This document shows positions 1 through 64,000 of a stretch of 64,000 nt of DNA, piece after piece; the stretch's first letter is position 1; each line of letters begins with the position of its first letter. A program made the position numbers and the translations under genes. The stretch spans positions 410,001-474,000 of the forward strand of contig CP048470.1 of the NCBI GenBank assembly GCA_025559845.1. Reading direction: 5' to 3'. This stretch comes from Agrobacterium tumefaciens. Lineage in GTDB: Bacteria; Pseudomonadota; Alphaproteobacteria; Rhizobiales; Rhizobiaceae. The notes beneath the pieces were generated by a model. It made no database searches. It saw nothing but the letters and a program-made list of their open reading frames with translations, and was not told the origin of the DNA.

Positions 1-203
1 GGGTCATAGGGCAAAACACTTTCAGAGATCGGAAAATTTGCCTGACGGTCGAGGTACTCGAACCCGACACGAATTCCGCGAGCGGAAAGATTTTCGGCAG
101 TGTTCGACCAAAGCCAGAACAGAAGGCTGGCAACCCCCGCAAAAAGCAGGACCTGAAGCGCGATGTTTCTGACGCTACGGTTGTCCCATAGTGTTAACAG
201 CAT
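1..203 (-). CDS. Amino-acid ABC transporter permease, AapQ-like (partial, runs off left edge)
   Basis: Only the first 67 residues or so are present, read leftward from an ATG at 203. After MLLTLWDNRSVRNIALQ comes one hydrophobic membrane segment (about residues 13-33), then a periplasmic stretch containing NLSARGIRVGFEYLDRQANF. That arrangement is typical of the N-terminus of AapQ/BztB permeases of polar amino-acid importers, which form the inner-membrane channel. It lies 16 bp downstream of an AapJ-like binding-protein gene on the same strand, the usual aapJ-aapQ order, so the two should be co-transcribed. The rest of the permease, the second permease and the ATPase would lie left of the window. 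Confidence 0.8.
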   Translation of the reverse strand, partial: MLLTLWDNRSVRNIALQVLLFAGVASLLFWLWSNTAENLSARGIRVGFEYLDRQANFPISESVLPYD

Positions 204-219
204 ACCAGCCTCCCCTGCC

Positions 220-1245
220 TTACTGGAACGCCAGTGGGAACATCAGGCCGCCGTCAGAAAACAGCCGGTTTGCACCTCGCTCGAGCTTGAGAGGACTGTC
301 CTTACCGACGTTGCGGTCAAACATTTCGCCGTAGTTGCCGAGTTGGATCACGATATTTGCTGCAAATTTCTCGTCCAGGCCAAGGGCGGCCCCATTGCCC
401 GGCTCAATGCCAAGAAAGCGCTTCACTCTAGGATCCTCAGATTTTTCCATCTCGGAGACATTTCCTTGGCGAATGCCGAGTTGCTCTCCCGCGATGAGCG
501 CCTGGATCGACCAGTTGACGATATCCAGCCATTGGTCGTCGCCATGACGAACAGCAGGGGTTAGGGCATCCATAAATCGCGTCGCAGGAAAGATGACATA
601 ATCATCGGGATTTTTTGCGGAGGTTGCCCGGATAGAGGCTAGCGCGGCAGCATCGGTGATGAGGGCGTCGCAACGACCGGAAAAAAACGCCTGGCTGACA
701 GCAGAACTGTTTTCGAAGACAACCGCATTCAGCCCAAGATTGTGTTCCTTGGAAACATCGTTTGCGACGACTTCAGTTGTCGAGCCCGTCTGAACGCAGA
801 CGGACGCCCCAGACATATCTTCAACCTTTGTCACACCGAGAGCCTTGGGCATCATGAAGCCGGTAAACTCGTAGTAATTTGGTGTCGTGAAATTGAGGCC
901 GTTCGCATCACGCCGCAATGTCCATGTGAAAGTACGCGGCAGAATATCAATTTCTCCCGTTTGCAAAGCCGGGACACGTTGCTGACCACTAAGCGGGACG
1001 AACTCCACTTTGTCTTTGTCATTGAATATCGCAACGGCCACCGCTCGGCAGGTCTCAACGTCGAGGCCCCGCCAGTAACCCTTTTCGTCGGGGGCACCAA
1101 AGCCGACCGTACCCTGACTCGAGGCGCATTTAAGGAAGCCGCGCGCCTTGACTGCATCAAGCGTTGGTCCAGACAGCGCCGGAGATATTCCGGCGACAAG
1201 GAAAGTTGACAGCGCAATGCTCATTACCAGTGTGCTCGACCGCAT
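220..1245 (-). CDS. General L-amino-acid ABC transporter substrate-binding protein, AapJ-like
   Basis: Periplasmic binding protein of 341 residues, normal for AapJ/BztA. Residues 1-25 are a Sec signal peptide ending near ISPALSG. The mature protein starts with a segment resembling the AapJ VKAKGFVQCG region (here VKARGFLKCASSQGTVGFGA), and it carries the family features RGLDVETCRAVA and FSGRCDALITD, with the paired cysteines seen in AapJ. AapJ-type systems import a wide range of L-amino acids. An AGGGGAAC ribosome binding site precedes the ATG. It is followed by the AapQ-like permease and preceded on the same strand by a MetC-type lyase, so this copy may serve sulfur amino acids (inference from context only). 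Confidence 0.88.
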   Translation of the reverse strand: MRSSTLVMSIALSTFLVAGISPALSGPTLDAVKARGFLKCASSQGTVGFGAPDEKGYWRGLDVETCRAVAVAIFNDKDKVEFVPLSGQQRVPALQTGEIDILPRTFTWTLRRDANGLNFTTPNYYEFTGFMMPKALGVTKVEDMSGASVCVQTGSTTEVVANDVSKEHNLGLNAVVFENSSAVSQAFFSGRCDALITDAAALASIRATSAKNPDDYVIFPATRFMDALTPAVRHGDDQWLDIVNWSIQALIAGEQLGIRQGNVSEMEKSEDPRVKRFLGIEPGNGAALGLDEKFAANIVIQLGNYGEMFDRNVGKDSPLKLERGANRLFSDGGLMFPLAFQ

Positions 1246-1284
1246 TTTGTTCCCCTATTTATGAATGTTGCGAATTCGATTTGA

Positions 1285-2481
1285 TTAGTTTGCAAGCCCG
1301 ACTGTGCTGTTCTTGGTTCGATCAACGATGTCGGCGAAGAAGGCTTCGATGTCTGCCTGCAGATCCGCTGGATCTTCGAGACCAACGCTGATACGCAAAA
1401 CCAAGTCGTCTGTGAGCCACTCTGTGGCACTGCGGTTTTGGCGGACCGGCATGGGTGCGATTAGGCTTCTCGTTCCACCCCAGGATGCTCCGATGGCGAT
1501 CGTTTTGAGAACATCGAGTGCTGCAGCCATGTGTGGGACAGCCTCAGACTTCAACACGACGGAGAACACACCGCTTGCACCAAGGAAGTCGCGTTTCCAG
1601 ATATCGTGGCCCTGCGATCCAGGGATAGATGGGTAAAGGACCCGTTCGACGAGCGGATGACGCTCGATCCACACGATCAACTTCTCTGCACCATCTCGTG
1701 CGTGCTTGAGACGGACGCCCAGCGTCTCCATGCCCCGAAGTACCAACGACGCATCGTCGGGAGAAACGCCGATCCCAAACCGGCCGAGCGTCGTGCGAAC
1801 CGGAGCGATGAGGTCGTCTGTCCGAACAGTGACCGAACCCATGAGAAGATCGGAATGACCTGAGATATACTTGGTCAGAGCTTCGGTCACGATATCAGCA
1901 CCAAGCGTCAGGGGCTTGTAGTTCAGTGGCGTTGCCCAGGTGTTGTCACATCCGACGAGCGCACCATATTTGTGGGCAATCGACGCGATTGCCGGAAGAT
2001 CCTGGATTTCCATAGTTGTCGAACCCGGGGACTCGCACCACACCAGTTTCGTCCGGCCGTCGATCTTCTCGCTAAGATCGTCGATCGATATCGGATCGTA
2101 ATAGACCACCTCAACGCCAAATCGTGCGAGATCACGGTTGGCGAAATCACGCATTGGCGGATATGCCGTATCGGCGATAAGGATCTTGTCATGGGCCTGG
2201 AGAAATGGCAGCGCCGCTATCGCGTTGGCCGCTTGTCCGGACGGGACGAGAAAGGTCCGTGCACCCTGCTCGAGTGCGGTGAGCTTTGCCTCGAGCGCTC
2301 TTGTCGTCGGTGTACCGTAAAGACCGTATGTGTAACCGTCATGGCCCCTTTGCCCTCTCGTCGCATAGGCTTCTGCATTTTTGAAGACAATCGTTGATGC
2401 ACGATGCGTTGCGACGCCAAGCGCCTCAAAACCATCTGTCTTTACGTCCGGTGTCATTACACACTGGGTAAGGTCTTTCAT
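1285..2481 (-). CDS. metC: Cystathionine beta-lyase / Cys-Met metabolism PLP enzyme, MetC type
   Basis: A 398-residue fold-type I PLP enzyme of the Cys/Met metabolism family. The alphaproteobacterial MetC N-terminal signature YTYGLYGTPTTRALEAKL is present (about residues 50-67). The PLP lysine lies in TKYISGHSDLLMGSV (about residues 205-219), preceded by the cofactor aspartate in GCDNTWATPL. Such enzymes cleave cystathionine, or related thioethers and cysteine, to a thiol, pyruvate and ammonia in the cytoplasm. It is divergent from a LysR gene with a clear T-N11-A box between them, and lies 39 bp upstream of the AapJ-like gene, suggesting uptake and cleavage of sulfur amino acids. Exact substrate is uncertain, since the family also includes C-S lyases and gamma-lyases. 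Confidence 0.85.
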   Translation of the reverse strand: MKDLTQCVMTPDVKTDGFEALGVATHRASTIVFKNAEAYATRGQRGHDGYTYGLYGTPTTRALEAKLTALEQGARTFLVPSGQAANAIAALPFLQAHDKILIADTAYPPMRDFANRDLARFGVEVVYYDPISIDDLSEKIDGRTKLVWCESPGSTTMEIQDLPAIASIAHKYGALVGCDNTWATPLNYKPLTLGADIVTEALTKYISGHSDLLMGSVTVRTDDLIAPVRTTLGRFGIGVSPDDASLVLRGMETLGVRLKHARDGAEKLIVWIERHPLVERVLYPSIPGSQGHDIWKRDFLGASGVFSVVLKSEAVPHMAAALDVLKTIAIGASWGGTRSLIAPMPVRQNRSATEWLTDDLVLRISVGLEDPADLQADIEAFFADIVDRTKNSTVGLAN

Positions 2482-2559
2482 TCTGCTTGATCCCGAGCAA
2501 TTTCGATACCGGGATTAAAACATCGGCATATCAATTCCGTCCAATATCAATATCCTGTC

Positions 2560-2584
2560 ACCTTATTCGCTCTGGTTATAAGGT
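2560..2584. promoter_or_regulatory. LysR-type T-N11-A box between metC and the lysR gene
   Basis: Perfect 7-bp inverted repeat, ACCTTAT (2560-2566) and ATAAGGT (2578-2584), with an 11-bp spacer. This is the T-N11-A geometry bound by LysR regulators. The right half-site overlaps the AAGGT ribosome binding site of the lysR gene, whose ATG is at 2591. The protein could therefore repress its own synthesis while activating the divergent lyase. Seen in sequence; binding is inferred. Confidence 0.6.
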
Positions 2585-2590
2585 CCGCAC

Positions 2591-3478
2591 ATGAATATTC
2601 GTCAAGTTGAGGTGTTTTACTCCGTCATGACCAATACCACGGCGTCGCGCGCGGCAGAGGTTTTGCGTATTTCACAGCCGGCTGTGAGCAAGGCCATACA
2701 GGAACTGGAGCGAGATATCGGTTTCGCTTTGTTCAGACGTGAACGCGGGAGGATGTTTCCGACAGCCGAAGCGCATATATTCTTCAGGGAGGTCGAGAGC
2801 TCTTTCTCGGGCCTGACGAAACTTAAAAGCGCAGCTGCAAGGATCCGCGATTTTGGGTCCGGAGAAATCAGGGTAGCCAGCCTGTCGGCCCTGAGCACAA
2901 ACGTTTTGCCCCGCGCTTTGGGCGGCTTCAGGTTAAAACATCCCAATGTCGCAATAACATTCCAGGCCCAGCTATCGTCGACCGTGAAGGACCTTGTCGC
3001 TTCCGGGCAAGTCGATGTGGGATTGGCCGCAGACGAGATCGATACTGACGGCGTTACAGTTAAACCCTTTGCGCGTTACCGGGCAGCAATTGCCGTGCCG
3101 GAGGGGCACCGCTTTCAAGATTTGCCTGAACTGACGCCCGAACACCTCAATGGGGAAGATTTCATCGCCCTTTCACCAGAAGACACAACCCGTCGAGCCG
3201 CGGAGGCCATCTGTCTGGATAGATCGGTAAAACCGAAAGTGGTTCTGGAAACCCCGTACTCCACGACAATTTGTGCCATGGTCCAAGCCGGGCTCGGAGT
3301 TGGAATGGTCAACCCGATGACCGCGGAGCCGTATATTGGACGCGGTTTGAAGGTCATACCGTTCAAACCGTCTATCTATTTCCGCACACTTTTGGTCCTG
3401 CCGCCAAATAAATATCCCTCTCGCATCGTGTCAGACTTCGTCGGGGAACTCATGAAGTTTTCTGTGTTCCAAGACTGA
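2591..3478 (+). CDS. LysR-family transcriptional regulator
   Basis: 295 residues, the usual LysR length. The N-terminal winged helix-turn-helix reads MNIRQVEVFYSVMTNTTASR through SQPAVSKAIQELERDIGFAL (about residues 1-51), followed by the linker helix and a periplasmic-binding-protein-like effector domain (about 90-295). It lies divergently from the MetC-type lyase, with 109 bp and a perfect inverted-repeat operator between them, so that gene and possibly the Aap-like transporter are the likely targets. The effector is unknown; LysR proteins beside metC or cys genes often respond to O-acetylserine, homocysteine or related compounds, but nothing here shows which. Confidence 0.9.
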   Translation: MNIRQVEVFYSVMTNTTASRAAEVLRISQPAVSKAIQELERDIGFALFRRERGRMFPTAEAHIFFREVESSFSGLTKLKSAAARIRDFGSGEIRVASLSALSTNVLPRALGGFRLKHPNVAITFQAQLSSTVKDLVASGQVDVGLAADEIDTDGVTVKPFARYRAAIAVPEGHRFQDLPELTPEHLNGEDFIALSPEDTTRRAAEAICLDRSVKPKVVLETPYSTTICAMVQAGLGVGMVNPMTAEPYIGRGLKVIPFKPSIYFRTLLVLPPNKYPSRIVSDFVGELMKFSVFQD

Positions 3479-3703
3479 GTTGAAACGGTCCCAACACTTT
3501 CCATGTCCAGGTGAGTTAAACCGCCTGAGTGCGCACGGCCGTCACGAGGGTCAAGTGAAACCTCAAAAAGATCAGCTCGCGTGAAAGCGTGCCATAACGC
3601 CGTTGATGTCTAGCCTTACGCCGCTCGACCGAGCGATAGAACGAATCGTGATAAAGAGTGAAAACGCTTCGCCCTTAAACAAGACCTACGGCTAGACCTA
3701 AAA

Positions 3704-5575
3704 ATGCCAGCATCACAGCAGCAGCCCGCCATTCGAGCTCTCTTCAACGGTAGTCCGATAGAAAAACCCCTCGACGCTCTCAGGCGTATCTGGGGCTACC
3801 AGGATTTTCGCGGCAAGCAGGACGACGTCATCGCACATATCATGAGTGGCAATGACGCAATGGTTCTTTTCCCTACCGGCAAGGGCAAATCACTCTGTTT
3901 TCAGCTTCCCGCTGTATGCCTTCCCGGCGTGACGGTTGTCATCTCGCCTCTAATCGCATTGATGAAAGACCAGGTGGAAGAATTGAAGGCTCTGGGCGTT
4001 GAGGCAGATTGTCTCTGGTCGCAGCAATCAGAAGAAGAAGCGCGCGAAGTCAGATCCAAGCTTCGGGCCGGAAAACTGAAGCTCATCTATGTGACGCCTG
4101 AACGGGTGGTGCTCCCGGGATTCGCAGACCTGTTTGGCAATGTCGCAATATCACTAATTGCCATAGATGAATGCCACTGTGTCAGCAGTTGGGGACACAA
4201 TTTCCGAAAAGACTACCTCGGGCTTGGTAGGCTGAAGGAGCTATATCCCGGCGTGCCGCGCATCGCCCTGACGGCGACAGCCGATCCCCATACCCGAGAC
4301 GACATCATACGTCAGCTCGACCTCGATAACGCGACCATTTTCGTCGACAGCTTCGACCGCCCCAACATCCACTATCGCATCGCAGAGCGGGACAATGCCC
4401 GCACGCAGCTTCTGAGGTTCCTTCAGCGCCATGACGGGTCGAGTGGCATCGTTTATTGCCTGTCACGTCGCAAAGTCGAGGAAACGGCTTCATGGCTTAA
4501 TGATCATGGCATCAAGGCGCGAGCCTATCACGCAGGAATGGACCCGCAGGTCAAAGCGGACAATCAAGATGCCTTCCGAATGGAAGAAGACCTTTGCCTT
4601 GTTGCCACTGTTGCGTTCGGGATGGGTATCAACAAGCCCAACGTCCGTTATGTCGCTCATCTTGACCTGCCTTCATCTGTCGAAGGCTATTATCAAGAGA
4701 CAGGGCGCGCCGGCCGTGACGGGCTGCCATCGGAAGCCTTCATGATCTACGGTATGCACGACATCGTCCAGCGTCAGAGGATGATCGATGAAGGCGAAGC
4801 TACAGACGACATAAAACGTATCGAGAGGGCAAAGCTCAGCTCACTTCTCGGTATCTGTGAAACGGCAGGTTGCCGGAGAAAGGCCATCCTCTCCCATTTT
4901 GGGGAGGCGGCTCCTTCCGGCTGCGGAAATTGCGACACCTGCAATAGCCCGGTCGAGACCTGGGATGCCAGCGAAGCGTCCATCAAGGCACTCGCGGCTG
5001 TCTATCGGACCGGCGAACGGTTCGGTACAGGCCACGTCATCGACGTGCTGCTTGGCAAGGTCACTGAACGAACCACAAAATTCGGCCATGACGACCTGGC
5101 TGTCTTTGGGGTTGGCAAGGAACTGACCGTCCACGCTTGGCAGTCGGTATTCCGGCAACTTCTTGCTCTCGGCTATATTCGTGTAGCCCATGACGAGTTC
5201 GGAGCCTTGAAACTCGAACCATCGGCCCACGGCGTGTTCAAGAAAGAAGTCGCCGTTATCCTGCGCCGAGACACGATTGACGCCGTCCGAAAGCGTGAGC
5301 GCGGCAAACCGGCGGCCTCTGCAGCAAGGACAGGAATGAGTGAAAACGACGAATCGCTCTTCCAGGCATTGAGGGCCGAACGGATGGCGATCTCAAAATC
5401 ACTCGGTGTTGCGCCTTATGTGGTCTTTCCAGACACAACTCTGATCGCTTTTGCGACCACTCGCCCAAGATCCGAGCGAGAAATGCTCGCAATTTCAGGG
5501 GTGGGAGCCACGAAATACGAAAGATATGGCGAGCAATTCATGGCGGTTATTGACGAGCACGAAGCAGATCGATAA
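3704..5575 (+). CDS. recQ: ATP-dependent DNA helicase RecQ
   Basis: 623-residue superfamily 2 3'-5' DNA helicase for recombination and fork repair. Walker A is PTGKGKS (residues 57-63), motif II is DECH (155-158) followed by the RecQ-type [12 protein letters not shown], and motif VI is [10 protein letters not shown]. The zinc-binding cysteines appear in [11 protein letters not shown] and SGCGNCDTC, followed by a winged-helix (RQC) region. A C-terminal HRDC domain starts near residue 546 ([20 protein letters not shown]). Length fits a full RecQ. No strong Shine-Dalgarno precedes the ATG at 3704, but the N-terminus aligns sensibly from there. It is followed 112 bp later by rpsU with its own promoter-like sequence. 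Confidence 0.95.
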
Positions 5576-5624
5576 AGAGAGGCACAATTCATCCGAAAAG
5601 AGTCCATTTGGCGCGCAGGCGCTC

Positions 5625-5652
5625 TTGGATTTTGCGTCAAAATGAGTATGGT
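5625..5652 (+). promoter_or_regulatory. Possible sigma-70 promoter of rpsU
   Basis: TTGGAT (5625-5630) and TATGGT (5647-5652) separated by 16 bp, 36 bp upstream of the rpsU start codon. The match is partial, so this is tentative; it fits the expectation that rpsU is expressed separately from recQ. Confidence 0.35.
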
Positions 5653-5687
5653 GGCGCACCATTTAGATTCGACCTCAAGAGGGGCAT

Positions 5688-5918
5688 ATGCAGGTTTTAG
5701 TTCGCGATAACAATGTTGACCAGGCGCTGCGCGTTCTCAAGAAGAAGCTTCAGCGTGAAGGCATTTTCCGCGAGATGCGTCTTCGTGAAGCTTTTGAAAA
5801 GCCTTCCATCAAGAAGGCTCGCGAAAAGGCAGAGGCTGTCAGCCGTCAGAGAAAATTGGCACGCAAGCAGTTGCAGCGTGAAGGTCTTCTTCCTTCGAAG
5901 CCTAAGAAGACTCGTTAA
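5688..5918 (+). CDS. rpsU: 30S ribosomal protein S21
   Basis: 76-residue, very basic protein beginning [20 protein letters not shown] and ending in a lysine/arginine-rich tail, which is the alphaproteobacterial S21. It binds the head/platform of the small ribosomal subunit near the anti-Shine-Dalgarno region and helps initiation. Start ATG at 5688 has an AAGAGGGG ribosome binding site just upstream. It is followed by a strong terminator at 5954-5989. A second reading frame overlapping it (5713-5943) is a shadow. Confidence 0.97.
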
Positions 5919-5953
5919 TATCGGCGCTCCTAAGGGAGCGTAAGCAAAATAAT

Positions 5954-5989
5954 AACGGCGCTGGAATGTTCATTCCGGCGCCGTTTTTC
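5954..5989 (+). terminator. Rho-independent terminator after rpsU
   Basis: Stem ACGGCGC...GCGCCGT continuing into GGAATG/CATTCC with a 2-nt loop, then TTTTTT. It lies 35 bp after the rpsU stop codon and just before the convergent amidohydrolase gene. Confidence 0.85.
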
Positions 5990-6010
5990 TGCTGGCTTAG
6001 TTCCCGCTTC

Positions 6011-7453
6011 TTATTGATGTGCACCCGGCATGACATCGTCGGGAATCGGGCAAACATAGGCTTTGCCGCCGGTCTTTTCGCGCCACTCCATCTTAGCGTT
6101 CTCAAGCAGTTTTGGTGATGTCATCAAGGACAATCCGGTTGCCGCCAAGGTTTTGGCTGCATGGGCCATCGCCTTGTGGGCTGCAGCACTCTTGCCCTGC
6201 GCAACCACTTGCCAGGTGTGCGGATTGGTCCCTATCGCCCATGCCGGCGTCCAGCACTGAGCAGTCGGCGTTACCCAGCTCACATCGCCAACATCCGTCG
6301 AACCGGCACGGAAATGGGAATGGCCTTCAAATTCGCGCAATCCCCTATGTAGGGGTGCCGACCCATCCACCTTGTCGTTCAAGAACACGTCGCCGCTGAT
6401 CTGATAGAGCTTCACGCTACTCGTGATCGCTTCTTCCGAAAACGTCGACTGGATCGACTTCGCAAACGCGATGTCTGCTTCATCGAATGCAATCGGTCCC
6501 AAGGCGACCATGTTGGCATGCATCGCGCTCTCGAGTGTTATGTTGGGAAGAAGATTTGTTGAGGCCGTGTCGAAGACGATTTCAACGTCCGTTTCCGTCA
6601 TCATAGCCGCACCGCGCGCGACCTTGTCGACCCGTTGCGCGAGAGCCAGCGCCTGCGACATCTCGGGCGCCCGAACGAGGTAAAGCACCTCAGCCTTGGC
6701 CTGAACGACGTTGGCCGCCTTGCCGCCCGTGTCGGTGATCGCATAATGCACCCGGCAATCCTGCGGCATGTGCTCGCGTAGGAAATTGACGCCGACATTC
6801 ATCAACTCCACGGCATCCAGGGCCGAGCGCCCGAGATGTGCAGCATTCGATGCGTGGGCGGCGACACCCTTGAAGCGGTAGAAGTACTCAAGAACCGCGA
6901 GGTTGTTGGTGGAGCGGACACCATTGAAGGGCGCCGGATGCCACGTAAGCGCCGCATCGACATCATCGAATAGCCCTGCCCTGACCATGAAGGTTTTACC
7001 GGAGCCGCCCTCTTCACCTGGGCAGCCGTAATACCGGATAGTGCCGGGCAAACCATTCTCCTTCAGGTGCCTTGCGAGCGCAATCGCCGCCATTAGCGAT
7101 CCGACGCCAAGGAGATTGTGGCCGCACCCATGCCCGGTATCGCCAGAGCGTTCGGACAACGGTTCAGCAACATTCGCCGTCTGGTTCATCCCTGCCAGCG
7201 CATCGAACTCGCCAAGAAGCGCAATCACCGGCTTTCCAGAACCAAACTCGCCGATGAATGCCGTATCCATACCGGCAACACCTCGACGGACGGCAAAACC
7301 GTTTTTCTCGAGCGTGTTTGACAGAATGGCGGAGGATCGTGTCTCTTCGAATTTCAGTTCCGCGTAATCCCAGATGCTGTCGCTGATAAGCGCAAAATCC
7401 GGCTTCATTTTTTCGATCGCCGCCGCAATCGACATAACGGCATTTTGGTCCAT
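6011..7453 (-). CDS. M20-family amidohydrolase, AbgB-like (aminobenzoyl-glutamate hydrolase type)
   Basis: 480-residue cytoplasmic zinc-dependent amidohydrolase that closely resembles E. coli AbgB along its length. Shared segments include SGDTGHGCGHNLLG (metal-binding His/Cys region), YYGCPGEEGGSGKTFMVR (catalytic Glu pair), DAALTWHPAPF, HLGRSALDAVELM and the C-terminal STDVGDVSW and GTNPHTWQ. AbgB is part of the p-aminobenzoyl-glutamate hydrolase; other relatives cleave dipeptides or N-acyl amino acids. The start is set at the ATG at 7453, because GAGGA lies 7 nt upstream; an in-frame ATG at 7468 is less well placed. It follows a peptide-type ABC operon but sits beyond a terminator, so it may be read through at low level or have its own promoter. 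Confidence 0.85.
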   Translation of the reverse strand: MDQNAVMSIAAAIEKMKPDFALISDSIWDYAELKFEETRSSAILSNTLEKNGFAVRRGVAGMDTAFIGEFGSGKPVIALLGEFDALAGMNQTANVAEPLSERSGDTGHGCGHNLLGVGSLMAAIALARHLKENGLPGTIRYYGCPGEEGGSGKTFMVRAGLFDDVDAALTWHPAPFNGVRSTNNLAVLEYFYRFKGVAAHASNAAHLGRSALDAVELMNVGVNFLREHMPQDCRVHYAITDTGGKAANVVQAKAEVLYLVRAPEMSQALALAQRVDKVARGAAMMTETDVEIVFDTASTNLLPNITLESAMHANMVALGPIAFDEADIAFAKSIQSTFSEEAITSSVKLYQISGDVFLNDKVDGSAPLHRGLREFEGHSHFRAGSTDVGDVSWVTPTAQCWTPAWAIGTNPHTWQVVAQGKSAAAHKAMAHAAKTLAATGLSLMTSPKLLENAKMEWREKTGGKAYVCPIPDDVMPGAHQ

Positions 7454-7490
7454 GGCTTGTCCTCGCATTCACTTGCCCGAAATCGGGCGC

Positions 7491-7519
7491 AAAAAATCCC
7501 CCGGCGGCAAGACCGCCGG
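7491..7519 (-). terminator. Rho-independent terminator downstream of the peptide-binding protein gene
   Basis: On the minus strand CCGGCGG and CCGCCGG form a 7-bp GC stem around a 5-nt loop, followed by GGGA and a run of six T. It separates the binding-protein gene (ending 7576) from the M20 amidohydrolase (starting 7453). Confidence 0.75.
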
Positions 7520-7542
7520 ACTCGTGGTCGTAAAAGATGAAA

Positions 7543-7568
7543 GTCCGCGTCAGATGTCTGACGCGGAC
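7543..7568 (-). terminator. Stem-loop just after the peptide-binding protein gene
   Basis: Perfect 12-bp inverted repeat GTCCGCGTCAGA/TCTGACGCGGAC (7543-7554 and 7557-7568), 8 bp after the stop codon, followed on the minus strand by TTTCATCTTTT. Either a terminator or a 3'-end-protecting structure acting with the second hairpin at 7491-7519. Confidence 0.65.
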
Positions 7569-7575
7569 AGAAGAG

Positions 7576-9120
7576 TTAGTTCTCGACCGATACTTCCCAG
7601 AGGCGGGCGTTGGATTGCCACACGGGCTGGCCCTTCAACTTCTTGGTCGCGCCCCACACATCGACCATGTCGTAAAGGAAGATGCCGGGCATTTCCTTCA
7701 GCATCAGTTCGTGGAACTCGTCGAAAATCTTGCCACGCTTGGCCGGATCGGCCTCCAGATAGGCGGCATTCATCAGTTCGACCGCTTTTGGATCATCCCA
7801 CATCAAGGACGCGTTCTTGTCCTTGTTGCCGACGTAGAAGGAATACATGAGCGCAGGATCAAGGCGCGGAGCGACAGACTGCGAGATCACCTGATAGTTG
7901 CCCGAACGGCGGCGATCGACCTGTGTTGCGTAATCGAGAACTTCAATCTGAACGTTGAGCCCGACCTGTTGCATCATGGCCTGCGCCATGACGGCAGCCG
8001 GGAAGCTTGGAACGTTGCCGCGCTTGTTGGCGATGATGGAGATCGGCTCGCCCTTGTAACCGGCAGCTTCAAGTTCCTTTTTGGCGGCTTCAGGATCGTA
8101 AGGCAGCCGCTTCTTCTGGGTATCGTCAAAGTAGACGGAATCCTGCGACACCATCGAGCCGTTGGCTTCACCTGTTCCGTTTGAAGCCGCCGCCGCCAGT
8201 TCATCAAGATCGAGTGCCATGGCCATCGCGCGACGCACGCCCGGGTTGCTCAGGACCTTGTCGCGGGTCTGGATATAAAAGAGGTTCTTGCCGTTGTTGC
8301 GCGATACGATGAGCTGGGTCTTGTCGTTCGACTGAAACTCCGGGATCAAGTCAGGTGAAATTTCGGCCGTGTCGAGAACACCCGATTCCAGACCGGCCTT
8401 GACCGTCGATGCATCCGGAATGACCATGAACTTGATGCCATCCGCCAGCGGACGCTTGGAACCGACCATGCCGTCGGGTTTTCCATCGTTTTCAGGCGAC
8501 ACATACTCGGCGAATTTCGCCAGGCGAATATATTCGCCCTTCTTCCATTCGTCCCACTGGAACGGTCCGGTCCCGATGGGTTTGATGAAGCTGCCGTCTG
8601 CACTGACCGATTCAGGCGAAATGATGCCGGTATAACCGCACTCAGGGCGCGACATCAGACCAAGGAAAACCGCGGAGGGTTTTTCCAGGGTGATTTCGAC
8701 GGTTCCCGCGTCAACCGCCTTGACGCCAGTCACATGGGCTGCGCCTCCCTCGGCAAAATCGTTACGGCAAGTCCACTTTGTCTCAGGCTTCAGGTAGCGC
8801 GTCCAGTTCCAGACGACGTCATCCGCAGTCAGGGCCTTCCCGTTGTGGAATTTTACGTCGGTCCTGAGCTTGAAGGTGTAGTTCAGGCCATCAGCCGACG
8901 TTTCAAAGCTCTTGGCGAGAAGCGGCTTGACCTCTCCACTGTTGGTATAGCCCACCAGGCCCTCGACAATATGGAGGATGACGCCATCGGTGTTGCCGTC
9001 GCGATTAACGCCGGGATTGTTGCTACGCAGGTCAGAACTCTGCGCAATTGTGATGTCGCGCGCCGCAGCAATATTGGTGGTCACAAGCAGGGCGACCCCT
9101 GCCAAAAGAAGCTTTTTCAA
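7576..9120 (-). CDS. Peptide/nickel-type ABC transporter substrate-binding protein (SBP_bac_5)
   Basis: 514-residue extracytoplasmic solute receptor. Residues 1-20 form a signal peptide (KKLLLAGVALLVTTNIAAA). The family pattern follows: VEGLVGYTNSGEVKPLLAKSFE, GLNYTFKLR, VKFHNGKALTADDVVWNWTR, and a C-terminal lobe. The start codon is TTG at 9120, preceded by GAGGG at good spacing. It is the last gene of a run permease-permease-double ATPase-hydrolase-binding protein, and two stem-loops follow it. Substrate cannot be read from sequence; the accompanying hydrolase and M20 amidohydrolase suggest an oligopeptide or N-acylated amino acid. Confidence 0.88.
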   Translation of the reverse strand: MKKLLLAGVALLVTTNIAAARDITIAQSSDLRSNNPGVNRDGNTDGVILHIVEGLVGYTNSGEVKPLLAKSFETSADGLNYTFKLRTDVKFHNGKALTADDVVWNWTRYLKPETKWTCRNDFAEGGAAHVTGVKAVDAGTVEITLEKPSAVFLGLMSRPECGYTGIISPESVSADGSFIKPIGTGPFQWDEWKKGEYIRLAKFAEYVSPENDGKPDGMVGSKRPLADGIKFMVIPDASTVKAGLESGVLDTAEISPDLIPEFQSNDKTQLIVSRNNGKNLFYIQTRDKVLSNPGVRRAMAMALDLDELAAAASNGTGEANGSMVSQDSVYFDDTQKKRLPYDPEAAKKELEAAGYKGEPISIIANKRGNVPSFPAAVMAQAMMQQVGLNVQIEVLDYATQVDRRRSGNYQVISQSVAPRLDPALMYSFYVGNKDKNASLMWDDPKAVELMNAAYLEADPAKRGKIFDEFHELMLKEMPGIFLYDMVDVWGATKKLKGQPVWQSNARLWEVSVEN

Positions 9121-9150
9121 TGTTCTACCCTCTTTTTCTGTTGTTGGTTT

Positions 9151-10017
9151 TCAAGATTGAAATCCGGACCAGCAAACCTGCGAGAGCTTGCCGATGGTTT
9201 CGAGTGCCATGGTGTAACCCGGCGTTCCGTCCGCCATCGTCTGGGCGACGTCGTCGGTATAGGTGGTGATGATGAAGAACGGTGCGCCGTTTTTATAAAC
9301 GATGCCGGCGTCCATCCTTCCCCGCTTGCCGCGACCGCTCTTGCTGGCAACGACTGCCTCAAACGGCAGGCGGGATCGAATCCCGTAACGCAGCACCTGA
9401 TTTTTCAGTGTCTGCAGAGCCCATGCACAAGCCTCGGCGCTGCAGCCTAGTTTCTCCTGTGCCAGCTTTGACGATTGGGCATCGAGAATGGTCTGCAGCA
9501 GAAGGACCTGGTCTGCGGCCGATGTGGTTGTGACGGTTTTCAGAGGATGATCAGCGGCAAGTGCCAATGGCGGGATCAGGAAACGATGGTGTGTGTTGGC
9601 CATGCCAAGCGACTTGCAGTAGCCGTCTACTTCCTCGAGCGTCAGCCGTTCGAGGACCATCTTCGTGCAGACGTTATCGCTCAGAACCATCATGCCTGTG
9701 ACGGCATCACGCAACGAGATCACGATACCGGGTGTCATGTAGCGGAACATGCCGCTTGCAACTTCTTCCGCCAATCTCTTTTCGTAGGTGACGGGCTGGT
9801 CGAGATCGATCCGTCCTTCGGTAGCGGCTTTCAGAACCGCCATCATGATCGAAGTCTTGCGGGTGCTTCCGGACGGTGTTTCCACGTTTTCCCCTCGTCC
9901 AATCTCCTCACCCGTTAGGAGGTTGCGGACCATAAAACGTGTTACGAATGGCTGTTCATCACAGATCGCATTCAATTGAGCGGCCACGGTCATCGTCATT
10001 TCCCTGTCAAGCTTCAT
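9151..10017 (-). CDS. Class A beta-lactamase-like serine hydrolase, cytoplasmic, in peptide-transport operon
   Basis: 288 residues when read from the ATG at 10017. It has the three active-site motifs of class A penicillin-recognising enzymes: S51-T-R-K54, S113-D-N115 and a KSG box (SKSGRGKRG, near residue 229). No signal peptide is visible, so it should be cytoplasmic, unlike true beta-lactamases. It overlaps the end of the upstream ATPase gene by 11 bp and precedes the binding protein, so it probably acts on the imported substrate as a peptidase, amidase or esterase. The start is ambiguous among ATG 10017, ATG 9999 and a TTG at 10023. An antibiotic-resistance role is not supported. Confidence 0.8.
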   Translation of the reverse strand: MKLDREMTMTVAAQLNAICDEQPFVTRFMVRNLLTGEEIGRGENVETPSGSTRKTSIMMAVLKAATEGRIDLDQPVTYEKRLAEEVASGMFRYMTPGIVISLRDAVTGMMVLSDNVCTKMVLERLTLEEVDGYCKSLGMANTHHRFLIPPLALAADHPLKTVTTTSAADQVLLLQTILDAQSSKLAQEKLGCSAEACAWALQTLKNQVLRYGIRSRLPFEAVVASKSGRGKRGRMDAGIVYKNGAPFFIITTYTDDVAQTMADGTPGYTMALETIGKLSQVCWSGFQS

Positions 10018-11641
10018 CTTCAAGACGCCATTTGAGTGTCACGCCGCCCTTTTCGTTCTGGTCAAGGGCGGGAATGGCCGAGAGGAGCCGGCGCGTATAG
10101 GCCTCCTTCGGGCTGTCGAAAATCGTATTGCGATCCCCTTCCTCGATGATGCGTCCGTCCTGCATAACGACGACCCGATCAGCGACCTGTTCGACGACAC
10201 CAAGGTCGTGGCTAATGAACAGGCAGGAAAACCCGTAGCGTTTCTGGAGATCGGAGAAGAGGTCGAGCACCTGGGCGCGAACGGTCACATCAAGGGCAGA
10301 GACCGGTTCATCGGCGATCAGGAACCGAGGGCGCCGTGCCACTGCACGGGCAATCGCCACACGTTGACGCTGACCGCCGGAAAGTTCATGCGGATAACGG
10401 TTGGCATAGTCGGCCCCTAGGCCCACCTCCTCCAGCGTTTCCAGCGCCCGTTTGCGCTTTGCAGCACTGTCGAGCCCTGGAACCTGGCGCAAAGCCTGCT
10501 CCACGAGCGCCAGGATGGTCATACGTGGATCGAGCGACGAGTAAGGATCCTGGAAGACCATCTGGCAATTGAGGCGGTAGTCCGACCAATTTTCATTGCG
10601 CGCCTTGCCCTGGAACCGGATCTGGCCTTCGCTTTCACTGACCAGACCGGCAATTGTACGCCCGAGCGTTGTCTTACCTGAACCAGAGCCGCCAACGAGC
10701 GCAACGACCTCGCCGGCATGAATATCGATGCTGACACCATGCAGAGCACGCTTAGCCTTTGCTTTCTTCAACAGCGATTTCCGGCCAGCATAATCAACGA
10801 CAATATCTCGAGCGGACACCATCGGCGTCTGCGACCTGTCGACAGAGCGCAATTCGCCTCGGAACGGCAGCGAAGACAGAAGCTTTTTCGTGTACGGGTG
10901 CTGTGGCGCTTCCAGGAGGTCTTCGGTTCGCCCTTCCTCGACGATAGTGCCCTTTTCCATGACGACGATGCGGCTGGTGTAGCGCGCGACCATTGGCAGG
11001 TCGTGGCTGATGAGCAAAACGGCAGTACCTTCCGCGCGCGTCAGTTCGACCATAAGTTCCATGACGTCTCGCTGGATCACAGCGTCGAGTGCCGTCGTCG
11101 GCTCATCAGCAATAAGAAGCGCCGGCTTTAGCAGCATGACGGATGCCAACATGATGCGCTGGCGCATGCCGCCAGAAAACTCGTGCGGATAGGACGTCAG
11201 CGCGGCTTCCGGATCGCGAATGCCAACCCGTCGCAGCATATCGAGGATACGGACCTTGCGCTCCTCCGCCGATGCCTTGGTGTGCAGGATGAGGCCTTCC
11301 TCAAGCTGCTTGCCAATCAACATCGACGGATTGAGCGAGGTCATCGGCTCCTGGAAGACAACGCCAATCTCGGCGCCGCGCAACCTGCGGAGGTCACCAT
11401 CTGACAGGGACATGACGTCCTTGCCCTTGTAGGAAATCGATCCACCGGTCGTCCGGACAGCTGGCGGTAAAAGCGAAATCAACGCTCTTGTGGCCAGCGT
11501 CTTGCCTGAGCCGCTTTCGCCGACGATGCCGAAGATTTCTCCAGGGGCGATATCGAAGGAAATACCCTTGACGACCTCGTGCCCCGATCTTGCCACTTCG
11601 AGCGAAAGATCGCGAACGGTGAGTAGAGTGTTCGTGTTCAT
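10007..11641 (-). CDS. Dipeptide/oligopeptide ABC transporter ATPase, double-domain (DppD-DppF fusion)
   Basis: 544 residues with two complete ABC ATPase domains in one chain. Domain 1 has Walker A GESGSGKT (41-48), signature FSGGMRQR (155-162) and LLIADEPTTALD. Domain 2 has Walker A GGSGSGKT (317-324), signature LSGGQRQR (420-427) and FLIADEPVSALD. Each is followed by the OppD/F-type tail containing the HPYTKKLL or EAYTRRLL motif. It energises peptide import at the inner membrane. The start ATG overlaps the stop of the DppC-like gene (ATGA), so translation is coupled. Confidence 0.92.
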   Translation of the reverse strand: MNTNTLLTVRDLSLEVARSGHEVVKGISFDIAPGEIFGIVGESGSGKTLATRALISLLPPAVRTTGGSISYKGKDVMSLSDGDLRRLRGAEIGVVFQEPMTSLNPSMLIGKQLEEGLILHTKASAEERKVRILDMLRRVGIRDPEAALTSYPHEFSGGMRQRIMLASVMLLKPALLIADEPTTALDAVIQRDVMELMVELTRAEGTAVLLISHDLPMVARYTSRIVVMEKGTIVEEGRTEDLLEAPQHPYTKKLLSSLPFRGELRSVDRSQTPMVSARDIVVDYAGRKSLLKKAKAKRALHGVSIDIHAGEVVALVGGSGSGKTTLGRTIAGLVSESEGQIRFQGKARNENWSDYRLNCQMVFQDPYSSLDPRMTILALVEQALRQVPGLDSAAKRKRALETLEEVGLGADYANRYPHELSGGQRQRVAIARAVARRPRFLIADEPVSALDVTVRAQVLDLFSDLQKRYGFSCLFISHDLGVVEQVADRVVVMQDGRIIEEGDRNTIFDSPKEAYTRRLLSAIPALDQNEKGGVTLKWRLEDEA

Positions 11642-12456
11642 TTCAGACCTCTCATGCGCGGGTCAAGTTTGTCGCGAAGGGCGTCGCCTAGGAGATTGAT
11701 GCCAAGCAGCGTGAGGGCGATGCACAGGCCCGGGAAGAGGCCCAACCAGACGGCCTGCTGGATGAACGGGCGACCGGCAGCCAGCATATTGCCCCACGTC
11801 GGCGCCGGAGGCGGAACCCCAAGGCCAAGGAAGGACAGCGCACTCTCTGAGAGGATTGCCCAGCCGAACATCGAGGTCGCGAGTACGGTGATCGGTGCCA
11901 CGCAGTTCGGCAGGATATGGCGAAACATCGTGTAGAGTTCGCTGTTGCCCATCACCAGCGACGCCTCGATGAACTCACGTTCCCGTAACGATAACACAGC
12001 GCCACGCACCACGCGGGCCATGGATGGCGTATAGGCGATGCCGAGCGCAAAGATGATGCCGTATTGGTTGGCACCGAAAACTGCGAGCAATCCGAGCGCA
12101 AGCAGGATGCCTGGAAAGGCCAGGAGTGCATTGTTGGCGGCCATGATTACACCATCGACCCAACCGCGGGCATAACCGCTGACAAGACCTATAAGCGTGC
12201 CGAAGATGGTGGCAAATGCGACAGTCAGGAAACCGATCCAGACGCTGGCGCGAGCGCCAACCATGAGGCGGCTGAGGACATCACGGCCAAATTCGTCCGT
12301 TCCGAGCAGATGCGCACCCCCGGGGCCGGCCAGTCGTGCGGTGAAGCTGAGCTTCATCGGGTCGTAAGGGGTCCAGAAGAGGCCGATCACGGCGGTGAGA
12401 AGAAGTAGGGCGATCAGGAAGCCACCGATGAGCCCGTTGAAGGTAAACTTTTTCAT
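11638..12456 (-). CDS. Peptide ABC transporter permease, DppC-like
   Basis: 272-residue inner-membrane permease. It has an N-terminal membrane segment, then TARLAGPGGAHLLGTDEFGR, the LGTDEFGRDVLSR motif typical of DppC/OppC, followed by about five more membrane helices. The EAA loop is at REREFIEASLVMGNSELYTM. It pairs with the DppB-like permease just upstream (4-bp ATGA overlap) and with the double ATPase just downstream (4-bp overlap). Length is usual for the family. Confidence 0.92.
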   Translation of the reverse strand: MKKFTFNGLIGGFLIALLLLTAVIGLFWTPYDPMKLSFTARLAGPGGAHLLGTDEFGRDVLSRLMVGARASVWIGFLTVAFATIFGTLIGLVSGYARGWVDGVIMAANNALLAFPGILLALGLLAVFGANQYGIIFALGIAYTPSMARVVRGAVLSLREREFIEASLVMGNSELYTMFRHILPNCVAPITVLATSMFGWAILSESALSFLGLGVPPPAPTWGNMLAAGRPFIQQAVWLGLFPGLCIALTLLGINLLGDALRDKLDPRMRGLK

Positions 12457-13397
12457 TCGGCAACAACACGCGGATCAAAGAGGGGATAAAGGAGGTCGAC
12501 AACAAGGTTGACCAGCACATAGGACAGCGACACGAAGAGCAGGCATCCCTGAATGACGGGATAATCGCGAGCGAAGATGCTATCGACCATCAATCTGCCG
12601 AGGCCGGGAATGGTAAAGACTGTCTCGATGACTGCGATACCTCCGAGCAGGTTGCCAAGGATGAGACCGATCATCGTCCACGTCGGACCGAACGCGTTCT
12701 TGAAGGCGTGACGCCAAAGTACGGCGCTTTCGGAGAGGCCCTTGGCACGTGCGTGGGTGATGTAGTCGAGCCGCAAGACTTCAAGCGTCGATGCGCGTGC
12801 CATTCGGATCAAAACGCCCATTTCATGAATGACAAGCGTCATTACCGGCAGAACCAGATAGAGCATGCCACCGACAATGTTGTCGCCGATGGAGACATAC
12901 CCCAGCACGGGCAGCCAACCGAGCTTGAGCCCGAACAGCAGCATCAAAAGAAGCCCAAGCCAGAATGTCGGGATGGACAGAAGAACCGTCGCCGTTCCGA
13001 CAAGCGCGAGGTCGGTAAGGCTATTTTGCCGCCACGCAGCGATCACGCCCGCAGGAACCGCGAGCAGACTTGCCAGGATGACGGCAACGACGACGATTTC
13101 CGCACTGACCATGAACCGGGAAACGACAAGCGGCAGAACCGCCTCGTCATTCACGATCGAGCGACCGAAATCGCCTTGCAGTACATTTCCCGCCCAGATG
13201 ACGAACTGCTGCGGCATCGACTTGTCGAGCCCCAGTTCGGTGCGCATCTGCGCGATCTGTTCCGGTTGCGCCATATCGCCCAGCATGAGGGCGGCGGGAT
13301 CGCCAGGAATAAAGCGGATAAGTGCAAAGACCGTGATCGAAACGAGTACGATCGTCGGCAACGCCATCAGAAGGCGGCTGAGTATGAATCTAATCAT
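12453..13397 (-). CDS. Peptide ABC transporter permease, DppB-like
   Basis: 314-residue permease. The start is placed at the ATG at 13397 (MIRFILSRLLMALPTIVLVS), because GGGGAA lies 4 nt upstream and the first membrane helix then begins at once, as in DppB. The longer frame from 13457 adds 20 residues without support. Family features include FIPGDPAALMLG, ALIRFIPGD, an EAA loop (LEVLRLDYITHARAKGLSE) and the C-terminal FDPRVVAE. It is the first structural gene of the transporter operon and lies downstream of a LysR gene on the same strand, with candidate LysR boxes at 13482-13508. Confidence 0.9.
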   Translation of the reverse strand: MIRFILSRLLMALPTIVLVSITVFALIRFIPGDPAALMLGDMAQPEQIAQMRTELGLDKSMPQQFVIWAGNVLQGDFGRSIVNDEAVLPLVVSRFMVSAEIVVVAVILASLLAVPAGVIAAWRQNSLTDLALVGTATVLLSIPTFWLGLLLMLLFGLKLGWLPVLGYVSIGDNIVGGMLYLVLPVMTLVIHEMGVLIRMARASTLEVLRLDYITHARAKGLSESAVLWRHAFKNAFGPTWTMIGLILGNLLGGIAVIETVFTIPGLGRLMVDSIFARDYPVIQGCLLFVSLSYVLVNLVVDLLYPLFDPRVVAE

Positions 13398-13481
13398 TGG
13401 TTCCCCACGATTCGAAGCGGAGACAAAATCTGCCGCCTCTATCGGTTTCATTGTCAAAAACTATGACGGATTGAGATACGC

Positions 13482-13508
13482 TTCGCAATATTATGCGAAA
13501 CCGTCATA
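13482..13508. promoter_or_regulatory. Overlapping inverted repeats upstream of the peptide-transport operon (candidate LysR operator)
   Basis: TTCGCA (13482-13487) and TGCGAA (13494-13499) form a perfect inverted repeat with a 6-bp spacer. Overlapping it, TAT (13492-13494) and ATA (13506-13508) are 11 bp apart, extending to TATG/CATA, the T-N11-A pattern of LysR boxes. The pair is 85-111 bp upstream of the DppB-like start and downstream of the LysR gene. Confidence 0.45.
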
Positions 13509-13578
13509 CCCCTATGCGGATTAGACAGGGTAACAGGGCGCCCATAATGACTGAAGAACCAGCGGCAGGCTTCTGTTT

Positions 13579-14484
13579 TCAATCGTCTTTTTGCGAGAGC
13601 TGAATTTGCCGCTTTAATGCGTCACTCAGCGCTTGCGCGGCGATCGACAGCGGTGCGCCGGCTGCCCGCGCAAGGCCAAATTCCTGCGTGGCCTGCGGTA
13701 GGAATGGTCGCGCGACGACAGGCAGATGCTTGTAGAGGTTTGCATAGAAGCTGCTGATGATTGTTACACCAAGCCCATGGGCGACGTAAGAGCATGCGGA
13801 ACTGTTCGTATGTGTCTCGATCTTGATCATGGGTTTGACGCCAGCTTTCTTGAAGACCTGATCGAGTGCCATTCTGTTCGGTCTTTGGCGACCGATCAGT
13901 ATGAGTGGGACATTGCGGAGATCTTTTGCCGTAATTGCCTCGAACTCGGCAAGAGGGTGATCACGCCTGACGACACAGACGCTGTTGCCGGTCGCAACCT
14001 GCTCGACGTCGATCCCGGGTGCGATCTCGCCTTCCATGCGCAAGAAACCGATGTCGATTACACGCTCATCGACCAGCCTGTTGATGGCCGTCGTGCTTTC
14101 AAAGAATGTTTCGATCTTGATGCCGGGAAAGTCCCTGACGTAGTCAATCAGCATGGCAGGGGCGAAATTCTCCCACATGCTGCTTGGCAAACCGATGCGC
14201 ACGGTTTCCGGGCCTGCTGCTCCATTGCGCAGGTCTTCTGCGTGGCCCGACATCCGGTCTATGGCAAGCAGAACATTTTCTGCGTCATTTGCAAGAATTG
14301 CCGCTTCCGGGGTCGGGATCAACCGTCCTTTGTCACGGGCAAAAAGGGTGAGCGCGAGGTCTTCTTCAAGCTGCGCAAGTAGGCGGCTCACACCCGATTG
14401 GCTAAGCCCCATCGCCTTGGCCGTGGCGATGGTCGACCCGGTTGAGAGAAGGGTTCGCAAGACTTCGAGTTGCTTGAAATTCAT
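13579..14484 (-). CDS. LysR-family transcriptional regulator
   Basis: 301 residues from the ATG at 14484, which has GGGG upstream and starts MNFKQLEVLRTLLSTGSTIA as LysR proteins do; the 42 extra residues of the longer frame lack the family pattern. The helix-turn-helix (GLSQSGVSRLLAQLEEDLAL, about residues 25-44) is followed by a substrate-binding-like effector domain. It lies upstream of, and on the same strand as, the peptide-type transporter operon with 181 bp between, and is the likely regulator of that operon through the repeats at 13482-13508. Confidence 0.9.
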   Translation of the reverse strand: MNFKQLEVLRTLLSTGSTIATAKAMGLSQSGVSRLLAQLEEDLALTLFARDKGRLIPTPEAAILANDAENVLLAIDRMSGHAEDLRNGAAGPETVRIGLPSSMWENFAPAMLIDYVRDFPGIKIETFFESTTAINRLVDERVIDIGFLRMEGEIAPGIDVEQVATGNSVCVVRRDHPLAEFEAITAKDLRNVPLILIGRQRPNRMALDQVFKKAGVKPMIKIETHTNSSACSYVAHGLGVTIISSFYANLYKHLPVVARPFLPQATQEFGLARAAGAPLSIAAQALSDALKRQIQLSQKDD

Positions 14485-14656
14485 GATCCCCGCCCCTTTT
14501 GCATGCCAACCGCGCGGCTTCAGCCCTACGGTTATGGCACGTCTGTTCAGCGGCAAACACAATACCGCTGAAAAAACGCTATAGGATACGCCCGTTCCAG
14601 TCTCAAGCACCCTCGCCGCGGAGCATACGCACTCAAACCCTATGCGGTTTTGGTTT

Positions 14657-15601
14657 TCAGAGTGTTATCTCGAAAACCTTGTCATGCGTCGCAACGAAGG
14701 CTTTGCCATCCGGCGCGACCCATCCACGGAACATGCCGGCCGTATTATAGGGGGCAGTAACCAGACCGTCCTTGTCGATGGCAACAAGGCCAGCACCGAT
14801 CTTGTGCGGCGCGAGGTCTCCATGCACCAATCCGCCAGCCGCCGTTTCGAGATCCTGGCCGAGATAGGCGACACGGGATGCGATTTCGTGACCGACGACA
14901 TAACGGATAAAAAATTCGCCCTTTCCCGTACCGGAAACAGCGCAAACACCATCTCGTGCATAGGTTCCGCCACCGATCACCGGACTGTCGCCGACACGGC
15001 CATCAGGCTTGTTCGTGTAACCGCCCGTCGATGTCGCAGCAGCAAGATGTCCTGCCGCATCCAGTGCAACAGCACCCACCGTCCCGTGTTTTTCGTTTTC
15101 AGTTGCCTCGGTCCCAGCCACTACGTGAGCTTTCATTGCCTCAAGAGCCTCAAGACGTTTTTTTGTCGTAAAATAGCTTTGCGGCTCGACCGGGAGACCC
15201 TTTTCTTGGGCAAAACGATCTGCCGCAGCACCTGTCAGGTAAACGGCTCTTTCGTCCTCCATAAGGACACGGGCTGCTTTGACTGGATTGCGGATGGAGC
15301 GGGCTGCGCTTATGGCACCTGCGGCAAGCGTTGCACCGTCCATAATCGAGGCATCCAGCTCGTGAATGCCCTTCTCATTCAAAGCCGCACCGTGGCCTGC
15401 GTTGAAATGGGGACTGTCTTCCATCACCATAACAGCAGCCTCGACCGCCGCCAGAGCCGTTCCGCCAGTTTTAAGCACCGTGTAACCGGCCCGTAGCGCT
15501 TCGGCAAGATCGTCGCGAGCCTCGGACCACTCCTGTGCCGTCATACTGTCTTCCGGCATCACGCCGCAGCCACCGTGGATCGCCAATGCGATTTTCGTCA
15601 T
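14657..15601 (-). CDS. Isoaspartyl peptidase / type III L-asparaginase (Ntn-hydrolase)
   Basis: 314-residue member of the plant-type asparaginase (IaaA) family. These proenzymes cleave themselves before a threonine that becomes the N-terminal nucleophile; here it is T174 in KHGTVGAVALD. Other family marks are IALAIHGGCGVMPED at the N-terminus, NAGHGAALNEKGIHELDASI, and SPVIGGGTYA. The enzymes release aspartate from beta-aspartyl dipeptides or hydrolyse asparagine in the cytoplasm. GGAGTG precedes the ATG. It is 33 bp downstream of a HyuA-like gene and closes the second transporter operon, so it may act on an open-chain amide made from a cyclic amide (inference). Confidence 0.87.
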   Translation of the reverse strand: MTKIALAIHGGCGVMPEDSMTAQEWSEARDDLAEALRAGYTVLKTGGTALAAVEAAVMVMEDSPHFNAGHGAALNEKGIHELDASIMDGATLAAGAISAARSIRNPVKAARVLMEDERAVYLTGAAADRFAQEKGLPVEPQSYFTTKKRLEALEAMKAHVVAGTEATENEKHGTVGAVALDAAGHLAAATSTGGYTNKPDGRVGDSPVIGGGTYARDGVCAVSGTGKGEFFIRYVVGHEIASRVAYLGQDLETAAGGLVHGDLAPHKIGAGLVAIDKDGLVTAPYNTAGMFRGWVAPDGKAFVATHDKVFEITL

Positions 15602-15634
15602 TGTTTCACTCCGTTACGGTCAGACCGTCATCCA

Positions 15635-17173
15635 TCATGCGAATGCGATATCGCCGATGACACGTACGCGCACGCGCCGCGCTCCGCCAGGCAAATAGGC
15701 AATCGGGATATCCTCTACCTCAAGTGTCTTGAGGCTGGAACGGTCAGCACCTGACGAAACTGCCGCATCCTGTGCCTCGGTTTCCGCCTTTACCAGGGCC
15801 TCATCCCGGCTCATGCCCGAGAAGACCTGATCGACTTCTCCGGAAACCTGCGCCATGGCAGCACCAAGCGCGTTGGCGACGCCCGCGTTTTCGACACGCA
15901 ACACTTCAGAGGCGCCTGGAACATCTTCCGGGATAAGAAACGCACCGCCGCCAACAGCAACGAGCGGGACATCCTCGGCAGAGGTCTTCATCTGGTCGAA
16001 ACTGTCTGCGACCATGTCGCGGATACGCGAAAGCGTCGACTGAACGAAAGCAGGATCGAGGTCCTTGACCCGGTCCCTATCGCCCATCTCGATCAGACCG
16101 GCAGCAACGGCAATGTCTGAAGTCGTCAACGTGTTACCACCGAAGACGCGCGCTTCAGTCAGAATTCGATAACCGACCGAGCGCGGGCCGATCTTGCCCG
16201 TTTCGGGGTCTATGATCGTACCGCCGCCAAGCGCGATCGGCAAAAGGTCCGGCATCCGGAACAGGGTTCTGACACCACCGATATGCACGATGTTGTTTGC
16301 CTCCCTCGGGAACCCACCGACAAGGCAGCCGATATCGGATGTTGTTCCGCCGACGTCCACCACCATGGCATCCGCGAGACCAGTCAGAAAGGCTGCGCCA
16401 CGCATCGAGTTCGTCGGGCCGGATGCGAAGCTGTGAACAGGGTTTGCAGCAGCAATATCGGCAAGTGCAACAGTGCCGTCATTCTGCGTGAGGTAGAATG
16501 GCGCTGTAACGCCGGCTTCAGACAGGGCATCGGAAAATGCCTGAACGGTCGTCTTGCCGAGTGTCTGCAGGGCCGCGTTGAGAAGCGCCACGTTCTCGCG
16601 TTCGAGTAGGCCGATACGGCCCAAGGTGTGAGACAGGGTGATGCGTGCATCCGGGATGACAGACCGGACGATTTCTGCGGCGCGGATCTCGCATTCCGTT
16701 GTCAATGGCGAGAAGGTCGCGGAAATGGCGATCGAGGTGATGCCGGCATCGCGGATCTTCATCGCCGCATCTCGGATTTCGCCAGGGACCATCGGCACCA
16801 GCGGGCTGCCGTCATATTCATGACCGCCATGCACCATGAAGATCATCGGATCGACGGCGTCGTAGAGATCTTTCGGCCAGTCACACATCGGCGGCAGCGA
16901 CGCCCCCGTTGGCAGCGCGATGCGAATAGCCGCAACGCGTTCAAGGCGGGCACGTTCAACGACTGCGTTGGTGAAGTGTGTGGTGCCGATCATCACGGCA
17001 TCGATTAGACGATCCGCCGGGCCAACATAACCCGCAACGTGCCCAAGAGCTGCCTTCACACCCGAGAGAACATCCTGCGTCGTCGGAACCTTGATCGACG
17101 CTACGATCTTTTCTCCATCAATCAGAACGGCATCCGTATTGGTGCCGCCAACGTCAATACCGATGCGTTTCAT
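15635..17173 (-). CDS. Hydantoinase/oxoprolinase-family protein (short HyuA-like), copy 1
   Basis: 512-residue ATPase-fold protein. The N-terminus MKRIGIDVGGTNTDAVLIDG carries the phosphate-binding loop of the acetate/sugar kinase-like fold. IGTTHFTNAVVER, PMRG-like SGPTNSMRGAAFL, and VVDVGGTTSDIG are shared with HyuA and 5-oxoprolinase, which use ATP to open cyclic amides. It lacks the long C-terminal part of full HyuA (about 690 residues). Its ATG overlaps the stop of the preceding DUF917 gene (ATGA), so the two are translated together. It is a close paralogue of the gene at 21160-22734. Substrate unknown. Confidence 0.85.
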   Translation of the reverse strand: MKRIGIDVGGTNTDAVLIDGEKIVASIKVPTTQDVLSGVKAALGHVAGYVGPADRLIDAVMIGTTHFTNAVVERARLERVAAIRIALPTGASLPPMCDWPKDLYDAVDPMIFMVHGGHEYDGSPLVPMVPGEIRDAAMKIRDAGITSIAISATFSPLTTECEIRAAEIVRSVIPDARITLSHTLGRIGLLERENVALLNAALQTLGKTTVQAFSDALSEAGVTAPFYLTQNDGTVALADIAAANPVHSFASGPTNSMRGAAFLTGLADAMVVDVGGTTSDIGCLVGGFPREANNIVHIGGVRTLFRMPDLLPIALGGGTIIDPETGKIGPRSVGYRILTEARVFGGNTLTTSDIAVAAGLIEMGDRDRVKDLDPAFVQSTLSRIRDMVADSFDQMKTSAEDVPLVAVGGGAFLIPEDVPGASEVLRVENAGVANALGAAMAQVSGEVDQVFSGMSRDEALVKAETEAQDAAVSSGADRSSLKTLEVEDIPIAYLPGGARRVRVRVIGDIAFA

Positions 17174-18246
17174 GGGAATACCGATCTGAAATCAATGTCA
17201 TAACCGAAGGCGCGCGGACCGACGGCGGCGATGCCCGCAGGCGTCGTCAAAAGCTCAGGTGCCGGCAGAGCGACAACCGTCACACGCTGGCCGTAACGAA
17301 CGGATTCCGTTCCGATGGCACTGCCAGAGATAGTATCGAGCAGGCACAACAAATCCGGTGTCATGCCAACCGGTTCGCCATCGCGAAATGCCACAGCCCA
17401 TTCATTCTGAAACGCAAGTTCCATGCGCGAGCCTTTGTCGGCGTCGATGCCTTCAATGATCGTATTGCCGCGCAGGAAGCCGCCGGTCGTTTCGCGGGCA
17501 ACGTCGATCACCTTGCCACGGAACAATTGCTTACCACCTTCGTGGTCGAGAACCGCCTTTACCGGATCGTCATGGCGGGCACGAGCCTCCATCACAGCCC
17601 TGCCTAGCGCCGTTGCCTTGGTGACGGTGTAGTGGATGCCCCACTCTTTTACTTCTTTTCCGGTGCGTGGCGCCTTGCATGTTGCCGCCGTCGATCCAAC
17701 CTCGGTGCAGACCTTGCGCGATAGCCGCTCCATCCATTTCCAGGAAGCAGCGCGGGTTACGATGACCTCGTTATCACGCACGTCAACGAGCGACAGCGGG
17801 AACATAGGCAGGTTACCGATGGCAAAAGACGTCATCTGCGCTTCTGGATAGGCACGACCCATTGCATCGGCATTCACCACAGGCCGATCAAGCATGGCGG
17901 CAGCGAGGAAAGATGAGAGCGCGTTCGATCCACCGATTTCGACGCTCATGATCGCACGGAAGGGCCGTCCCAGATAATCCTCCATGACCTCGACAGCGCG
18001 AGCGAGGTGGGTAGGATCACCCAAACGCTCCTGGCCGACGAGTGGCGCCCCCATCTTGGAGACGACCGCGACCATATCATCATCCTCAAGCGCCATGGGG
18101 TCCATGACCTGTACCCGGCGTCCTTCGGCATAGAGACGACGAAGATTGAGGGTCGAGATGTACGGGTTGCCGCCACCTCCCGTACCCAATATCCACGCAC
18201 CAGTGGCTAGAGGTTCGATATCGTCTTCGGAAAATTCCTGGAACAT
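17170..18246 (-). CDS. DUF917 (S-methyl-thiohydantoin desulfurase-type) family protein, copy 1
   Basis: 358 residues. The N-terminus contains the family pattern ATGAWILGTGGGGNPYISTL, then an acidic region, IMSVEIGGSNALSSFLAAAM and NADAMGRAYPEAQMTSF, and a C-terminal beta-rich domain. The family (Pfam PF06032) has, as I recall, been renamed after a member that removes sulfur from S-methyl-thiohydantoin; many members sit beside HyuA-like genes. Here it precedes HyuA-like copy 1 with a 4-bp overlap. Function here is inferred to be on hydantoin- or thiohydantoin-like rings together with its partner. Confidence 0.82.
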   Translation of the reverse strand: MFQEFSEDDIEPLATGAWILGTGGGGNPYISTLNLRRLYAEGRRVQVMDPMALEDDDMVAVVSKMGAPLVGQERLGDPTHLARAVEVMEDYLGRPFRAIMSVEIGGSNALSSFLAAAMLDRPVVNADAMGRAYPEAQMTSFAIGNLPMFPLSLVDVRDNEVIVTRAASWKWMERLSRKVCTEVGSTAATCKAPRTGKEVKEWGIHYTVTKATALGRAVMEARARHDDPVKAVLDHEGGKQLFRGKVIDVARETTGGFLRGNTIIEGIDADKGSRMELAFQNEWAVAFRDGEPVGMTPDLLCLLDTISGSAIGTESVRYGQRVTVVALPAPELLTTPAGIAAVGPRAFGYDIDFRSVFP

Positions 18247-18259
18247 GCGTCACCCTGAA

Positions 18260-18292
18260 GCGTCGCGCATCCAAGGGATGCGACAGCGACGC
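18260..18292 (-). other. Intercistronic stem-loop after the binding-protein gene
   Basis: GCGTCG (18260-18265) pairs with CGACGC (18287-18292), and GCATCC (18267-18272) with GGATGC (18276-18281) around a 3-nt loop. No T-run follows on the minus strand, so it more likely slows 3'-exonucleases or attenuates than terminates fully, keeping the binding-protein mRNA in excess. It lies between the binding protein (ends 18399) and DUF917 copy 1. Confidence 0.5.
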
Positions 18293-18398
18293 CCTATCCT
18301 TTTTCAGATTGCGCACCGCATTCAGGCGCGTGCGCAGGAACGTTTGGGGGTTGGCCCCGCCCGATCGGCGAGACCAAGTGTCGTCAAAGGGAAAGCGA

Positions 18399-19994
18399 TC
18401 AGTTCGCCTTGCAGTCCCAATGGAAGTTGGAGAAATTCAGATCCCAGCTCTGCATCGGAATAAACTCGTAGCCCTGAAGGCACTTGTTGGCACCGTAACG
18501 ACGGTTCGGGGAAACCGCCCATACATCCGGCTGAAGATCGGCAATCTTGGTCTGCAATTCCTTGTAGGTCGCATTCTGCTCGGAAACGTCGGTTGTCGAG
18601 CGGACCTTATCGATCAAACCGTCGACCTCTGCGTTCTGCAGCCATTCCATGGACATCCACGTACCCGATGCCTTTGAATGATACTGGTTGTAGAACATCG
18701 CATCCGGCGACGGATAGGTCGGCGAAATGTTCACCTGTGTCGAGGCAGGCGTGGTTTCCGGCTTAGAGGAGAGTTCCACGATGCGGTTCCACGGCTCCGG
18801 CTTGATGTCGAGCGTAATACCGATCTGCTCCAGGCTGGATTGCAGCAACAGGGCCACTTCCGCCTCAAAGGCAAGCGACGCGACGTAGCTGTTGACGAGC
18901 GTGATCTTCTGCCCGGCATATTTCGACTTCGCGAGTTCTTCCTTGGCTTTTTCAAGGTCGTAAACGCCCGGCTGAATGTCGCCGTTATGTGCATCCTTGA
19001 ATGCTGTAGAAAGCGGGCCCTGCATGTCGAAGCCGGGATAGATTACTTCCTGGATCGTCTTGTAGTCCGTCGCATAGGCAATTGCGCGGCGAACGTGGAC
19101 GTCGTCAGTTGGGTAGACCTTGGTGTTGAGCTTGATGACAAAGCCGCCGGATGTGCGGGTCTGGATCAGCTTGTAACCATCCATCTTGCCAATGGACTCG
19201 TAAGTGTCGTTGCCAAGGCCGTGGGACGTAAGGCCGAGTTCACCCTTTTCAGCCAACGCTTTAACCGTCGCATCGTCGCTTGTCTGCACAAACCGGACTT
19301 CATCGATCGGTTTGCCCTTGTTCCAGCCAAGGAAGTAATCCGGGTTACGGTCGATCACCATGTCGGCGGAGCGATTGTAGCTGACCAGCTTGTAAGGGCC
19401 GGAGCCGGCAGAGTGTTCACCGACATACGCCTCGCCCCACTTGTCGTCAGGCTTTGCGTTGGCTTCGATCAACGTTTTGTTCAGTGCCATCATCAGTGGA
19501 GTCGCTGCCATGAACGGCGAGAACTGGCGCTCGATCTTCATGACAACGGTCTTTTCGTCCGGAGCAGTCACGTTTTCGGGTTTCAGCACGCCGACGATAA
19601 GGTTCGACGGTCCCTTATTAATGCCAACCAGACGCTGAACGGACCAGACGATATCCGATGCCTTGACCGCGGTACCGTCCTGGAACTTCGCATCGTCGCG
19701 CAGGTGGAACGTATAGGTCAGGCCGTCTTCAGAGATGTCCCAGGACTTGGCCAGATGCGGAACGATCTCACCCTTGGGATTAACTGTCGTCAGGCCGTCA
19801 TACATGTTCACGATGGCCATGTAACCGGTGTAATCCGTTACCTTGGCCGGGTCGAGAGAGCTGAAGATCTGCATGGTGTTGACCGCAATCGACACCTTGT
19901 CTTCCGCTGCCTTGGCAGAGAAAGCCATGGGCAAAGCAAGCGCCGTACCGAGCGCAAGCACGGCAAGACGGGAATGAAGGGCAGGCACTTTCAT
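18399..19994 (-). CDS. Peptide-type ABC transporter substrate-binding protein (SBP_bac_5)
   Basis: 531 residues with a Sec signal peptide (residues 1-30, LALGTALALPMAFSAKAAE). It then shows the family blocks IVNMYDGLTTVNPKGEIVPH, GLTYTFHLRDDAKFQDGTAV and a GSGPYKLVSY turn. GGAGAAC precedes the ATG. It is the extracytoplasmic receptor for the permease/ATPase genes at 22734-26293, but is separated from them by one HyuA/DUF917 pair and followed by the other, with a stem-loop after it. The embedding suggests a cyclic-amide or peptide-like ligand. Confidence 0.88.
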   Translation of the reverse strand: MKVPALHSRLAVLALGTALALPMAFSAKAAEDKVSIAVNTMQIFSSLDPAKVTDYTGYMAIVNMYDGLTTVNPKGEIVPHLAKSWDISEDGLTYTFHLRDDAKFQDGTAVKASDIVWSVQRLVGINKGPSNLIVGVLKPENVTAPDEKTVVMKIERQFSPFMAATPLMMALNKTLIEANAKPDDKWGEAYVGEHSAGSGPYKLVSYNRSADMVIDRNPDYFLGWNKGKPIDEVRFVQTSDDATVKALAEKGELGLTSHGLGNDTYESIGKMDGYKLIQTRTSGGFVIKLNTKVYPTDDVHVRRAIAYATDYKTIQEVIYPGFDMQGPLSTAFKDAHNGDIQPGVYDLEKAKEELAKSKYAGQKITLVNSYVASLAFEAEVALLLQSSLEQIGITLDIKPEPWNRIVELSSKPETTPASTQVNISPTYPSPDAMFYNQYHSKASGTWMSMEWLQNAEVDGLIDKVRSTTDVSEQNATYKELQTKIADLQPDVWAVSPNRRYGANKCLQGYEFIPMQSWDLNFSNFHWDCKAN

Positions 19995-20033
19995 TTTAGT
20001 TCTCCTCTTTATGCGGGATCATCCCGCTTATGA

Positions 20034-21167
20034 TCAGGCAGCCTTCCGCGTCAGCGCGGGCAATGGCGAAAAAGCGATTTCCGGGTAGCCAAAAGCAGCA
20101 GGCCCCACGACGTCGAGTGCACGTGCAGTCCGCAAGAGGTCGTGGCAGGGAATGGCAACGACAGCCACGCGCTGGCCGTAGCGCAGAACTTCTGTCGTGA
20201 TCGGATAGCCGGTATCAACATCGAGCAACACGATGAGATCGGGCACCGTTACTTCAACCTTGCCATCGCGGCTGAACAGCAGGAACTCGTTCTGGATGGC
20301 AACGCCTGCGGTCTGGCCGGCACAGTCATCGAAACCTGAGAGTTCGATATCGCCAACCGCAAAGCCGCCGCGCAGATGACGTTTCAGATCAGTGATCTTG
20401 CCGTTGAAGATGCGGCGGCCACCTTCCAGCGCGCAGATGGCTGCAATCGGGTCCTGCTGTTCTTTCCGGGCACGGATCACCGCCTCACCGAGTGCAATCG
20501 CCTTGGTGTAGGTTTTCGGGATACCGTACTGGTGCACGTAATGCGCCTGCATTGGCGCGGTCGCCAACATTGCGCCACCGCCCTGCGCCACGACGCAAGC
20601 ACGCGCCATACGCTCGTGCCACACTTCGGAAACAGCGTGGCTGAAGATAACGGCGTTGCCGTGCAGATCACACATGACAGACGGCGTGGAACTGTGGCCG
20701 TAGATCGAGAAGGTGGTCATCTGCATTTCAGGGAAAGCGCGCCCCATGCCGTCGCAATCGAGGATTGGCAACCCGCCGAGTGCCGCCGTTACCAGCGGGT
20801 TCATCGAGTTGGACCCCCCAATTTCCTCACAGACGATCGCATCGATCGGCGTGCGGATCAGCTCTTCCATGGCGCGCAGGCAACGCAGCCCTTCGCGACC
20901 TTCGCGAATGCGCTCGACGCCTACTACCGGCGCGCCAATGCCTCCGATAGACATGCAGAGCGCGTCCGGCTCGATGGCATCTGTTGCGAGGATTTTCATC
21001 TCGTAACCGGCCTTCATCGCCTCAAGCGCCAGCAGCTTGCCCTGGTACGGATTACCGCCACCGCCAGTACCGAGAATACCAGCACCGATTTCCAGCGCAT
21101 CCAGATCCTCGACCGTCAGCGTACGCAATGCCGCCTCGTCATATTTGAGCTTGTGCGTCTCAGCCAT
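20034..21167 (-). CDS. DUF917 (S-methyl-thiohydantoin desulfurase-type) family protein, copy 2
   Basis: 377 residues. The start is the ATG at 21167 (MAETHKLKYDEAALRTLTVE), with GGGAG 6 nt upstream; a TTG frame from 21188 adds 7 residues without support. It shares with copy 1 the IGAGILGTGGGGNPYQGKLL motif, VCEEIGGSNSMNPLVTAALG and DCDGMGRAFPEMQMTTF. It overlaps the end of HyuA-like copy 2 by 8 bp, so the order here is HyuA then DUF917, the reverse of copy 1. Expected to be the partner of HyuA copy 2 on a hydantoin- or thiohydantoin-type substrate (inference). Confidence 0.82.
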   Translation of the reverse strand: MAETHKLKYDEAALRTLTVEDLDALEIGAGILGTGGGGNPYQGKLLALEAMKAGYEMKILATDAIEPDALCMSIGGIGAPVVGVERIREGREGLRCLRAMEELIRTPIDAIVCEEIGGSNSMNPLVTAALGGLPILDCDGMGRAFPEMQMTTFSIYGHSSTPSVMCDLHGNAVIFSHAVSEVWHERMARACVVAQGGGAMLATAPMQAHYVHQYGIPKTYTKAIALGEAVIRARKEQQDPIAAICALEGGRRIFNGKITDLKRHLRGGFAVGDIELSGFDDCAGQTAGVAIQNEFLLFSRDGKVEVTVPDLIVLLDVDTGYPITTEVLRYGQRVAVVAIPCHDLLRTARALDVVGPAAFGYPEIAFSPLPALTRKAA

Positions 21168-22734
21168 GATAGGCTCCCATTTCTCCAACGACTTTCACAT
21201 GAATACGGGTGGCATTGCCCGGTAGGTAAGCGAGCGGCATATCCTCGCGCTCGATCACCTCAAGCGTTTCTGCAGAAGCCCCTGCAGCGATAGCCTTTTC
21301 ACGGGCTTCCGCTTCCGCCTCGGCGAGTGCACTCTCACGTGTACGACCATCGATCAGCGAGAAGACGCGATCTGTTTCACCGCTGATCTGGGCAATGGCT
21401 GCACCGACAGCGTTGGCAACGGCAAAGTTTTCCGGACGGATAACCTCGAGCTCACCGATGCGATCAGGCATCAGGATCGATCCCCCACCAACAGCAATAA
21501 CCGGCACCGGTGAGGAGGAAATGCGGCTCCGCTCGACGCAGGATTCCAGCATGGCATTCATCTTGGAAACAGCGGCTTCGACCAGAGACGTATCGAGACC
21601 CGAAACGAGCGCCTTGTCACCCACGTCAGCCTTGCCGGAGGCGACCGCAATGTCCGTGGCCGTCAGTGTCGAGCCACCAAAGCAGAGAGCGTCTTTGCGA
21701 ACGCGGTAACCGACCGATTTCGGGCCAACGGTCAGTCCGTGATCGCCATTGACGACAAGCGAACCGCCGCCGAGGCCGATCGAAAATACATCCGGCATAC
21801 GGAAGTTTGTACGAACACCGCCGATATCGACGGTTGTCGAAGCCTGCCGCGGGAAGCCGTGAGCGAGAGACCCGACGTCTGATGTCGTACCGCCGACATC
21901 CACCACAACCGCGTCTTTGAGGCCCGTCAGGAAGGCTGCACCGCGCATGGAGTTTGTCGGGCCGGACGCAAAGGTCAAGACCGGGAATGCCCGGACAACG
22001 TCTGCCGCCATCAGCGTGCCGTCGTTCTGGGTAATGTAAAACGGGCATGTGATGCCAGCTGCCTTCAGCGCCTTGCCGAAGGCTTCGACCGTGCGATCGG
22101 CAAGCGACAGCAGGCTGGCGTTCATGATCGCCGCGCTTTCGCGTGCCAGGAGACCGTGGCGACCGATATCCTTGGACATCACCACAGGCAGGCCCGGGCA
22201 ACGCTCTTGCAGAATTTCCTTGGTGCGCAGTTCCATCGCGTCATTGATGCCGCTGAACACGCAGGTTACGGCGGCAGCCTTGAGGCCCTTGGCGCGAATG
22301 TCGGATGCAATGCGGATAATGGCGTCTTCATCGAGGGGCGCAATTTCGCGCCCGTCGAACTCATAACCGCCCTTCACCTGATAGCCGTGATTACCGACGA
22401 TTTCTTTGAGATCATCAGGCCAATCCACCATCGGAGGCAAACCCGCTCCAGACGGCAGACCGAGGCGGACAGCCGCCACCTGGTCCATGTGGCGGCGCTC
22501 GATCACCGCATTGGTGAAATGGGTCGTGCCGATCATCACGGCACCAATCGCAGTCCGGTCTATACCGGACGCTTCGATAACTTTTTCCAGGGCCTCGATG
22601 ACACCCGTGGTCACATCTTCCGTCGTGGATGCTTTCACCCCCGCCAGAACGGTTTTTTCCTGTAGCACGACAGCATCAGTATTCGTGCCGCCGACGTCAA
22701 TTCCAACGCGATACACGTCAGGCTCCTCTTTCAT
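21160..22734 (-). CDS. Hydantoinase/oxoprolinase-family protein (short HyuA-like), copy 2
   Basis: 524 residues from the ATG at 22734, whose codon overlaps the stop of the ATPase gene; a GTG at 22716 with GAGGAG 6 nt upstream is an equally good start and would remove six residues. Motifs match copy 1: VGIDVGGTNTDAVVLQEKT, MIGTTHFTNAVIERR, SGPTNSMRGAAFLTGLKDA and VVDVGGTTSDVGS. As in copy 1, the chain stops far short of full-length HyuA. It links the transporter genes upstream to DUF917 copy 2 downstream, so import and first ring-opening step are probably expressed together. Confidence 0.85.
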   Translation of the reverse strand: MKEEPDVYRVGIDVGGTNTDAVVLQEKTVLAGVKASTTEDVTTGVIEALEKVIEASGIDRTAIGAVMIGTTHFTNAVIERRHMDQVAAVRLGLPSGAGLPPMVDWPDDLKEIVGNHGYQVKGGYEFDGREIAPLDEDAIIRIASDIRAKGLKAAAVTCVFSGINDAMELRTKEILQERCPGLPVVMSKDIGRHGLLARESAAIMNASLLSLADRTVEAFGKALKAAGITCPFYITQNDGTLMAADVVRAFPVLTFASGPTNSMRGAAFLTGLKDAVVVDVGGTTSDVGSLAHGFPRQASTTVDIGGVRTNFRMPDVFSIGLGGGSLVVNGDHGLTVGPKSVGYRVRKDALCFGGSTLTATDIAVASGKADVGDKALVSGLDTSLVEAAVSKMNAMLESCVERSRISSSPVPVIAVGGGSILMPDRIGELEVIRPENFAVANAVGAAIAQISGETDRVFSLIDGRTRESALAEAEAEAREKAIAAGASAETLEVIEREDMPLAYLPGNATRIHVKVVGEMGAYHG

Positions 22735-24380
22735 CAATCGGTCGATTTCACAAGGAAGCGCATGCGCTCTTCCTCTGTCACAGTGGGCTTCAGACGCTCC
22801 TCCTCATCCGTCACGACGGGGATCGCGGCAATCAGCGCACGGGTATAGGGGTGCTCCGGGCTGGCGAAGACCTCGGGGGTTGCGCCCTCCTCCACAATTT
22901 CGCCACGCAGCATGATGGCAATGCGCGAACAGAAATTCCGCATCAGCGAAAGATCATGGGAGATCATCATGTATGTGAGCCCGAGTTCCTCGCGAAGCTG
23001 CAAAAGCAGGTCGATGACCGTCTTCTGCACGGACACATCAAGTGCCGCAGTCGGTTCGTCGAGGATCAGAATTTTCGGCTCGGCAGCGAGAGCACGGGCA
23101 ATTGCAACACGCTGCTTCTGCCCGCCTGAAAGCTCGTGCGGATATTTTCCGAGATAGGATTTTGGCAGGCGCACGAGTTCCATCAGTTGCGCCATGCGGG
23201 CGTCCCGTCCGGTCGCATCCATACCGATGGATTTCAGCGGCAGCGTCAGTGTCTGCTTAACGGTGCGCTTCGGATTGAGCGAGGTGCCGGGGTTCTGGTA
23301 GACGATCTGCGTCAAGCGTTTGCCGCGGCCAGGATCCGGCGCATCAATCACGAGACTGCCCGAGGATGGGCGAGACAAGCCCATGACCATGCGTGCCACA
23401 GATGTCTTGCCTGAACCGGACTCTCCCGCCAGGCCGAAAATCTCGCCTTCGCGCAGCGTCAAGGTGACGTCGCGCACGGCATGGTAACCGTTGCGACGGC
23501 CATAAATCTTGTTGAGCTTGTCAATGGTCACGATGGGAGCGCGCGTGCTTTGCGGCACCTCTGCAACACGCGGGCCATAAAGTGGCGGCACGGCATCAAG
23601 CAGCGAACGTGTGTAGTCGCGGCTCGGTTCGCGCAGGATGTCCGCGCATGGTCCGGTTTCCACGATATCGCCGTGATGCATGACGACCACGCGGTCGGCA
23701 ACCTTGCGGACCACACCAAGATTGTGGGTGATCATCAGCAGCGCCATGTTTTCTTCGGCAACAAGCTGATTGATGAGATTGAGGATCTCATCCTGCGTTG
23801 TGACGTCGAGCGCGGTACCAGGTTCGTCGGCAATCAGCAGCTTCGGCTGATGCAGCAGAGCCAGACCGATCAGGACACGTTGCCGCATGCCGCCGGAGAG
23901 TTCGGACGGATAGGCATTCATCACGCGCTCGGTATCGCCGAGCTGCACACGCCGCAGGACGGCTGCGATACGTTTGCGGCGTTCGGCCTTGTTGGAGGAG
24001 ATCCCATCACGCCGATCGGAAAACCGCATGACATCATCGAGATGCGTGCCGATCTTGAAGACCGGATTGAACGAGGAAAGCGGGTCCTGCATGATGAGCG
24101 AGAAGGCTGTACCCTTCAGCGCTTCACGCTCGGAGCGGGGCATGGCCAGGATTTCGCGTCCTTCGATGACAATCGACCCGGAGGTGATGGCGGCATTTTT
24201 CGGCAAGGTGCCGATGATTGCCTTCGCAGTAACAGACTTGCCCGATCCGGTTTCCCCGATCAGCGCCACGCGCTCGCCGGCGGCAACCGTGAAGCCGACA
24301 TTGCGCAGCACCTGCCGTGTACGGCCATAATTCGTAAAGGTAACGTTGAGGTCTTCGACCTTGAGAAGCGGTTCAGTCAT
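22734..24380 (-). CDS. Peptide-type ABC transporter ATPase, double-domain
   Basis: 548 residues with two ABC ATPase domains. The first has Walker A GETGSGKS (about 42-49), LSGGMRQR and LLIADEPGTALD; the second has GESGSGKT (near 320), LSGGQKQR and LILDEPTAALD. Both end in OppD/F-like tails (RDYTRSLL, HPYTRALI). The first domain has ADEPGTALD rather than the usual ADEPTTALD, a mild oddity near Walker B. It begins just 3 bp after the DppC-like permease and overlaps HyuA copy 2. Confidence 0.9.
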   Translation of the reverse strand: MTEPLLKVEDLNVTFTNYGRTRQVLRNVGFTVAAGERVALIGETGSGKSVTAKAIIGTLPKNAAITSGSIVIEGREILAMPRSEREALKGTAFSLIMQDPLSSFNPVFKIGTHLDDVMRFSDRRDGISSNKAERRKRIAAVLRRVQLGDTERVMNAYPSELSGGMRQRVLIGLALLHQPKLLIADEPGTALDVTTQDEILNLINQLVAEENMALLMITHNLGVVRKVADRVVVMHHGDIVETGPCADILREPSRDYTRSLLDAVPPLYGPRVAEVPQSTRAPIVTIDKLNKIYGRRNGYHAVRDVTLTLREGEIFGLAGESGSGKTSVARMVMGLSRPSSGSLVIDAPDPGRGKRLTQIVYQNPGTSLNPKRTVKQTLTLPLKSIGMDATGRDARMAQLMELVRLPKSYLGKYPHELSGGQKQRVAIARALAAEPKILILDEPTAALDVSVQKTVIDLLLQLREELGLTYMMISHDLSLMRNFCSRIAIMLRGEIVEEGATPEVFASPEHPYTRALIAAIPVVTDEEERLKPTVTEEERMRFLVKSTD

Positions 24381-24383
24381 TGC

Positions 24384-25265
24384 TCAGCTTTCCACGTCGA
24401 ACATATCGCGCAGGCCATCGCCCAGGAGGTTGAAACCGAGCGTCACGTAAAGAACGGCAGCACCCGGGCAGAGAACTTCCCACCAGAAGTCCGGCATGAA
24501 CTGGCGCCCGTCGGCGACCATCGAGCCCAGATCCGGGATCGGTGGCTTGACGCCAAAACCGAGGAAGCTCAGCGTCGCACCGAACAGAATGACGAAGGCT
24601 GCATCCAGCGTCGTCTTGACGGAGATGACCGATACGCAATTGGGGAGGATTTCACGAAAGAGGATGTGCATCGGTCCGGCACCGGCAAGGCGGGCGGCTT
24701 CGATATAGTCTTCGGAGGCGATGGATTTGGAGACGGAGTAGATCAGACGTGCGTGCCAGGTCCACCAAAGAAGCGTGATGGCAATCATGGCATTCATCAG
24801 CGTTGGCTCGAGCAGGTTCGATACGGCAAGCGCCATGACGAGCGGCGGCATCGCCAGCATCACATTGGTCAGGCCGCTGATGAGTTTTTCGACCCAGCCA
24901 CCGAAATAGCCGGCAACGAGACCGAGAACTGTACCGACCGGGACCGAGATGCCAAGCACCCCGATGACCAGTAAAAGCGAGATACGCAGCCCGAAAATTG
25001 TACGCGAGAAGATGTCGCGTCCGGCTTTATCTGTGCCGAACCAGTGGTCGAGATCCGGCGGCATGTGACGCGCACGAAAATCGACGACGGCACCGATATG
25101 TTTCGGATAAGGTGTCAGCCAAGGTGCGAACACCGCCAGAATGACAACTGATAGAAGGATCAGCGAGCCGATCACCGCAGCCGGATTACGGCTGAAGCGG
25201 TACCACATCATGTAACCGGTGCTGAGATCGCGGTCCGATTTGTCGAGAATATTGATATCGGCCAT
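24384..25265 (-). CDS. Peptide-type ABC transporter permease, DppC-like
   Basis: 293 residues from the ATG at 25265, which shares one base with the stop codon of the DppB-like gene and has GGAGG close upstream. The longer open frame to 25433 lies inside the DppB gene and is not coding. The protein has an N-terminal cytoplasmic segment, a membrane helix, DHWFGTDKAGRDIFSRTIFG (the DppC/OppC motif), then about five helices with the EAA loop at SEDYIEAARLAGAGPMHILF. Confidence 0.9.
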   Translation of the reverse strand: MADINILDKSDRDLSTGYMMWYRFSRNPAAVIGSLILLSVVILAVFAPWLTPYPKHIGAVVDFRARHMPPDLDHWFGTDKAGRDIFSRTIFGLRISLLLVIGVLGISVPVGTVLGLVAGYFGGWVEKLISGLTNVMLAMPPLVMALAVSNLLEPTLMNAMIAITLLWWTWHARLIYSVSKSIASEDYIEAARLAGAGPMHILFREILPNCVSVISVKTTLDAAFVILFGATLSFLGFGVKPPIPDLGSMVADGRQFMPDFWWEVLCPGAAVLYVTLGFNLLGDGLRDMFDVES

Positions 25266-26293
25266 CAACGGGCCTCCTTGCGACGCAGGCGCGGGTCGAT
25301 GATCGAAATCAAGACATCCACGATCAGGTTGGCAACGATGAAGAACAGCCCGGCCACCAGAACGACGGCGGTTACGGCATTGAGGTCTTTCTGAAGGATC
25401 GCGTTCAGGCCGTAGGACGCAAAGCCACCCCATGCAAAGACCATCTCGATCACGAACGCATTGCCAATCAACGATGCGAATTCGAGCCCCATGATGGTCA
25501 GCGGCGCGATGGAGGAGAGCTTCAGCAGATAGCGGAAGATGATGACACGCTCAGGCACACCGAAGCTCTGCAAGGTCAAGACATGGTCCTTGCGCTGATT
25601 TTCGATCATCGAAGAGCGAGTGATGCGCGTGATCTGACCGATCCCTGCCATAGAAAGGGCGAAAGCTGGCAACGCAAGATGCTGGAATGCGTTCAGCATA
25701 ACATCGAAACGGCCAGCCAGCAGGCTATCGAGCAGAATGAAGCCCGTCGGGCCACCTTGCCAGCCAAGCGAGTGGTCGATGCGACCGATGATCGGCCATC
25801 CCGAAAGGAAACGGGCTGCAAGCAATTGCAGCGTGATCGCGAACAGGAAGCTTGGAATGGTCACACCGGTTAGCGAAAGGATGCGGCCGATGTGGTCCAA
25901 CGACCGATCACGATAATGGGCAGTGATAACGCCGAGCGGGATCGCGACCGCGAACATGAAAATAACGGACACAAGCACCAGTTCCACGGTCGCCGGGACG
26001 GTTTGTGCAAGATCGGTCGTTACGGGACGCTGGGATACGAGCGAGAAGCCGAGGTCGCCATGGAGGGCGTTCTTGACGTAGTCGACGTACTGCACGGCGA
26101 GTGGCTTATCGAGACCCATCTGGCCTCTCAGTGCGTCAACTTGCTCCTGCGTTGCCGCGGGGCCAAGCGCCATGCGGGCCGGGTCGCCAGGCACCACGCG
26201 GGCCAGCACGAAAATCATGATGGACAGGGCGACCATGACCAGCACGAACGTGCCAAGCCGGTTCAAAATCGCGACCAACGGATGTTGCTGCAT
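25265..26293 (-). CDS. Peptide-type ABC transporter permease, DppB-like
   Basis: 342-residue permease. After a first membrane helix (LGTFVLVMVALSIMIFVLAR) it has the VVPGDPARMALGPAATQEQV motif of DppB, further helices, an EAA loop with DHVLTLQSFGVPERVI, and the C-terminal IDPRLRRKEAR. It is the first gene of the transporter/HyuA/DUF917 operon. The 132-bp space upstream is shared with the divergent LuxR regulator gene and carries a tandem repeat at 26370-26403. Confidence 0.9.
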   Translation of the reverse strand: MQQHPLVAILNRLGTFVLVMVALSIMIFVLARVVPGDPARMALGPAATQEQVDALRGQMGLDKPLAVQYVDYVKNALHGDLGFSLVSQRPVTTDLAQTVPATVELVLVSVIFMFAVAIPLGVITAHYRDRSLDHIGRILSLTGVTIPSFLFAITLQLLAARFLSGWPIIGRIDHSLGWQGGPTGFILLDSLLAGRFDVMLNAFQHLALPAFALSMAGIGQITRITRSSMIENQRKDHVLTLQSFGVPERVIIFRYLLKLSSIAPLTIMGLEFASLIGNAFVIEMVFAWGGFASYGLNAILQKDLNAVTAVVLVAGLFFIVANLIVDVLISIIDPRLRRKEAR

Positions 26294-26369
26294 CGGCGGG
26301 AAGTTCCTTGTGCATCAGTTGTCTGACCGCAACTTTTCACCGCTTCCAATTTCGAACAATCTCAAATCA

Positions 26370-26403
26370 GTATAGTTTTTTGAAGAAATGGTATAGGTTT
26401 TGG
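26370..26403. promoter_or_regulatory. Tandem direct repeat, candidate binding site of the LuxR/MalT-like regulator
   Basis: GTATAGTTTTTTG (26370-26382) and GTATAGGTTTTGG (26391-26403) match at 11 of 13 positions and are 21 bp apart, two helical turns, so both face the same side of DNA. They lie 23-56 bp upstream of the LuxR-type start codon and 77-110 bp upstream of the divergent DppB-like start, as expected for a MalT-like activator site. Confidence 0.45.
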
Positions 26404-26425
26404 TTGCTGTGCAACAGGACCACTC

Positions 26426-28780
26426 ATGACGCAGCTACTTCCCCGCCCTCACCTCTGCGACCGCATCATTGGCGAGAGGTCGGGCATCATTTTCTTGCGC
26501 GCGCCGGCAGGAGCGGGAAAAAGCGTTTTGCTGGATTTGCTGGCAATGCGCTTGGGGAAAGCCGTGTGCCGAACGCAACAGCCGCGCATGGTTGACGCGA
26601 CTGGTGGATGGTTGCTGTGGGATGTGCCAACCCATGTCCGTGCAGCGCGGCTTTCCGCCAATATCCTGGATGCGGCGCAACATGTGGTCATAGCCTGTCG
26701 CCCGGATCAACGCATCAGCGGTCTTGCACGGCAGATCCTGCATCGAGGTTCGGCCAGCATTACCGCTCAAGATCTGGCATTCACCCAGGCGGAACTAATG
26801 GCCCTTCCAGCCGATGAGGCCCAAACAGCGTTTGATGCCTACGCCGGCTGGCCGGCATTTTTGCCTCTTTCGTCGACGCCTGACGAGCAATTATGCGCTG
26901 ACTATCTGCGCGAGAATTACCTTCCACATCTGTCACCATCTCAGACAGTCGCGCTTTCTCTCTGGCTTGATAGCCCCCAGACCGAGCCGGACAAGGAGTG
27001 GGCCGAACTGCTACCACCGTTCCTGACCCGCAATCCGAGAGATCACCAACCGCTGATGCGGCTTTTGACCATGGCAGTTCAGGAGCGCCTTGCAGCACTT
27101 GAAGCAGGAAGTGCTGTGATGGAGATTGGAGCCGCGCTCGAAAAGGAGGGGCACTCGCTTTCTGCAATGGCGATGTTGCTCGGGCACGGCTACGAAACGC
27201 AAGCCGCGCAGATTCTGGAACGTGCTCACGGGCGCGAACTGATCTACCGGAGCAGTGTGACCACCTTCCGCGACATAATCATGCAGTTTTCACAAGAGAT
27301 GATCGCCGCCAACGAGACGGTGCTGTTTGCCGTAACACGCGCTTTGCTCAAACAGGGTGAGCTGCAGCGTGTGCGGCATTTGCTCGGCAAGAACCTGGGG
27401 TCCGATTTTCTTGACCCGCTCAAGGTGTTGACGCGCGGTTCGCGTTTTTCATTTGCGGCGCGAACCTTCCGCCTCAACCTGATGATTGCAGAAGACTTTA
27501 CACCCAACGACGCGATCATCCAGCGTCTCGGTGAGTTCATGGCCGACTATCCCATGGACGATCACGGCAAATGGGCGGCCTATTACAATGCGCTGCTTGA
27601 GTTTGAAATTCGTCGTCGCAATTTCCGGGAGGCTGAAGCGGCGGCTGCACGTGCCCTGATCTACCTCAACAAAATGGGCGGACAGCCTCTTCTGGAGTTC
27701 TTCATCCATCTTCACCAGATCGTTCTCAGGCTGATGAGTGGTGATGTCCTTCTGGCTCGAAGGGCAGCGCAGGATGCCCGACAAAAGCTGGAGCAGGTCC
27801 CACATGATGCTGTGCAGGAATTCAGAATGCTGCGTCTCGCGGAAGCCTGCCTTGCCTATGAGACAGGGCGACCGCGCGATCTCCTGGCCTTCGTGCAACA
27901 GGAATTCGAGCACTTCGCGGCTGCAGAAATCTGGCCGAGCCTGATGCAGTTTGCACTCCAGTACGCGTCACAGGTTCTGATCGACCACTTCCCCATGACG
28001 GTCCGTCCCGGCTTCCTCGACGGATTGTGGATCCATCTTTCCGAGGGGCTACAATTCCACGCTATGATGGAGATCCGTACGGCAATCGCATATCAGAATG
28101 CCAATCGCTGGTCAGAAGCCGCTGCCACCCTGGCAGCAATTCGCATGCCGATGGGACGCAACTGGGTGGAAAGCGCCACAGACGATCTGTCGCGTCTGAC
28201 GCGACGCGACGAGATCTCATACGTCATGGCCTGGTTACGTGATGCCGTACGACTATGGACGCCACGCCCTTATCTTTCGCGCCAGATAGAAGCCCTGCTG
28301 GCCAATCCGAATGTGACGAACCGCGAAAGGGTGGCCTTGCAAATCTGGCAAGGTTACGCGGCGCACCAGCGGCGGGACAATGCCGCCGCCCGTGGTCACC
28401 TGTTGTCTGCTCTCGAAGCTTCGACCAGGCTTGGCTGCAATGGCGTACTATCAGAAGAGAGGCTTTTCCTGTCACCACTTTTGAACAACCGGCGTATCCG
28501 CAGTTTCATCGAAACATCCTCAGATGTCAGAACTGCACTTGCGATCTTTGCCTCAGCAGTCAATTCGCCGCAGGCGCGCGCCCTGCACGGTGGGCTTTCT
28601 CAGCGGGAAGCGCAGATGCTGCAATTGCTGGCGAGTGGCATGCCGAACAAGAAGATCGCCCAGACGCTTAATATTTCCGAGGTGACGGTCAAATTTCACC
28701 TCGGAAACCTTTTTCGCAAACTTGGATGCAGCAAACGCGCCGAAGCCATTCGCGGCGCCAAGGCGCTCGGCTGGCTCTAG
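26426..28780 (+). CDS. MalT-like (LAL-type) LuxR-family transcriptional regulator
   Basis: 784 residues. The N-terminus has a P-loop, RAPAGAGKS (residues 26-33), and a Walker B-like WLLWDVP, as in MalT and other large ATP-binding LuxR regulators. A long helical middle region looks TPR-like. The C-terminus (about 720-784) is a clear LuxR helix-turn-helix: LSQREAQMLQLLASGMPNKK, then IAQTLNISEVTVKFHLGNLF. It is divergent from the transporter/HyuA/DUF917 operon and probably activates it when the imported inducer is bound. It is shorter than MalT (about 900 residues). AGGA precedes the ATG at 26426. Confidence 0.88.
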   Translation: MTQLLPRPHLCDRIIGERSGIIFLRAPAGAGKSVLLDLLAMRLGKAVCRTQQPRMVDATGGWLLWDVPTHVRAARLSANILDAAQHVVIACRPDQRISGLARQILHRGSASITAQDLAFTQAELMALPADEAQTAFDAYAGWPAFLPLSSTPDEQLCADYLRENYLPHLSPSQTVALSLWLDSPQTEPDKEWAELLPPFLTRNPRDHQPLMRLLTMAVQERLAALEAGSAVMEIGAALEKEGHSLSAMAMLLGHGYETQAAQILERAHGRELIYRSSVTTFRDIIMQFSQEMIAANETVLFAVTRALLKQGELQRVRHLLGKNLGSDFLDPLKVLTRGSRFSFAARTFRLNLMIAEDFTPNDAIIQRLGEFMADYPMDDHGKWAAYYNALLEFEIRRRNFREAEAAAARALIYLNKMGGQPLLEFFIHLHQIVLRLMSGDVLLARRAAQDARQKLEQVPHDAVQEFRMLRLAEACLAYETGRPRDLLAFVQQEFEHFAAAEIWPSLMQFALQYASQVLIDHFPMTVRPGFLDGLWIHLSEGLQFHAMMEIRTAIAYQNANRWSEAAATLAAIRMPMGRNWVESATDDLSRLTRRDEISYVMAWLRDAVRLWTPRPYLSRQIEALLANPNVTNRERVALQIWQGYAAHQRRDNAAARGHLLSALEASTRLGCNGVLSEERLFLSPLLNNRRIRSFIETSSDVRTALAIFASAVNSPQARALHGGLSQREAQMLQLLASGMPNKKIAQTLNISEVTVKFHLGNLFRKLGCSKRAEAIRGAKALGWL

Positions 28781-28791
28781 AGCCGAAGCGC

Positions 28792-29550
28792 TTATTCGTA
28801 GATCGCACCATCCACGATAACCATCGGCCGGCCCTGCGAACAGGGTTCGATGCGGGCGTCGATGCGATAGATATCGCGCAGCATCTCCGATGTTATGACG
28901 TCTTCTGTCGTACCGCTGACCACCATTTCACCTCTTGAGATGACCATGGTGTTTTCGCAATAGCGGAGTGCGTGGTTGAGGTCGTGCAGCGCAATGAGGA
29001 CGATCATACCAGTCTTGCGGGCAAGTTCCTGCACGAAGCTAAGAACTTCAATCTGCCGGTGAAGATCGAGTGCGGATGTCGGCTCATCCATCAGCAGGAC
29101 CTCGGGCTTGCGCGCCAAAGCCTGCGCCAGAGAAACGAGCTGTCGCTGACCACCGGAAAGTTCGCCAAGACCACGGAACGCCAGATTTTCAATTTTCAGC
29201 GCCTTGAGAATGGCGTCGATCTCAAACAACTCTTCATCGTTGACCCGCCAGCCACCACCCTGCTTCGCCGAAAGAAGAATGGATTCATAGACCGTCAAGA
29301 CAGCATTCGCGCCGGTATCCTGGGGCATATAGCAAATGCCGCGGCTGCCTCTGGCCGTATCTGACAGTTCAACGAGACCCGGACCGGAAATAAGGCTCGC
29401 AATCCGTTTGAAAAGCGTCGACTTGCCCGCCGCATTCGGACCGATCACAGCAGTAACGCTTCCGCTCTGCAATGTATCGATACCAACTTTGGAAAGAACG
29501 ACAACACGGCCGTAAGCGGCGCCGACGTCCTTGAGTGCCAAGGCTACCAT
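28792..29550 (-). CDS. Iron-complex (FecE-type) ABC transporter ATPase
   Basis: 252-residue ABC ATPase of the siderophore/heme/cobalamin class: Walker A IGPNAAGKSTLF (about 36-47), signature LSGGQRQLVSLAQALARKPE, Walker B VLLMDEPTSALD and the switch histidine in IALHDLNHALRY. AGGAGG sits 6 nt before the ATG, and the gene overlaps the end of the permease by 7 bp. It is the last gene of a four-gene operon with two binding proteins. It is convergent with the LuxR gene, 11 bp away. Confidence 0.92.
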   Translation of the reverse strand: MVALALKDVGAAYGRVVVLSKVGIDTLQSGSVTAVIGPNAAGKSTLFKRIASLISGPGLVELSDTARGSRGICYMPQDTGANAVLTVYESILLSAKQGGGWRVNDEELFEIDAILKALKIENLAFRGLGELSGGQRQLVSLAQALARKPEVLLMDEPTSALDLHRQIEVLSFVQELARKTGMIVLIALHDLNHALRYCENTMVISRGEMVVSGTTEDVITSEMLRDIYRIDARIEPCSQGRPMVIVDGAIYE

Positions 29551-30611
29551 GCGCGCCTCCTGTTGGAGAAGATGAGAATGAAGAAGAAAGGAACACCGAC
29601 AAGCGCCGTAATCACACCGATCGGCAAAATAGCGCCGGGGATCAACATCTTGCTCACGACAGACGTGACCGACAGCAAGAGCGCACCGCAGATCACCGAA
29701 CCTGGCAGGAAGAAGCGCTGGTCTTCACCAACCACCATGCGGGCAATGTGCGGACCGACGAGGCCAACGAAACCGATCGTACCGACGAACGAAACGGGAA
29801 TTGCGGCGAGCAGGCTGACCGTCAGCATGGTTTGCAGACGCAGACGCCGGACATTTACGCCCATGCTAGCGGCCTTGTCATCACCAAGACGTAGCGCAGT
29901 CAGCGCCCAGGCGTTTTTCATGAACATCGGCACCGTGACGAGCAGAATGGCGCCGGTCACAAATACCTTGCTCCATGTGGCCTTCGTCAGGCTCCCCATC
30001 GTCCAGAACACAACGGCTGCCAACGCCTGTTCGGAGGCTAGATATTCGAGCAAAGAGAGTGCGGCATTGAAGGTAAAGACCAATGCGATACCCAGGAGAA
30101 CGATGGTCTCAACGGTGACGCCGCGCATTGTCGAGGCAAAATGAATGAACATTGCTGCCAGCATCGCCATCAGGAACGCATTGATTGGGACCATATACTC
30201 GACGGCACCGGGAAAAATCGCGATCCCGCCAACCAGTGCCAGGGCTGCGCCGAAACTCGCAGCAGCCGAAATGCCGAGCGTAAAAGGGCTTGCAAGCGGG
30301 TTGGAAAGGATCGTCTGCATCTGCGCGCCGGCAACCGAGAGCGATGCGCCAACAGTCACCGCCATCAGGGCAATCGGCATACGGATGTCCCAGATCACGA
30401 CGCGGAGCTGGTTGGTGACAGCCGCCGGATCGAAGATCGCGCCAACAACTTCAGAAAGTGTGTAACGCGCCGGTCCAAGCGCCATATCGGTTGCCAAACT
30501 GAGGCAGAGTGCGACCACAAGACCGATGAGGATCAATATTCTGCGTGCGGCTAGAGCGCGATACTGATCGCGCCCTGTCGTCTTCACGTCGGTTTCACCA
30601 ATGGAAGCCAT
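29544..30611 (-). CDS. Iron-complex (FecCD-family) ABC transporter permease
   Basis: 355-residue inner-membrane protein with about nine or ten predicted helices. FecCD marks are AGAQMQTILSNPLASPFTLG (about residues 96-115), SMGVNVRRLRLQTML and the C-terminal IGFVGLVGPHIARMVVG, which faces the ATPase. The ATG follows the stop codon of the binding-protein gene directly, with no gap, and the ATPase overlaps its end, so the three are translationally coupled. A FecCD homodimer would form the channel for an iron chelate or a similar large ligand. Confidence 0.92.
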   Translation of the reverse strand: MASIGETDVKTTGRDQYRALAARRILILIGLVVALCLSLATDMALGPARYTLSEVVGAIFDPAAVTNQLRVVIWDIRMPIALMAVTVGASLSVAGAQMQTILSNPLASPFTLGISAAASFGAALALVGGIAIFPGAVEYMVPINAFLMAMLAAMFIHFASTMRGVTVETIVLLGIALVFTFNAALSLLEYLASEQALAAVVFWTMGSLTKATWSKVFVTGAILLVTVPMFMKNAWALTALRLGDDKAASMGVNVRRLRLQTMLTVSLLAAIPVSFVGTIGFVGLVGPHIARMVVGEDQRFFLPGSVICGALLLSVTSVVSKMLIPGAILPIGVITALVGVPFFFILIFSNRRRAW

Positions 30612-31748
30612 TTAGTTCGAACCTTTTTCGAGTGAAACGAAATAACCCGGCTTGTAGGTCACGGGTAGAAACGTCTTGTGGAACTCCTCGAAATTCTTCT
30701 CCGGGTCAAGGTCAGCAAACAGCTCGGGGTGAAACCACTTCGCAAATTGCTGGATCGGGAAAAACTCGTATGGCGCACCATAGAACTGGTGCCATGCAGC
30801 GTGGACATTGCCTTCCCTGACCGCCTTCAGCGTCGGGAACGGTGTGCGTGTCATCAGATTTTTAAGACGTTCACGAGCAAGGGTCATATCGGCACCGCGT
30901 CCAACCGGGACGAACTGGTTGATATCGGATTCCGCCGCCCAGTTGGAGCCTGTAACAATAACATGGTCCGGATCGGCCACGACGAGTTGCTCCGGATTGA
31001 GATCACCAAAGGTCGTCTTGATAACGTCGGCGCCAATATTGTGGCCGCCTGCCTGGTCCACCATCGCCCCAAAATTGACCGGCCCAAAGGTTCGGCAGCA
31101 GTTGTTTTCGCCGGAAATACCTGGCGAACGCTCGATAAACACGTTTGGACGCTTGAGGTCCTTCACCGCGGCAAGCCTGTCAGTCACGAGTGCGATCTGG
31201 GCGCGGCGATAGGCAATGAAATCTTCCGCACGCTGCTCAGCGCCGAAGATCTGGCCGAGAATACGGATCGAGTTTTCACTGTTCTTGTCGGGATTGATAC
31301 GGAAATCGAGATAGACGACCTTGATGCCTGCAGCACCAGCCTTGTCCTCGAAGCCACTTTCCTTGGCGCTTTTTTCCGCTTCCAGATTGAGCGTGATGAT
31401 GTCGGGAGAAAGCGCGATAGCCGTCTCGAGGCTGAAATCACCCTGCGGCACATAACCGAAACGCGGCAGCTTTTCGATCTGCGGGAAGCGCTCCACATAC
31501 GCCTTGTAACTGTCCGGGTCCTTGGTCAGCAGGTCATCGCGCCAGCCGACGATCGTGTCGAATGTCTTTTCGACGCGCAGTGCTGCGATCACGTGAATTT
31601 GCCGCGCCTCGCCGACAATGACCCGCTTGGCGGGCAGATCAAGTTCAACCGTGCGGCCTGCCGCATCGGTGATCTGCGCTGAAAGAGCCGGTGTCGCAAT
31701 CATCGCCAGAAATGCGAGAGCGATATGTTTGACCAGGTTGAGCCGCAT
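30612..31748 (-). CDS. Iron-complex ABC transporter binding protein with a Cys-Cys motif, copy B
   Basis: 378 residues from the ATG at 31748 (AAGGA 8 nt upstream); a frame from 31772 adds eight residues. Residues 1-24 are a signal peptide (LAFLAMIATPALSAQ). The FecB-like domain starts ITDAAGRTVELDLPAKRVIV. The mature protein has only two cysteines, adjacent at 217-218 in SGENNCCRTFG, at exactly the same positions as in its paralogue at 31849-32982. Both also share RQIHVIAAL/RQIYFLAAL and the C-terminal YKPGYFVSL. The vicinal cysteines could bind a metal or form a strained disulfide. Ligand unknown. Confidence 0.85.
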   Translation of the reverse strand: MRLNLVKHIALAFLAMIATPALSAQITDAAGRTVELDLPAKRVIVGEARQIHVIAALRVEKTFDTIVGWRDDLLTKDPDSYKAYVERFPQIEKLPRFGYVPQGDFSLETAIALSPDIITLNLEAEKSAKESGFEDKAGAAGIKVVYLDFRINPDKNSENSIRILGQIFGAEQRAEDFIAYRRAQIALVTDRLAAVKDLKRPNVFIERSPGISGENNCCRTFGPVNFGAMVDQAGGHNIGADVIKTTFGDLNPEQLVVADPDHVIVTGSNWAAESDINQFVPVGRGADMTLARERLKNLMTRTPFPTLKAVREGNVHAAWHQFYGAPYEFFPIQQFAKWFHPELFADLDPEKNFEEFHKTFLPVTYKPGYFVSLEKGSN

Positions 31749-31780
31749 GGGCGGGGTCCTTTCGTTCTTCAAACAAAGAT

Positions 31781-31807
31781 GGCGAAGCCGTGTTTTACGG
31801 CTTCGCC
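31781..31807 (-). other. Intercistronic stem-loop between the two binding-protein genes
   Basis: Perfect 11-bp inverted repeat GGCGAAGCCGT/ACGGCTTCGCC (31781-31791 and 31797-31807) with a 5-nt loop, followed on the minus strand by ATCTTTGTTTG. The T-run is weak, so partial termination or 3'-end protection of the first binding-protein message is more likely than a full stop. Confidence 0.55.
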
Positions 31808-31848
31808 TGTTCCGCCAGCGCCCCCCATGCGCCGCCAGTCCTGTGCTG

Positions 31849-32982
31849 TTACTTTTCGTCCTTCAGAGAGACGAAGTAACCAGGCTTGTAGTCGAGTGGC
31901 AGGAAACGCGCGTGCAGTTCCTTGAATGTTGCTTCCGGGTCGAGATCCGCGAAGAGCTCCGGATGCAGCCACTTCGCCATCTCCTGAATGGCGACGAACT
32001 GATACGGATTGTTGTAGAACTGGTGCCAGATAGCATGGACATTGCCGTCCTGAACCGCCTTGACGCCTGTGAACGCAGGGCGCTTCGTAAGGTCTTCGAG
32101 CTTGCGGCGCGCTTCCTTCAGATCTGCACCATAACCGACGCCAACCCACTTGCCGCCAGGAACATAGGCGTCCCACTTGCCACCGGTGACGATGATCTGG
32201 TCCGGGTTGGAGGCGATAACCTGCTCCGGGTTGACCGTGCCGAACGTGCCGGGAATGATGTCCTTGGCCATGTTGATGCCACCGGCGATCTCGACCATCT
32301 TGCCAAAGTTCTCGTTACCGAACGACATGCAGCAATCGTCCGAATAACCGCCTGCACGTTCGACGAAGACCACCGGCTTCTTCGGATTTTCCTTTTCAAG
32401 AACGTCCGTGACACGCTTGATGCTGTCAGAACGGAACTTGATGAAGTCTTCAGCAAGTTCTTCCTTGCCCATCAGCTTGCCCATGACGCGCATGCTCGGC
32501 TCGGTGTTTTCCATCGGCTTCTCACGGAAGTCGACATAGACCAGCGGGATGCCGACCTTGCCGAGCTTCTCGATATAACCGGCTTCTTCCGTTGCGGTCT
32601 TCGCATCGATGTTCATCAGGATGACGTCGGGCTTCAGCGCAACAGCCTGTTCGATGTCGAACGTGCCGTCCTTCATACCGCCAAACGTTGGCAGCTTGGC
32701 AATATCGGGGTATTTCGCCAGATAGGCGTCATAGGTTTCCGGATCGGCCTTCGGCAGGTCGTCACGCCAGCCGACCACGTGCTTGAAAGGGTTTTCCTTG
32801 TCGAGTGCGGCCAGGAAGTAAATCTGGCGCCCCTCCCCGAGGATGACGTTCGAAACGGGGACATTGACCTCCACGTCACGACCCGTCACATCCTTGAGGG
32901 TGATCTTTTCGGCGAATGCCGGCCAGACAGCGGAAACAAGAAGGCCAAAAGTAAGCGCAGCAAATTTACCTGGGACGCGCAT
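31849..32982 (-). CDS. Iron-complex ABC transporter binding protein with a Cys-Cys motif, copy A
   Basis: 377 residues with a signal peptide ending near WPAFAEK (residue 26) and GGAGAG 8 nt before the ATG. The FecB-like domain begins ITLKDVTGRDVEVNVPVSNV. The only cysteines are C217 and C218 in GGYSDDCCMSFGNENFG, the same positions as in copy B. It is the first gene of the operon, followed by a stem-loop, copy B, a FecCD permease and a FecE ATPase. An Irr-like iron box lies 71-87 bp upstream, which supports an iron-related ligand. Two binding proteins for one permease suggest two related ligands. Confidence 0.86.
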   Translation of the reverse strand: MRVPGKFAALTFGLLVSAVWPAFAEKITLKDVTGRDVEVNVPVSNVILGEGRQIYFLAALDKENPFKHVVGWRDDLPKADPETYDAYLAKYPDIAKLPTFGGMKDGTFDIEQAVALKPDVILMNIDAKTATEEAGYIEKLGKVGIPLVYVDFREKPMENTEPSMRVMGKLMGKEELAEDFIKFRSDSIKRVTDVLEKENPKKPVVFVERAGGYSDDCCMSFGNENFGKMVEIAGGINMAKDIIPGTFGTVNPEQVIASNPDQIIVTGGKWDAYVPGGKWVGVGYGADLKEARRKLEDLTKRPAFTGVKAVQDGNVHAIWHQFYNNPYQFVAIQEMAKWLHPELFADLDPEATFKELHARFLPLDYKPGYFVSLKDEK

Positions 32983-33052
32983 CGGATTATCTCTCCAGTG
33001 ATGACTGTGCGGGCCTCTATTCTTTTATGACTGCCGTAGTCAACATTTATGT

Positions 33053-33069
33053 TTTAGAGCGGTTCTCAA
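33053..33069. promoter_or_regulatory. Irr (ICE)-like box between the iron-type ABC operon and the methyltransferase gene
   Basis: TTTAGAGCGGTTCTCAA agrees at about 15 of 17 positions with the rhizobial iron control element (TTTAGAA-N3-TTCTAAA type), recalled from the literature. It lies 71-87 bp upstream of the binding-protein start (32982) and 24-40 bp upstream of the preferred methyltransferase start (33093), so it could serve both. Confidence 0.4.
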
Positions 33070-33092
33070 CTACCGACACGAAAGCCAGAAAA

Positions 33093-33917
33093 ATGCACGA
33101 ACTAGCCGAGCACGGACGAAACGACAGTCTTCGAGACGAAATAAAGGCCTATTGGTCGGGACGGGCTGCGACCTTTGACCTGTCCCCCGGCCACGAAATA
33201 TTTTCCGACATCGAACGGGAGGCCTGGCACGCCCTGGTTCTGAAGCATCTTGGGCCGGGAGATGGCCGTGCAGCGCTTGATCTGGCGAGCGGCACGGGCG
33301 TCATTTCACATCTGATGGATGATCTCGGCTACCGCGTTACAGGCATGGACTGGTCTGAGGACATGCTGCAACTCGCACGGGCCAAGGCGAAGACACGTGG
33401 CCGAAATATCCGTTTCTTCGTCGGCGACGCCGAGAGAACCATGGAACCGGATGAAAGTGCTGACGTGATTATCACCCGGCATCTGGTCTGGACGCTTGTC
33501 GATCCGAAGGCAAGTTTTGAGGAGTGGTTCCGTGTTCTCAAACCTGGTGGACGCCTGCTCATCATCGACGGGGATTTCGTCAATACAGGTTTGCGAGAGC
33601 GCCTCGTCAAAAAGCTGGCCGCAATCCTTGAACGGACAGGCTTCATCAAAGCCGATCAGCCACACAGGCCGGCAGACAGCGCCAATACCTTCAACAGCAT
33701 TCTTTCTCGTGTCTACTTTGCGAAGGGCGCTCGGGCCCCTGATGTCGCCGCCCTGCTTCGTGGCACCGGTTTCATGCCTGTCACCATCGACCAGGACCTG
33801 CGTGCGATCCACCGCGCACAGGCCAAGAACTTCACCTTCTTCAAAAGCGTTTTACGCGGCCTGCAACATCGCTACGCAGTTGTGGCCGTTAAACCCGATA
33901 CCAGCCTGAAAGCCTGA
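33093..33917 (+). CDS. SAM-dependent methyltransferase, class I, copy A (beside the iron-type ABC operon)
   Basis: 274 residues from the ATG at 33093. An open frame from 33027 adds 22 residues, but the shorter start matches the N-terminus of the paralogue at 33966-34748 (NDSLRDEIKAYWSGR against NHGLKEDIRDYWSER). Motif I is LDLASGTG, followed by GMDWSEDML (motif II) and ITRHLVWTLVDP. It shares MEPD, RHLVWTL and GG-LLI-DGD blocks with copy B, so the two form a distinct small-molecule methyltransferase subgroup. It is divergent from the iron-type ABC operon. Substrate unknown; a role in modifying the imported ligand is a guess from context. Confidence 0.82.
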   Translation: MHELAEHGRNDSLRDEIKAYWSGRAATFDLSPGHEIFSDIEREAWHALVLKHLGPGDGRAALDLASGTGVISHLMDDLGYRVTGMDWSEDMLQLARAKAKTRGRNIRFFVGDAERTMEPDESADVIITRHLVWTLVDPKASFEEWFRVLKPGGRLLIIDGDFVNTGLRERLVKKLAAILERTGFIKADQPHRPADSANTFNSILSRVYFAKGARAPDVAALLRGTGFMPVTIDQDLRAIHRAQAKNFTFFKSVLRGLQHRYAVVAVKPDTSLKA

Positions 33918-33965
33918 TGCTTTCGTCCCCGAGCCATCAGCCGTTCGCAGTCGTGTCGCAGCCCT

Positions 33966-34748
33966 TTACGCTTTGCGGCACGACAGAATGAAGCGACGAT
34001 AGACATAGGTTCGCAATCTATTGCGCAGATCTGCCGTCTTTCGTTGGGCCGCGGCGATCGGAGCATGCGACGCCGTCTGGACGTCGACGAAACCCGCGCC
34101 CTCAATGAAAGGTTGCAGCTTTTCAACACTCAGACCGTCTCCGAACGGCAGTCGCGCCATGATATTCTGGTGGCGATCACTCAACGCGCCGTCATAATGG
34201 TGATCCTTACCAAGCATCCGATCAATCATGCCGATCGCAAATAGTGCGAGACGCCCAAACGGCGCGGGTTTCGCCCAATCACCGTCAAAAATCAGAAGTT
34301 TACCGCCCGATCTCAAAACGCGATGCCAGTCAGAGAATGCACGTTCCGCATCCGTCAGCGTCCAGACTAGGTGCCGGCAGACAACTGCATCATAGTCGCC
34401 GTCCGGCTCCATCGTATTCTCCGCATCGGCGAGAATGAAGCGCGCTTTGGGATTACCGGCGTGTTTGCACTTTGCAACTGCGAGCATATGCTCTGAAAAG
34501 TCGAGCGCCGTTACCTCATGTCCAAGTGACAGCAAGACATTCGTCACCTCCCCGGTTCCGCAGGCAAGTTCAAGCACCCGCAGCGGTTTCGTACCGAGAT
34601 GCTGCCTGGCAGCCTCTGCCCACGCATCCAGTTCGGGTCCCGGGGGTATGCGATGTCCAAAGGCCAGATCGAAGGTCTTTGAACGCTCTGACCAGTAGTC
34701 GCGAATGTCTTCCTTCAGGCCGTGGTTGATGCCGAATGCTTCGCTCAA
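33966..34748 (-). CDS. SAM-dependent methyltransferase, class I, copy B (in B12-riboswitch operon)
   Basis: 260 residues. The start is TTG at 34748, overlapping the stop of the pseudoazurin gene (TTGA) with GAGGTGGG just upstream. Motif I is LELACGTG, followed by ALDFSEHML and VCRHLVWTLTDAERAFSDWH. It is clearly paralogous to copy A and ends convergently with it, 48 bp apart. It is the fifth gene of an operon preceded by a cobalamin riboswitch, so it should be made when cobalamin is scarce. Whether it methylates a corrinoid, a metallophore or something else cannot be told. Confidence 0.83.
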   Translation of the reverse strand: MSEAFGINHGLKEDIRDYWSERSKTFDLAFGHRIPPGPELDAWAEAARQHLGTKPLRVLELACGTGEVTNVLLSLGHEVTALDFSEHMLAVAKCKHAGNPKARFILADAENTMEPDGDYDAVVCRHLVWTLTDAERAFSDWHRVLRSGGKLLIFDGDWAKPAPFGRLALFAIGMIDRMLGKDHHYDGALSDRHQNIMARLPFGDGLSVEKLQPFIEGAGFVDVQTASHAPIAAAQRKTADLRNRLRTYVYRRFILSCRKA

Positions 34749-35184
34749 TTTCCCACCTCACCCGCACGTTGGAAGAGTGCATCCATCCGAGGCTTGGCCC
34801 GCCCCGGCACATCGATCGTCTTGTAGCTTTCGGGCAAGGACGCCTCGCCGACCTTGATGAGCATGACCATTCCCATCCCGTAATGCGGTGAGCATTTGAT
34901 CCCGTAGAAGCCCTGGGTCTCGAACGTCGTTACGAATTCGTCGTTGATCTTGCTCTTGCACCCTTCAACGCCATCTGGAACCATGCCGTCAATCGTCGCG
35001 GCATTGTGGCTTTTATGCGTGGGAACAAAGCGTACAACGTCGCCCGGTGAAATTTCCAGGAAATCGGGCTCGAAGACCATGGAGCCCTTTTCGCCGCGAT
35101 TGAGCATCTTGACCTCAAAGGTTTCCGCCATCGCCTGCATCGAGAGCCCGACTGTAAGGCAAAGCCCGAGCGTGATTGCCCTGA

Positions 35185-35188
<4 letters not shown>
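34745..35188 (-). CDS. Pseudoazurin (type I blue copper protein)
   Basis: 147-residue precursor. A signal peptide (residues 1-21, LGLCLTVGLSMQAMA) is followed by a cupredoxin domain. The copper ligands of pseudoazurin are all present: H61 in THKSHNAATIDG, then C99, H102 and M107 in KCSPHYGMGM, with the Cys-x2-His-x4-Met spacing of the family. Pseudoazurins carry electrons in the periplasm, commonly to nitrite or nitrous oxide reductase. Here there is no denitrification gene nearby; instead the ATG overlaps the ATPase gene (ATGA) in a cobalamin-riboswitch operon, an unusual setting. Confidence 0.93.
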
Positions 35189-35981
<793 letters not shown>

Positions 35982-35985
<4 letters not shown>

Positions 35986-37010
35986 CGCCCGACCCTCTTC
36001 TGTCCAAGAAGGAACGCGAAGGCAGGCGCGCCAAACAGCGCCGTGATAACCCCGATCGGCAAAACCTGTCCGGGAATAACGATACGGGACAGAATGTCGG
36101 CGACGATCATGAAGACCGCACCCGTCAACGCCGTCACAGGCAGGAGAATGGCGTGGCGAACTCCGACCAACATGCGCGCGGCGTGCGGAATGACCAACCC
36201 GATAAAGCCGATTGAACCGACCAGCGACACCATCACTGCCGTCATCGTGGCCGAAACGCAGATCAATACTGCATAGACACCGCGGACAGGAACACCGAGA
36301 GATGCGGCTGCATTCGCGCCGAAGGAAAATGCATCGAGTGCTCGCGCATGCCACAAGCAGACGGCAAGCCCAACCAGGCAGACCGGGAGCGCCAACCAGA
36401 CATCAGGCCAGCGAACACCGGAAAGGTTTCCAAGCAGCCAGAACATGATGCCGCGCGCCTGTTCGGCGTTTGCGGATTTTGTCACGACGAATGAGGTAAG
36501 CGCATTAAAGAGCTGCGAGCCCGCGACACCAGCCAGGATGATGGCGCTATTGCCATGTCCCGCCCGAATTGCGAGCAGGCTGACGAGCGTGAAAGCAATG
36601 AAAGCGCCGATCAATGCACCGACAGGCATCGTCAGCATCCCAGCCCCGAAACCGAGCAGGGCGACGGCGACAGCCCCGGTCGATGCACCCGCGGAAATGC
36701 CTAGGATGTAAGGATCTGCAAGGGGATTACGCAGGAGTGATTGCAACACGGCCCCTGCTAGAGCAAGCGAGGCACCGCAACAGGCAGCCACCACGGCCCT
36801 GCTTAATCTGTAACTCCAGACGATCCCCTCATCGAGCGGTTCGAGTGGATAACCCGCATGGAAAACCCGATTGGCTATGGTTTTGACAACGACATCGAAG
36901 GGGATCGACGTCTCACCGATGGCCGCACCTGCAACAAGCGCGGCAATCAGTAGAACAAGTGCGGCAACGGCCGCACTCACTCTGGTTGGATTGAGAAAAC
37001 CCGGCCTCAC
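35982..37010 (-). CDS. FecCD/BtuC-type ABC transporter permease of the B12-riboswitch operon
   Basis: 342 residues; the start codon is GTG at 37010, overlapping the binding-protein stop (GTGA). About ten membrane helices are visible. FecCD-family marks are LAGAVLQSLLRNPLADPYIL (about residues 85-104), SLGVPVRGVYAVLIC and IGFIGLVIPHAARMLVG near the C-terminus. Second gene of the riboswitch-controlled operon; expected to be a homodimeric corrinoid channel by analogy with BtuC. Confidence 0.9.
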
Positions 37011-38041
37011 TTGGCGAGGCCGGATGCGGCAATCGCATCAGCCAGCGTCTCGATTCCTTCGATCGTCCGGATCGTCGGGTTCATGGCCTGCGCATCCATG
37101 TCGAATATGTGGCCTTCCTTGACTGCGGGCATGATGCTTGCAACGGGATCGCTGGCAAGGAATTCGCGTTTCACAACGACATCATCTGCGGGGAAGCGAC
37201 GGCGGTCCATCTTTCCGGCCACGATGATGGTCGGATTGGCCTTGGCCACGGTTTCCCAACCGACGGTCGGCCATTCCTCATCGCTTTCGATGACGTTTTT
37301 AATGCCAAGTGCAGACATGATGTAACCCGGTGCACCCTTGCGACCGGCGACATAGGGATCGATATCGAGTTCGGCGCTGGAGAACCAGAAGACGGCAGAA
37401 AGCTTTCCTTCAGCCGACGCGAGCTTGGCGCGCGCCGCTTCCTCACGCGTTTTGAGGTCATTGACGATTTCTTCGCCGCGATCCTGAACGTTGAAGATCT
37501 TCGCGAGATCGCGAACCTCCTGATAGATCAGATCCATCGTGAAAACTTCGTTTCGCACGCCGTCACCACCACCCGAATTGTCCTTGCCCATGCAGTCGGC
37601 AGGAGAGGTGTAGACCGGAATGCCCAGTTCCTCGAATTGCTCGGGGGTCGCAACGACACCTTCTGGGCCTATCTGCCACTGAAATTGTGTCGTCACCAGA
37701 TCCGGCTTTTTGCCGATCACTGCTTCAAAGCTTGGATCGTTATCGGCCAATCGCTCAATCTTGGCATTGGCGTCCTCGTAGCCTGTCAGGACCGGGCCGA
37801 TCCACAGAGCCGTACCGGCGACTTTCTCGGAAAGTCCGAGCAGGTAAAGAACTTCCGTTGTACTCTGACCTACGGATACGGTGCGTGTCGGAGCCTGCTT
37901 GAAAGTGATCTCGCGACCGCAATTGTTGATTGTCAGCGGATAGGTGGTTTCGGCGGCATGTACCGGCTGCGCGAGGGGAAAAACAGCAACGGCAGATGCA
38001 AACAAGGCCGCGCCAAAGGACAAAGGTTTAAATTCGAACAT
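37007..38041 (-). CDS. BtuF-like ABC transporter binding protein of the B12-riboswitch operon
   Basis: 344 residues from the ATG at 38041 (GGAGAA upstream). A longer frame from 38104 has no support. Residues 1-30 are a signal peptide (VAVFPLAQPVHAAE). The FecB/BtuF domain follows: TINNCGREITFKQAPTRTVS, then QSTTEVLYLLGLSEKVAGTA, FEAVIGKKPDLV and a C-terminal lobe with ELDIDPYVAGRKGAPGYIMS. First gene of the operon, 184 bp downstream of a cobalamin aptamer, so cobalamin or a precursor is the likely ligand; family membership alone would also allow an iron siderophore. Confidence 0.88.
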   Translation of the reverse strand: MFEFKPLSFGAALFASAVAVFPLAQPVHAAETTYPLTINNCGREITFKQAPTRTVSVGQSTTEVLYLLGLSEKVAGTALWIGPVLTGYEDANAKIERLADNDPSFEAVIGKKPDLVTTQFQWQIGPEGVVATPEQFEELGIPVYTSPADCMGKDNSGGGDGVRNEVFTMDLIYQEVRDLAKIFNVQDRGEEIVNDLKTREEAARAKLASAEGKLSAVFWFSSAELDIDPYVAGRKGAPGYIMSALGIKNVIESDEEWPTVGWETVAKANPTIIVAGKMDRRRFPADDVVVKREFLASDPVASIMPAVKEGHIFDMDAQAMNPTIRTIEGIETLADAIAASGLAK

Positions 38042-38093
38042 GCGTTCTCCAGTCAGTGTGTTTGCGTCGGGTGATGGGAAAAATCGCAAAACG

Positions 38094-38177
38094 TCAAAGC
38101 GCATTGCGACAAACGTCCGACATTCCTGGAAATGGAGAACAAGACACGGAACACATGTCCGCGCATGAAGGTATCAT
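38094..38177 (-). CDS. Possible 27-residue leader peptide between riboswitch and BtuF-like gene
   Basis: An ATG at 38177 with AGGAG 7 nt upstream opens a 27-codon frame ending in TGA at 38094. The product begins MIPSCADMCSVSC and has four cysteines. It lies between the cobalamin aptamer and the first transporter gene. GCAGGT beside its ribosome binding site could pair with the ACCTGC of the aptamer's conserved 3' box, which would make it part of the expression platform. No homologue is known to me; it may be chance. Confidence 0.3.
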   Translation of the reverse strand: MIPSCADMCSVSCSPFPGMSDVCRNAL

Positions 38178-38224
38178 AACCTGCTCCTCTTCCGGGCATC
38201 CCCGCCCGTAATGATGGTCGTTGT

Positions 38225-38435
38225 TCTGACGGCAGGTCTCCTGGCTCACGAATATCTATCGTCCACCTACCTTCCCGCATCTCTTCAAGATGCAGTGGCA
38301 TGACGCCTCAAGCGCCACGAGGATGGACGGTAATCCGCTTACAGTTGCGGGGGCAGCCATGGCATTGAACCGTCAAGCAGATCCGCACCATGTTCCCTAT
38401 TAATCCCCTCACCCTTTGGGTTCGAGGAACCGTCG
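38225..38435 (-). promoter_or_regulatory. Cobalamin (adenosylcobalamin) riboswitch aptamer
   Basis: On the minus strand the conserved cobalamin-aptamer blocks occur in order: AGGGAACATGGTGCGGATC near 38410-38380, GCTGCCCCCGCAACTGTAAG with GCGG (about 38358-38335), GCCACTG (about 38302-38295), GATGCGGGAAGGT (about 38281-38269) and GAGCCAGGAGACCTGCC (38247-38231). These are the invariant core and the B12 box. Binding of cobalamin is expected to switch off the five-gene operon that starts at 38041. Boundaries are approximate. Confidence 0.95.
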
Positions 38436-38635
38436 TCCGTTGACATACGCAGCAACGCCCTGTGCGTCAATGCCTTGCCAGCATCCAGATGCTCCGATGA
38501 ATTGCGTTTCTCTTCTTGGGGGAGAATGGAAAGAAATGTCTTGGCGTCGTGGAGCCTCGAAAATCCGAGCCGACGCCTGCACTTTCAGCGCGAAAAGCCC
38601 GATAAACAGGCTTGCAGAGGAATTCGCTAAAAACT

Positions 38636-38646
38636 ACTTAGTAAGT
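38636..38646. promoter_or_regulatory. Palindrome ACTTAGTAAGT upstream of the Rrf2 gene (candidate operator)
   Basis: Perfect 11-bp palindrome (5-bp arms around a central G) 55 bp before the rrf2-type start codon, a usual place for autoregulation by Rrf2 proteins. The space from 38436 to 38700 otherwise holds no convincing gene. Confidence 0.4.
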
Positions 38647-38700
38647 TGAAAACAATCGATCCGGCATTTCAGAGTAAGCCGGTTGCACCCGGGCGGAACA

Positions 38701-39150
38701 ATGCTGACGAAAAAAGGCAAATACGGACTGAAGGCTCTCGTTGATCTGGCACGCCTTCCGCCTGGTGAGACGGCCTTCGTGACCGAGATTGCAACGCGCA
38801 ACAATATTCCAAAGAAATTCCTCGATACGATCCTTCTGGAATTGCGAAATACCGGCATTCTGCGTTCAAAAAAGGGTCCGAACGGCGGTTATTCGCTGTC
38901 GAAAATGCCAAACGAGATCATGATCGGACAGGTCATCCGGACGCTTGATGGCCCCTTGGCACCCATCCGTTGCGCCAGCCGCACCGCTTTCGAAGCATGC
39001 GATGACTGTGACGATCCGGATAACTGTCAGGTAAGGTTGTCGATGACAGACGTTCGAGACGCCATCGCAACCATCCTCGACAATATGACACTGGCCCAGT
39101 TCGTGGAAAAGGACGCCGCAAGCGCTCAATCCATCCCAGCCGGCAAATAA
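38701..39150 (+). CDS. Rrf2-family transcriptional regulator with four candidate Fe-S cysteines
   Basis: 149 residues from the ATG at 38701 (GGCGGA upstream); a TTG frame at 38683 is less likely. The winged helix begins MLTKKGKYGLKALVDLARLP, with the recognition segment NIPKKFLDTILLELRNTGIL and wing RSKKGPNGGYSLSK, all typical of Rrf2 proteins such as IscR, RirA and CymR. Cysteines at 91, 100, 103 and 109 (RCASRTAFEACDDC) are in the region where family members bind a 2Fe-2S or 4Fe-4S cluster. It is divergent from the riboswitch operon and convergent with an organosulfur operon that it may control. Confidence 0.9.
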   Translation: MLTKKGKYGLKALVDLARLPPGETAFVTEIATRNNIPKKFLDTILLELRNTGILRSKKGPNGGYSLSKMPNEIMIGQVIRTLDGPLAPIRCASRTAFEACDDCDDPDNCQVRLSMTDVRDAIATILDNMTLAQFVEKDAASAQSIPAGK

Positions 39151-39163
39151 ACGGCGTAACAGC

Positions 39164-40105
39164 CTACCGACTGAGCAGGTCACTACCGAGAACAGCGACC
39201 GGATGAATTGTGCTGTCTGTCACGGCGCTTCTCATTCTGGTCATCAATATCTCGAGAGCGGCGGCGCTATGCCGGACGGATTGAACAGTAACATGCTCAG
39301 CCCCGACCTGTGCCGCATCGATGATTGCTGCGACACGCGCGATTTGCGCCTTCAACAACTCGGTCCCAAGATAGGCCTCGCCGACTTCAAGCGCTGTGAC
39401 ACCTTCATTTGTCGGGCTGCGTTCAATCAGATCGGATAGGATGCACTGCGTCTGTCCAAGCAGAATTGCCGCGCGCAGCAGGGTTGCGACCGAAATCGGA
39501 AGGTTTTCTGCGCCTAAGGTGAGCGGCAACACGTCATCGACGCGCAGGTCCGTCTCCACGGCAGCGGATCGCCGGTTTTTCACCACGACGAGCACGGGCT
39601 GGCGAAGATAATTGAGCGCGGGCATGACGATCCAGTCGACATCGGAACGAACAGACGTCAGCCGCGCATCGGAAACCCAAAATGACAAGTCGTCCCCGAG
39701 CAGTACCGGGTGCTCCGGATCTGGAGAATCTGCAACCAGAAAAAATGTCTCTCCAAAACCTGCCCGGGCAAAGAGCGCTCTACGTTGATCTTCACTCCCG
39801 GCGTTGCGAACAAACTCCAGAGCTTTGAAGTGATCAGCAAGGCGCCGCGCAACATCAGCATCCGCTTCTGCGATAATCGTTACAACCTGCGCCAGAATAT
39901 CGTTTGTCACGTCCGCACCACCGAGATCGCTTGGAACAGATAGCGAAAGCAGTCCCGAATGCGACATCGCCTCGTGGACCCGGTCAGCCGTCTCCAGGCC
40001 GCATCTACGGGCAATTGCGCGCGCTGCGGTCAGGATATCGTCGTCAGCGAAAAGTTGTGGCGGAACGGAGCGTATCTTCTCATTGAACTGCGTAACAGAA
40101 CCCAT
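39164..40105 (-). CDS. Acyl-CoA dehydrogenase-fold protein, SfnB-like (short)
   Basis: 313 residues from the ATG at 40105, with GAGGGAG upstream; a TTG frame from 40129 is unlikely. It has the N-terminal helical and central beta region of SfnB/DszC-type flavoproteins (HSGLLSLSVPSDLGGADVTN, AQVVTIIAEADADVARRLAD) but is about 90 residues shorter than its relatives at 45901 and 55161. The central FMN-binding stretch looks reduced. SfnB-type proteins act with reduced flavin on organosulfur compounds. It is the last gene after a flavin reductase and SsuD. It may be a diverged or partly degenerate member. Confidence 0.7.
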   Translation of the reverse strand: MGSVTQFNEKIRSVPPQLFADDDILTAARAIARRCGLETADRVHEAMSHSGLLSLSVPSDLGGADVTNDILAQVVTIIAEADADVARRLADHFKALEFVRNAGSEDQRRALFARAGFGETFFLVADSPDPEHPVLLGDDLSFWVSDARLTSVRSDVDWIVMPALNYLRQPVLVVVKNRRSAAVETDLRVDDVLPLTLGAENLPISVATLLRAAILLGQTQCILSDLIERSPTNEGVTALEVGEAYLGTELLKAQIARVAAIIDAAQVGAEHVTVQSVRHSAAALEILMTRMRSAVTDSTIHPVAVLGSDLLSR

Positions 40106-40174
40106 GCCCAACTCCCTCAAAAGCTTCAAACACAGATAGCGGGATACTCATCTCGCGCGCAGCTTCACCAGGGC

Positions 40175-40720
40175 TTAGCCCAGCGCGTGATAGCGACCAT
40201 TCTGGTAGACAAGCGAGCCACCATTGCCGATCCGGATTGCTTCCACCTTGCCGATGACGATGACATGGCTGTGCCGTTCGATGGCCTCTTCCACCGTGCA
40301 ATCGATGGCCGCGACGGCGTCTTCCAATATCGGTGCCCCGCTGGCGAGCCTGGTCCACTCCGCGCCGCGATAACGCTCAACGCCCTTCAGGCCACCGATG
40401 CCGGCAAACTGGTTTGCAACGAACTGGTGGTGCTCGCCGATAATATTGATGGCAAGGTGGCCAAAGCGTTGCACAATCGGCCAGGTCGAGGAAGACCGGT
40501 TCAGGGCGACGAGCATTCTTGGAGGATCGACAGACAAGGCAGTGGCCGAGGTCACCGTTGCGCCAGTGCGCAACTCACCCTCACCTGCCGTCACGAGACT
40601 GACACCGCCGCCAAGCGCTCTGAGCGCAACCTTCAGACTATCGGCATCGGCGACACGGTCCGAAACGCTCCCCTTTGCAGCCCTGAACTGTTCATCATTT
40701 GCGGCAAATTGCACTGTCAT
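40175..40720 (-). CDS. NAD(P)H:flavin reductase partner (DszD/HpaC-like)
   Basis: 181 residues of the flavin reductase-like FMN-binding family. After about 27 leading residues come LKVALRALGGGVSLVTAGEG, TSATALSVDPPRMLVALNRS (flavin contact region), FAINIIGEHHQFVANQF-like FGHLAINIIGEHHQF, and the HSHVIVIGKVEAI strand with the conserved His. Such enzymes supply FMNH2 to two-component monooxygenases. It lies between the SsuD gene and the SfnB-like gene on the same strand, and may also serve the DszA/C-like enzymes elsewhere in the window. Confidence 0.87.
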   Translation of the reverse strand: MTVQFAANDEQFRAAKGSVSDRVADADSLKVALRALGGGVSLVTAGEGELRTGATVTSATALSVDPPRMLVALNRSSSTWPIVQRFGHLAINIIGEHHQFVANQFAGIGGLKGVERYRGAEWTRLASGAPILEDAVAAIDCTVEEAIERHSHVIVIGKVEAIRIGNGGSLVYQNGRYHALG

Positions 40721-40886
40721 GGAAAGCTCCCGAAATCATTTGCATTGTCTAAACAGTTAGCGGGCCGGGCGATTTCTACACAGGCATTCTTTTTCATATT
40801 TGATATATTATATGGAATTAATGTTTTAATTGCTGACAACGTGCGGCGTCCCTGCGACGCGAAGCAATCTCAGCGCAGCCAATCGA

Positions 40887-42053
40887 TCATGATCCAGATG
40901 CAAGCTTGATGTTGCCGCCATGACCTCCGCCACCGAAGGCCTGTCTGGCGCCAAAGGATGAGCGGATTTGATTTCGCGGCGCGCCGAGACCAATTTCGGG
41001 GAACAGCAGTTCCGAAACGCGGTACGCTTCCTCTAGATGCGGATACCCGGAGGCAATCACAGTGTCGATGCCGAGATCCTGATATTCCCGCAAGCGGGCA
41101 GCGACGGTTTTGGGTGAACCGACCAAAGCCGTTCCGGCGCCTGACCGAACAAGTCCTATACCTGCCCATAAATTTGGAGAGACTTCCAGACTGTCGCGTC
41201 GGCCGTTGTGCAAAGCCTGCATGCGCGCCTGGCCAACGGAATCGGATGCCTTGGAAAAGACCTCCTGCGCAGCGGCGATCGTTTCATCGGAAAGCTTTGA
41301 AATCAGCCTGTCCGCATCCGCCCACGCTTCTTCGTCGGTCTCTCGCACAATGAAGTGCAGCCGAATTCCGAACGTCACTTCGCGCCCCTGTTTTGCAGCG
41401 GCAGCGCGCACCTTGGCGATCTTTTCGCCAACCTGTGTCGGCGGTTCGCCCCAAGTGAGATATTTGTCGGTGATGCCTGCAGAAAACTCGATCCCCGCGT
41501 CCGACGACCCACCGAAATAAATTGGCGGACGCTCCTGAACGGGCGGCAAGCCCAGTCTTGCGTCATGTGCCTTGATGTATTTTCCGTCGAGATTGGCTTT
41601 GCCGGTTTCAATCAGCGAATTGAAAACTTCGAAAAATTCTCCAGCATGATCGTAGCGCTCGTCATGCGGCAAGAAGATACCGTCACCCGCCAGTTCCTGC
41701 GAACTTCCGCCCACAACAATGTTGAGCAACAAACGCCCGCGAGAGACGCGATCGAGCGTGGATGCCATACGCGCATAATAGGCTGGTGAAGCGACACCCG
41801 GCCTTATGGCAACGAGAAACTTCAGTTTTTCCGTATGGGCAGCGAGATTGGCCGCGAGAATGAACGATTCCTCACAGGCAACGCCTGTTGGAATGAGTAC
41901 GCCAGAATAACCGAGACGATCGGCAGCCTGGGCAATTTCCTTGAAATAGTCGGGATCAGCAGGGCGTGAGAGGTCGTCCGAGCCAAGATAACTCCCGTCA
42001 CCCGAGGAAGGTATGAACCAAAGAAAATCGAGCGGCTTATCTGTCTTGCTCAT
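40887..42053 (-). CDS. ssuD: FMNH2-dependent alkanesulfonate monooxygenase
   Basis: 388 residues from the ATG at 42053 (AGAGG 7 nt upstream). It closely follows E. coli Ssu[41 protein letters not shown] (with the SsuD cysteine), [61 protein letters not shown] and [17 protein letters not shown]. SsuD is a bacterial-luciferase-like enzyme that cleaves alkanesulfonates to aldehyde and sulfite during sulfur starvation. No ssuABC transporter is adjacent. The upstream neighbours are a small protein, a YeeE-type transporter and a rhodanese. Confidence 0.92.
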
Positions 42054-42247
42054 TGAGAAACCTCTGCAGTTTGCCCGGCTGGGCTTCCTAGACCGAGTTA
42101 AAAGGGTAGCCATTTCTCCGAGGCAATTAAGAAATTTTGTTCCAATTTGCGATCAGGAGAGAGAGTTTCTCTCTACGCAAGGATGTAATCACGTCGAACG
42201 CGGCACGACGGGTGCGAAGCCGATCCCGCCTGTCCCACCCTGTTTGA

Positions 42248-42445
42248 CTAGAGCACCGGGTGGAAGCCGAACGTCGCAAATGCGATTTCGGAGATCTCTT
42301 TCCTCTCCAGCTCCAGATCGGTTTTCTCCGGCTCCTTTTCCAAGTCTCCGGTGACTGGCACGTCAAAATCCGGCGATGGCCTCGAAGGAGCGTTACGGGT
42401 CGAGCCAATGAAATCGAACGCAAATGATTGCAGTGCTTGCAGCAT
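42248..42445 (-). CDS. Small hypothetical protein in the sulfur operon
   Basis: 65 residues, starting at an ATG with a perfect GGAGG 6 nt upstream. The sequence begins MLQALQSFAFDFIGSTRNAP and continues with an acidic, charged middle (EKEPEKTDLELERKEISEIA) and ends AFATFGFHPVL. No signal peptide or domain is recognisable. It lies between ssuD and the YeeE-type gene on the same strand. A TTGACG hexamer about 68 bp before its start, on the minus strand, could be a -35 element. The good ribosome binding site is the main argument that it is real. Confidence 0.55.
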   Translation of the reverse strand: MLQALQSFAFDFIGSTRNAPSRPSPDFDVPVTGDLEKEPEKTDLELERKEISEIAFATFGFHPVL

Positions 42446-42617
42446 GGTCAGCCTCCAGCAACGAGATCGTCATATCGTTAAGTGAAAGGCCCGGACCGTC
42501 AAGATTTTCCACTAAATCACTATTCTATTTTCGCGTTCGCACACGATGGTTTCAACCCGGAAAATTCGCAGCCGTGGAAGACAGTTTCAAACGGGTGAAA
42601 GCAACCAAATTCACGTC

Positions 42618-43799
42618 CTATGGCAACGCAAAACGACGTTTGAGGATAAGGCCACAAAAGGCGCCAAGACCGCAAAAGAGTAAGAACACCCAGCCGGACA
42701 AGGCGCCCGCGTGAATGCCTGATAGCAATACGCCAATGGTGCACCCCAACGCGGTCATCCCACCCCAGCCCATCAGCACACCGCCGACAAATCGGGTCGC
42801 CAACCCACCTAGAGATGGCCATGATGGCTTGAACTTCTCCGAAACCAATGCGGAGGCGAGACTTGCAACAATAAGCCCAATGACGAATACGCCGTTTGGA
42901 GAAAGCAGCGTGGTTTTGACCGCGCTTATGCAACCCCGCACCGTATCGAGCCCAGCCAGCGTTTCGGACATCCAGCCTTGCTGGGTGGAAACGGTTCTAA
43001 CAATGCTTCCCAATTCAGCCGTGACGCCAATGGGTGCTAGCCGAAAATACGAGAATGCGCTGATCGTGGCGACGAGGATGCCGGTGACGACAGGGGGCCA
43101 GCGGGCGATGAACACCCGTGTCAGTGCCTGATGCAACTTTGCGTCTGCCGCCTTTTCGGGCGGGATGTCGTTGTTGTTATCCGCATAAAGAACAAGGGCA
43201 ATCAGGATTGCGAGTACGCAAAACGACACAATAAACGCTGGACCGTAGCCCAGGTAGTGCGGCAGCCACACAGGAATGTCGTCGTACACAGCCAGGCTGT
43301 AGAGAAAATTCCAGCTGAGGAACGCCACGAAAAAACCGACGGCCGCACCGGCAAGCGCGAAAATCGATCCAAAGGCACCCTCCCCGAGACGATAAAAATG
43401 ACCGGAGAGGCATGAGCCCGACAAAGCGGCGCCCAGACCGAAAATCGATGCGGAAACCGCGAGCACCCAGCCGACGGGACCAACATGAGCGTTGGGCGGC
43501 AAACGGCCCGGCTGTGGAACAGGGACCCAGGCCATCATGACAATCTGGTAGAACGCGACCCCTGCAATCAAGGCTACAAAAATCGCGACAAGTCCATCAG
43601 ATCGCCTGTTTTCAACGAAATCGCGAAAATTGCAAAGAAAACAAAAGCGACCGCGCTGCAGGACAATGCCGAAGGCTGCCCCGGCAAGCAGCGCAAACCC
43701 CAATTGACGCCCCTCTACCAGCATGGAAACGCCGTAGAAGGTAAGAGCCAGTAAAGCTATCAGGGCAATGCCTGCCCAGCGATGGAAGCGTAAATTCAT
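42618..43799 (-). CDS. YeeE/YedE-family (TsuA-type) thiosulfate/sulfur transporter
   Basis: 393 residues from the ATG at 43799; upstream in-frame starts at 43829 and 43838 fall within or next to an intercistronic stem-loop. About nine to ten membrane helices. The family cysteines are seen in GIVLQRGRFCFLCNFRD, LGAALSGSCLSGHFYRL and GWGGMTALGCTIGVLLSGIH; in the characterised relative TsuA such cysteines line the thiosulfate path. It lies 82 bp downstream of a periplasmic rhodanese and upstream of ssuD, consistent with uptake of sulfane sulfur or thiosulfate. Confidence 0.87.
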   Translation of the reverse strand: MNLRFHRWAGIALIALLALTFYGVSMLVEGRQLGFALLAGAAFGIVLQRGRFCFLCNFRDFVENRRSDGLVAIFVALIAGVAFYQIVMMAWVPVPQPGRLPPNAHVGPVGWVLAVSASIFGLGAALSGSCLSGHFYRLGEGAFGSIFALAGAAVGFFVAFLSWNFLYSLAVYDDIPVWLPHYLGYGPAFIVSFCVLAILIALVLYADNNNDIPPEKAADAKLHQALTRVFIARWPPVVTGILVATISAFSYFRLAPIGVTAELGSIVRTVSTQQGWMSETLAGLDTVRGCISAVKTTLLSPNGVFVIGLIVASLASALVSEKFKPSWPSLGGLATRFVGGVLMGWGGMTALGCTIGVLLSGIHAGALSGWVFLLFCGLGAFCGLILKRRFALP

Positions 43800-43831
43800 G
43801 AGATGCCAGGCAAATCTTTCAATTAACATCG

Positions 43832-43857
43832 CCAGCACGCCTAACGCGGCGTGCTGG
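43832..43857 (-). other. Intercistronic stem-loop between rhodanese and YeeE-type genes
   Basis: Perfect 10-bp inverted repeat CCAGCACGCC/GGCGTGCTGG (43832-43841 and 43848-43857) with a 6-nt loop, 24 bp after the rhodanese stop codon. No T-run follows on the minus strand, so it is probably an mRNA-stabilising or attenuating structure. Confidence 0.5.
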
Positions 43858-43881
43858 TCGTGGATGGGATATGATCAGTGG

Positions 43882-44811
43882 TTATTTGCCGGTCCAGACG
43901 GTTCCAGTCGGGTTGCTGATCGGGACGCCGACGGCATTGCCGTATTCCGTCCATGAGCCGTCGTAGTTGCGGACATCGTATCCAAGTATTTTCTTCAGGG
44001 CGAACCAGGTGTGGCTCGATCGCTCACCAATACGGCAATATGTGATGACCGGAGCTGTACCGTCGATGCCCTTTTCGGCATAAATCGCCTTGATTTCTTC
44101 AGCCGATTTGAACGTTCCGTCCTTGTTGACGATGGTGCCCCATGGGACATTCACCGCGCCTGGAATATGGCCCGCCCGCACTGACAGCTCCTTGACGCCA
44201 TCGGGCGCAAAGATTTTGCCGGAATACTCATCTGCCGAGCGGATATCGACGAGCTTGATATTGTGCTTGCCCTCAGCCACAGCGACGACATCGATAAAGC
44301 GGGCGCGAACTGACGGGTCGCTGTCCTTCAACGTCAGTGTTGTTGCCGTCGTTTTTGGCGCGGAGGTATCCAGAGGCAGACCCTCAGCCTCCCAAAGCTT
44401 ACGACCACCGTCCAGAAGCTTCACCCGATCGCCCAGACCATAGGTTTCAAAGATCCATGCTCCCCAGGCTGCGAACCAGTTGTTGTTATCGCCGTACAAG
44501 ACAATCGTTGTATCATCGCCGATACCGGCCTGCTGCAACAGGCTCTGGAAATGCTCCCGAGAGGCTATATCGCGACGTTCCTTGTCGACGAGATCGGTGT
44601 GCCAGTTCAGATTGGTCGCGCCGGGAATATGGCCACGCTCGTAAACGCCGGTGTCGACACTGACTTCGAAAACCTTGACCTTCGGATTTTCCAGATTTTG
44701 CTTTAGCCAGTCCGCGGTAACCAGCGCGTCCGACGCATTGGCCGATGCCAGACCGACCGTTGAAAGCAACAATCCCCCGAATACGGACGCCAGCAACTTG
44801 ATATTGTACAT
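43882..44811 (-). CDS. Periplasmic thiosulfate/3-mercaptopyruvate sulfurtransferase (two rhodanese domains)
   Basis: 309 residues from the ATG at 44811; residues 1-24 (LLASVFGGLLLSTVGLASANA) form a signal peptide, so it is periplasmic, unlike the cytoplasmic SseA. The first, inactive rhodanese domain contains ERGHIPGATNLNWHTDLV and VLYGDNNNWFAAWGAWIFET. The second contains IRSADEYSGKIF and the active-site loop YCRIGERSSHTW with the persulfide cysteine. It transfers sulfane sulfur between thiosulfate and acceptors. It leads the operon that continues with the YeeE-type transporter, the small protein and ssuD. Confidence 0.9.
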   Translation of the reverse strand: MYNIKLLASVFGGLLLSTVGLASANASDALVTADWLKQNLENPKVKVFEVSVDTGVYERGHIPGATNLNWHTDLVDKERRDIASREHFQSLLQQAGIGDDTTIVLYGDNNNWFAAWGAWIFETYGLGDRVKLLDGGRKLWEAEGLPLDTSAPKTTATTLTLKDSDPSVRARFIDVVAVAEGKHNIKLVDIRSADEYSGKIFAPDGVKELSVRAGHIPGAVNVPWGTIVNKDGTFKSAEEIKAIYAEKGIDGTAPVITYCRIGERSSHTWFALKKILGYDVRNYDGSWTEYGNAVGVPISNPTGTVWTGK

Positions 44812-44880
44812 TTCCCTACCCCTTCCTGATTTGATGACAATGGAAAGGTAAGAAGAAAGCGGAGGCACGCGAAGAAACCA

Positions 44881-44904
44881 TTTTCCATATTATCGATAGG
44901 AAAA
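44881..44904. promoter_or_regulatory. Inverted repeat upstream of the rhodanese gene
   Basis: TTTTCC (44881-44886) and GGAAAA (44899-44904) form a 6-bp inverted repeat with a 12-bp spacer, 70-93 bp upstream of the rhodanese start. The arms resemble those of the palindrome at 49999-50021 but the spacing differs. The 230-bp space up to 45041 otherwise shows only a near-perfect palindrome at 45012-45031 next to the hydrolase stop codon. Confidence 0.3.
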
Positions 44905-45011
44905 GAATAACTCGGTCAAAAACAATCAAAAGGTGAATATGAATACCCTATGGCAATTTACTCCCACAAAAACCCCCATAGGTTGTGCATCACACCGGCA
45001 TCAAACACCCT

Positions 45012-45031
45012 CCAGCGGTTTAAACCGTTGG
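45012..45031. other. Near-perfect 20-bp palindrome after the alpha/beta hydrolase gene
   Basis: CCAGCGGTTT (45012-45021) and AAACCGTTGG (45022-45031) differ from a perfect palindrome at one position. It lies 10 bp beyond the hydrolase stop codon, where a terminator would be expected, but there is no T-run on the minus strand. It could be a weak terminator or a protein-binding site. Confidence 0.3.
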
Positions 45032-45041
45032 CTCAGTATTT

Positions 45042-45659
45042 TTATCGTGGCAGAGCCTCGATATAGGCGCGATATGCGGGCGATAATGTGTGGCGGTCGC
45101 GCCCGATAGCTGGAATGTTTTCGACAGAAACGCTCTTCAATCTGTCGAGCAATCCGTAACCCTGCGACCAGCGTCCGAAGCCGCTGGCAATGTTGATATG
45201 CCCGACATCGCCAAGATTAAGGAGATCGCTGCCCCAGGCCGCGCTCGTTGATGCCAGCTCTTCCGGCTCCATGTAGGGGTCAGACATGCTACCGACAACA
45301 AGGCTCGGAAACGGGAGCGGATCGGTCGGGAACTCACCAAACCGCACGATGCATGGATGGAGCGCCTCGACCTTTTGAAGGTGGGCGGGTGCGACTAACA
45401 ACGCAGCCTTTATCTTGGCAGCAAGGGGACGCGCAGCCATATTGGCGACCAACAGGCAACCAAGGCTATGAGCAACGATGTAGGCGCCGTCACTAGCCGC
45501 GATCGCATCCTCCAGCCTCACCAACCAGTCCTCTAGGACCGGGCACTGCCAATTGTCCTGATCGACCAGGCTCGCGTCCGAATGATCCAGCAGCCAGTGC
45601 CGCTGCCAATGTCCTTCATCCGAACCATTGAGGCCAGGCACGATCAAGGTGGTACACAT
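45042..45659 (-). CDS. Alpha/beta hydrolase, RBBP9/YdeN family
   Basis: 205 residues, usual for the family. The start has CGGAG upstream. Characteristic sequences are LIVPGLNGSDEGHWQRHWLL at the N-terminus, the nucleophile elbow in YIVAHSLGCLLVANMA (catalytic Ser), the aspartate in VGSMSDPYMEPE, and the histidine in LGDVGHINIASGFGRW. These are small cytoplasmic serine hydrolases of mostly unknown substrate. It lies downstream of a DszC-like and a DszB-like gene on the same strand, 241 bp away, with a palindrome at 45715-45724 in that space that is also found near 50 kb. Confidence 0.88.
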   Translation of the reverse strand: MCTTLIVPGLNGSDEGHWQRHWLLDHSDASLVDQDNWQCPVLEDWLVRLEDAIAASDGAYIVAHSLGCLLVANMAARPLAAKIKAALLVAPAHLQKVEALHPCIVRFGEFPTDPLPFPSLVVGSMSDPYMEPEELASTSAAWGSDLLNLGDVGHINIASGFGRWSQGYGLLDRLKSVSVENIPAIGRDRHTLSPAYRAYIEALPR

Positions 45660-45714
45660 GTTTGCTCCGTGGATTGCTTGCGTCCCACAGCCAAGATGAT
45701 GAATTCCACTATTT

Positions 45715-45724
45715 TAGTCGACTA
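45715..45724. promoter_or_regulatory. Palindrome TAGTCGACTA upstream of the hydrolase gene
   Basis: Perfect 10-bp palindrome 56-65 bp upstream of the hydrolase start. Apart from one central base it is the same as the core of the palindrome at 50053-50066 (TAGTCAACTA), so both may be bound by one regulator. Confidence 0.4.
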
Positions 45725-45900
45725 TTACATTTTCATGCGCCCGAGAGATCGGGAAAAAAGCATCCATTCATTTTCAAAAGCATGAAAAAAGCATCGCTTC
45801 AGATTTCCGCGATGAGCGAAACCGGCAAACTAAGTGTGATATCTCCAAGTCGGCGAGACGCTTGCAAGGCGCCTGAAGGCGCCTGCAAGCTCCAATCATG

Positions 45901-47112
45901 TTAGCGAACTGTATGACGCACTTCAGCGGGGTTTTCGGCCGCGCTTTTCCTGATCAGTTCGCGACCAATGATCGTACGGATCATATGGCTCTGCGGCGCA
46001 TGTGCTCTTGCAGTGATCGCATCCCGGTGATGGCGCTCCAGATGATAGTCCCGGCGCAAACCGCGATTGCCGCCAAGCTCTAGTGCAAGATCGGTGATCG
46101 TTACCGCATTCTCGATGACCACATGGCGTACGGCCAGTGCATCGGTTCCGACATTTTTCTTGTCATCAATGTCGCGGCCGACGGAGACCAGGAGGCGTCT
46201 GTTCGCGGCAATCAACACCTCGATTTGCCCGAGCGCTTCCTGAATTCTAGGGATTGATGAAAGTGGTGCGCCGAGGCTCGCCGGCACATGGCCGGTCAGA
46301 TGCTTTATCAGATCATTGCGGGCTGAGACGGCCACGCCATGGTAGACAGCCGCCAGCAGGACAAAAAAGTTATACCCGTCGACCTCATCCCGACGAAGAG
46401 GCTCACTCGCCGGCTGCTCGGCAACGACGTTTTCCAGAGGCACGCGGACGTCATTTAAAAGCAAGTCATCACTCGCGGTCGCAAACATGCCCGTCGCGTC
46501 CCAGGCCTTCTCACGGCCGATACCATCGAGGTCCAGAGGAACCAGCAACTGGATCAGTCGCGGTGTCTCCTCAACCGTCGTCGCCAGAACGATCGCCCAT
46601 TTCAGACCGGGTAGCCCGGTTACGAAACTCTTGCGACCGTTGACGACCCAAGCGTCTCCGTCGATGCGCGCGACCGTCTCTGGCAATCCACCGTGGGCTG
46701 GAGAACCAATGCCTGGCTCGGCCTGTGCATTATTGAGCAAAGCCGGTCCGGAAAGATTTGCCGTCAAGACTTTGGCAGCAAGAACATCAGGCCACTTGCC
46801 GCGGCGGATGCTGCCGTGAACACTATAATGCATCGCAAGAACAAGGGCGGTAGAGGGGTCACCTTCAGCAATCGCTGCGATGACAGCCTGGGCTGTCTCG
46901 ATCCCTTCGCCCCACCCCCCGGTTTCCTTAGACTGGATCAGGCTGAGAAGGCCTGACCTGAAAAGCTCGATAAAATTCTCTGCAGGAAATTCCCCTGTCC
47001 TGTCGTGAGCGGCTGCGGTCTTACCGAAGCCCTCAGCAAGCGATCTGGCAATATCGATCGGGTCTAAAGTGGGCCTTTGTGACGGCGCCACAGCGGAAAT
47101 CAGGGCCGTCAT
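45901..47112 (-). CDS. Acyl-CoA dehydrogenase-fold flavin monooxygenase, SfnB/DszC-like
   Basis: 403 residues. The fold pattern of acyl-CoA dehydrogenases is complete: LFRSGLLSLIQSKETGGWGE, the central domain with NAQAEPGIGSPAHGGLPETV and WVVNGRKSFVTGLPGLKWAI, and a C-terminal helical bundle ending LALELGGNRGLRRDYHLERH. DszC, a flavin-dependent monooxygenase of dibenzothiophene desulfurisation, belongs to this group (417 residues). The catalytic acid of true dehydrogenases is not evident. Its ATG overlaps the stop of the DszB-like gene (ATGA), so the two proteins are made together, and oxidation of an organosulfur compound is the best-supported role. Confidence 0.83.
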   Translation of the reverse strand: MTALISAVAPSQRPTLDPIDIARSLAEGFGKTAAAHDRTGEFPAENFIELFRSGLLSLIQSKETGGWGEGIETAQAVIAAIAEGDPSTALVLAMHYSVHGSIRRGKWPDVLAAKVLTANLSGPALLNNAQAEPGIGSPAHGGLPETVARIDGDAWVVNGRKSFVTGLPGLKWAIVLATTVEETPRLIQLLVPLDLDGIGREKAWDATGMFATASDDLLLNDVRVPLENVVAEQPASEPLRRDEVDGYNFFVLLAAVYHGVAVSARNDLIKHLTGHVPASLGAPLSSIPRIQEALGQIEVLIAANRRLLVSVGRDIDDKKNVGTDALAVRHVVIENAVTITDLALELGGNRGLRRDYHLERHHRDAITARAHAPQSHMIRTIIGRELIRKSAAENPAEVRHTVR

Positions 47113-48140
47113 GCAACTGCCCTTTCATTCGCCAGAACAAAACGGTCATCGATCCAGGTGTGAATGTCGAAGTTGTCCTCAAGGAAACCCCATTCGTGCA
47201 GGAAATCCTTGTAGTGGCTAATGGCCGTTACGAGTTCCTTGTCGAGGCCAAGGCCAAGATGGCGATGAACATCGGGGCCATTGGCAGCCAGAACCTGTTC
47301 TTCAGTGGCACCGGCTTCGCGCGCTATGAAGCGTCTTGTCTCTTCCGGGTGCTCTTCTGCCCAGACAGACGCCTTGCGGATTGCGTCAACCAGGCGCTCG
47401 ACAAGGTCCGGACGTTCATCGGCCAGGCGAGCATCAACTGTCAGAACCCTCGGCGAACCCGAATTGATACGGATGTTCGGGTCGGAATGAAACCCGAACT
47501 CAATCACCTGGACTGCGCCAATCAGATTTGCGACAGAAACACCGGCGGTCCCTTTGACAAAGATCGCATCGACCTCGCCGCGCAAGAGTGCAGCGATCTC
47601 CTCTCCAAACGATTGTCGGCGCTTCAGACCGAACAGCGAAGGTCCCTCCTGCGTTTCCAACACGGAATGGTCCTGGACGATATCGATGAGCTCAACATCG
47701 CCGATCCGCAAACCTCCAAGAGACAAGGCCGAGACGATGCCCTTCAGCGCCGTTGCGCGCATGAAATCGACAATGCCCTCCGGCCTGCGCGGTACGCCAA
47801 CGCGGCGCCCTGCTAGATCAGCAACCGTTCGAATACCTGTTTGCGGCAGCGTAATGATTGCCTGAAACTCGTCCGTCCATGTAATGCCGACAAGACGTGT
47901 ATCGCGTCCTTCCGATCGGGCGCGGATGGGCGGAACGTTGCCACCGTGCCTGAATGACCATTCCAGCGTGTGGTTGAAATGGCTTTGCCTGATGGAACGA
48001 TCCGGCGAATCGATGATCGATTTCAGGGCAATACCGACATCGCCAAAGGCCTTTTCGAGATAACCAAGCTGGACGGCCAGACCGACCGGGGTCGGAACCG
48101 GGCAGCGCGTATACCAGATTTCAGATAGTGGAGTGCTCAT
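47109..48140 (-). CDS. DszB-like desulfinase homologue (NitT/TauT binding-protein fold, cytoplasmic)
   Basis: 343 residues from the ATG at 48140 (AAGGG 7 nt upstream). The fold is that of NitT/TauT binding proteins, but there is no signal peptide; coding starts at once with MSTPLSEIWYTRCPVPTPVG. It resembles 2'-hydroxybiphenyl-2-sulfinate desulfinase DszB throughout: YTRCPVP against YSNCPVP, SHFNHTLEWSFRHGGNVPP against the DszB His60-Arg70 region, ADLAGRRVGV, and RPDLVERLVDAI. DszB's catalytic Cys27, His60 and Arg70 correspond to C13, H54 and R64, and the His-to-Arg spacing of 10 is identical. It is coupled to a DszC-like gene. It probably cleaves a sulfinate to sulfite; an automatic label of sulfonate-binding protein would miss this. 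Confidence 0.75.
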   Translation of the reverse strand: MSTPLSEIWYTRCPVPTPVGLAVQLGYLEKAFGDVGIALKSIIDSPDRSIRQSHFNHTLEWSFRHGGNVPPIRARSEGRDTRLVGITWTDEFQAIITLPQTGIRTVADLAGRRVGVPRRPEGIVDFMRATALKGIVSALSLGGLRIGDVELIDIVQDHSVLETQEGPSLFGLKRRQSFGEEIAALLRGEVDAIFVKGTAGVSVANLIGAVQVIEFGFHSDPNIRINSGSPRVLTVDARLADERPDLVERLVDAIRKASVWAEEHPEETRRFIAREAGATEEQVLAANGPDVHRHLGLGLDKELVTAISHYKDFLHEWGFLEDNFDIHTWIDDRFVLANERAVA

Positions 48141-48209
48141 CGCTTGACCCTTCATGACAGGCGGAACATCGACAGTGTCTAATGTCCGCGAATAGACCAT
48201 TTACTGAAG

Positions 48210-48230
48210 GCCCGCCGTTACCGGGCGGGC
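48210..48230 (-). other. Intercistronic stem-loop between binding protein and DszB-like gene
   Basis: GCCCGCC (48210-48216) pairs with GGCGGGC (48224-48230) around a 7-nt loop, 17 bp after the binding-protein stop codon on the minus strand. No T-run follows, so partial read-through into the DszB-like gene is expected. Confidence 0.5.
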
Positions 48231-48246
48231 GATATTGCTGTTGAGC

Positions 48247-49854
48247 TCAGGACGCAACGATGTGCGCAAAGGCAAGGCTTCCTGAGACCCCTTCGGCCCC
48301 GACCGTGTGGCCCGATATCCGTTTGTTGAAGATGGTAATCTCAGGGGCCGCGACGATATCGATCGCAGGGACATCCTCGATCAGGATCTGCTGGATCTCT
48401 TTCCACTGGGCAACGCGTTTGACCGGATCAATTTCGACCGCCGCCGCTTCCAGCAGGGAATCAACCTTCGGGTTGCTGTAGGCCGCACCATTGGAAAAAG
48501 GCACGCCTTTCTTGAAGTTCTTTGACCAATAAAGACGCTGAACACCAACCGTCGGATCGAACAAATTGCTCATGCCCTCATAGGCAAAATCGAAATCGCG
48601 ATCGGTGTAGATGCGTTTCGTATAGGTCGCGAAGTCCTGGGTACGCACCGTGACATCAATGCCGACCTTCGCCAAAGCCTGACGGATATAATCCGCTCCG
48701 CGCGGATAAGCCTCGGTACTCGGAACGTAATCCAGATTGAGCTTGAAGCGAATGCCGTTCGCGTCTCGTTTGTAGCCTGCATCATCCAGCAGCGCTTCCG
48801 CAGTCTTGAGATCGATCGGATAGGTTTTCAGATCGTCGACAAACCATCGCGTCAGCTTTGGGTTGATGGGCCCGGTGATCGGCGATCCGTATCCGTAATT
48901 GACAGTATTGAAGATGACGTTGCGATCAATCACATGGGCAAACGCGCGACGGACGCGCACGTCCTTGAACACCTCTTTTTCGAGATTGAATTCAACGCGG
49001 CTGATGGAATTTGAGTACTGATAACCATTGGTCTCAAAGGCCAGGTCCGGCAATTCCTTCAGGCGATCAAGGTCGCTGTAGGCCACCGGTGTGCTTGGCG
49101 CGAGATCGATCTCGCCAGTTTCGATCGCAATGGCTCGGGCGGCCGCATCGGGAATGAAACGAACGATAAGCTGATCCAGATAGGGGCGTGGCGCATCCCA
49201 ATAGTCTGGATTGCGCTCATAAACGACATGGCTGCCACGCACCCACGCCTTGAATTTAAACGCTCCCGTGCCGATTGGTGCCAGATTGACCGGGTTTTCG
49301 GTCACCTTCGTTCCTTCATAGAGATGCTTGGGCACGATCGGCGATTCCGCAGCGGCGAGCGCGGTGATCAGGTAGGGTGCGGGCTTCGATAGAACCAAGA
49401 CTGCCGTCAGCTCGTCCGGAGTTTCCACATCCGTCAAATTCAGGAACGTGTTGCGCCCGCGCGGATGGACCTCCTTGAGGGTCCGGATTGAGAACGCGAC
49501 ATCGGCAGCGGTAAACGGCTTGCCATCATGCCACTTTACACCAGACCTCAGATTGAAGGTGTATCGCAGGCCATCGTCACTGATCGCCCAGGACTTCGCA
49601 AGAAGTGGTTGGGGGTTGAGGTCGAAGTCGTAGGTCAAGAGCCCCTCGGTGACCTTCGGCGATACATAGACGGAGTTGTAGGCGGTGTGGGCGATCGTTG
49701 TCAGAACAGGTGGCTCGGATGATATCAGCAACGTCGCAGTGCCGCCGCGTGCCGGCTCAGCGGCACCCACCTTCAAACCCGACATTGATGCCGCGCCGAG
49801 CGCGACCGACGCCAGAAGGAAACTCCGTCTCGTCGTGCGATTGAAATCAGTCAT
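48247..49854 (-). CDS. Peptide-type ABC transporter substrate-binding protein with Tat signal (organosulfur cluster, 1)
   Basis: 535 residues from the ATG at 49854 (AAGGAGAG 8 nt upstream); a longer frame from 49908 lacks support. The N-terminus MTDFNRTTRRSFLLASVALG is a twin-arginine export signal (TRRSFLL), so the protein is exported folded. The SBP_bac_5 body shows SVYVSPKVTEGLLTYDFDLN, RYTFNLRSGVKWHDGKPFTA and GTGAFKFKAW. It is divergent from the permease and ATPase genes at 50086-54026 and very likely feeds them. It closely resembles the binding proteins at 58836 and 61092. Confidence 0.88.
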   Translation of the reverse strand: MTDFNRTTRRSFLLASVALGAASMSGLKVGAAEPARGGTATLLISSEPPVLTTIAHTAYNSVYVSPKVTEGLLTYDFDLNPQPLLAKSWAISDDGLRYTFNLRSGVKWHDGKPFTAADVAFSIRTLKEVHPRGRNTFLNLTDVETPDELTAVLVLSKPAPYLITALAAAESPIVPKHLYEGTKVTENPVNLAPIGTGAFKFKAWVRGSHVVYERNPDYWDAPRPYLDQLIVRFIPDAAARAIAIETGEIDLAPSTPVAYSDLDRLKELPDLAFETNGYQYSNSISRVEFNLEKEVFKDVRVRRAFAHVIDRNVIFNTVNYGYGSPITGPINPKLTRWFVDDLKTYPIDLKTAEALLDDAGYKRDANGIRFKLNLDYVPSTEAYPRGADYIRQALAKVGIDVTVRTQDFATYTKRIYTDRDFDFAYEGMSNLFDPTVGVQRLYWSKNFKKGVPFSNGAAYSNPKVDSLLEAAAVEIDPVKRVAQWKEIQQILIEDVPAIDIVAAPEITIFNKRISGHTVGAEGVSGSLAFAHIVAS

Positions 49855-49998
49855 GTGATATTCTCTCCTTTTGAGCGGTAAAAACCGGCAAACCAAACGC
49901 TGGCGCATTGAGAGAAGTTTCTTTCGTCATTGGGAGCCCTCGCGCCAAAAAACGCTACAGCTCCCATTTTGTAGAAATTATCTTTTCTTATGCGGGTT

Positions 49999-50021
49999 AT
50001 TTTCTGTAATTTACGGAAAAT
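49999..50021. promoter_or_regulatory. 23-bp near-perfect palindrome in the divergent promoter region
   Basis: ATTTTCTGTAA (49999-50009) and TTACGGAAAAT (50011-50021) flank a central T and differ from perfect symmetry at one position pair. It lies 145-167 bp upstream of the binding-protein start and 65-87 bp upstream of the permease start. A dimeric regulator, perhaps the LysR protein at 56424, is the likely ligand. Confidence 0.5.
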
Positions 50022-50052
50022 AATTCCATTACTCTTTGACAAATTCCATAAA

Positions 50053-50066
50053 ATTAGTCAACTAAT
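50053..50066. promoter_or_regulatory. Palindrome ATTAGT-CA-ACTAAT just upstream of the permease gene
   Basis: Perfect 6-bp inverted repeat with a 2-bp centre, beginning 11 bp after a TTGACA hexamer (50036-50041) that could be the -35 element of the permease promoter; the palindrome would then cover the -10 region. Its core matches the palindrome at 45715-45724. Suggests repression of the transporter operon. Confidence 0.45.
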
Positions 50067-50085
50067 GACGCACTCCTGATGGAGC

Positions 50086-51108
50086 ATGAGCGACTTGGAC
50101 GGTTACGGATGGGAGCCGATGTCAAATTCGAAACGGATTTTCTCTCAGGCACGTCGTGTCGCCATTCAGGCGGTTCCGACAGTCCTTGGAATTGTCATTC
50201 TGAACTTCTCTCTGCTGCAACTTGCACCGGGCGACGCAGCCGATGTCCTCGCTGCTGAAGCTGGTTCGGCGACGGTCGAGACCATGGCCGAAATCCGCTC
50301 CCGCTTCGGACTGGATCTGCCTGTTCTTCATCAGCTGATGAACTATCTGGGCAATCTGGCGCAGTTCAGCCTCGGTTATTCTCCGCGCTACGGCATGCCT
50401 GTTGCAGATCTCATCGGTCAGAGACTACCCGGGACCCTTGCGCTGATGGGCGCAGCACTCGGAATCGCCATTGTCGCAGGCGTATTCCTTGGTGCGATCA
50501 TGGCGCTTTTCTCCGGCAAGCTGCCAGACCGGATTATCTCGATTGGATCACTGATCTTCTATTCTGTACCGGGGTTCTGGATCGGGTTAATGCTGATCCT
50601 GACATTTTCCGTGAAGCTCGGCTGGCTTCCGTCGGGTGGGGACAGCACGATTGGTAGCAGTCTCACGGGCTTCGACGCGGTCGTCGACAGAGCCCGCTAT
50701 ATCGTCCTACCGGCTTTGTCGCTCGCCTTATATTTTCTGGCGATCTATGCGCGGCTGACCCGCGCCGCGATGCTGGAGGTCAAATCACAGGATTACGTCC
50801 GCACGGCACGCGCGAAGGGTGTTTCGCCCTGGCGGCTGACAATTCGCCATATCCTGCGCAATGCACTCATTCCAATCACCACGATGGCCGGCATGCATAT
50901 TGGCGGCCTGCTTGGCGGCGCCGTCGTCGTCGAGACAGTCTTCAGTTGGCCAGGCCTCGGTCGACTGGCGTTCGAAGCCGTCATGGCCCGCGACTTCAGT
51001 GTCCTGCTTGGCATCCTGCTCCTGTCCTCTCTGGTCGTCATCGTCGTTAATGCAGCCGTAGACCTCCTGCAGGCATGGCTAGACCCTCGCATTGGAGAAA
51101 GCCGATGA
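50086..51108 (+). CDS. Peptide-type ABC transporter permease, DppB-like (organosulfur cluster)
   Basis: 340 residues from the ATG at 50086 (GGAGC just upstream); an ATG at 50119 with GGGAG close by gives 329 residues and a more usual DppB N-terminus, so the start is open. Six membrane helices, LLQLAPGDAADVLAAEAGSA (the DppB PGD motif region), an EAA loop at LEVKSQDYVRTARAKGVSPW, and the C-terminal WLDPRIGESR. It opens an operon that runs through DppC, two ATPases, an aldo-keto reductase and a DszC-like enzyme to a LysR gene. Confidence 0.9.
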   Translation: MSDLDGYGWEPMSNSKRIFSQARRVAIQAVPTVLGIVILNFSLLQLAPGDAADVLAAEAGSATVETMAEIRSRFGLDLPVLHQLMNYLGNLAQFSLGYSPRYGMPVADLIGQRLPGTLALMGAALGIAIVAGVFLGAIMALFSGKLPDRIISIGSLIFYSVPGFWIGLMLILTFSVKLGWLPSGGDSTIGSSLTGFDAVVDRARYIVLPALSLALYFLAIYARLTRAAMLEVKSQDYVRTARAKGVSPWRLTIRHILRNALIPITTMAGMHIGGLLGGAVVVETVFSWPGLGRLAFEAVMARDFSVLLGILLLSSLVVIVVNAAVDLLQAWLDPRIGESR

Positions 51109-52118
51109 GTTCCACGAACACCACCGCACTCCTGCACGCTCCCGAGATCACCGCTCAGGCAAAGGCCGGCACACTCGACACCCAAAACGCCTTGCCCCCC
51201 AAGGACGACAAAACCTGGCCTTACCTTCATGCCCCTGACGCCCTGTCGGCCAGGACCGCATCGGTACCGCGCAGAGGATTGCGTCGTGAAATCAAGGTCT
51301 TTCTGAAAAACCCGAATGCGATTGTCGGGTTGCTCTTCCTTGCCACCGTAATCGTCACCGCACTTCTCGCCCCGCTTGTCTATCCCGGCGATCCCCTGGA
51401 GATGGTAGCGCGTCCGTTCCTGTGGCCCGGTCAGAACGGAGCCTTTCCGCTTGGCACGGATTCCATGGGCCGCGATGTGCTGGCCGGGATTGTACATGGT
51501 GCGCGCATCTCTTTGACCGTCGGCGTCGTTGCCACGCTGATCGGGCTCACGATCGGCATTTCGGTCGGCGCCTTTGCCGGGTACTTCGGCGGTGTCATTG
51601 ATGACGTCCTCGTTAAGCTGATCGAAATCTTCCAGACGTTGCCAAATTTCGTACTGCTCGTTGTACTCGTCGCCATTGCCCAGCCATCCGTCACAACGGT
51701 GACCTCCGCAATCGGTATCATTACCTGGCCCTTGGTCGCCCGGCTGACGCGCGCCGAATTCCGCGCAATCCGCGAAAAAGATTACGTCCTGGCGGCCCGC
51801 AGCCTGGGATACGGACACGCGCGCATTGTCTTCACCGAAATCCTGCCCAACGCCCTGCCTCCCATCATCGTGACGTCATCTGTCATGGTCGCCGGTGCGA
51901 TCCTGATGGAAGCAGCACTGTCCTTTATGGGTCTCGGCGACCCCAACCGTGTCTCCTGGGGTTCGATGATCGGATCCGGACGCGACGTGATCAGAACCGC
52001 CTGGTATCTCACCGCACTGCCGGGCCTTGCCATCGTCTTCACCGTCATATCGCTGAACCTCATCAGTGACGGGCTGAACGACGCACTCAATCCCCGCTTT
52101 TCGGAGGAACGCAGTTGA
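51105..52118 (+). CDS. Peptide-type ABC transporter permease, DppC-like (organosulfur cluster)
   Basis: 337 residues from the ATG at 51105, which overlaps the DppB stop (ATGA) and has GGAGAA upstream; ten extra residues of the open frame lie within DppB. An unusually long N-terminal cytoplasmic region of about 65 residues precedes the first helix. Then come NGAFPLGTDSMGRDVLAGIV (the DppC motif), five further helices and the EAA loop at REKDYVLAARSLGYGHARIV. It overlaps the next ATPase gene (TTGA). Confidence 0.9.
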   Translation: MSSTNTTALLHAPEITAQAKAGTLDTQNALPPKDDKTWPYLHAPDALSARTASVPRRGLRREIKVFLKNPNAIVGLLFLATVIVTALLAPLVYPGDPLEMVARPFLWPGQNGAFPLGTDSMGRDVLAGIVHGARISLTVGVVATLIGLTIGISVGAFAGYFGGVIDDVLVKLIEIFQTLPNFVLLVVLVAIAQPSVTTVTSAIGIITWPLVARLTRAEFRAIREKDYVLAARSLGYGHARIVFTEILPNALPPIIVTSSVMVAGAILMEAALSFMGLGDPNRVSWGSMIGSGRDVIRTAWYLTALPGLAIVFTVISLNLISDGLNDALNPRFSEERS

Positions 52119-53113
52119 CCCCTTTGGTGGAAGTCCAGGATCTGTCCGTTGGCTTTGGCACGGCACAGCCCGTAAAAGGTGTGAGCTTCAAGGTGCACTC
52201 CGGTGAGATGTTGGCAATCGTTGGCGAAAGCGGTTCAGGTAAGTCCCTGACGGCCCTCTCTCTGATTGGACTGTTGCCATCGAACGCAAAGATCGGTGGC
52301 CGCATTTTACTGGAAGGTAAGGATCTTTTACCTCTTTCCGAGCGCCGCTGGCGGTCTATTCGCGGCCGAGACATCGGCATGATCTTTCAGGAACCGATGA
52401 CCTCGCTCAACCCTGTGCTGACGGTTGGCGAACAGATCATTGAGGTCCTGCGCATTCACGAGCGCATTAATAAGCACGAGGCGCGCAAACGGGCCATCGA
52501 ACTCCTGGAACTCGTCAACATTCCGGAAGCTCGACGCCGTGTCGACGACTACCCTCATCAGCTTTCAGGGGGCATGCGCCAGCGTGTGATGATCGCCATC
52601 GGCGTCGCCTGCAACCCGAAACTGCTGATCGCCGATGAAGCAACAACAGCGCTCGATGTCACGATACAGGCACAAATCCTCCAGCTCCTCGACAATCTTC
52701 GACGCGATCTCAACATGGCGGTCGTGCTTATCACACACGACCTCGGCATCGTCGCACAATGGGCTGATCGGGTTATGGTAATGTATGCGGGACGAAAGGT
52801 GGAAGAGGGCTTACCGGAGCCCGTGTTCTCCCATCCCTACCATCCCTATACGCGTGGATTGCTTGCCGCCTCGCCAAGAGCAGAGGACGGACAACACTAC
52901 CGAGATGGCCCACTGATCGAAATCCCGGGGTCCATCGTCTCCGCAACGGGTGAACGAGGCTGCGCCTTCCGTCCGCGCTGTCCGGACGCCCGCGGTTTCT
53001 GCGGGCAGTTTGTTCCCCCGCTCCGCTCTATTTCCGAAGGGCGTTATGCCGCCTGCCCGTTTGTGTCCGAAATTTCAGGGGAGGTCTCCGATGGCGCTTT
53101 TGTCAGTGCATAA
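52115..53113 (+). CDS. Peptide-type ABC transporter ATPase, DppD-like
   Basis: 332 residues. The start codon is TTG at 52115, overlapping the DppC stop (TTGA), with GGAGG 8 nt upstream; no ATG fits. Walker A is [12 protein letters not shown] (about 34-45), signature LSGGMRQR, Walker [13 protein letters not shown] (ATT in place of the commoner PTT) and switch [14 protein letters not shown]. The C-terminal oligopeptide-transporter region has [20 protein letters not shown], the cysteine cluster of DppD/OppD that can hold an Fe-S centre. Confidence 0.9.
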
Positions 53114-54026
53114 ACTGTCCACCGAATATGCTGGAGGGCGCGGAACGGTTCGCGCCGTCGATGACGTCTCCCTGGAGATAGAGGCCGGTGAAACCGTTGC
53201 GCTGGTGGGAGAATCCGGCTGCGGCAAGTCTTCGCTCGGCAAATCTCTGATGCGCCTTGTTGAACCGTCCTCGGGACAGGTCGTGTTCAATGGCGCCGAC
53301 GTAACGGCGATGTCATCGACGGAACTGCGTGGCATCCGCCGGCGCATACAAATGATCTTTCAGGACCCATTCGCCTCTCTCAACCCTCGCCAGACAGTCC
53401 GCACGATCCTTACTGGCCCACTGAAAGTGCATGGCATCGGCGACAGGAAGCAACAACAGGAAATTGTCGAGGCAATCGTCGCGCAGGTCGGTTTGCCCGA
53501 GGATTCCCTCGACCGCTATCCGCACGAATTTTCCGGCGGTCAGCGTCAGCGCATCGGCATCGCCCGTGCCCTGATCCTAGAACCGGAACTGGTCGTCTGT
53601 GACGAACCGGTTTCCGCGCTCGATCTATCGATCCAGGCCCAAATTCTCAACCTTCTGGTAGAGATGAAGAACCGGCTGTCGCTGTCCTACCTCTTCGTCT
53701 CGCACGACCTGTCCGTGGTCCGTTATTTTTCTGATCGTGTGCTCGTCATGTACCTTGGAAAAATTGTTGAAAGCGCACCGACTGCGGAATTGTGGGCTGC
53801 ACCTCGCCACCCCTACACCCGTGCCTTGCTGGCTGCCGTCCCAGATCCTTCACGTCGCAAACAGGCCGCACCGATTTCTGGTGATCTTCCAAGTCCTCAC
53901 AACCCGCCATCAGGCTGTCGGTTTCACACCCGGTGTCCATTGGCGAGCGACCTCTGTCGCGAGAAGGCACCCGAATACCAGTTCTTCGGCAAGAACCACG
54001 CTGTGGCTTGCCATCACGCACAATAA
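53091..54026 (+). CDS. Peptide-type ABC transporter ATPase, DppF-like
   Basis: 311 residues from the ATG at 53091 (GGGGAGG 6 nt upstream), overlapping the end of the DppD-like gene by 23 bp; the open frame further upstream lies within that gene. Walker A is GESGCGKSSLGK (about 39-50), signature FSGGQRQRIGIARALILEPE, Walker B LVVCDEPVSALD, and the C-terminal CRFHTRCPLASDLC cysteine motif. Fourth transporter gene of the operon; it pairs with DppD to drive import. Confidence 0.92.
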   Translation: MALLSVHKLSTEYAGGRGTVRAVDDVSLEIEAGETVALVGESGCGKSSLGKSLMRLVEPSSGQVVFNGADVTAMSSTELRGIRRRIQMIFQDPFASLNPRQTVRTILTGPLKVHGIGDRKQQQEIVEAIVAQVGLPEDSLDRYPHEFSGGQRQRIGIARALILEPELVVCDEPVSALDLSIQAQILNLLVEMKNRLSLSYLFVSHDLSVVRYFSDRVLVMYLGKIVESAPTAELWAAPRHPYTRALLAAVPDPSRRKQAAPISGDLPSPHNPPSGCRFHTRCPLASDLCREKAPEYQFFGKNHAVACHHAQ

Positions 54027-54045
54027 CCTCAAGGAGTACTTACCA

Positions 54046-55101
54046 ATGGTCGACTATCGTTATCTCGGGCGCAGCGCGCTGAAAGTTTCGCCGCTGAGCT
54101 TAGGCACCATGATGTTTGGTGGCCCGACACCGGACGAGACTGCATTCCGGATCATCGACAAAGCCCGTGAACAAGGCATCAACTTCATCGACACGGCGGA
54201 TGTCTATCACGACGGAAAGTCCGAGGAAGTTGTGGGCCGTGGCATCAAGGCACATCGCGATCATTGGGTGCTGGCGACGAAATTCGTCAACTCGCACACC
54301 AAGGGCCCGAACCTTGGCGGCCATTCGCGTAAATGGGTCATCGAAACAGTCGAAAACTCCCTGCGGCGTCTCAATACCGACTACATCGATATCCTCTATT
54401 TCCACCGCGCCGTATTCGATGCTCCACTGGAAGAGCCGGTTCGTGCCATCGCCGACCTGATCCGCGCCGGCAAGTTGCGTTACTTCGGTGTTTCGAATTT
54501 CCGTGGCTGGCGTATCGCGGAAATATCGCACATCGCAGATCAGCTTGGCATCGATCGCCCTGTCGCCAGCCAGCCGCTTTACAACATCGTCAACCGCACG
54601 GCGGAAGCCGAGCAACTGCCGGCCGCCCATCATTATCGTCTCGGCGTCGTTTCCTACTCGCCACTGGCGCGTGGCGTTCTGACTGGCAAATACCAGCCTG
54701 GTCAGGAGCCTGGCGCCGACACACGTGTTGGCCGTGGCGACAAGCGCGTCCTGGAAACGGAATGGCGTCCAGAATCTGTTGAAATCGCCCAGAAGGTTGC
54801 AGCGCATGCCGCCGCCAAGGGCGTCTCCGCGGCGGACTTCGCGCTTGCATGGGTGCTGAACAACAAGTTCGTCACCGCCGCCATCACGGGCCCCCGCACC
54901 GAGGAACATTGGGACAACTACGTTCGCGCCCTCGACGTCACGATCGATGCCGACGATGAGGCACTGGTCGACAGCCTGGTCACGACTGGTCACCCCTCGA
55001 CACCCGGCTTTAACGATCCAAGTCACCCGGTCGAAGGTCGCGTTCCGCGCAATCTGGCACCCGCGACACGCCCGGCTGTAAAGCCTCGCGCCGTCGCGTG
55101 A
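54046..55101 (+). CDS. Aldo-keto reductase
   Basis: 351 residues from the ATG at 54046 (AAGGAG 9 nt upstream); the frame extending back to 53737 lies in the DppF gene. The (beta/alpha)8 aldo-keto reductase tetrad is visible: Asp and Tyr in NFIDTADVYHDGKSEEVVGR, Lys in WVLATKFVN, His in DILYFHRAVFD. NADPH-binding residues lie in the C-terminal part (VSYSPLARGVLTGKYQPG, AITGPRTEEHWDNY). It most resembles YajO/YghZ-like oxidoreductases. As the fifth gene of the transporter operon it may reduce an aldehyde formed by C-S cleavage. A terminator-like hairpin follows it. Confidence 0.88.
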   Translation: MVDYRYLGRSALKVSPLSLGTMMFGGPTPDETAFRIIDKAREQGINFIDTADVYHDGKSEEVVGRGIKAHRDHWVLATKFVNSHTKGPNLGGHSRKWVIETVENSLRRLNTDYIDILYFHRAVFDAPLEEPVRAIADLIRAGKLRYFGVSNFRGWRIAEISHIADQLGIDRPVASQPLYNIVNRTAEAEQLPAAHHYRLGVVSYSPLARGVLTGKYQPGQEPGADTRVGRGDKRVLETEWRPESVEIAQKVAAHAAAKGVSAADFALAWVLNNKFVTAAITGPRTEEHWDNYVRALDVTIDADDEALVDSLVTTGHPSTPGFNDPSHPVEGRVPRNLAPATRPAVKPRAVA

Positions 55102-55107
55102 CAACAG

Positions 55108-55138
55108 GCCTGCGGCAGGAAACGTGCCGCAGGCTTTT
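55108..55138 (+). terminator. Terminator-like hairpin after the aldo-keto reductase gene
   Basis: Perfect 10-bp stem GCCTGCGGCA/TGCCGCAGGC with a 7-nt loop followed by TTTT, starting 6 bp after the stop codon. The short T-run suggests partial termination before the DszC-like gene. Confidence 0.65.
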
Positions 55139-55160
55139 CCAATTTTCAAGGAATAGCGCG

Positions 55161-56402
55161 ATGTCCAAGACCAATATAGCGACGACCGGCACTGCTTCCC
55201 CCTCCGAGGTGCCGAGCCGCGACGAAATACTGGAGAGGGCGAAGGAAATCGCAGATTACGCGGCCAAGAATGCTGCGTTGCGTGAACGGGAGCGGATTCT
55301 GCCGTTCGATGTTTTCAAGCTGATCAAGGACGCCAAACTCGGAACCCTGCGTATTCCGGAAGCCAAAGGCGGACCTGGCGGATCAATCTCCGACTACATT
55401 GAAGTACTGATGATCCTCGGGGAGGCGGACAGCAATATCCCCCATGCGCTGCGCAGCCATTTCAACTTTACTGAACATCTCGCCCTCACGCCCGTCGAAC
55501 TTGAAGATCGCCGGCACCTCGAAAACGTTCTGGCAGGCAAGCTTTTCGCAGGCGCCAGCACGGAACAGGGCACCAAACGACCGGGGGAAATCACCACACA
55601 ACTGAGTACCGATGGCGATCGCTACAGGCTGAATGGCAGGAAGTGGTACGCGACCGGCACAGCGTTTGCAGACTTCGGCACTTTTAGTGCTGTCGACGAA
55701 CAGGGCAATCCGATTGGTGTCTTGATACCCCTCGACCGCGAGGGCATCACAATCCTGGACGACTGGGACAGCATGGGCCAGAGGATGACTGCAAGTGGTG
55801 GCGTTCGCCTCGATAATGTGGAGGTACTCCCGCACGAACTTACGACACGGCGGCTTTCCAGCCAGGTCGGGCGTCACTCATCTGCCCTGCGTCAGCTTCA
55901 TCTGGCCGCATCGGCAACCGGTGCTGTTCAAGGCGCGGTCAATGATGGCATTGATTACGTTCTCAACCAGGCTCGCACTACCCTTCACAGCTCAGCCGAG
56001 ATTGCCAGCCAGGACCCGTTCGTTCAAAAAACTGTCGGTGAACTGAGTGCTGGCGCTTTTGCCGTCAAAACACTCATTCGGGAAGCTGCACGAACACTCG
56101 ACAAGACAGCTGCCGCGTTTGCCGCAGGCGACGAAGAGGCATTCGAAGCCGCATTGCTGGAAGGCTCACTTGCAACGGCGCGCACGCAGATCATTGCCTC
56201 CCAGATTTCCCTGAACGTAGCGACAAGCCTCTTTGAACTTGGCGGCGGCTCGGCAACCTCGGCGGAACGGAACTTCGACCGGCACTGGCGTAATATCCGC
56301 ACCGTCTACAATCACAATCCGCTGCTGCACAAGGCGCGCGTGGTTGGAGATTACTTTCTGAACGGCACCACAACGCATCTTAGGGAAGGCCGGGTTTTCT
56401 GA
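55161..56402 (+). CDS. Acyl-CoA dehydrogenase-fold flavin monooxygenase, DszC/SfnB-like
   Basis: 413 residues from the ATG at 55161 (AAGGA 8 nt upstream), close to DszC (417). It has the three-domain acyl-CoA dehydrogenase layout: LGTLRIPEAKGGPGGSISDY and ALRSHFNFTEHL in the helical part, GASTEQGTKRPGEITTQLST and RYRLNGRKWYATGTAFADFG in the beta domain, and the C-terminal VATSLFELGGGSATSAERNF and FDRHWRNIRTVYNHNPLLHK. The last segment matches the DszC-type active-site end and differs from CoA-dependent enzymes. Likely oxidises an organosulfur substrate with FMNH2. The LysR gene follows 21 bp later. Confidence 0.85.
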   Translation: MSKTNIATTGTASPSEVPSRDEILERAKEIADYAAKNAALRERERILPFDVFKLIKDAKLGTLRIPEAKGGPGGSISDYIEVLMILGEADSNIPHALRSHFNFTEHLALTPVELEDRRHLENVLAGKLFAGASTEQGTKRPGEITTQLSTDGDRYRLNGRKWYATGTAFADFGTFSAVDEQGNPIGVLIPLDREGITILDDWDSMGQRMTASGGVRLDNVEVLPHELTTRRLSSQVGRHSSALRQLHLAASATGAVQGAVNDGIDYVLNQARTTLHSSAEIASQDPFVQKTVGELSAGAFAVKTLIREAARTLDKTAAAFAAGDEEAFEAALLEGSLATARTQIIASQISLNVATSLFELGGGSATSAERNFDRHWRNIRTVYNHNPLLHKARVVGDYFLNGTTTHLREGRVF

Positions 56403-56423
56403 CGCCGGCGAAGAGTAAAGCCC

Positions 56424-57398
56424 ATGCCAACAGAACTCGCCTCCTCCTCCAACACAGTCGCAGCTCTGCGGCTGCCAACCCTTTCTCGATTGCCGCCGCT
56501 GACAGCTTTGCGAGCCTTTGTCGTCGCCGCCAGACATGCGAGCTTCGCGCGCGCCGCCGATGAGCTGCATGTATCGACGACCGCAATTGGACAACAGGTC
56601 CGCATCCTCGAAGGCCACCTCGGCCAGCCCCTGTTCAACCGCCAGCGTGGAGAACTCAGGCTGACAGATGCAGGGGCCGCTCTTTATCCTGGCCTCGCAA
56701 ACGCTTTCGACACAATGATCGACAGCATTTCCGATCTATTGCGTTCGGGCTCCAGACCAAGGCTTCGTATGCTGGTCTGTCCGTCCTTGGCAGCACGCTG
56801 GCTTGCACCTCGGCTTGGCAACATCAGCCAAGCTCTGGGCGATGTTGAGCTCTCGGTCGAAACAACCGTGAACGGGCCGCTTGGCCTGCAGCAACTTGAT
56901 GATGTCGACTGTGCCATCGTCGCAAGCGATGAACGTATCCCGGGCTTCACCTATGAGCCGCTTTTCGATGATGCGGTCATTGCGATCTGTGCTGCGGATT
57001 TCGCTTCGCGCCACCAGCTAGCCGGTGAGCCCGAAAGACTAAAGCGCAATTCTATTCCGATACTGCACGGCGCCGACCCCGATCCTGTATTTGAATGGCC
57101 ACATTGGTTGCGCGCCAACGGCATCCATTCCCGCATACCCACGACGGGCCCACGCTTTACCCATCCGCAGGTTCTCATTGAAGCAGCCGCTGCTGGCCAT
57201 GGCATCGCGCTTGTACGACATTCTCTTGTGGCCGGAGACCTGACGACGGGCCGTCTGGTTTCTCCATTCGGCACGCCACAGCCTACGGTCAATCGTTATC
57301 ATCTCATCGCAAGCCATGAGAGGCGGCGGCAGCCAGAAATAACCTCACTCATCGCAATGCTGCGCGAGGATGTCCCCTCTTTTGCCACCGCCGCCTGA
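56424..57398 (+). CDS. LysR-family transcriptional regulator
   Basis: 324 residues. A leader of about 18 residues is followed by a GcvA-like N-terminus LSRLPPLTALRAFVVAARHA and the helix-turn-helix SFARAADELHVSTTAIGQQV. The effector domain spans about 110-320 and includes the GcvA-type HGADPDPVFEWPHWLRANG segment. It is the last gene of the plus-strand transporter operon and converges on the DszA-like gene with 15 bp between. The palindrome at 49999-50021 is a candidate target. The effector may be an organosulfur compound or a sulfur-status signal (inference). Confidence 0.9.
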   Translation: MPTELASSSNTVAALRLPTLSRLPPLTALRAFVVAARHASFARAADELHVSTTAIGQQVRILEGHLGQPLFNRQRGELRLTDAGAALYPGLANAFDTMIDSISDLLRSGSRPRLRMLVCPSLAARWLAPRLGNISQALGDVELSVETTVNGPLGLQQLDDVDCAIVASDERIPGFTYEPLFDDAVIAICAADFASRHQLAGEPERLKRNSIPILHGADPDPVFEWPHWLRANGIHSRIPTTGPRFTHPQVLIEAAAAGHGIALVRHSLVAGDLTTGRLVSPFGTPQPTVNRYHLIASHERRRQPEITSLIAMLREDVPSFATAA

Positions 57399-57413
57399 CG
57401 CGCCCGTCCCACT

Positions 57414-58766
57414 TCAGGCGCGAATTCTGCTTGTTTCATTGATGGTGTGGATGTTCTGCGGCCGTGGCAGACCATAATGGTCGCGAAGCGTGTCACCGGA
57501 ATAGTCGGCGCGAAACAGTCCACGCTTTCTCAGAAGTGGCACAACCTCATCAATGAATATATCAAATCCGCCCGTGAGCCACGGCGGCATGATATTGAAG
57601 CCATCGGCAGCTCCTTCCCGGAACCAGGTCTCGATCCAGTCGGCGACCTGTTCTGGGGTTCCTGCGATGACCTTGTGGCCGCGACCGCCAGCAAGCCGGT
57701 GGAGCAGTTGCCGAATGGTCGGGTTTTCACGATCGATCACATCAAGCACCAGTTGATGCCGGCTACTGTCTGCACGGGCTCTCGTCGCCTCCACAGCCTC
57801 GCTTGGAAGCGGCTTGTCGAGATCGGCATCACCAAGATCGATACCTGTGATCCTGGTCAGTTGTGTCAGCGAAAAAGCGGGCTGGATGAGATCGTTGAAC
57901 TCGGCTTCCAGCTTTTTCGCATCTGTCTCCGTACCGGCGATAAAAGGACTGATCCCCGGCAGGACCTTCACATGGGCCGGATTGCGACCAGCACTTGCGA
58001 CCCTCTTCTTGATGTCCGAATAGAATGCCTTTGCGCTTTCTATCGTCTGATGTGCGGTGAAGATCGCTTCGGCATATTGGGCGGCAAACCCGCGCCCGTC
58101 GTCGGAGGAGCCAGCCTGAACATAGACAGGCCGACCCTGCGGCGAACGCGACACATTCAGTGCACCCTGGACACGGTAAAACTCGCCTTCGTGATTGGCG
58201 GGATGAATACGATCGGTATCGGCGAAAAGCCCGCTTTCTTTGTCGGCAACAATAGCGTCGTCTTCCCAACTGTCCCAAAGCTTGGTTACGACATCAACGA
58301 ACTCGCTCGCCTGTCGATATCGATCCGCATGTGACGGGTGTTTTTCAAGATTGAAGTTTGCGGCGGCAGCATCCACTGACGTGGTCACGATGTTCCAGCC
58401 GACGCGGCCACCACTGATGTGATCGACGGATGCAAACAGACGCGCGAGGTTGTAGGGCTCATAATAGGTCGTGGACGCGGTTGCGATGAAACCGATCTTT
58501 TCCGTGACAGCCGCAAGGGCCGCCAGCATAGTGATTGGCTCCAGCCGGTGTTTTGCGGAGTATCTGATATTCCCGTCGAGAACTGGCGCATCAGCGAAGA
58601 ATATCGCATCGAGCTTTGCCGCTTCAGCGCGCCTTGCGATATCCTGATAAAGCCGGATATCGGTGACGCGATGCGGCTCGGACTGCGGATGGCGCCATGC
58701 AGCCTCATGATGCCCGCCGGGATAAACAAATGCGTTGAGTACGAGTTTTTCGGACGATCTTGCCAT
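57414..58766 (-). CDS. FMNH2-dependent monooxygenase, NtaA/SnaA/DszA family
   Basis: 450 residues from the ATG at 58766 (GAGGA 5 nt upstream); DszA has about 453. Family features are LVLNAFVYPGGHHEAAWRHP at the N-terminus, AKLDAIFFADAPVL, LEPITMLAALAAVTEKIGFI, the TASTTYYEPYNLARLFASVD segment, HISGGRVGWNIVTTSVDAAA, and the C-terminal DGFNIMPPWLTGGFDIFIDE. Such luciferase-like enzymes use FMNH2 to open aromatic sulfones (DszA), nitrilotriacetate or EDTA. With DszB- and DszC-like genes nearby, a sulfone substrate is plausible. It follows a Tat-type binding-protein gene and an intervening terminator. Confidence 0.87.
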   Translation of the reverse strand: MARSSEKLVLNAFVYPGGHHEAAWRHPQSEPHRVTDIRLYQDIARRAEAAKLDAIFFADAPVLDGNIRYSAKHRLEPITMLAALAAVTEKIGFIATASTTYYEPYNLARLFASVDHISGGRVGWNIVTTSVDAAAANFNLEKHPSHADRYRQASEFVDVVTKLWDSWEDDAIVADKESGLFADTDRIHPANHEGEFYRVQGALNVSRSPQGRPVYVQAGSSDDGRGFAAQYAEAIFTAHQTIESAKAFYSDIKKRVASAGRNPAHVKVLPGISPFIAGTETDAKKLEAEFNDLIQPAFSLTQLTRITGIDLGDADLDKPLPSEAVEATRARADSSRHQLVLDVIDRENPTIRQLLHRLAGGRGHKVIAGTPEQVADWIETWFREGAADGFNIMPPWLTGGFDIFIDEVVPLLRKRGLFRADYSGDTLRDHYGLPRPQNIHTINETSRIRA

Positions 58767-58793
58767 GAGATCCTCATCCTTTTGCCGTTTGCG

Positions 58794-58828
58794 AAAAAAT
58801 GTGGCGCGTCCGGACAATCCGACGCGCC
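58794..58828 (-). terminator. Rho-independent terminator between binding protein and DszA-like gene
   Basis: On the minus strand GGCGCGTC and GACGCGCC form an 8-bp stem (58803-58810 and 58821-58828), extended by GGA/TCC pairing, followed by ACA and six T. It lies 8 bp after the binding-protein stop codon. Confidence 0.7.
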
Positions 58829-58835
58829 GCAGTCA

Positions 58836-60431
58836 TCAGGCTTCTTTTGCGAGCCAGGCTTTGGCGAGATTGCCGCTTAAGCCCTCAGCACCAACGGCGT
58901 AGTCCTTGACCTTGACGTTTCCGACCACGGGCTGAACAGGAGATACGAGGTTGATGACCGGGAGATCCTTTGCAACGATGGCCTGGAATTCCTTGAAAAA
59001 CGCCGCGCGCTTCTCGATATCAGGCTCCACAGATGCAGCTTCCAACAAGCGGTCTACCTCCGGGTTCTCGTAGTGGCTGGCATTGGAGAACGGCAGACCG
59101 ATCTTGAAGTTCTTGCTCCAGTAAACACGCTGCACGCCGGCAGTCGGATCGAAGGTGTTCGAAAGCGACTCTACCGACAAGTCCCACGCCCGATCGGTAT
59201 AGACCACCTTCACATAGGTTCCGAAATCGAACTTCTGGATTTCGGCTTCGATGCCGATCTTGGCGAGAGCCTGGGCTATGAAATCCGAATAGGTCTGAGG
59301 GTTGAATGGGTTCGTCGTCACACGCAACTTGAAACGCTTGCCGTTTTCCTTGCGTGGGAAACCCGCTTCCTCCAGGAGTTTCTCGGAAAGCGCGGTGTCG
59401 AACTTCGCAAAGCCGATATCGGGATTGTGAAATTTCGGCAAACCGGGACTGATCGGCGTTGGAGACGGAACAGCATATCCGTAAAGCACTACATCGATGA
59501 GCGCGGGAACATCGATCGCATGTGCGATTGCCTGCCGCACCTTGAGATTTTTCAATATCTCGTTTTCGAGATTGATGACGAGCTGGTTCTGTTGGCCCGC
59601 GTAAGCATAAATGCGGTCATCGACCTTTAGGTTTGGAACTGATTTCAGTCGCTCGAGGTCAGCAAGCGCTACAGGGTTTGGGCCAACATCGCCCTCTCCT
59701 GTCTCGAGCGCTGCGGCACGCGAACCTGCATCGTTGATCAGACGGATGATAACTCGTTCCAGATAGGGACGTGGCGCATCCCAGTAGTCTGCATTCCGTT
59801 CTAGCAGGATATGGCTGCCTGGCACCCACTCCTTCAACACGAACGGTCCACTGCCTATGATTTGGTCCGGCTTCGGATTATCTGTCGGCTTGAACGTTTC
59901 GAAGATGTGCTTCGGCACAATCGGCGATTCCGATGATGCGAGCGCTGTGATGAGCCCCGGTGCAGGCTTCGCAAGCTTGACACGCGCAACCAGCGGGTCT
60001 GATGAATCGACACTTTCTACCTGTGAAAAGGTTGCGCGGCCGCGGGGATGTGCTTCCTTTAGGCGCAGGATAGAGAACGCGACGTCTGCAGAGGTTAGCG
60101 GTTTTCCGTCATGGAATTTTGCCCCAGGCTGCAAATGAAAGACGTACTCCAGTCCGTCTGCAGAAACCGACCACTCCTTCGCAAGACTTGGCTTTGGAGA
60201 AAGGTCGTAGTCGTAGGTCAGAAGCCCATCGTAAATCTTCGAGCCAATAAATTGCGGACCGCCCGCACTGGTGTTGATCGCGACAAGCTGCGTCGGCTCG
60301 GGGAAATAAACAATCTTCAGCGTCCCGCCGGAAACTGGCTCTTCCGCTGCTGCAAAAGCACCGCCGGGAAGTGAGACGATAGCGCCGGCAGCAAGCGCAA
60401 TCTTATGAAACTGCCGTCTGGAAAGGTTCAT
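58836..60431 (-). CDS. Peptide-type ABC transporter substrate-binding protein with Tat-like signal (organosulfur cluster, 2)
   Basis: 531 residues from the ATG at 60431 (GGAGAC upstream); eleven extra upstream residues are not supported. The N-terminus MNLSRRQFHKIALAAGAIVS has the SRRQFHK twin-arginine motif and a hydrophobic stretch. The SBP_bac_5 blocks are FIGSKIYDGLLTYDYDLSPK, GLEYVFHLQPGAKFHDGKPL and GSGPFVLKEW. It closely resembles the binding proteins at 48247 and 61092 and has no permease of its own beside it, so it probably uses the permeases at 50086-52118. The DszA-like gene lies downstream. Confidence 0.87.
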   Translation of the reverse strand: MNLSRRQFHKIALAAGAIVSLPGGAFAAAEEPVSGGTLKIVYFPEPTQLVAINTSAGGPQFIGSKIYDGLLTYDYDLSPKPSLAKEWSVSADGLEYVFHLQPGAKFHDGKPLTSADVAFSILRLKEAHPRGRATFSQVESVDSSDPLVARVKLAKPAPGLITALASSESPIVPKHIFETFKPTDNPKPDQIIGSGPFVLKEWVPGSHILLERNADYWDAPRPYLERVIIRLINDAGSRAAALETGEGDVGPNPVALADLERLKSVPNLKVDDRIYAYAGQQNQLVINLENEILKNLKVRQAIAHAIDVPALIDVVLYGYAVPSPTPISPGLPKFHNPDIGFAKFDTALSEKLLEEAGFPRKENGKRFKLRVTTNPFNPQTYSDFIAQALAKIGIEAEIQKFDFGTYVKVVYTDRAWDLSVESLSNTFDPTAGVQRVYWSKNFKIGLPFSNASHYENPEVDRLLEAASVEPDIEKRAAFFKEFQAIVAKDLPVINLVSPVQPVVGNVKVKDYAVGAEGLSGNLAKAWLAKEA

Positions 60432-60460
60432 CTTTGTCTCCGAAAAAATGGGGCCGACCT

Positions 60461-60799
60461 TCAATGGAGGCGCGGAAATCCGTGGCGATCAGCCAGCAAA
60501 TCGAGAATGCGTTTGGTGTCCCGCACGAAGCGTCTGTCTCCATACGCGGCGGCATCATCCGGGGGATTTTCGCCCAAGATCAGGAGTGGCAACGATTGAT
60601 TGTCCTCCCCGACCTCGGCAATGACAGCAGCGCGCGGCCTTTGAAAATCAACACGCTGGATATCCAGCGAGGCAGCAATTTCAGGGAACGAAGCGAGCAA
60701 TCCTTCAACCTGGTTGCAGTGCGGGCAGACAAACCGGTCACCTGGTTGTTTGGGATCTTCGAAACCGGGAGAAATCAGAAAAAGTGTATCTTTGGCCAT
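60461..60799 (-). CDS. DUF3088 family thioredoxin-like protein with CPHC motif
   Basis: 112 residues from the ATG at 60799 (GGGTGG upstream); a longer frame to 60904 is unsupported. It begins MAKDTLFLISPGFEDPKQPG and contains DRFVCPHCNQVEGLL (residues 22-36), a CxxC motif in a thioredoxin-like position, then LPLLILGENPPDDAAAYGDR and a C-terminal helix. This matches the DUF3088 family, whose function is unknown. It lies 29 bp upstream of a binding-protein gene on the same strand. A redox or thiol-handling role in sulfur-compound metabolism is possible but unproven. Confidence 0.75.
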   Translation of the reverse strand: MAKDTLFLISPGFEDPKQPGDRFVCPHCNQVEGLLASFPEIAASLDIQRVDFQRPRAAVIAEVGEDNQSLPLLILGENPPDDAAAYGDRRFVRDTKRILDLLADRHGFPRLH

Positions 60800-61042
60800 G
60801 CCACCCATCATTGCTAACTGCGATGGAGTGAGAGTGCCGGGAGGTGAGGAGAGCGTCCAGAAACGTATTCTTGCCTCGAAAAGAAGAATAAATTTGCGAA
60901 CCAATCAGCCGGAAACGGCTTTCTTCAGAAGAATTTTCCGATGCGAATTTATTTCGGTACCGCTCTCCATCAAGCAATGCGATTGCCAGAAATTCCAAAG
61001 GGACGCGAATGCCGAAAACCGCCGGCAACCGGACTGAGACAT

Positions 61043-61069
61043 AAAAAAACCCGGCGAAAACGCCGGGTT
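61043..61069 (-). terminator. Rho-independent terminator after the third Tat binding-protein gene
   Basis: On the minus strand AACCCGGCG and CGCCGGGTT form a 9-bp stem around TTTT, followed by five more T. It lies 23 bp after the stop codon at 61092. The remaining space, 60800-61042, shows no further gene and probably holds the promoter of the DUF3088/binding-protein unit. Confidence 0.85.
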
Positions 61070-61091
61070 GGTGGAAAAGAGGCCGAAGACC

Positions 61092-62687
61092 TCAGCCCTG
61101 GGGCTGTTTCCAGGCATTGGCCAGATCGCCGTAGGCGATATCGATGGTGGTCACAAGCGATTGCAGGCTGGCATTTCGCAAGATGACCGTCGGCAATGCG
61201 ACAATGGAGAAGTTCGGCAAATCGTCACCGGTGATCGTTTGGATCTCCTTGAATTGCGCCGCGCGCTTTGTCTCGTCCACTTCAACGGCCGCCGCGCGGA
61301 AAAGGTCATCGACCTTGGGATTGTTATAGTGCGCTGCGTTGACGTAGGGAGCCGGGTTCTTGATCCCGTCCGACCAGTATAGGCGCTGGACCCCAGCCGT
61401 CGGGTCAAACAGGCGGCTGATCCCGTTTACATTTACGTCGAAGCCGCGCTCCGTATAGACCCGCTTGATGAATGTCGCGAGATCGCCTTCAAGGATCTCC
61501 ACCTTCACTCCTATCTTGCCGAAAGACGAACGCAGGTAATCGGCCGTCTTGCGGAAGGCATCCGATGGCAGGAACGCAAGCCTTAATGTAAATCGCGTGC
61601 CATCAGCCCCCTTTGGGAATCCAGCCTGATCGAGCAGCGCATTCGATTTTGCAAGGTCGAAGGGATAGTTGAACGGTGCCTCATCATTATAGGCAGTGAA
61701 CACCTTGGGGATGTTCGAGCCTGCCGGTTTTGCCGTACCAAAAAAGATTGCGTCATTGATGAAATCGCGATCGATCGCGTGTGCCAACGCGTGGCGCACC
61801 TCCTTCTTGGCCAGAACCGGATTTTCGAGATTGAATTCGAAGACCTCAGCATTGTTCAGATAGGCATCGGTATAAACTTCGACGGCGAGTTTGGGGTTTT
61901 GCCGCAACCGCTCCAGATCGCCGTATGACACATCCGCCGCGTAATCCGCTTCACCGGTTTCGACGGCAATCGTCGCAGATGCCGCGTCGGCAAAAAAGCG
62001 CGCGACAAACCCGTCGAGATACGGCAGTCCTGCGTCCCAATAGTTGGGATTACGCTTCAGCTTGACATAGCTACCACGTTTCCATTCCTCGAAGACGAAG
62101 GGACCGGTACCGATCGGGGCGTTGCCATTCGGGCTTTCGTTGAAGTTTTCCGACGGATATGCGTGCGCTGGCAGGATCGGCGTCTCACCGCCAGTCAGTG
62201 CTCTCAACAGATAAGGCGCGGGCTTTGACAATACGACCACCGCAATATGGGGATCAGGTGTTTCCACATCGGCAATATTGGCGAATGTGATGCGCCCGCG
62301 CGGGCCAACCTTCTTGAAGGCAAGCAAGGAGAACTTCACATCCGTGGAGGTGAAATCCTTCCCGTCATGCCATTTCACGCCTTTACGCAGACGGAATGTA
62401 TGGCGCAGACCGTCGGCGGAGGTTTCCCAGCTTTCGGCCAGGACCGGATGCGGTTTGAACTCGCTGTCAAAGCGCACCAGACCTTCCAGGATCTTTGTAG
62501 AAATCGCTCTGGTGCGCGTATTGCTGTCGGAGAGCGGTACCAGCGTCGTTGGTTCACCAAGACCGGCAAAGGTCACAAGACCGCCCTTTGTCGGCTGCTT
62601 GGAGGCGGCAAACGAAACGGATGGGAGCAATGCGGCCCCACCAAATGCCGCCGTCAGAAGCAATGTCTTTCGTCTTGTCAAATCCAT
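61092..62687 (-). CDS. Peptide-type ABC transporter substrate-binding protein with Tat-like signal (organosulfur cluster, 3)
   Basis: 531 residues; AGAGGAAAC precedes the ATG. The N-terminus MDLTRRKTLLLTAAFGGAAL is a twin-arginine-type signal (TRRKTLLL). The SBP_bac_5 body includes STKILEGLVRFDSEFKPHPV, GLRHTFRLRKGVKWHDGKDF and IGTGPFVFEEW. It is the third such receptor in the region and follows an M20 amidohydrolase gene by 20 bp, so its ligand may be an amide or peptide that the amidohydrolase then cleaves. A terminator ends the two-gene unit. Confidence 0.88.
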   Translation of the reverse strand: MDLTRRKTLLLTAAFGGAALLPSVSFAASKQPTKGGLVTFAGLGEPTTLVPLSDSNTRTRAISTKILEGLVRFDSEFKPHPVLAESWETSADGLRHTFRLRKGVKWHDGKDFTSTDVKFSLLAFKKVGPRGRITFANIADVETPDPHIAVVVLSKPAPYLLRALTGGETPILPAHAYPSENFNESPNGNAPIGTGPFVFEEWKRGSYVKLKRNPNYWDAGLPYLDGFVARFFADAASATIAVETGEADYAADVSYGDLERLRQNPKLAVEVYTDAYLNNAEVFEFNLENPVLAKKEVRHALAHAIDRDFINDAIFFGTAKPAGSNIPKVFTAYNDEAPFNYPFDLAKSNALLDQAGFPKGADGTRFTLRLAFLPSDAFRKTADYLRSSFGKIGVKVEILEGDLATFIKRVYTERGFDVNVNGISRLFDPTAGVQRLYWSDGIKNPAPYVNAAHYNNPKVDDLFRAAAVEVDETKRAAQFKEIQTITGDDLPNFSIVALPTVILRNASLQSLVTTIDIAYGDLANAWKQPQG

Positions 62688-62707
62688 GATTGTTTCCTCT
62701 TTGTGTT

Positions 62708-63913
62708 TTATACCGGAACCGCCGTGAGGCGCTGCTCGATCAGACGCGCAAACAATGTGGCACCCACCGGCAAGATCGCGTCGTCGACAATGAAACCTGG
62801 GTTATGCGCAGGAACGTTGCCCGCATGACCAAGCGTGAAAAAGGCACCAGGAGCGTGCTTCAGGAAGTCTGCGAAATCCTCACTGCCCATAAAGCGACCG
62901 GGCTCGGTCGAGACGCGCGCGTCGCCCAAGACATCGCGTGCGACCTCCGCAACGATATCGACAGACGCGTCGTCGTTGGTGAGGACCGAGAAAATGTCTC
63001 TGATATCGACATCCGCTATCAGGCCGTGGGCGGCAGCAACATGTTCCGAAATCGTTGCGATCCGCTCGCGGATCGTCGCGCGAACTTGATCGGAAAACGC
63101 CCTCACCGTTCCGGCAATCGACGCCGTTTCTGGTATGACGTTGTAGGCTGAACCAGCCTCGATCCGTGTGATCGACAGGACTGCTGGATCAATCGGCGAA
63201 ACGTTTCGGCTAACGATCGTTTGCAATGTCTGGATGAGTTCGCCGATTGCCGGTACCGGGTCATGGGAGACATCCGGATGTGCGGCATGTGCGCCTTTGC
63301 CCTTCAGCCTGATATCGAAGAAGTCAGCACCGGCGAGAATTGTGCCGGGAGAGACTTTGAGATGATTGGGCGCGGCATGAGAGGAGTTATGCAGTCCATA
63401 AATCTCATCGACGGGAAAGTCCTTGAACAACCCATCGGCGATCATGGCACGCGCACCACCAAGACCTTCTTCCGCAGGCTGAAAGATGAAAACGACCGTG
63501 CCGGCGAAATCGCGAGTTTCGGCCAGATAACGCGCAGCCCCCAAAAGGATCGTCGTGTGCGCATCGTGACCGCAGCCATGAAATTTGCCGGGGTAGATCG
63601 AGGCATAGGGCAAACCCGTATCCTCCGGCATCGGCAGGGCATCCATGTCGGCGCGCAGACCAACCGAGCGATTACCCGCATGTTTTCCACGCAAGATACC
63701 GACCACGCCTGTTTTGCCATATCCGCGATGCACCTCGATACCCCAGGACGCAAGTTTCTCGGCGACGATCCCGGAGGTTCGCACCTCTTCAAAGCCAATT
63801 TCCGGGTGCTGGTGCAGATCGTGACGGATCGACACCAGTTCGGGAATGTAGGTAACAATCCTGTCGATGACTTTCGGTGCTGGGGTGTTTGTGGGGTCTA
63901 CGGCGATGTTCAC
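62708..63913 (-). CDS. M20D-family amidohydrolase (hippurate hydrolase / N-acyl-amino-acid hydrolase type)
   Basis: 401 residues; the start codon is GTG at 63913, with AAAGGA 6 nt upstream. Zinc and catalytic motifs are all present: IRHDLHQHPEIGFEEVRTSG, RADMDALP, FHGCGHDAHTTILLGAARYL, FIFQPAEEGLGGARAMI, and the GRFMGSEDFADFLKHAPGAF metal site near the C-terminus. Members hydrolyse hippurate, N-acyl amino acids or related amides in the cytoplasm, and homologues cleave N-acetyl-cysteine-type conjugates. It is co-oriented with the binding protein downstream. A conjugate such as an N-acylated sulfur amino acid would fit both neighbours (inference). Beyond 63913 only 87 bases remain, with no gene I can support. 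Confidence 0.9.
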   Translation of the reverse strand: MNIAVDPTNTPAPKVIDRIVTYIPELVSIRHDLHQHPEIGFEEVRTSGIVAEKLASWGIEVHRGYGKTGVVGILRGKHAGNRSVGLRADMDALPMPEDTGLPYASIYPGKFHGCGHDAHTTILLGAARYLAETRDFAGTVVFIFQPAEEGLGGARAMIADGLFKDFPVDEIYGLHNSSHAAPNHLKVSPGTILAGADFFDIRLKGKGAHAAHPDVSHDPVPAIGELIQTLQTIVSRNVSPIDPAVLSITRIEAGSAYNVIPETASIAGTVRAFSDQVRATIRERIATISEHVAAAHGLIADVDIRDIFSVLTNDDASVDIVAEVARDVLGDARVSTEPGRFMGSEDFADFLKHAPGAFFTLGHAGNVPAHNPGFIVDDAILPVGATLFARLIEQRLTAVPV

Positions 63914-64000
63914 GGCATATCCTTTGGCAATGGAATTCCCTGCCGCTACCGGAGGGTGGCGAGCGATCAGGGACGTTTGATGGTGAAACAGAGGTGGCGA

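What the first reader, a model, noticed from the sequence alone, without database searches (positions are those of the whole stretch)
45901..48140. DszB-like desulfinase hidden in a NitT/TauT-type protein, coupled to a DszC-like oxygenase
The protein at 47109-48140 has the fold normally annotated as a sulfonate-binding protein, but it has no export signal. It keeps the catalytic set of the desulfinase DszB: C13 in YTRCPVP, H54 and R64, with the same His-x9-Arg-x-Gly-Gly spacing (RHGG against RFGG). Its gene overlaps by 4 bp a DszC-like flavoprotein gene. DszB homologues outside Rhodococcus-type 4S operons are rarely recognised. This could be a C-S bond cleaving enzyme for sulfinates in an alphaproteobacterium.
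Basis: partly seen in the sequence, partly recalled or inferred. Interest (0 to 1): 0.87.

Follow-up and report, generated by a model that had tools for sequence, protein, structure and literature searches.

The report
Rhizobial sulfinate-cleaving enzyme resembling DszB
A protein that databases mostly label as part of a nutrient importer looks instead like an enzyme inside the cell that frees sulfur from organic molecules, a cousin of the enzyme used to strip sulfur from fuel, and it sits in a gene cluster found in many of its plant-associated relatives.

The parts
47109..48140 (-). DszB-type putative cytosolic sulfinate desulfinase, 343 aa (C13, T11, H54, R64, G67)
45901..47112 (-). Acyl-CoA-dehydrogenase-fold flavoprotein, remotely DszC-like, putative reduced-flavin monooxygenase; overlaps the desulfinase gene by 4 bp
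48247..49851 (-). SBP_bac_5 family binding protein (peptide/opine type), upstream on the same strand
50086..51108 (+). DppB-type permease, divergent transport unit
   Evidence: named from sequence and conserved order; no family scan run on it
51075..52118 (+). DppC-type permease
   Evidence: no family scan run on it
52115..53113 (+). DppD-type ATPase
   Evidence: no family scan run on it
53094..54026 (+). DppF-type ATPase
   Evidence: no family scan run on it
54052..55101 (+). Aldo/keto reductase; present in 68 of 70 well-flanked loci
55161..56402 (+). Second DszC/SfnB-type flavoprotein (SfnB 305.9 bits, DszC 133.6 bits, both below cut-off)
40175..40720 (-). Flavin reductase domain protein, a candidate donor of reduced flavin (inference)
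57414..58766 (-). NtaA/DmoA-family FMN monooxygenase, 39% identical to DszA of plasmid pMyong1; not adjacent to the desulfinase here

Best explanation
The protein is a cytosolic DszB-type sulfinate desulfinase with the periplasmic-binding-protein fold. An organosulfur compound, probably polar or carboxylated, is imported by the SBP_bac_5/DppBCDF transporter. It is oxidised by the adjacent DszC-like flavoprotein, and in some lineages also by an LLM monooxygenase, to a sulfinate. R64 and G67 hold the sulfinate; C13, with H54 and T11 drawing off charge, gives a proton to the carbon and SO2/sulfite leaves for cysteine synthesis (the proton mechanism is the one computed for DszB; attack by the cysteine on sulfur has also been proposed there). 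The aldo/keto reductase reduces a carbonyl product. Shown here: homology, conserved residues, lack of an export segment, predicted fold, tree, conserved cluster. Inferred: desulfinase activity, order of steps, kind of substrate, roles of the oxygenase and the reductase.
Against: No activity data. DszB pocket residues L152, W155 and L226 are not kept. Some relatives lost the set: 6 of 241 rows (3 genomes) have Ser for Cys; P0210 and P0212 have Ala and Asp there and a Devosia third copy has Ser and Tyr; one Sphingobium copy has Asp for His. Even in DszB, H60Q loses only about 17-fold, and R70 was taken as structural. Identity to DszB is only 26-29%. The DszC-like oxygenase fails the DszC and SfnB cut-offs. 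No DszA-type gene is adjacent here. Active-site distances were not measured.
Confidence: 0.72

Rival explanations
1. It is an ordinary NitT/TauT-type sulfonate binding protein that lost its signal peptide or is exported by an unrecognised route.
For: Same fold; Pfam NMT1 over its cut-off and SsuA_fam at 82.8 bits; SsuA structures come next after DszB.
Against: Below the SsuA_fam cut-off of 163.5 bits; no export segment seen before the fold; splits from 12 and 14 binding proteins with 100% bootstrap; the cluster has its own SBP_bac_5 binder; no binder row has the full Cys/His/Arg set (one, L105, has a Cys in that column).
Confidence: 0.05
2. It is a cytosolic enzyme of the same fold that cuts another bond (another C-S substrate, a decarboxylase-like proton transfer, or a thiamine-precursor reaction like Thi5).
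Against: DszB scores far above these and shares the Cys/His/Arg set; neighbours are sulfur-type oxygenases. Catalytic residues of Thi5 and the others were not compared.
Confidence: 0.15
3. It is a non-catalytic cytosolic sulfinate or sulfonate sensor or carrier.
For: Tandem relatives with Ser for Cys exist in three genomes of another family of the phylum.
Against: The cysteine is kept in 233 of 241 rows.
Confidence: 0.08

Closest known systems
DszB, 2'-hydroxybiphenyl-2-sulfinate desulfinase (PDB 2de2/2de3)
   Same: Fold, start close to the motif without export segment, Y-[ST]-x-C-P, His and Arg at the same spacing, RxGG, followed by an overlapping flavoprotein gene (B before C with a 4-bp overlap in plasmid pMyong1 too).
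   Different: 26-29% identity, separate sister clade, L152/W155/L226 not kept, invariant R12 and H57 instead of N26 and Y63, importer and aldo/keto reductase in the cluster, no DszA gene adjacent.
SsuA/TauA sulfonate-binding proteins
   Same: Fold and distant sequence similarity; the label that most named relatives carry.
   Different: No export segment, its cluster has a Dpp-type transporter with its own binder, has the catalytic set, groups with DszB.
DszC / SfnB / MsuC-type flavin monooxygenases (for the neighbour)
   Same: Acyl-CoA dehydrogenase fold; H-x-P where SCAD has Y-E-G and DszC H-D-P.
   Different: 25% identity to DszC; closer to PDB 5z8t/5gj7; below DszC and SfnB cut-offs.
sma2085-sma2077 and sma2087-sma2101 operons of Sinorhizobium meliloti pSymA (PMC5940162)
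   Same: Divergent layout and numbers (five and eight genes, if the split DszC-like gene counts as two) fit the homologous cluster in L122.
   Different: Identified by layout and counts only (the held record has no gene tags); the parts of the paper read give no function.

Membership tests
DszB (2'-hydroxybiphenyl-2-sulfinate desulfinase) | Catalytic Cys in Y-[ST]-x-C-P near the N-terminus | tested here: met
   C13
DszB (2'-hydroxybiphenyl-2-sulfinate desulfinase) | His60 and Arg70 of RxGG at the same spacing; hydroxyl residue at S25 | tested here: met
   H54, R64-H-G-G, T11
DszB (2'-hydroxybiphenyl-2-sulfinate desulfinase) | No export signal | tested here: met
   hydropathy scan only
DszB (2'-hydroxybiphenyl-2-sulfinate desulfinase) | Groups with DszB against binding proteins | tested here: met
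   as sister clade, not inside the 15 DszB rows; trees rooted on the binders
DszB (2'-hydroxybiphenyl-2-sulfinate desulfinase) | Pocket residues L152, W155, L226 (invariant in 20 DszB sequences) | tested here: not met
   so not filed as DszB proper
DszB (2'-hydroxybiphenyl-2-sulfinate desulfinase) | Gene set dszA-dszB-dszC | tested here: not met
   B and a remotely DszC-like gene adjacent, no DszA-type gene next to them
DszB (2'-hydroxybiphenyl-2-sulfinate desulfinase) | C13, H54 and R64 converge in the cleft | not testable with these tools
DszB (2'-hydroxybiphenyl-2-sulfinate desulfinase) | Desulfinase activity | not testable with these tools
   needs an assay
SsuA/TauA binding proteins (TIGR01728) | Score over the curated cut-off | tested here: not met
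   82.8 of 163.5 bits
SsuA/TauA binding proteins (TIGR01728) | Signal peptide | tested here: not met
   hydropathy scan only
DszC (NF043015), for 45901-47112 | Score over the curated cut-off | tested here: not met
   71.3 of 850 bits
DszC (NF043015), for 45901-47112 | H-x-P in place of the dehydrogenase Y-E-G | tested here: met
   HAP in the window protein and in 74 of 74 orthologous ORFs aligned

The most novel reading that the evidence does not exclude
A widespread, uncharacterised branch of sulfinate desulfinases, hidden under binding-protein labels, ends an import-oxidise-desulfinate pathway for a carboxylated (perhaps heteroaromatic or amino-acid-derived) organosulfur compound of soil or plants. 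In rhizobia it is often carried on large plasmids and sometimes in two paralogous copies, and the fuel-desulfurising DszB is one sister branch of this natural family.
Probability: 0.45. Interest if true: 0.75.

Novelty: new variant of a known kind. Interest (0 to 1): 0.6.

Why it matters
DszB cuts the C-S bond of a sulfinate, and slow turnover and product inhibition limit its use in biodesulfurization (PMC12168087, start of abstract and passages). A natural sister family with the same catalytic set, another pocket and a conserved importer would give new enzymes to test and point to an unknown sulfur source for rhizobia. It would also correct a label carried by many genomes.

Tried and rejected

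Led nowhere: of ten paper searches, nine listed no title or abstract that I recognised as a study of this branch; most lists were capped (for example 20 of 167, 20 of 81, 20 of 37, 10 of 34) and the library is open-access only. led to PMC5940162. One listed paper, PMC4839641 (passages), does report 4S enzymes with DszB from a proteobacterium, a Chelatococcus; the DszB peptide quoted matches R. erythropolis DszB, so it does not speak for this branch. PMC7661421 (one passage) mentions putative desulfinases in a Gordonia without details. The substrate could not be named.

Rows dropped: the tree left out 5 of 62 rows (four SBP rows and a divergent Devosia copy); the tree left out five SBP rows of the 62 and added 11. 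One search counted only the 70 of 80 loci with at least 7.9 kb on both sides; these 80 are the best of 124 found with peptides of the window protein, so they are its closer relatives. The pattern count presupposes RxGG and a Pro after the Cys, includes duplicate loci, and 2 of 241 rows did not match (P0095, an N-terminal fragment; a divergent Devosia copy). The orthologues in the H-A-P count were those over 380 bits and 350 aa.

Full report
What is there. The minus-strand ORF 47109-48140 encodes 343 residues with a single cysteine, C13, in WYTRCPVPTP, H54 in SHF, and R64-H65-G66-G67. The downstream flavoprotein ORF 45901-47112 overlaps it by 4 bp. Upstream on the same strand lies an SBP_bac_5 protein (48247-49851), and divergently a DppB-C-D-F type transporter, an aldo/keto reductase (54052-55101) and a second DszC/SfnB-type flavoprotein (55161-56402). 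The genome holds a second copy, 58% identical, at G000:C2:476089-477084, about 2 kb beyond the window, next to an SDR and an LLM monooxygenase closest to SfnG.

Tree. With 15 DszB rows, 30 family rows and 12 binding proteins, each group is one side of a branch (support 99/99 to 100/99). A second set with 11 more rows, among them Streptomyces, Sphingobium, Burkholderia and another Rhizobium, keeps this (39 family rows 97/91, DszB 100/99, 14 binders 100/100). Both trees are rooted on the binders, which are mostly from one genome, and several have long branches, so their inner order means little. The window protein is in a sister clade of DszB, not among DszB.

Catalytic residues. DszB's activity is ascribed to C27, the H60-S25 pair, R70 and G73, with RxGG conserved in homologues; C27S is inactive, H60Q loses about 17-fold, and R70 was assumed to be structural (PMC6100217, abstract and passages). 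These align with C13, H54, T11, R64 and G67. In the family the C/H/R pattern is found in 233 of 241 rows, Ser for Cys in 6 (three genomes), no match in 2. Distant members vary more: P0210 has Ala and P0212 Asp for the Cys, one Sphingobium copy has Asp for the His. No binder row has the full set; one, L105, has a Cys in that column. F61 of DszB has the counterpart F55; F203 pairs with F170 in one alignment and with no Phe in the other. L152 and W155, invariant in 20 DszB sequences, fall in a gap of the family (in one search W155 faces T130), and L226 faces G197. R12 and H57 are invariant in 28 family sequences where DszB has N26 and Y63. I infer a more polar, cationic pocket, hence a smaller or carboxylated substrate. 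The alignment around residues 123-140 and 157-180 is the least certain part.

Location. From either start of the window gene there is no hydrophobic segment before the motif. Where a start is visible, the clade begins 5 to 26 residues before the YxxC tyrosine, as does DszB (23 in the Rhodococcus row), whereas binders of the same genome have about 28 to 48 residues with a hydrophobic core. Two family rows with hydropathy 1.3 to 1.4 in the stop-to-stop reading (L077, L061) have these stretches before or at the first Met.

The neighbour. The flavoprotein's closest PDB relative is an acyl-CoA-dehydrogenase-type protein (5z8t, 1.5e-52), then dehydrogenases (about 1e-25), TdsC (7e-15), DszC (3e-14) and methanesulfinate monooxygenase (3e-8). 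It misses the DszC and SfnB cut-offs. Where SCAD has Y-E-G it has H-A-P, as do 74 of 74 orthologous ORFs aligned, and DszC has H-D-P. So a monooxygenase is likelier than a dehydrogenase; this is inference.

Conservation of the cluster. The genome scan found 124 relatives and kept the best 80. Of the 70 loci with at least 7.9 kb on both sides, 62 have the DszC-like gene next, 68 the aldo/keto reductase, 69 DppB, 70 DppD or F, 63 an SBP_bac_5 gene, 60 an LLM gene anywhere in the stretch, 16 a second DszB-like gene. In Ensifer, Devosia, Neorhizobium and Chelatococcus loci the order is dszB1-dszC-dszB2 with an LLM gene further on. Distribution is patchy: 8 of 299 genomes across the phylum at E 1e-10, of which two matches are partial and fall with the binders, and 16 of 41 relatives, all in the same genus; in three of those 16 the first copy is broken or partial. 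More distant members have another context: in Streptomyces and in another Rhizobium an LLM gene and other ABC transporters, in Sphingobium an ssu-type transporter and an NtaA-family LLM.

A handle in a model organism. S. meliloti 1021 pSymA carries the cluster: five genes one way (DppB, C, D, F, AKR) and, the other way, DszB1, a DszC-like gene split in two ORFs, DszB2, an SDR and three more genes ending with an LLM. [quoted passage not shown] The match is by layout and gene count; the held record has no tags.

What is known. Of the 120 homologues listed, five carry names of this kind: 'Dibenzothiophene desulfurization enzyme B' (Devosia sp. DBB001), 'desulfurase' (three) and a name beginning 2'-hydroxybiphenyl-2; most of the other named ones are 'ABC transporter substrate-binding protein' or similar. 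The (mostly capped) listings of searches in an open-access library showed no study of this branch, so print elsewhere is not excluded.

Verdict. A DszB-type protein of a separate branch, very probably a cytosolic sulfinate desulfinase, in a conserved organosulfur uptake and oxidation cluster. Activity and substrate remain to be shown.

Noticed in passing
L108, L109, L110, L114, L115, L116 (genomes G058, G062, G146): Tandem DszB-like genes; in the two of these genomes whose rows were printed, one copy reads YTRCPVP and its neighbour YTHSPVP with His and Arg kept: a natural counterpart of the inactive C27S mutant of DszB.
   Followed up: partly
L083:6072-7124 (minus), G000:C2:476089-477084: Second DszB-like copy, 58% identical, with an SDR and an SfnG-like LLM monooxygenase; an SDR and an LLM gene also lie downstream of the second copy in an Ensifer locus (L062) and in S. 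meliloti (L122).
   Followed up: partly
L127 (Sphingobium sp. TomTYG65 plasmid, 2522-9365): Three DszB-like genes (annotated monooxygenase, one as soxB) with an NtaA-family LLM; one of the three has Asp for the His.
   Followed up: partly
window 57414-63913: LLM monooxygenase (best PDB match MoxC/YtnJ), two SBP_bac_5-like genes and an amidohydrolase, which recalls S-alkylcysteine salvage clusters (recalled, not tested).
   Followed up: no
window 39164-44868: Second sulfur block on the minus strand: SsuD (TIGR03565 over cut-off), flavin reductase, SfnB-type N-terminal piece, YeeE/TsuA-type transporter, rhodanese.
   Followed up: no
L122:10752-12265 (S. meliloti 1021 pSymA): The DszC-like gene is split into two ORFs in different frames in this record; genuine or sequencing error not checked.
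   Followed up: no
L125:4947-6122 (Rhizobium johnstonii pRlX5): Very divergent DszB-like protein (about 25% identity) with Cys, His and RxGG kept, beside a homocysteine S-methyltransferase family gene and an ABC transporter.
   Followed up: partly
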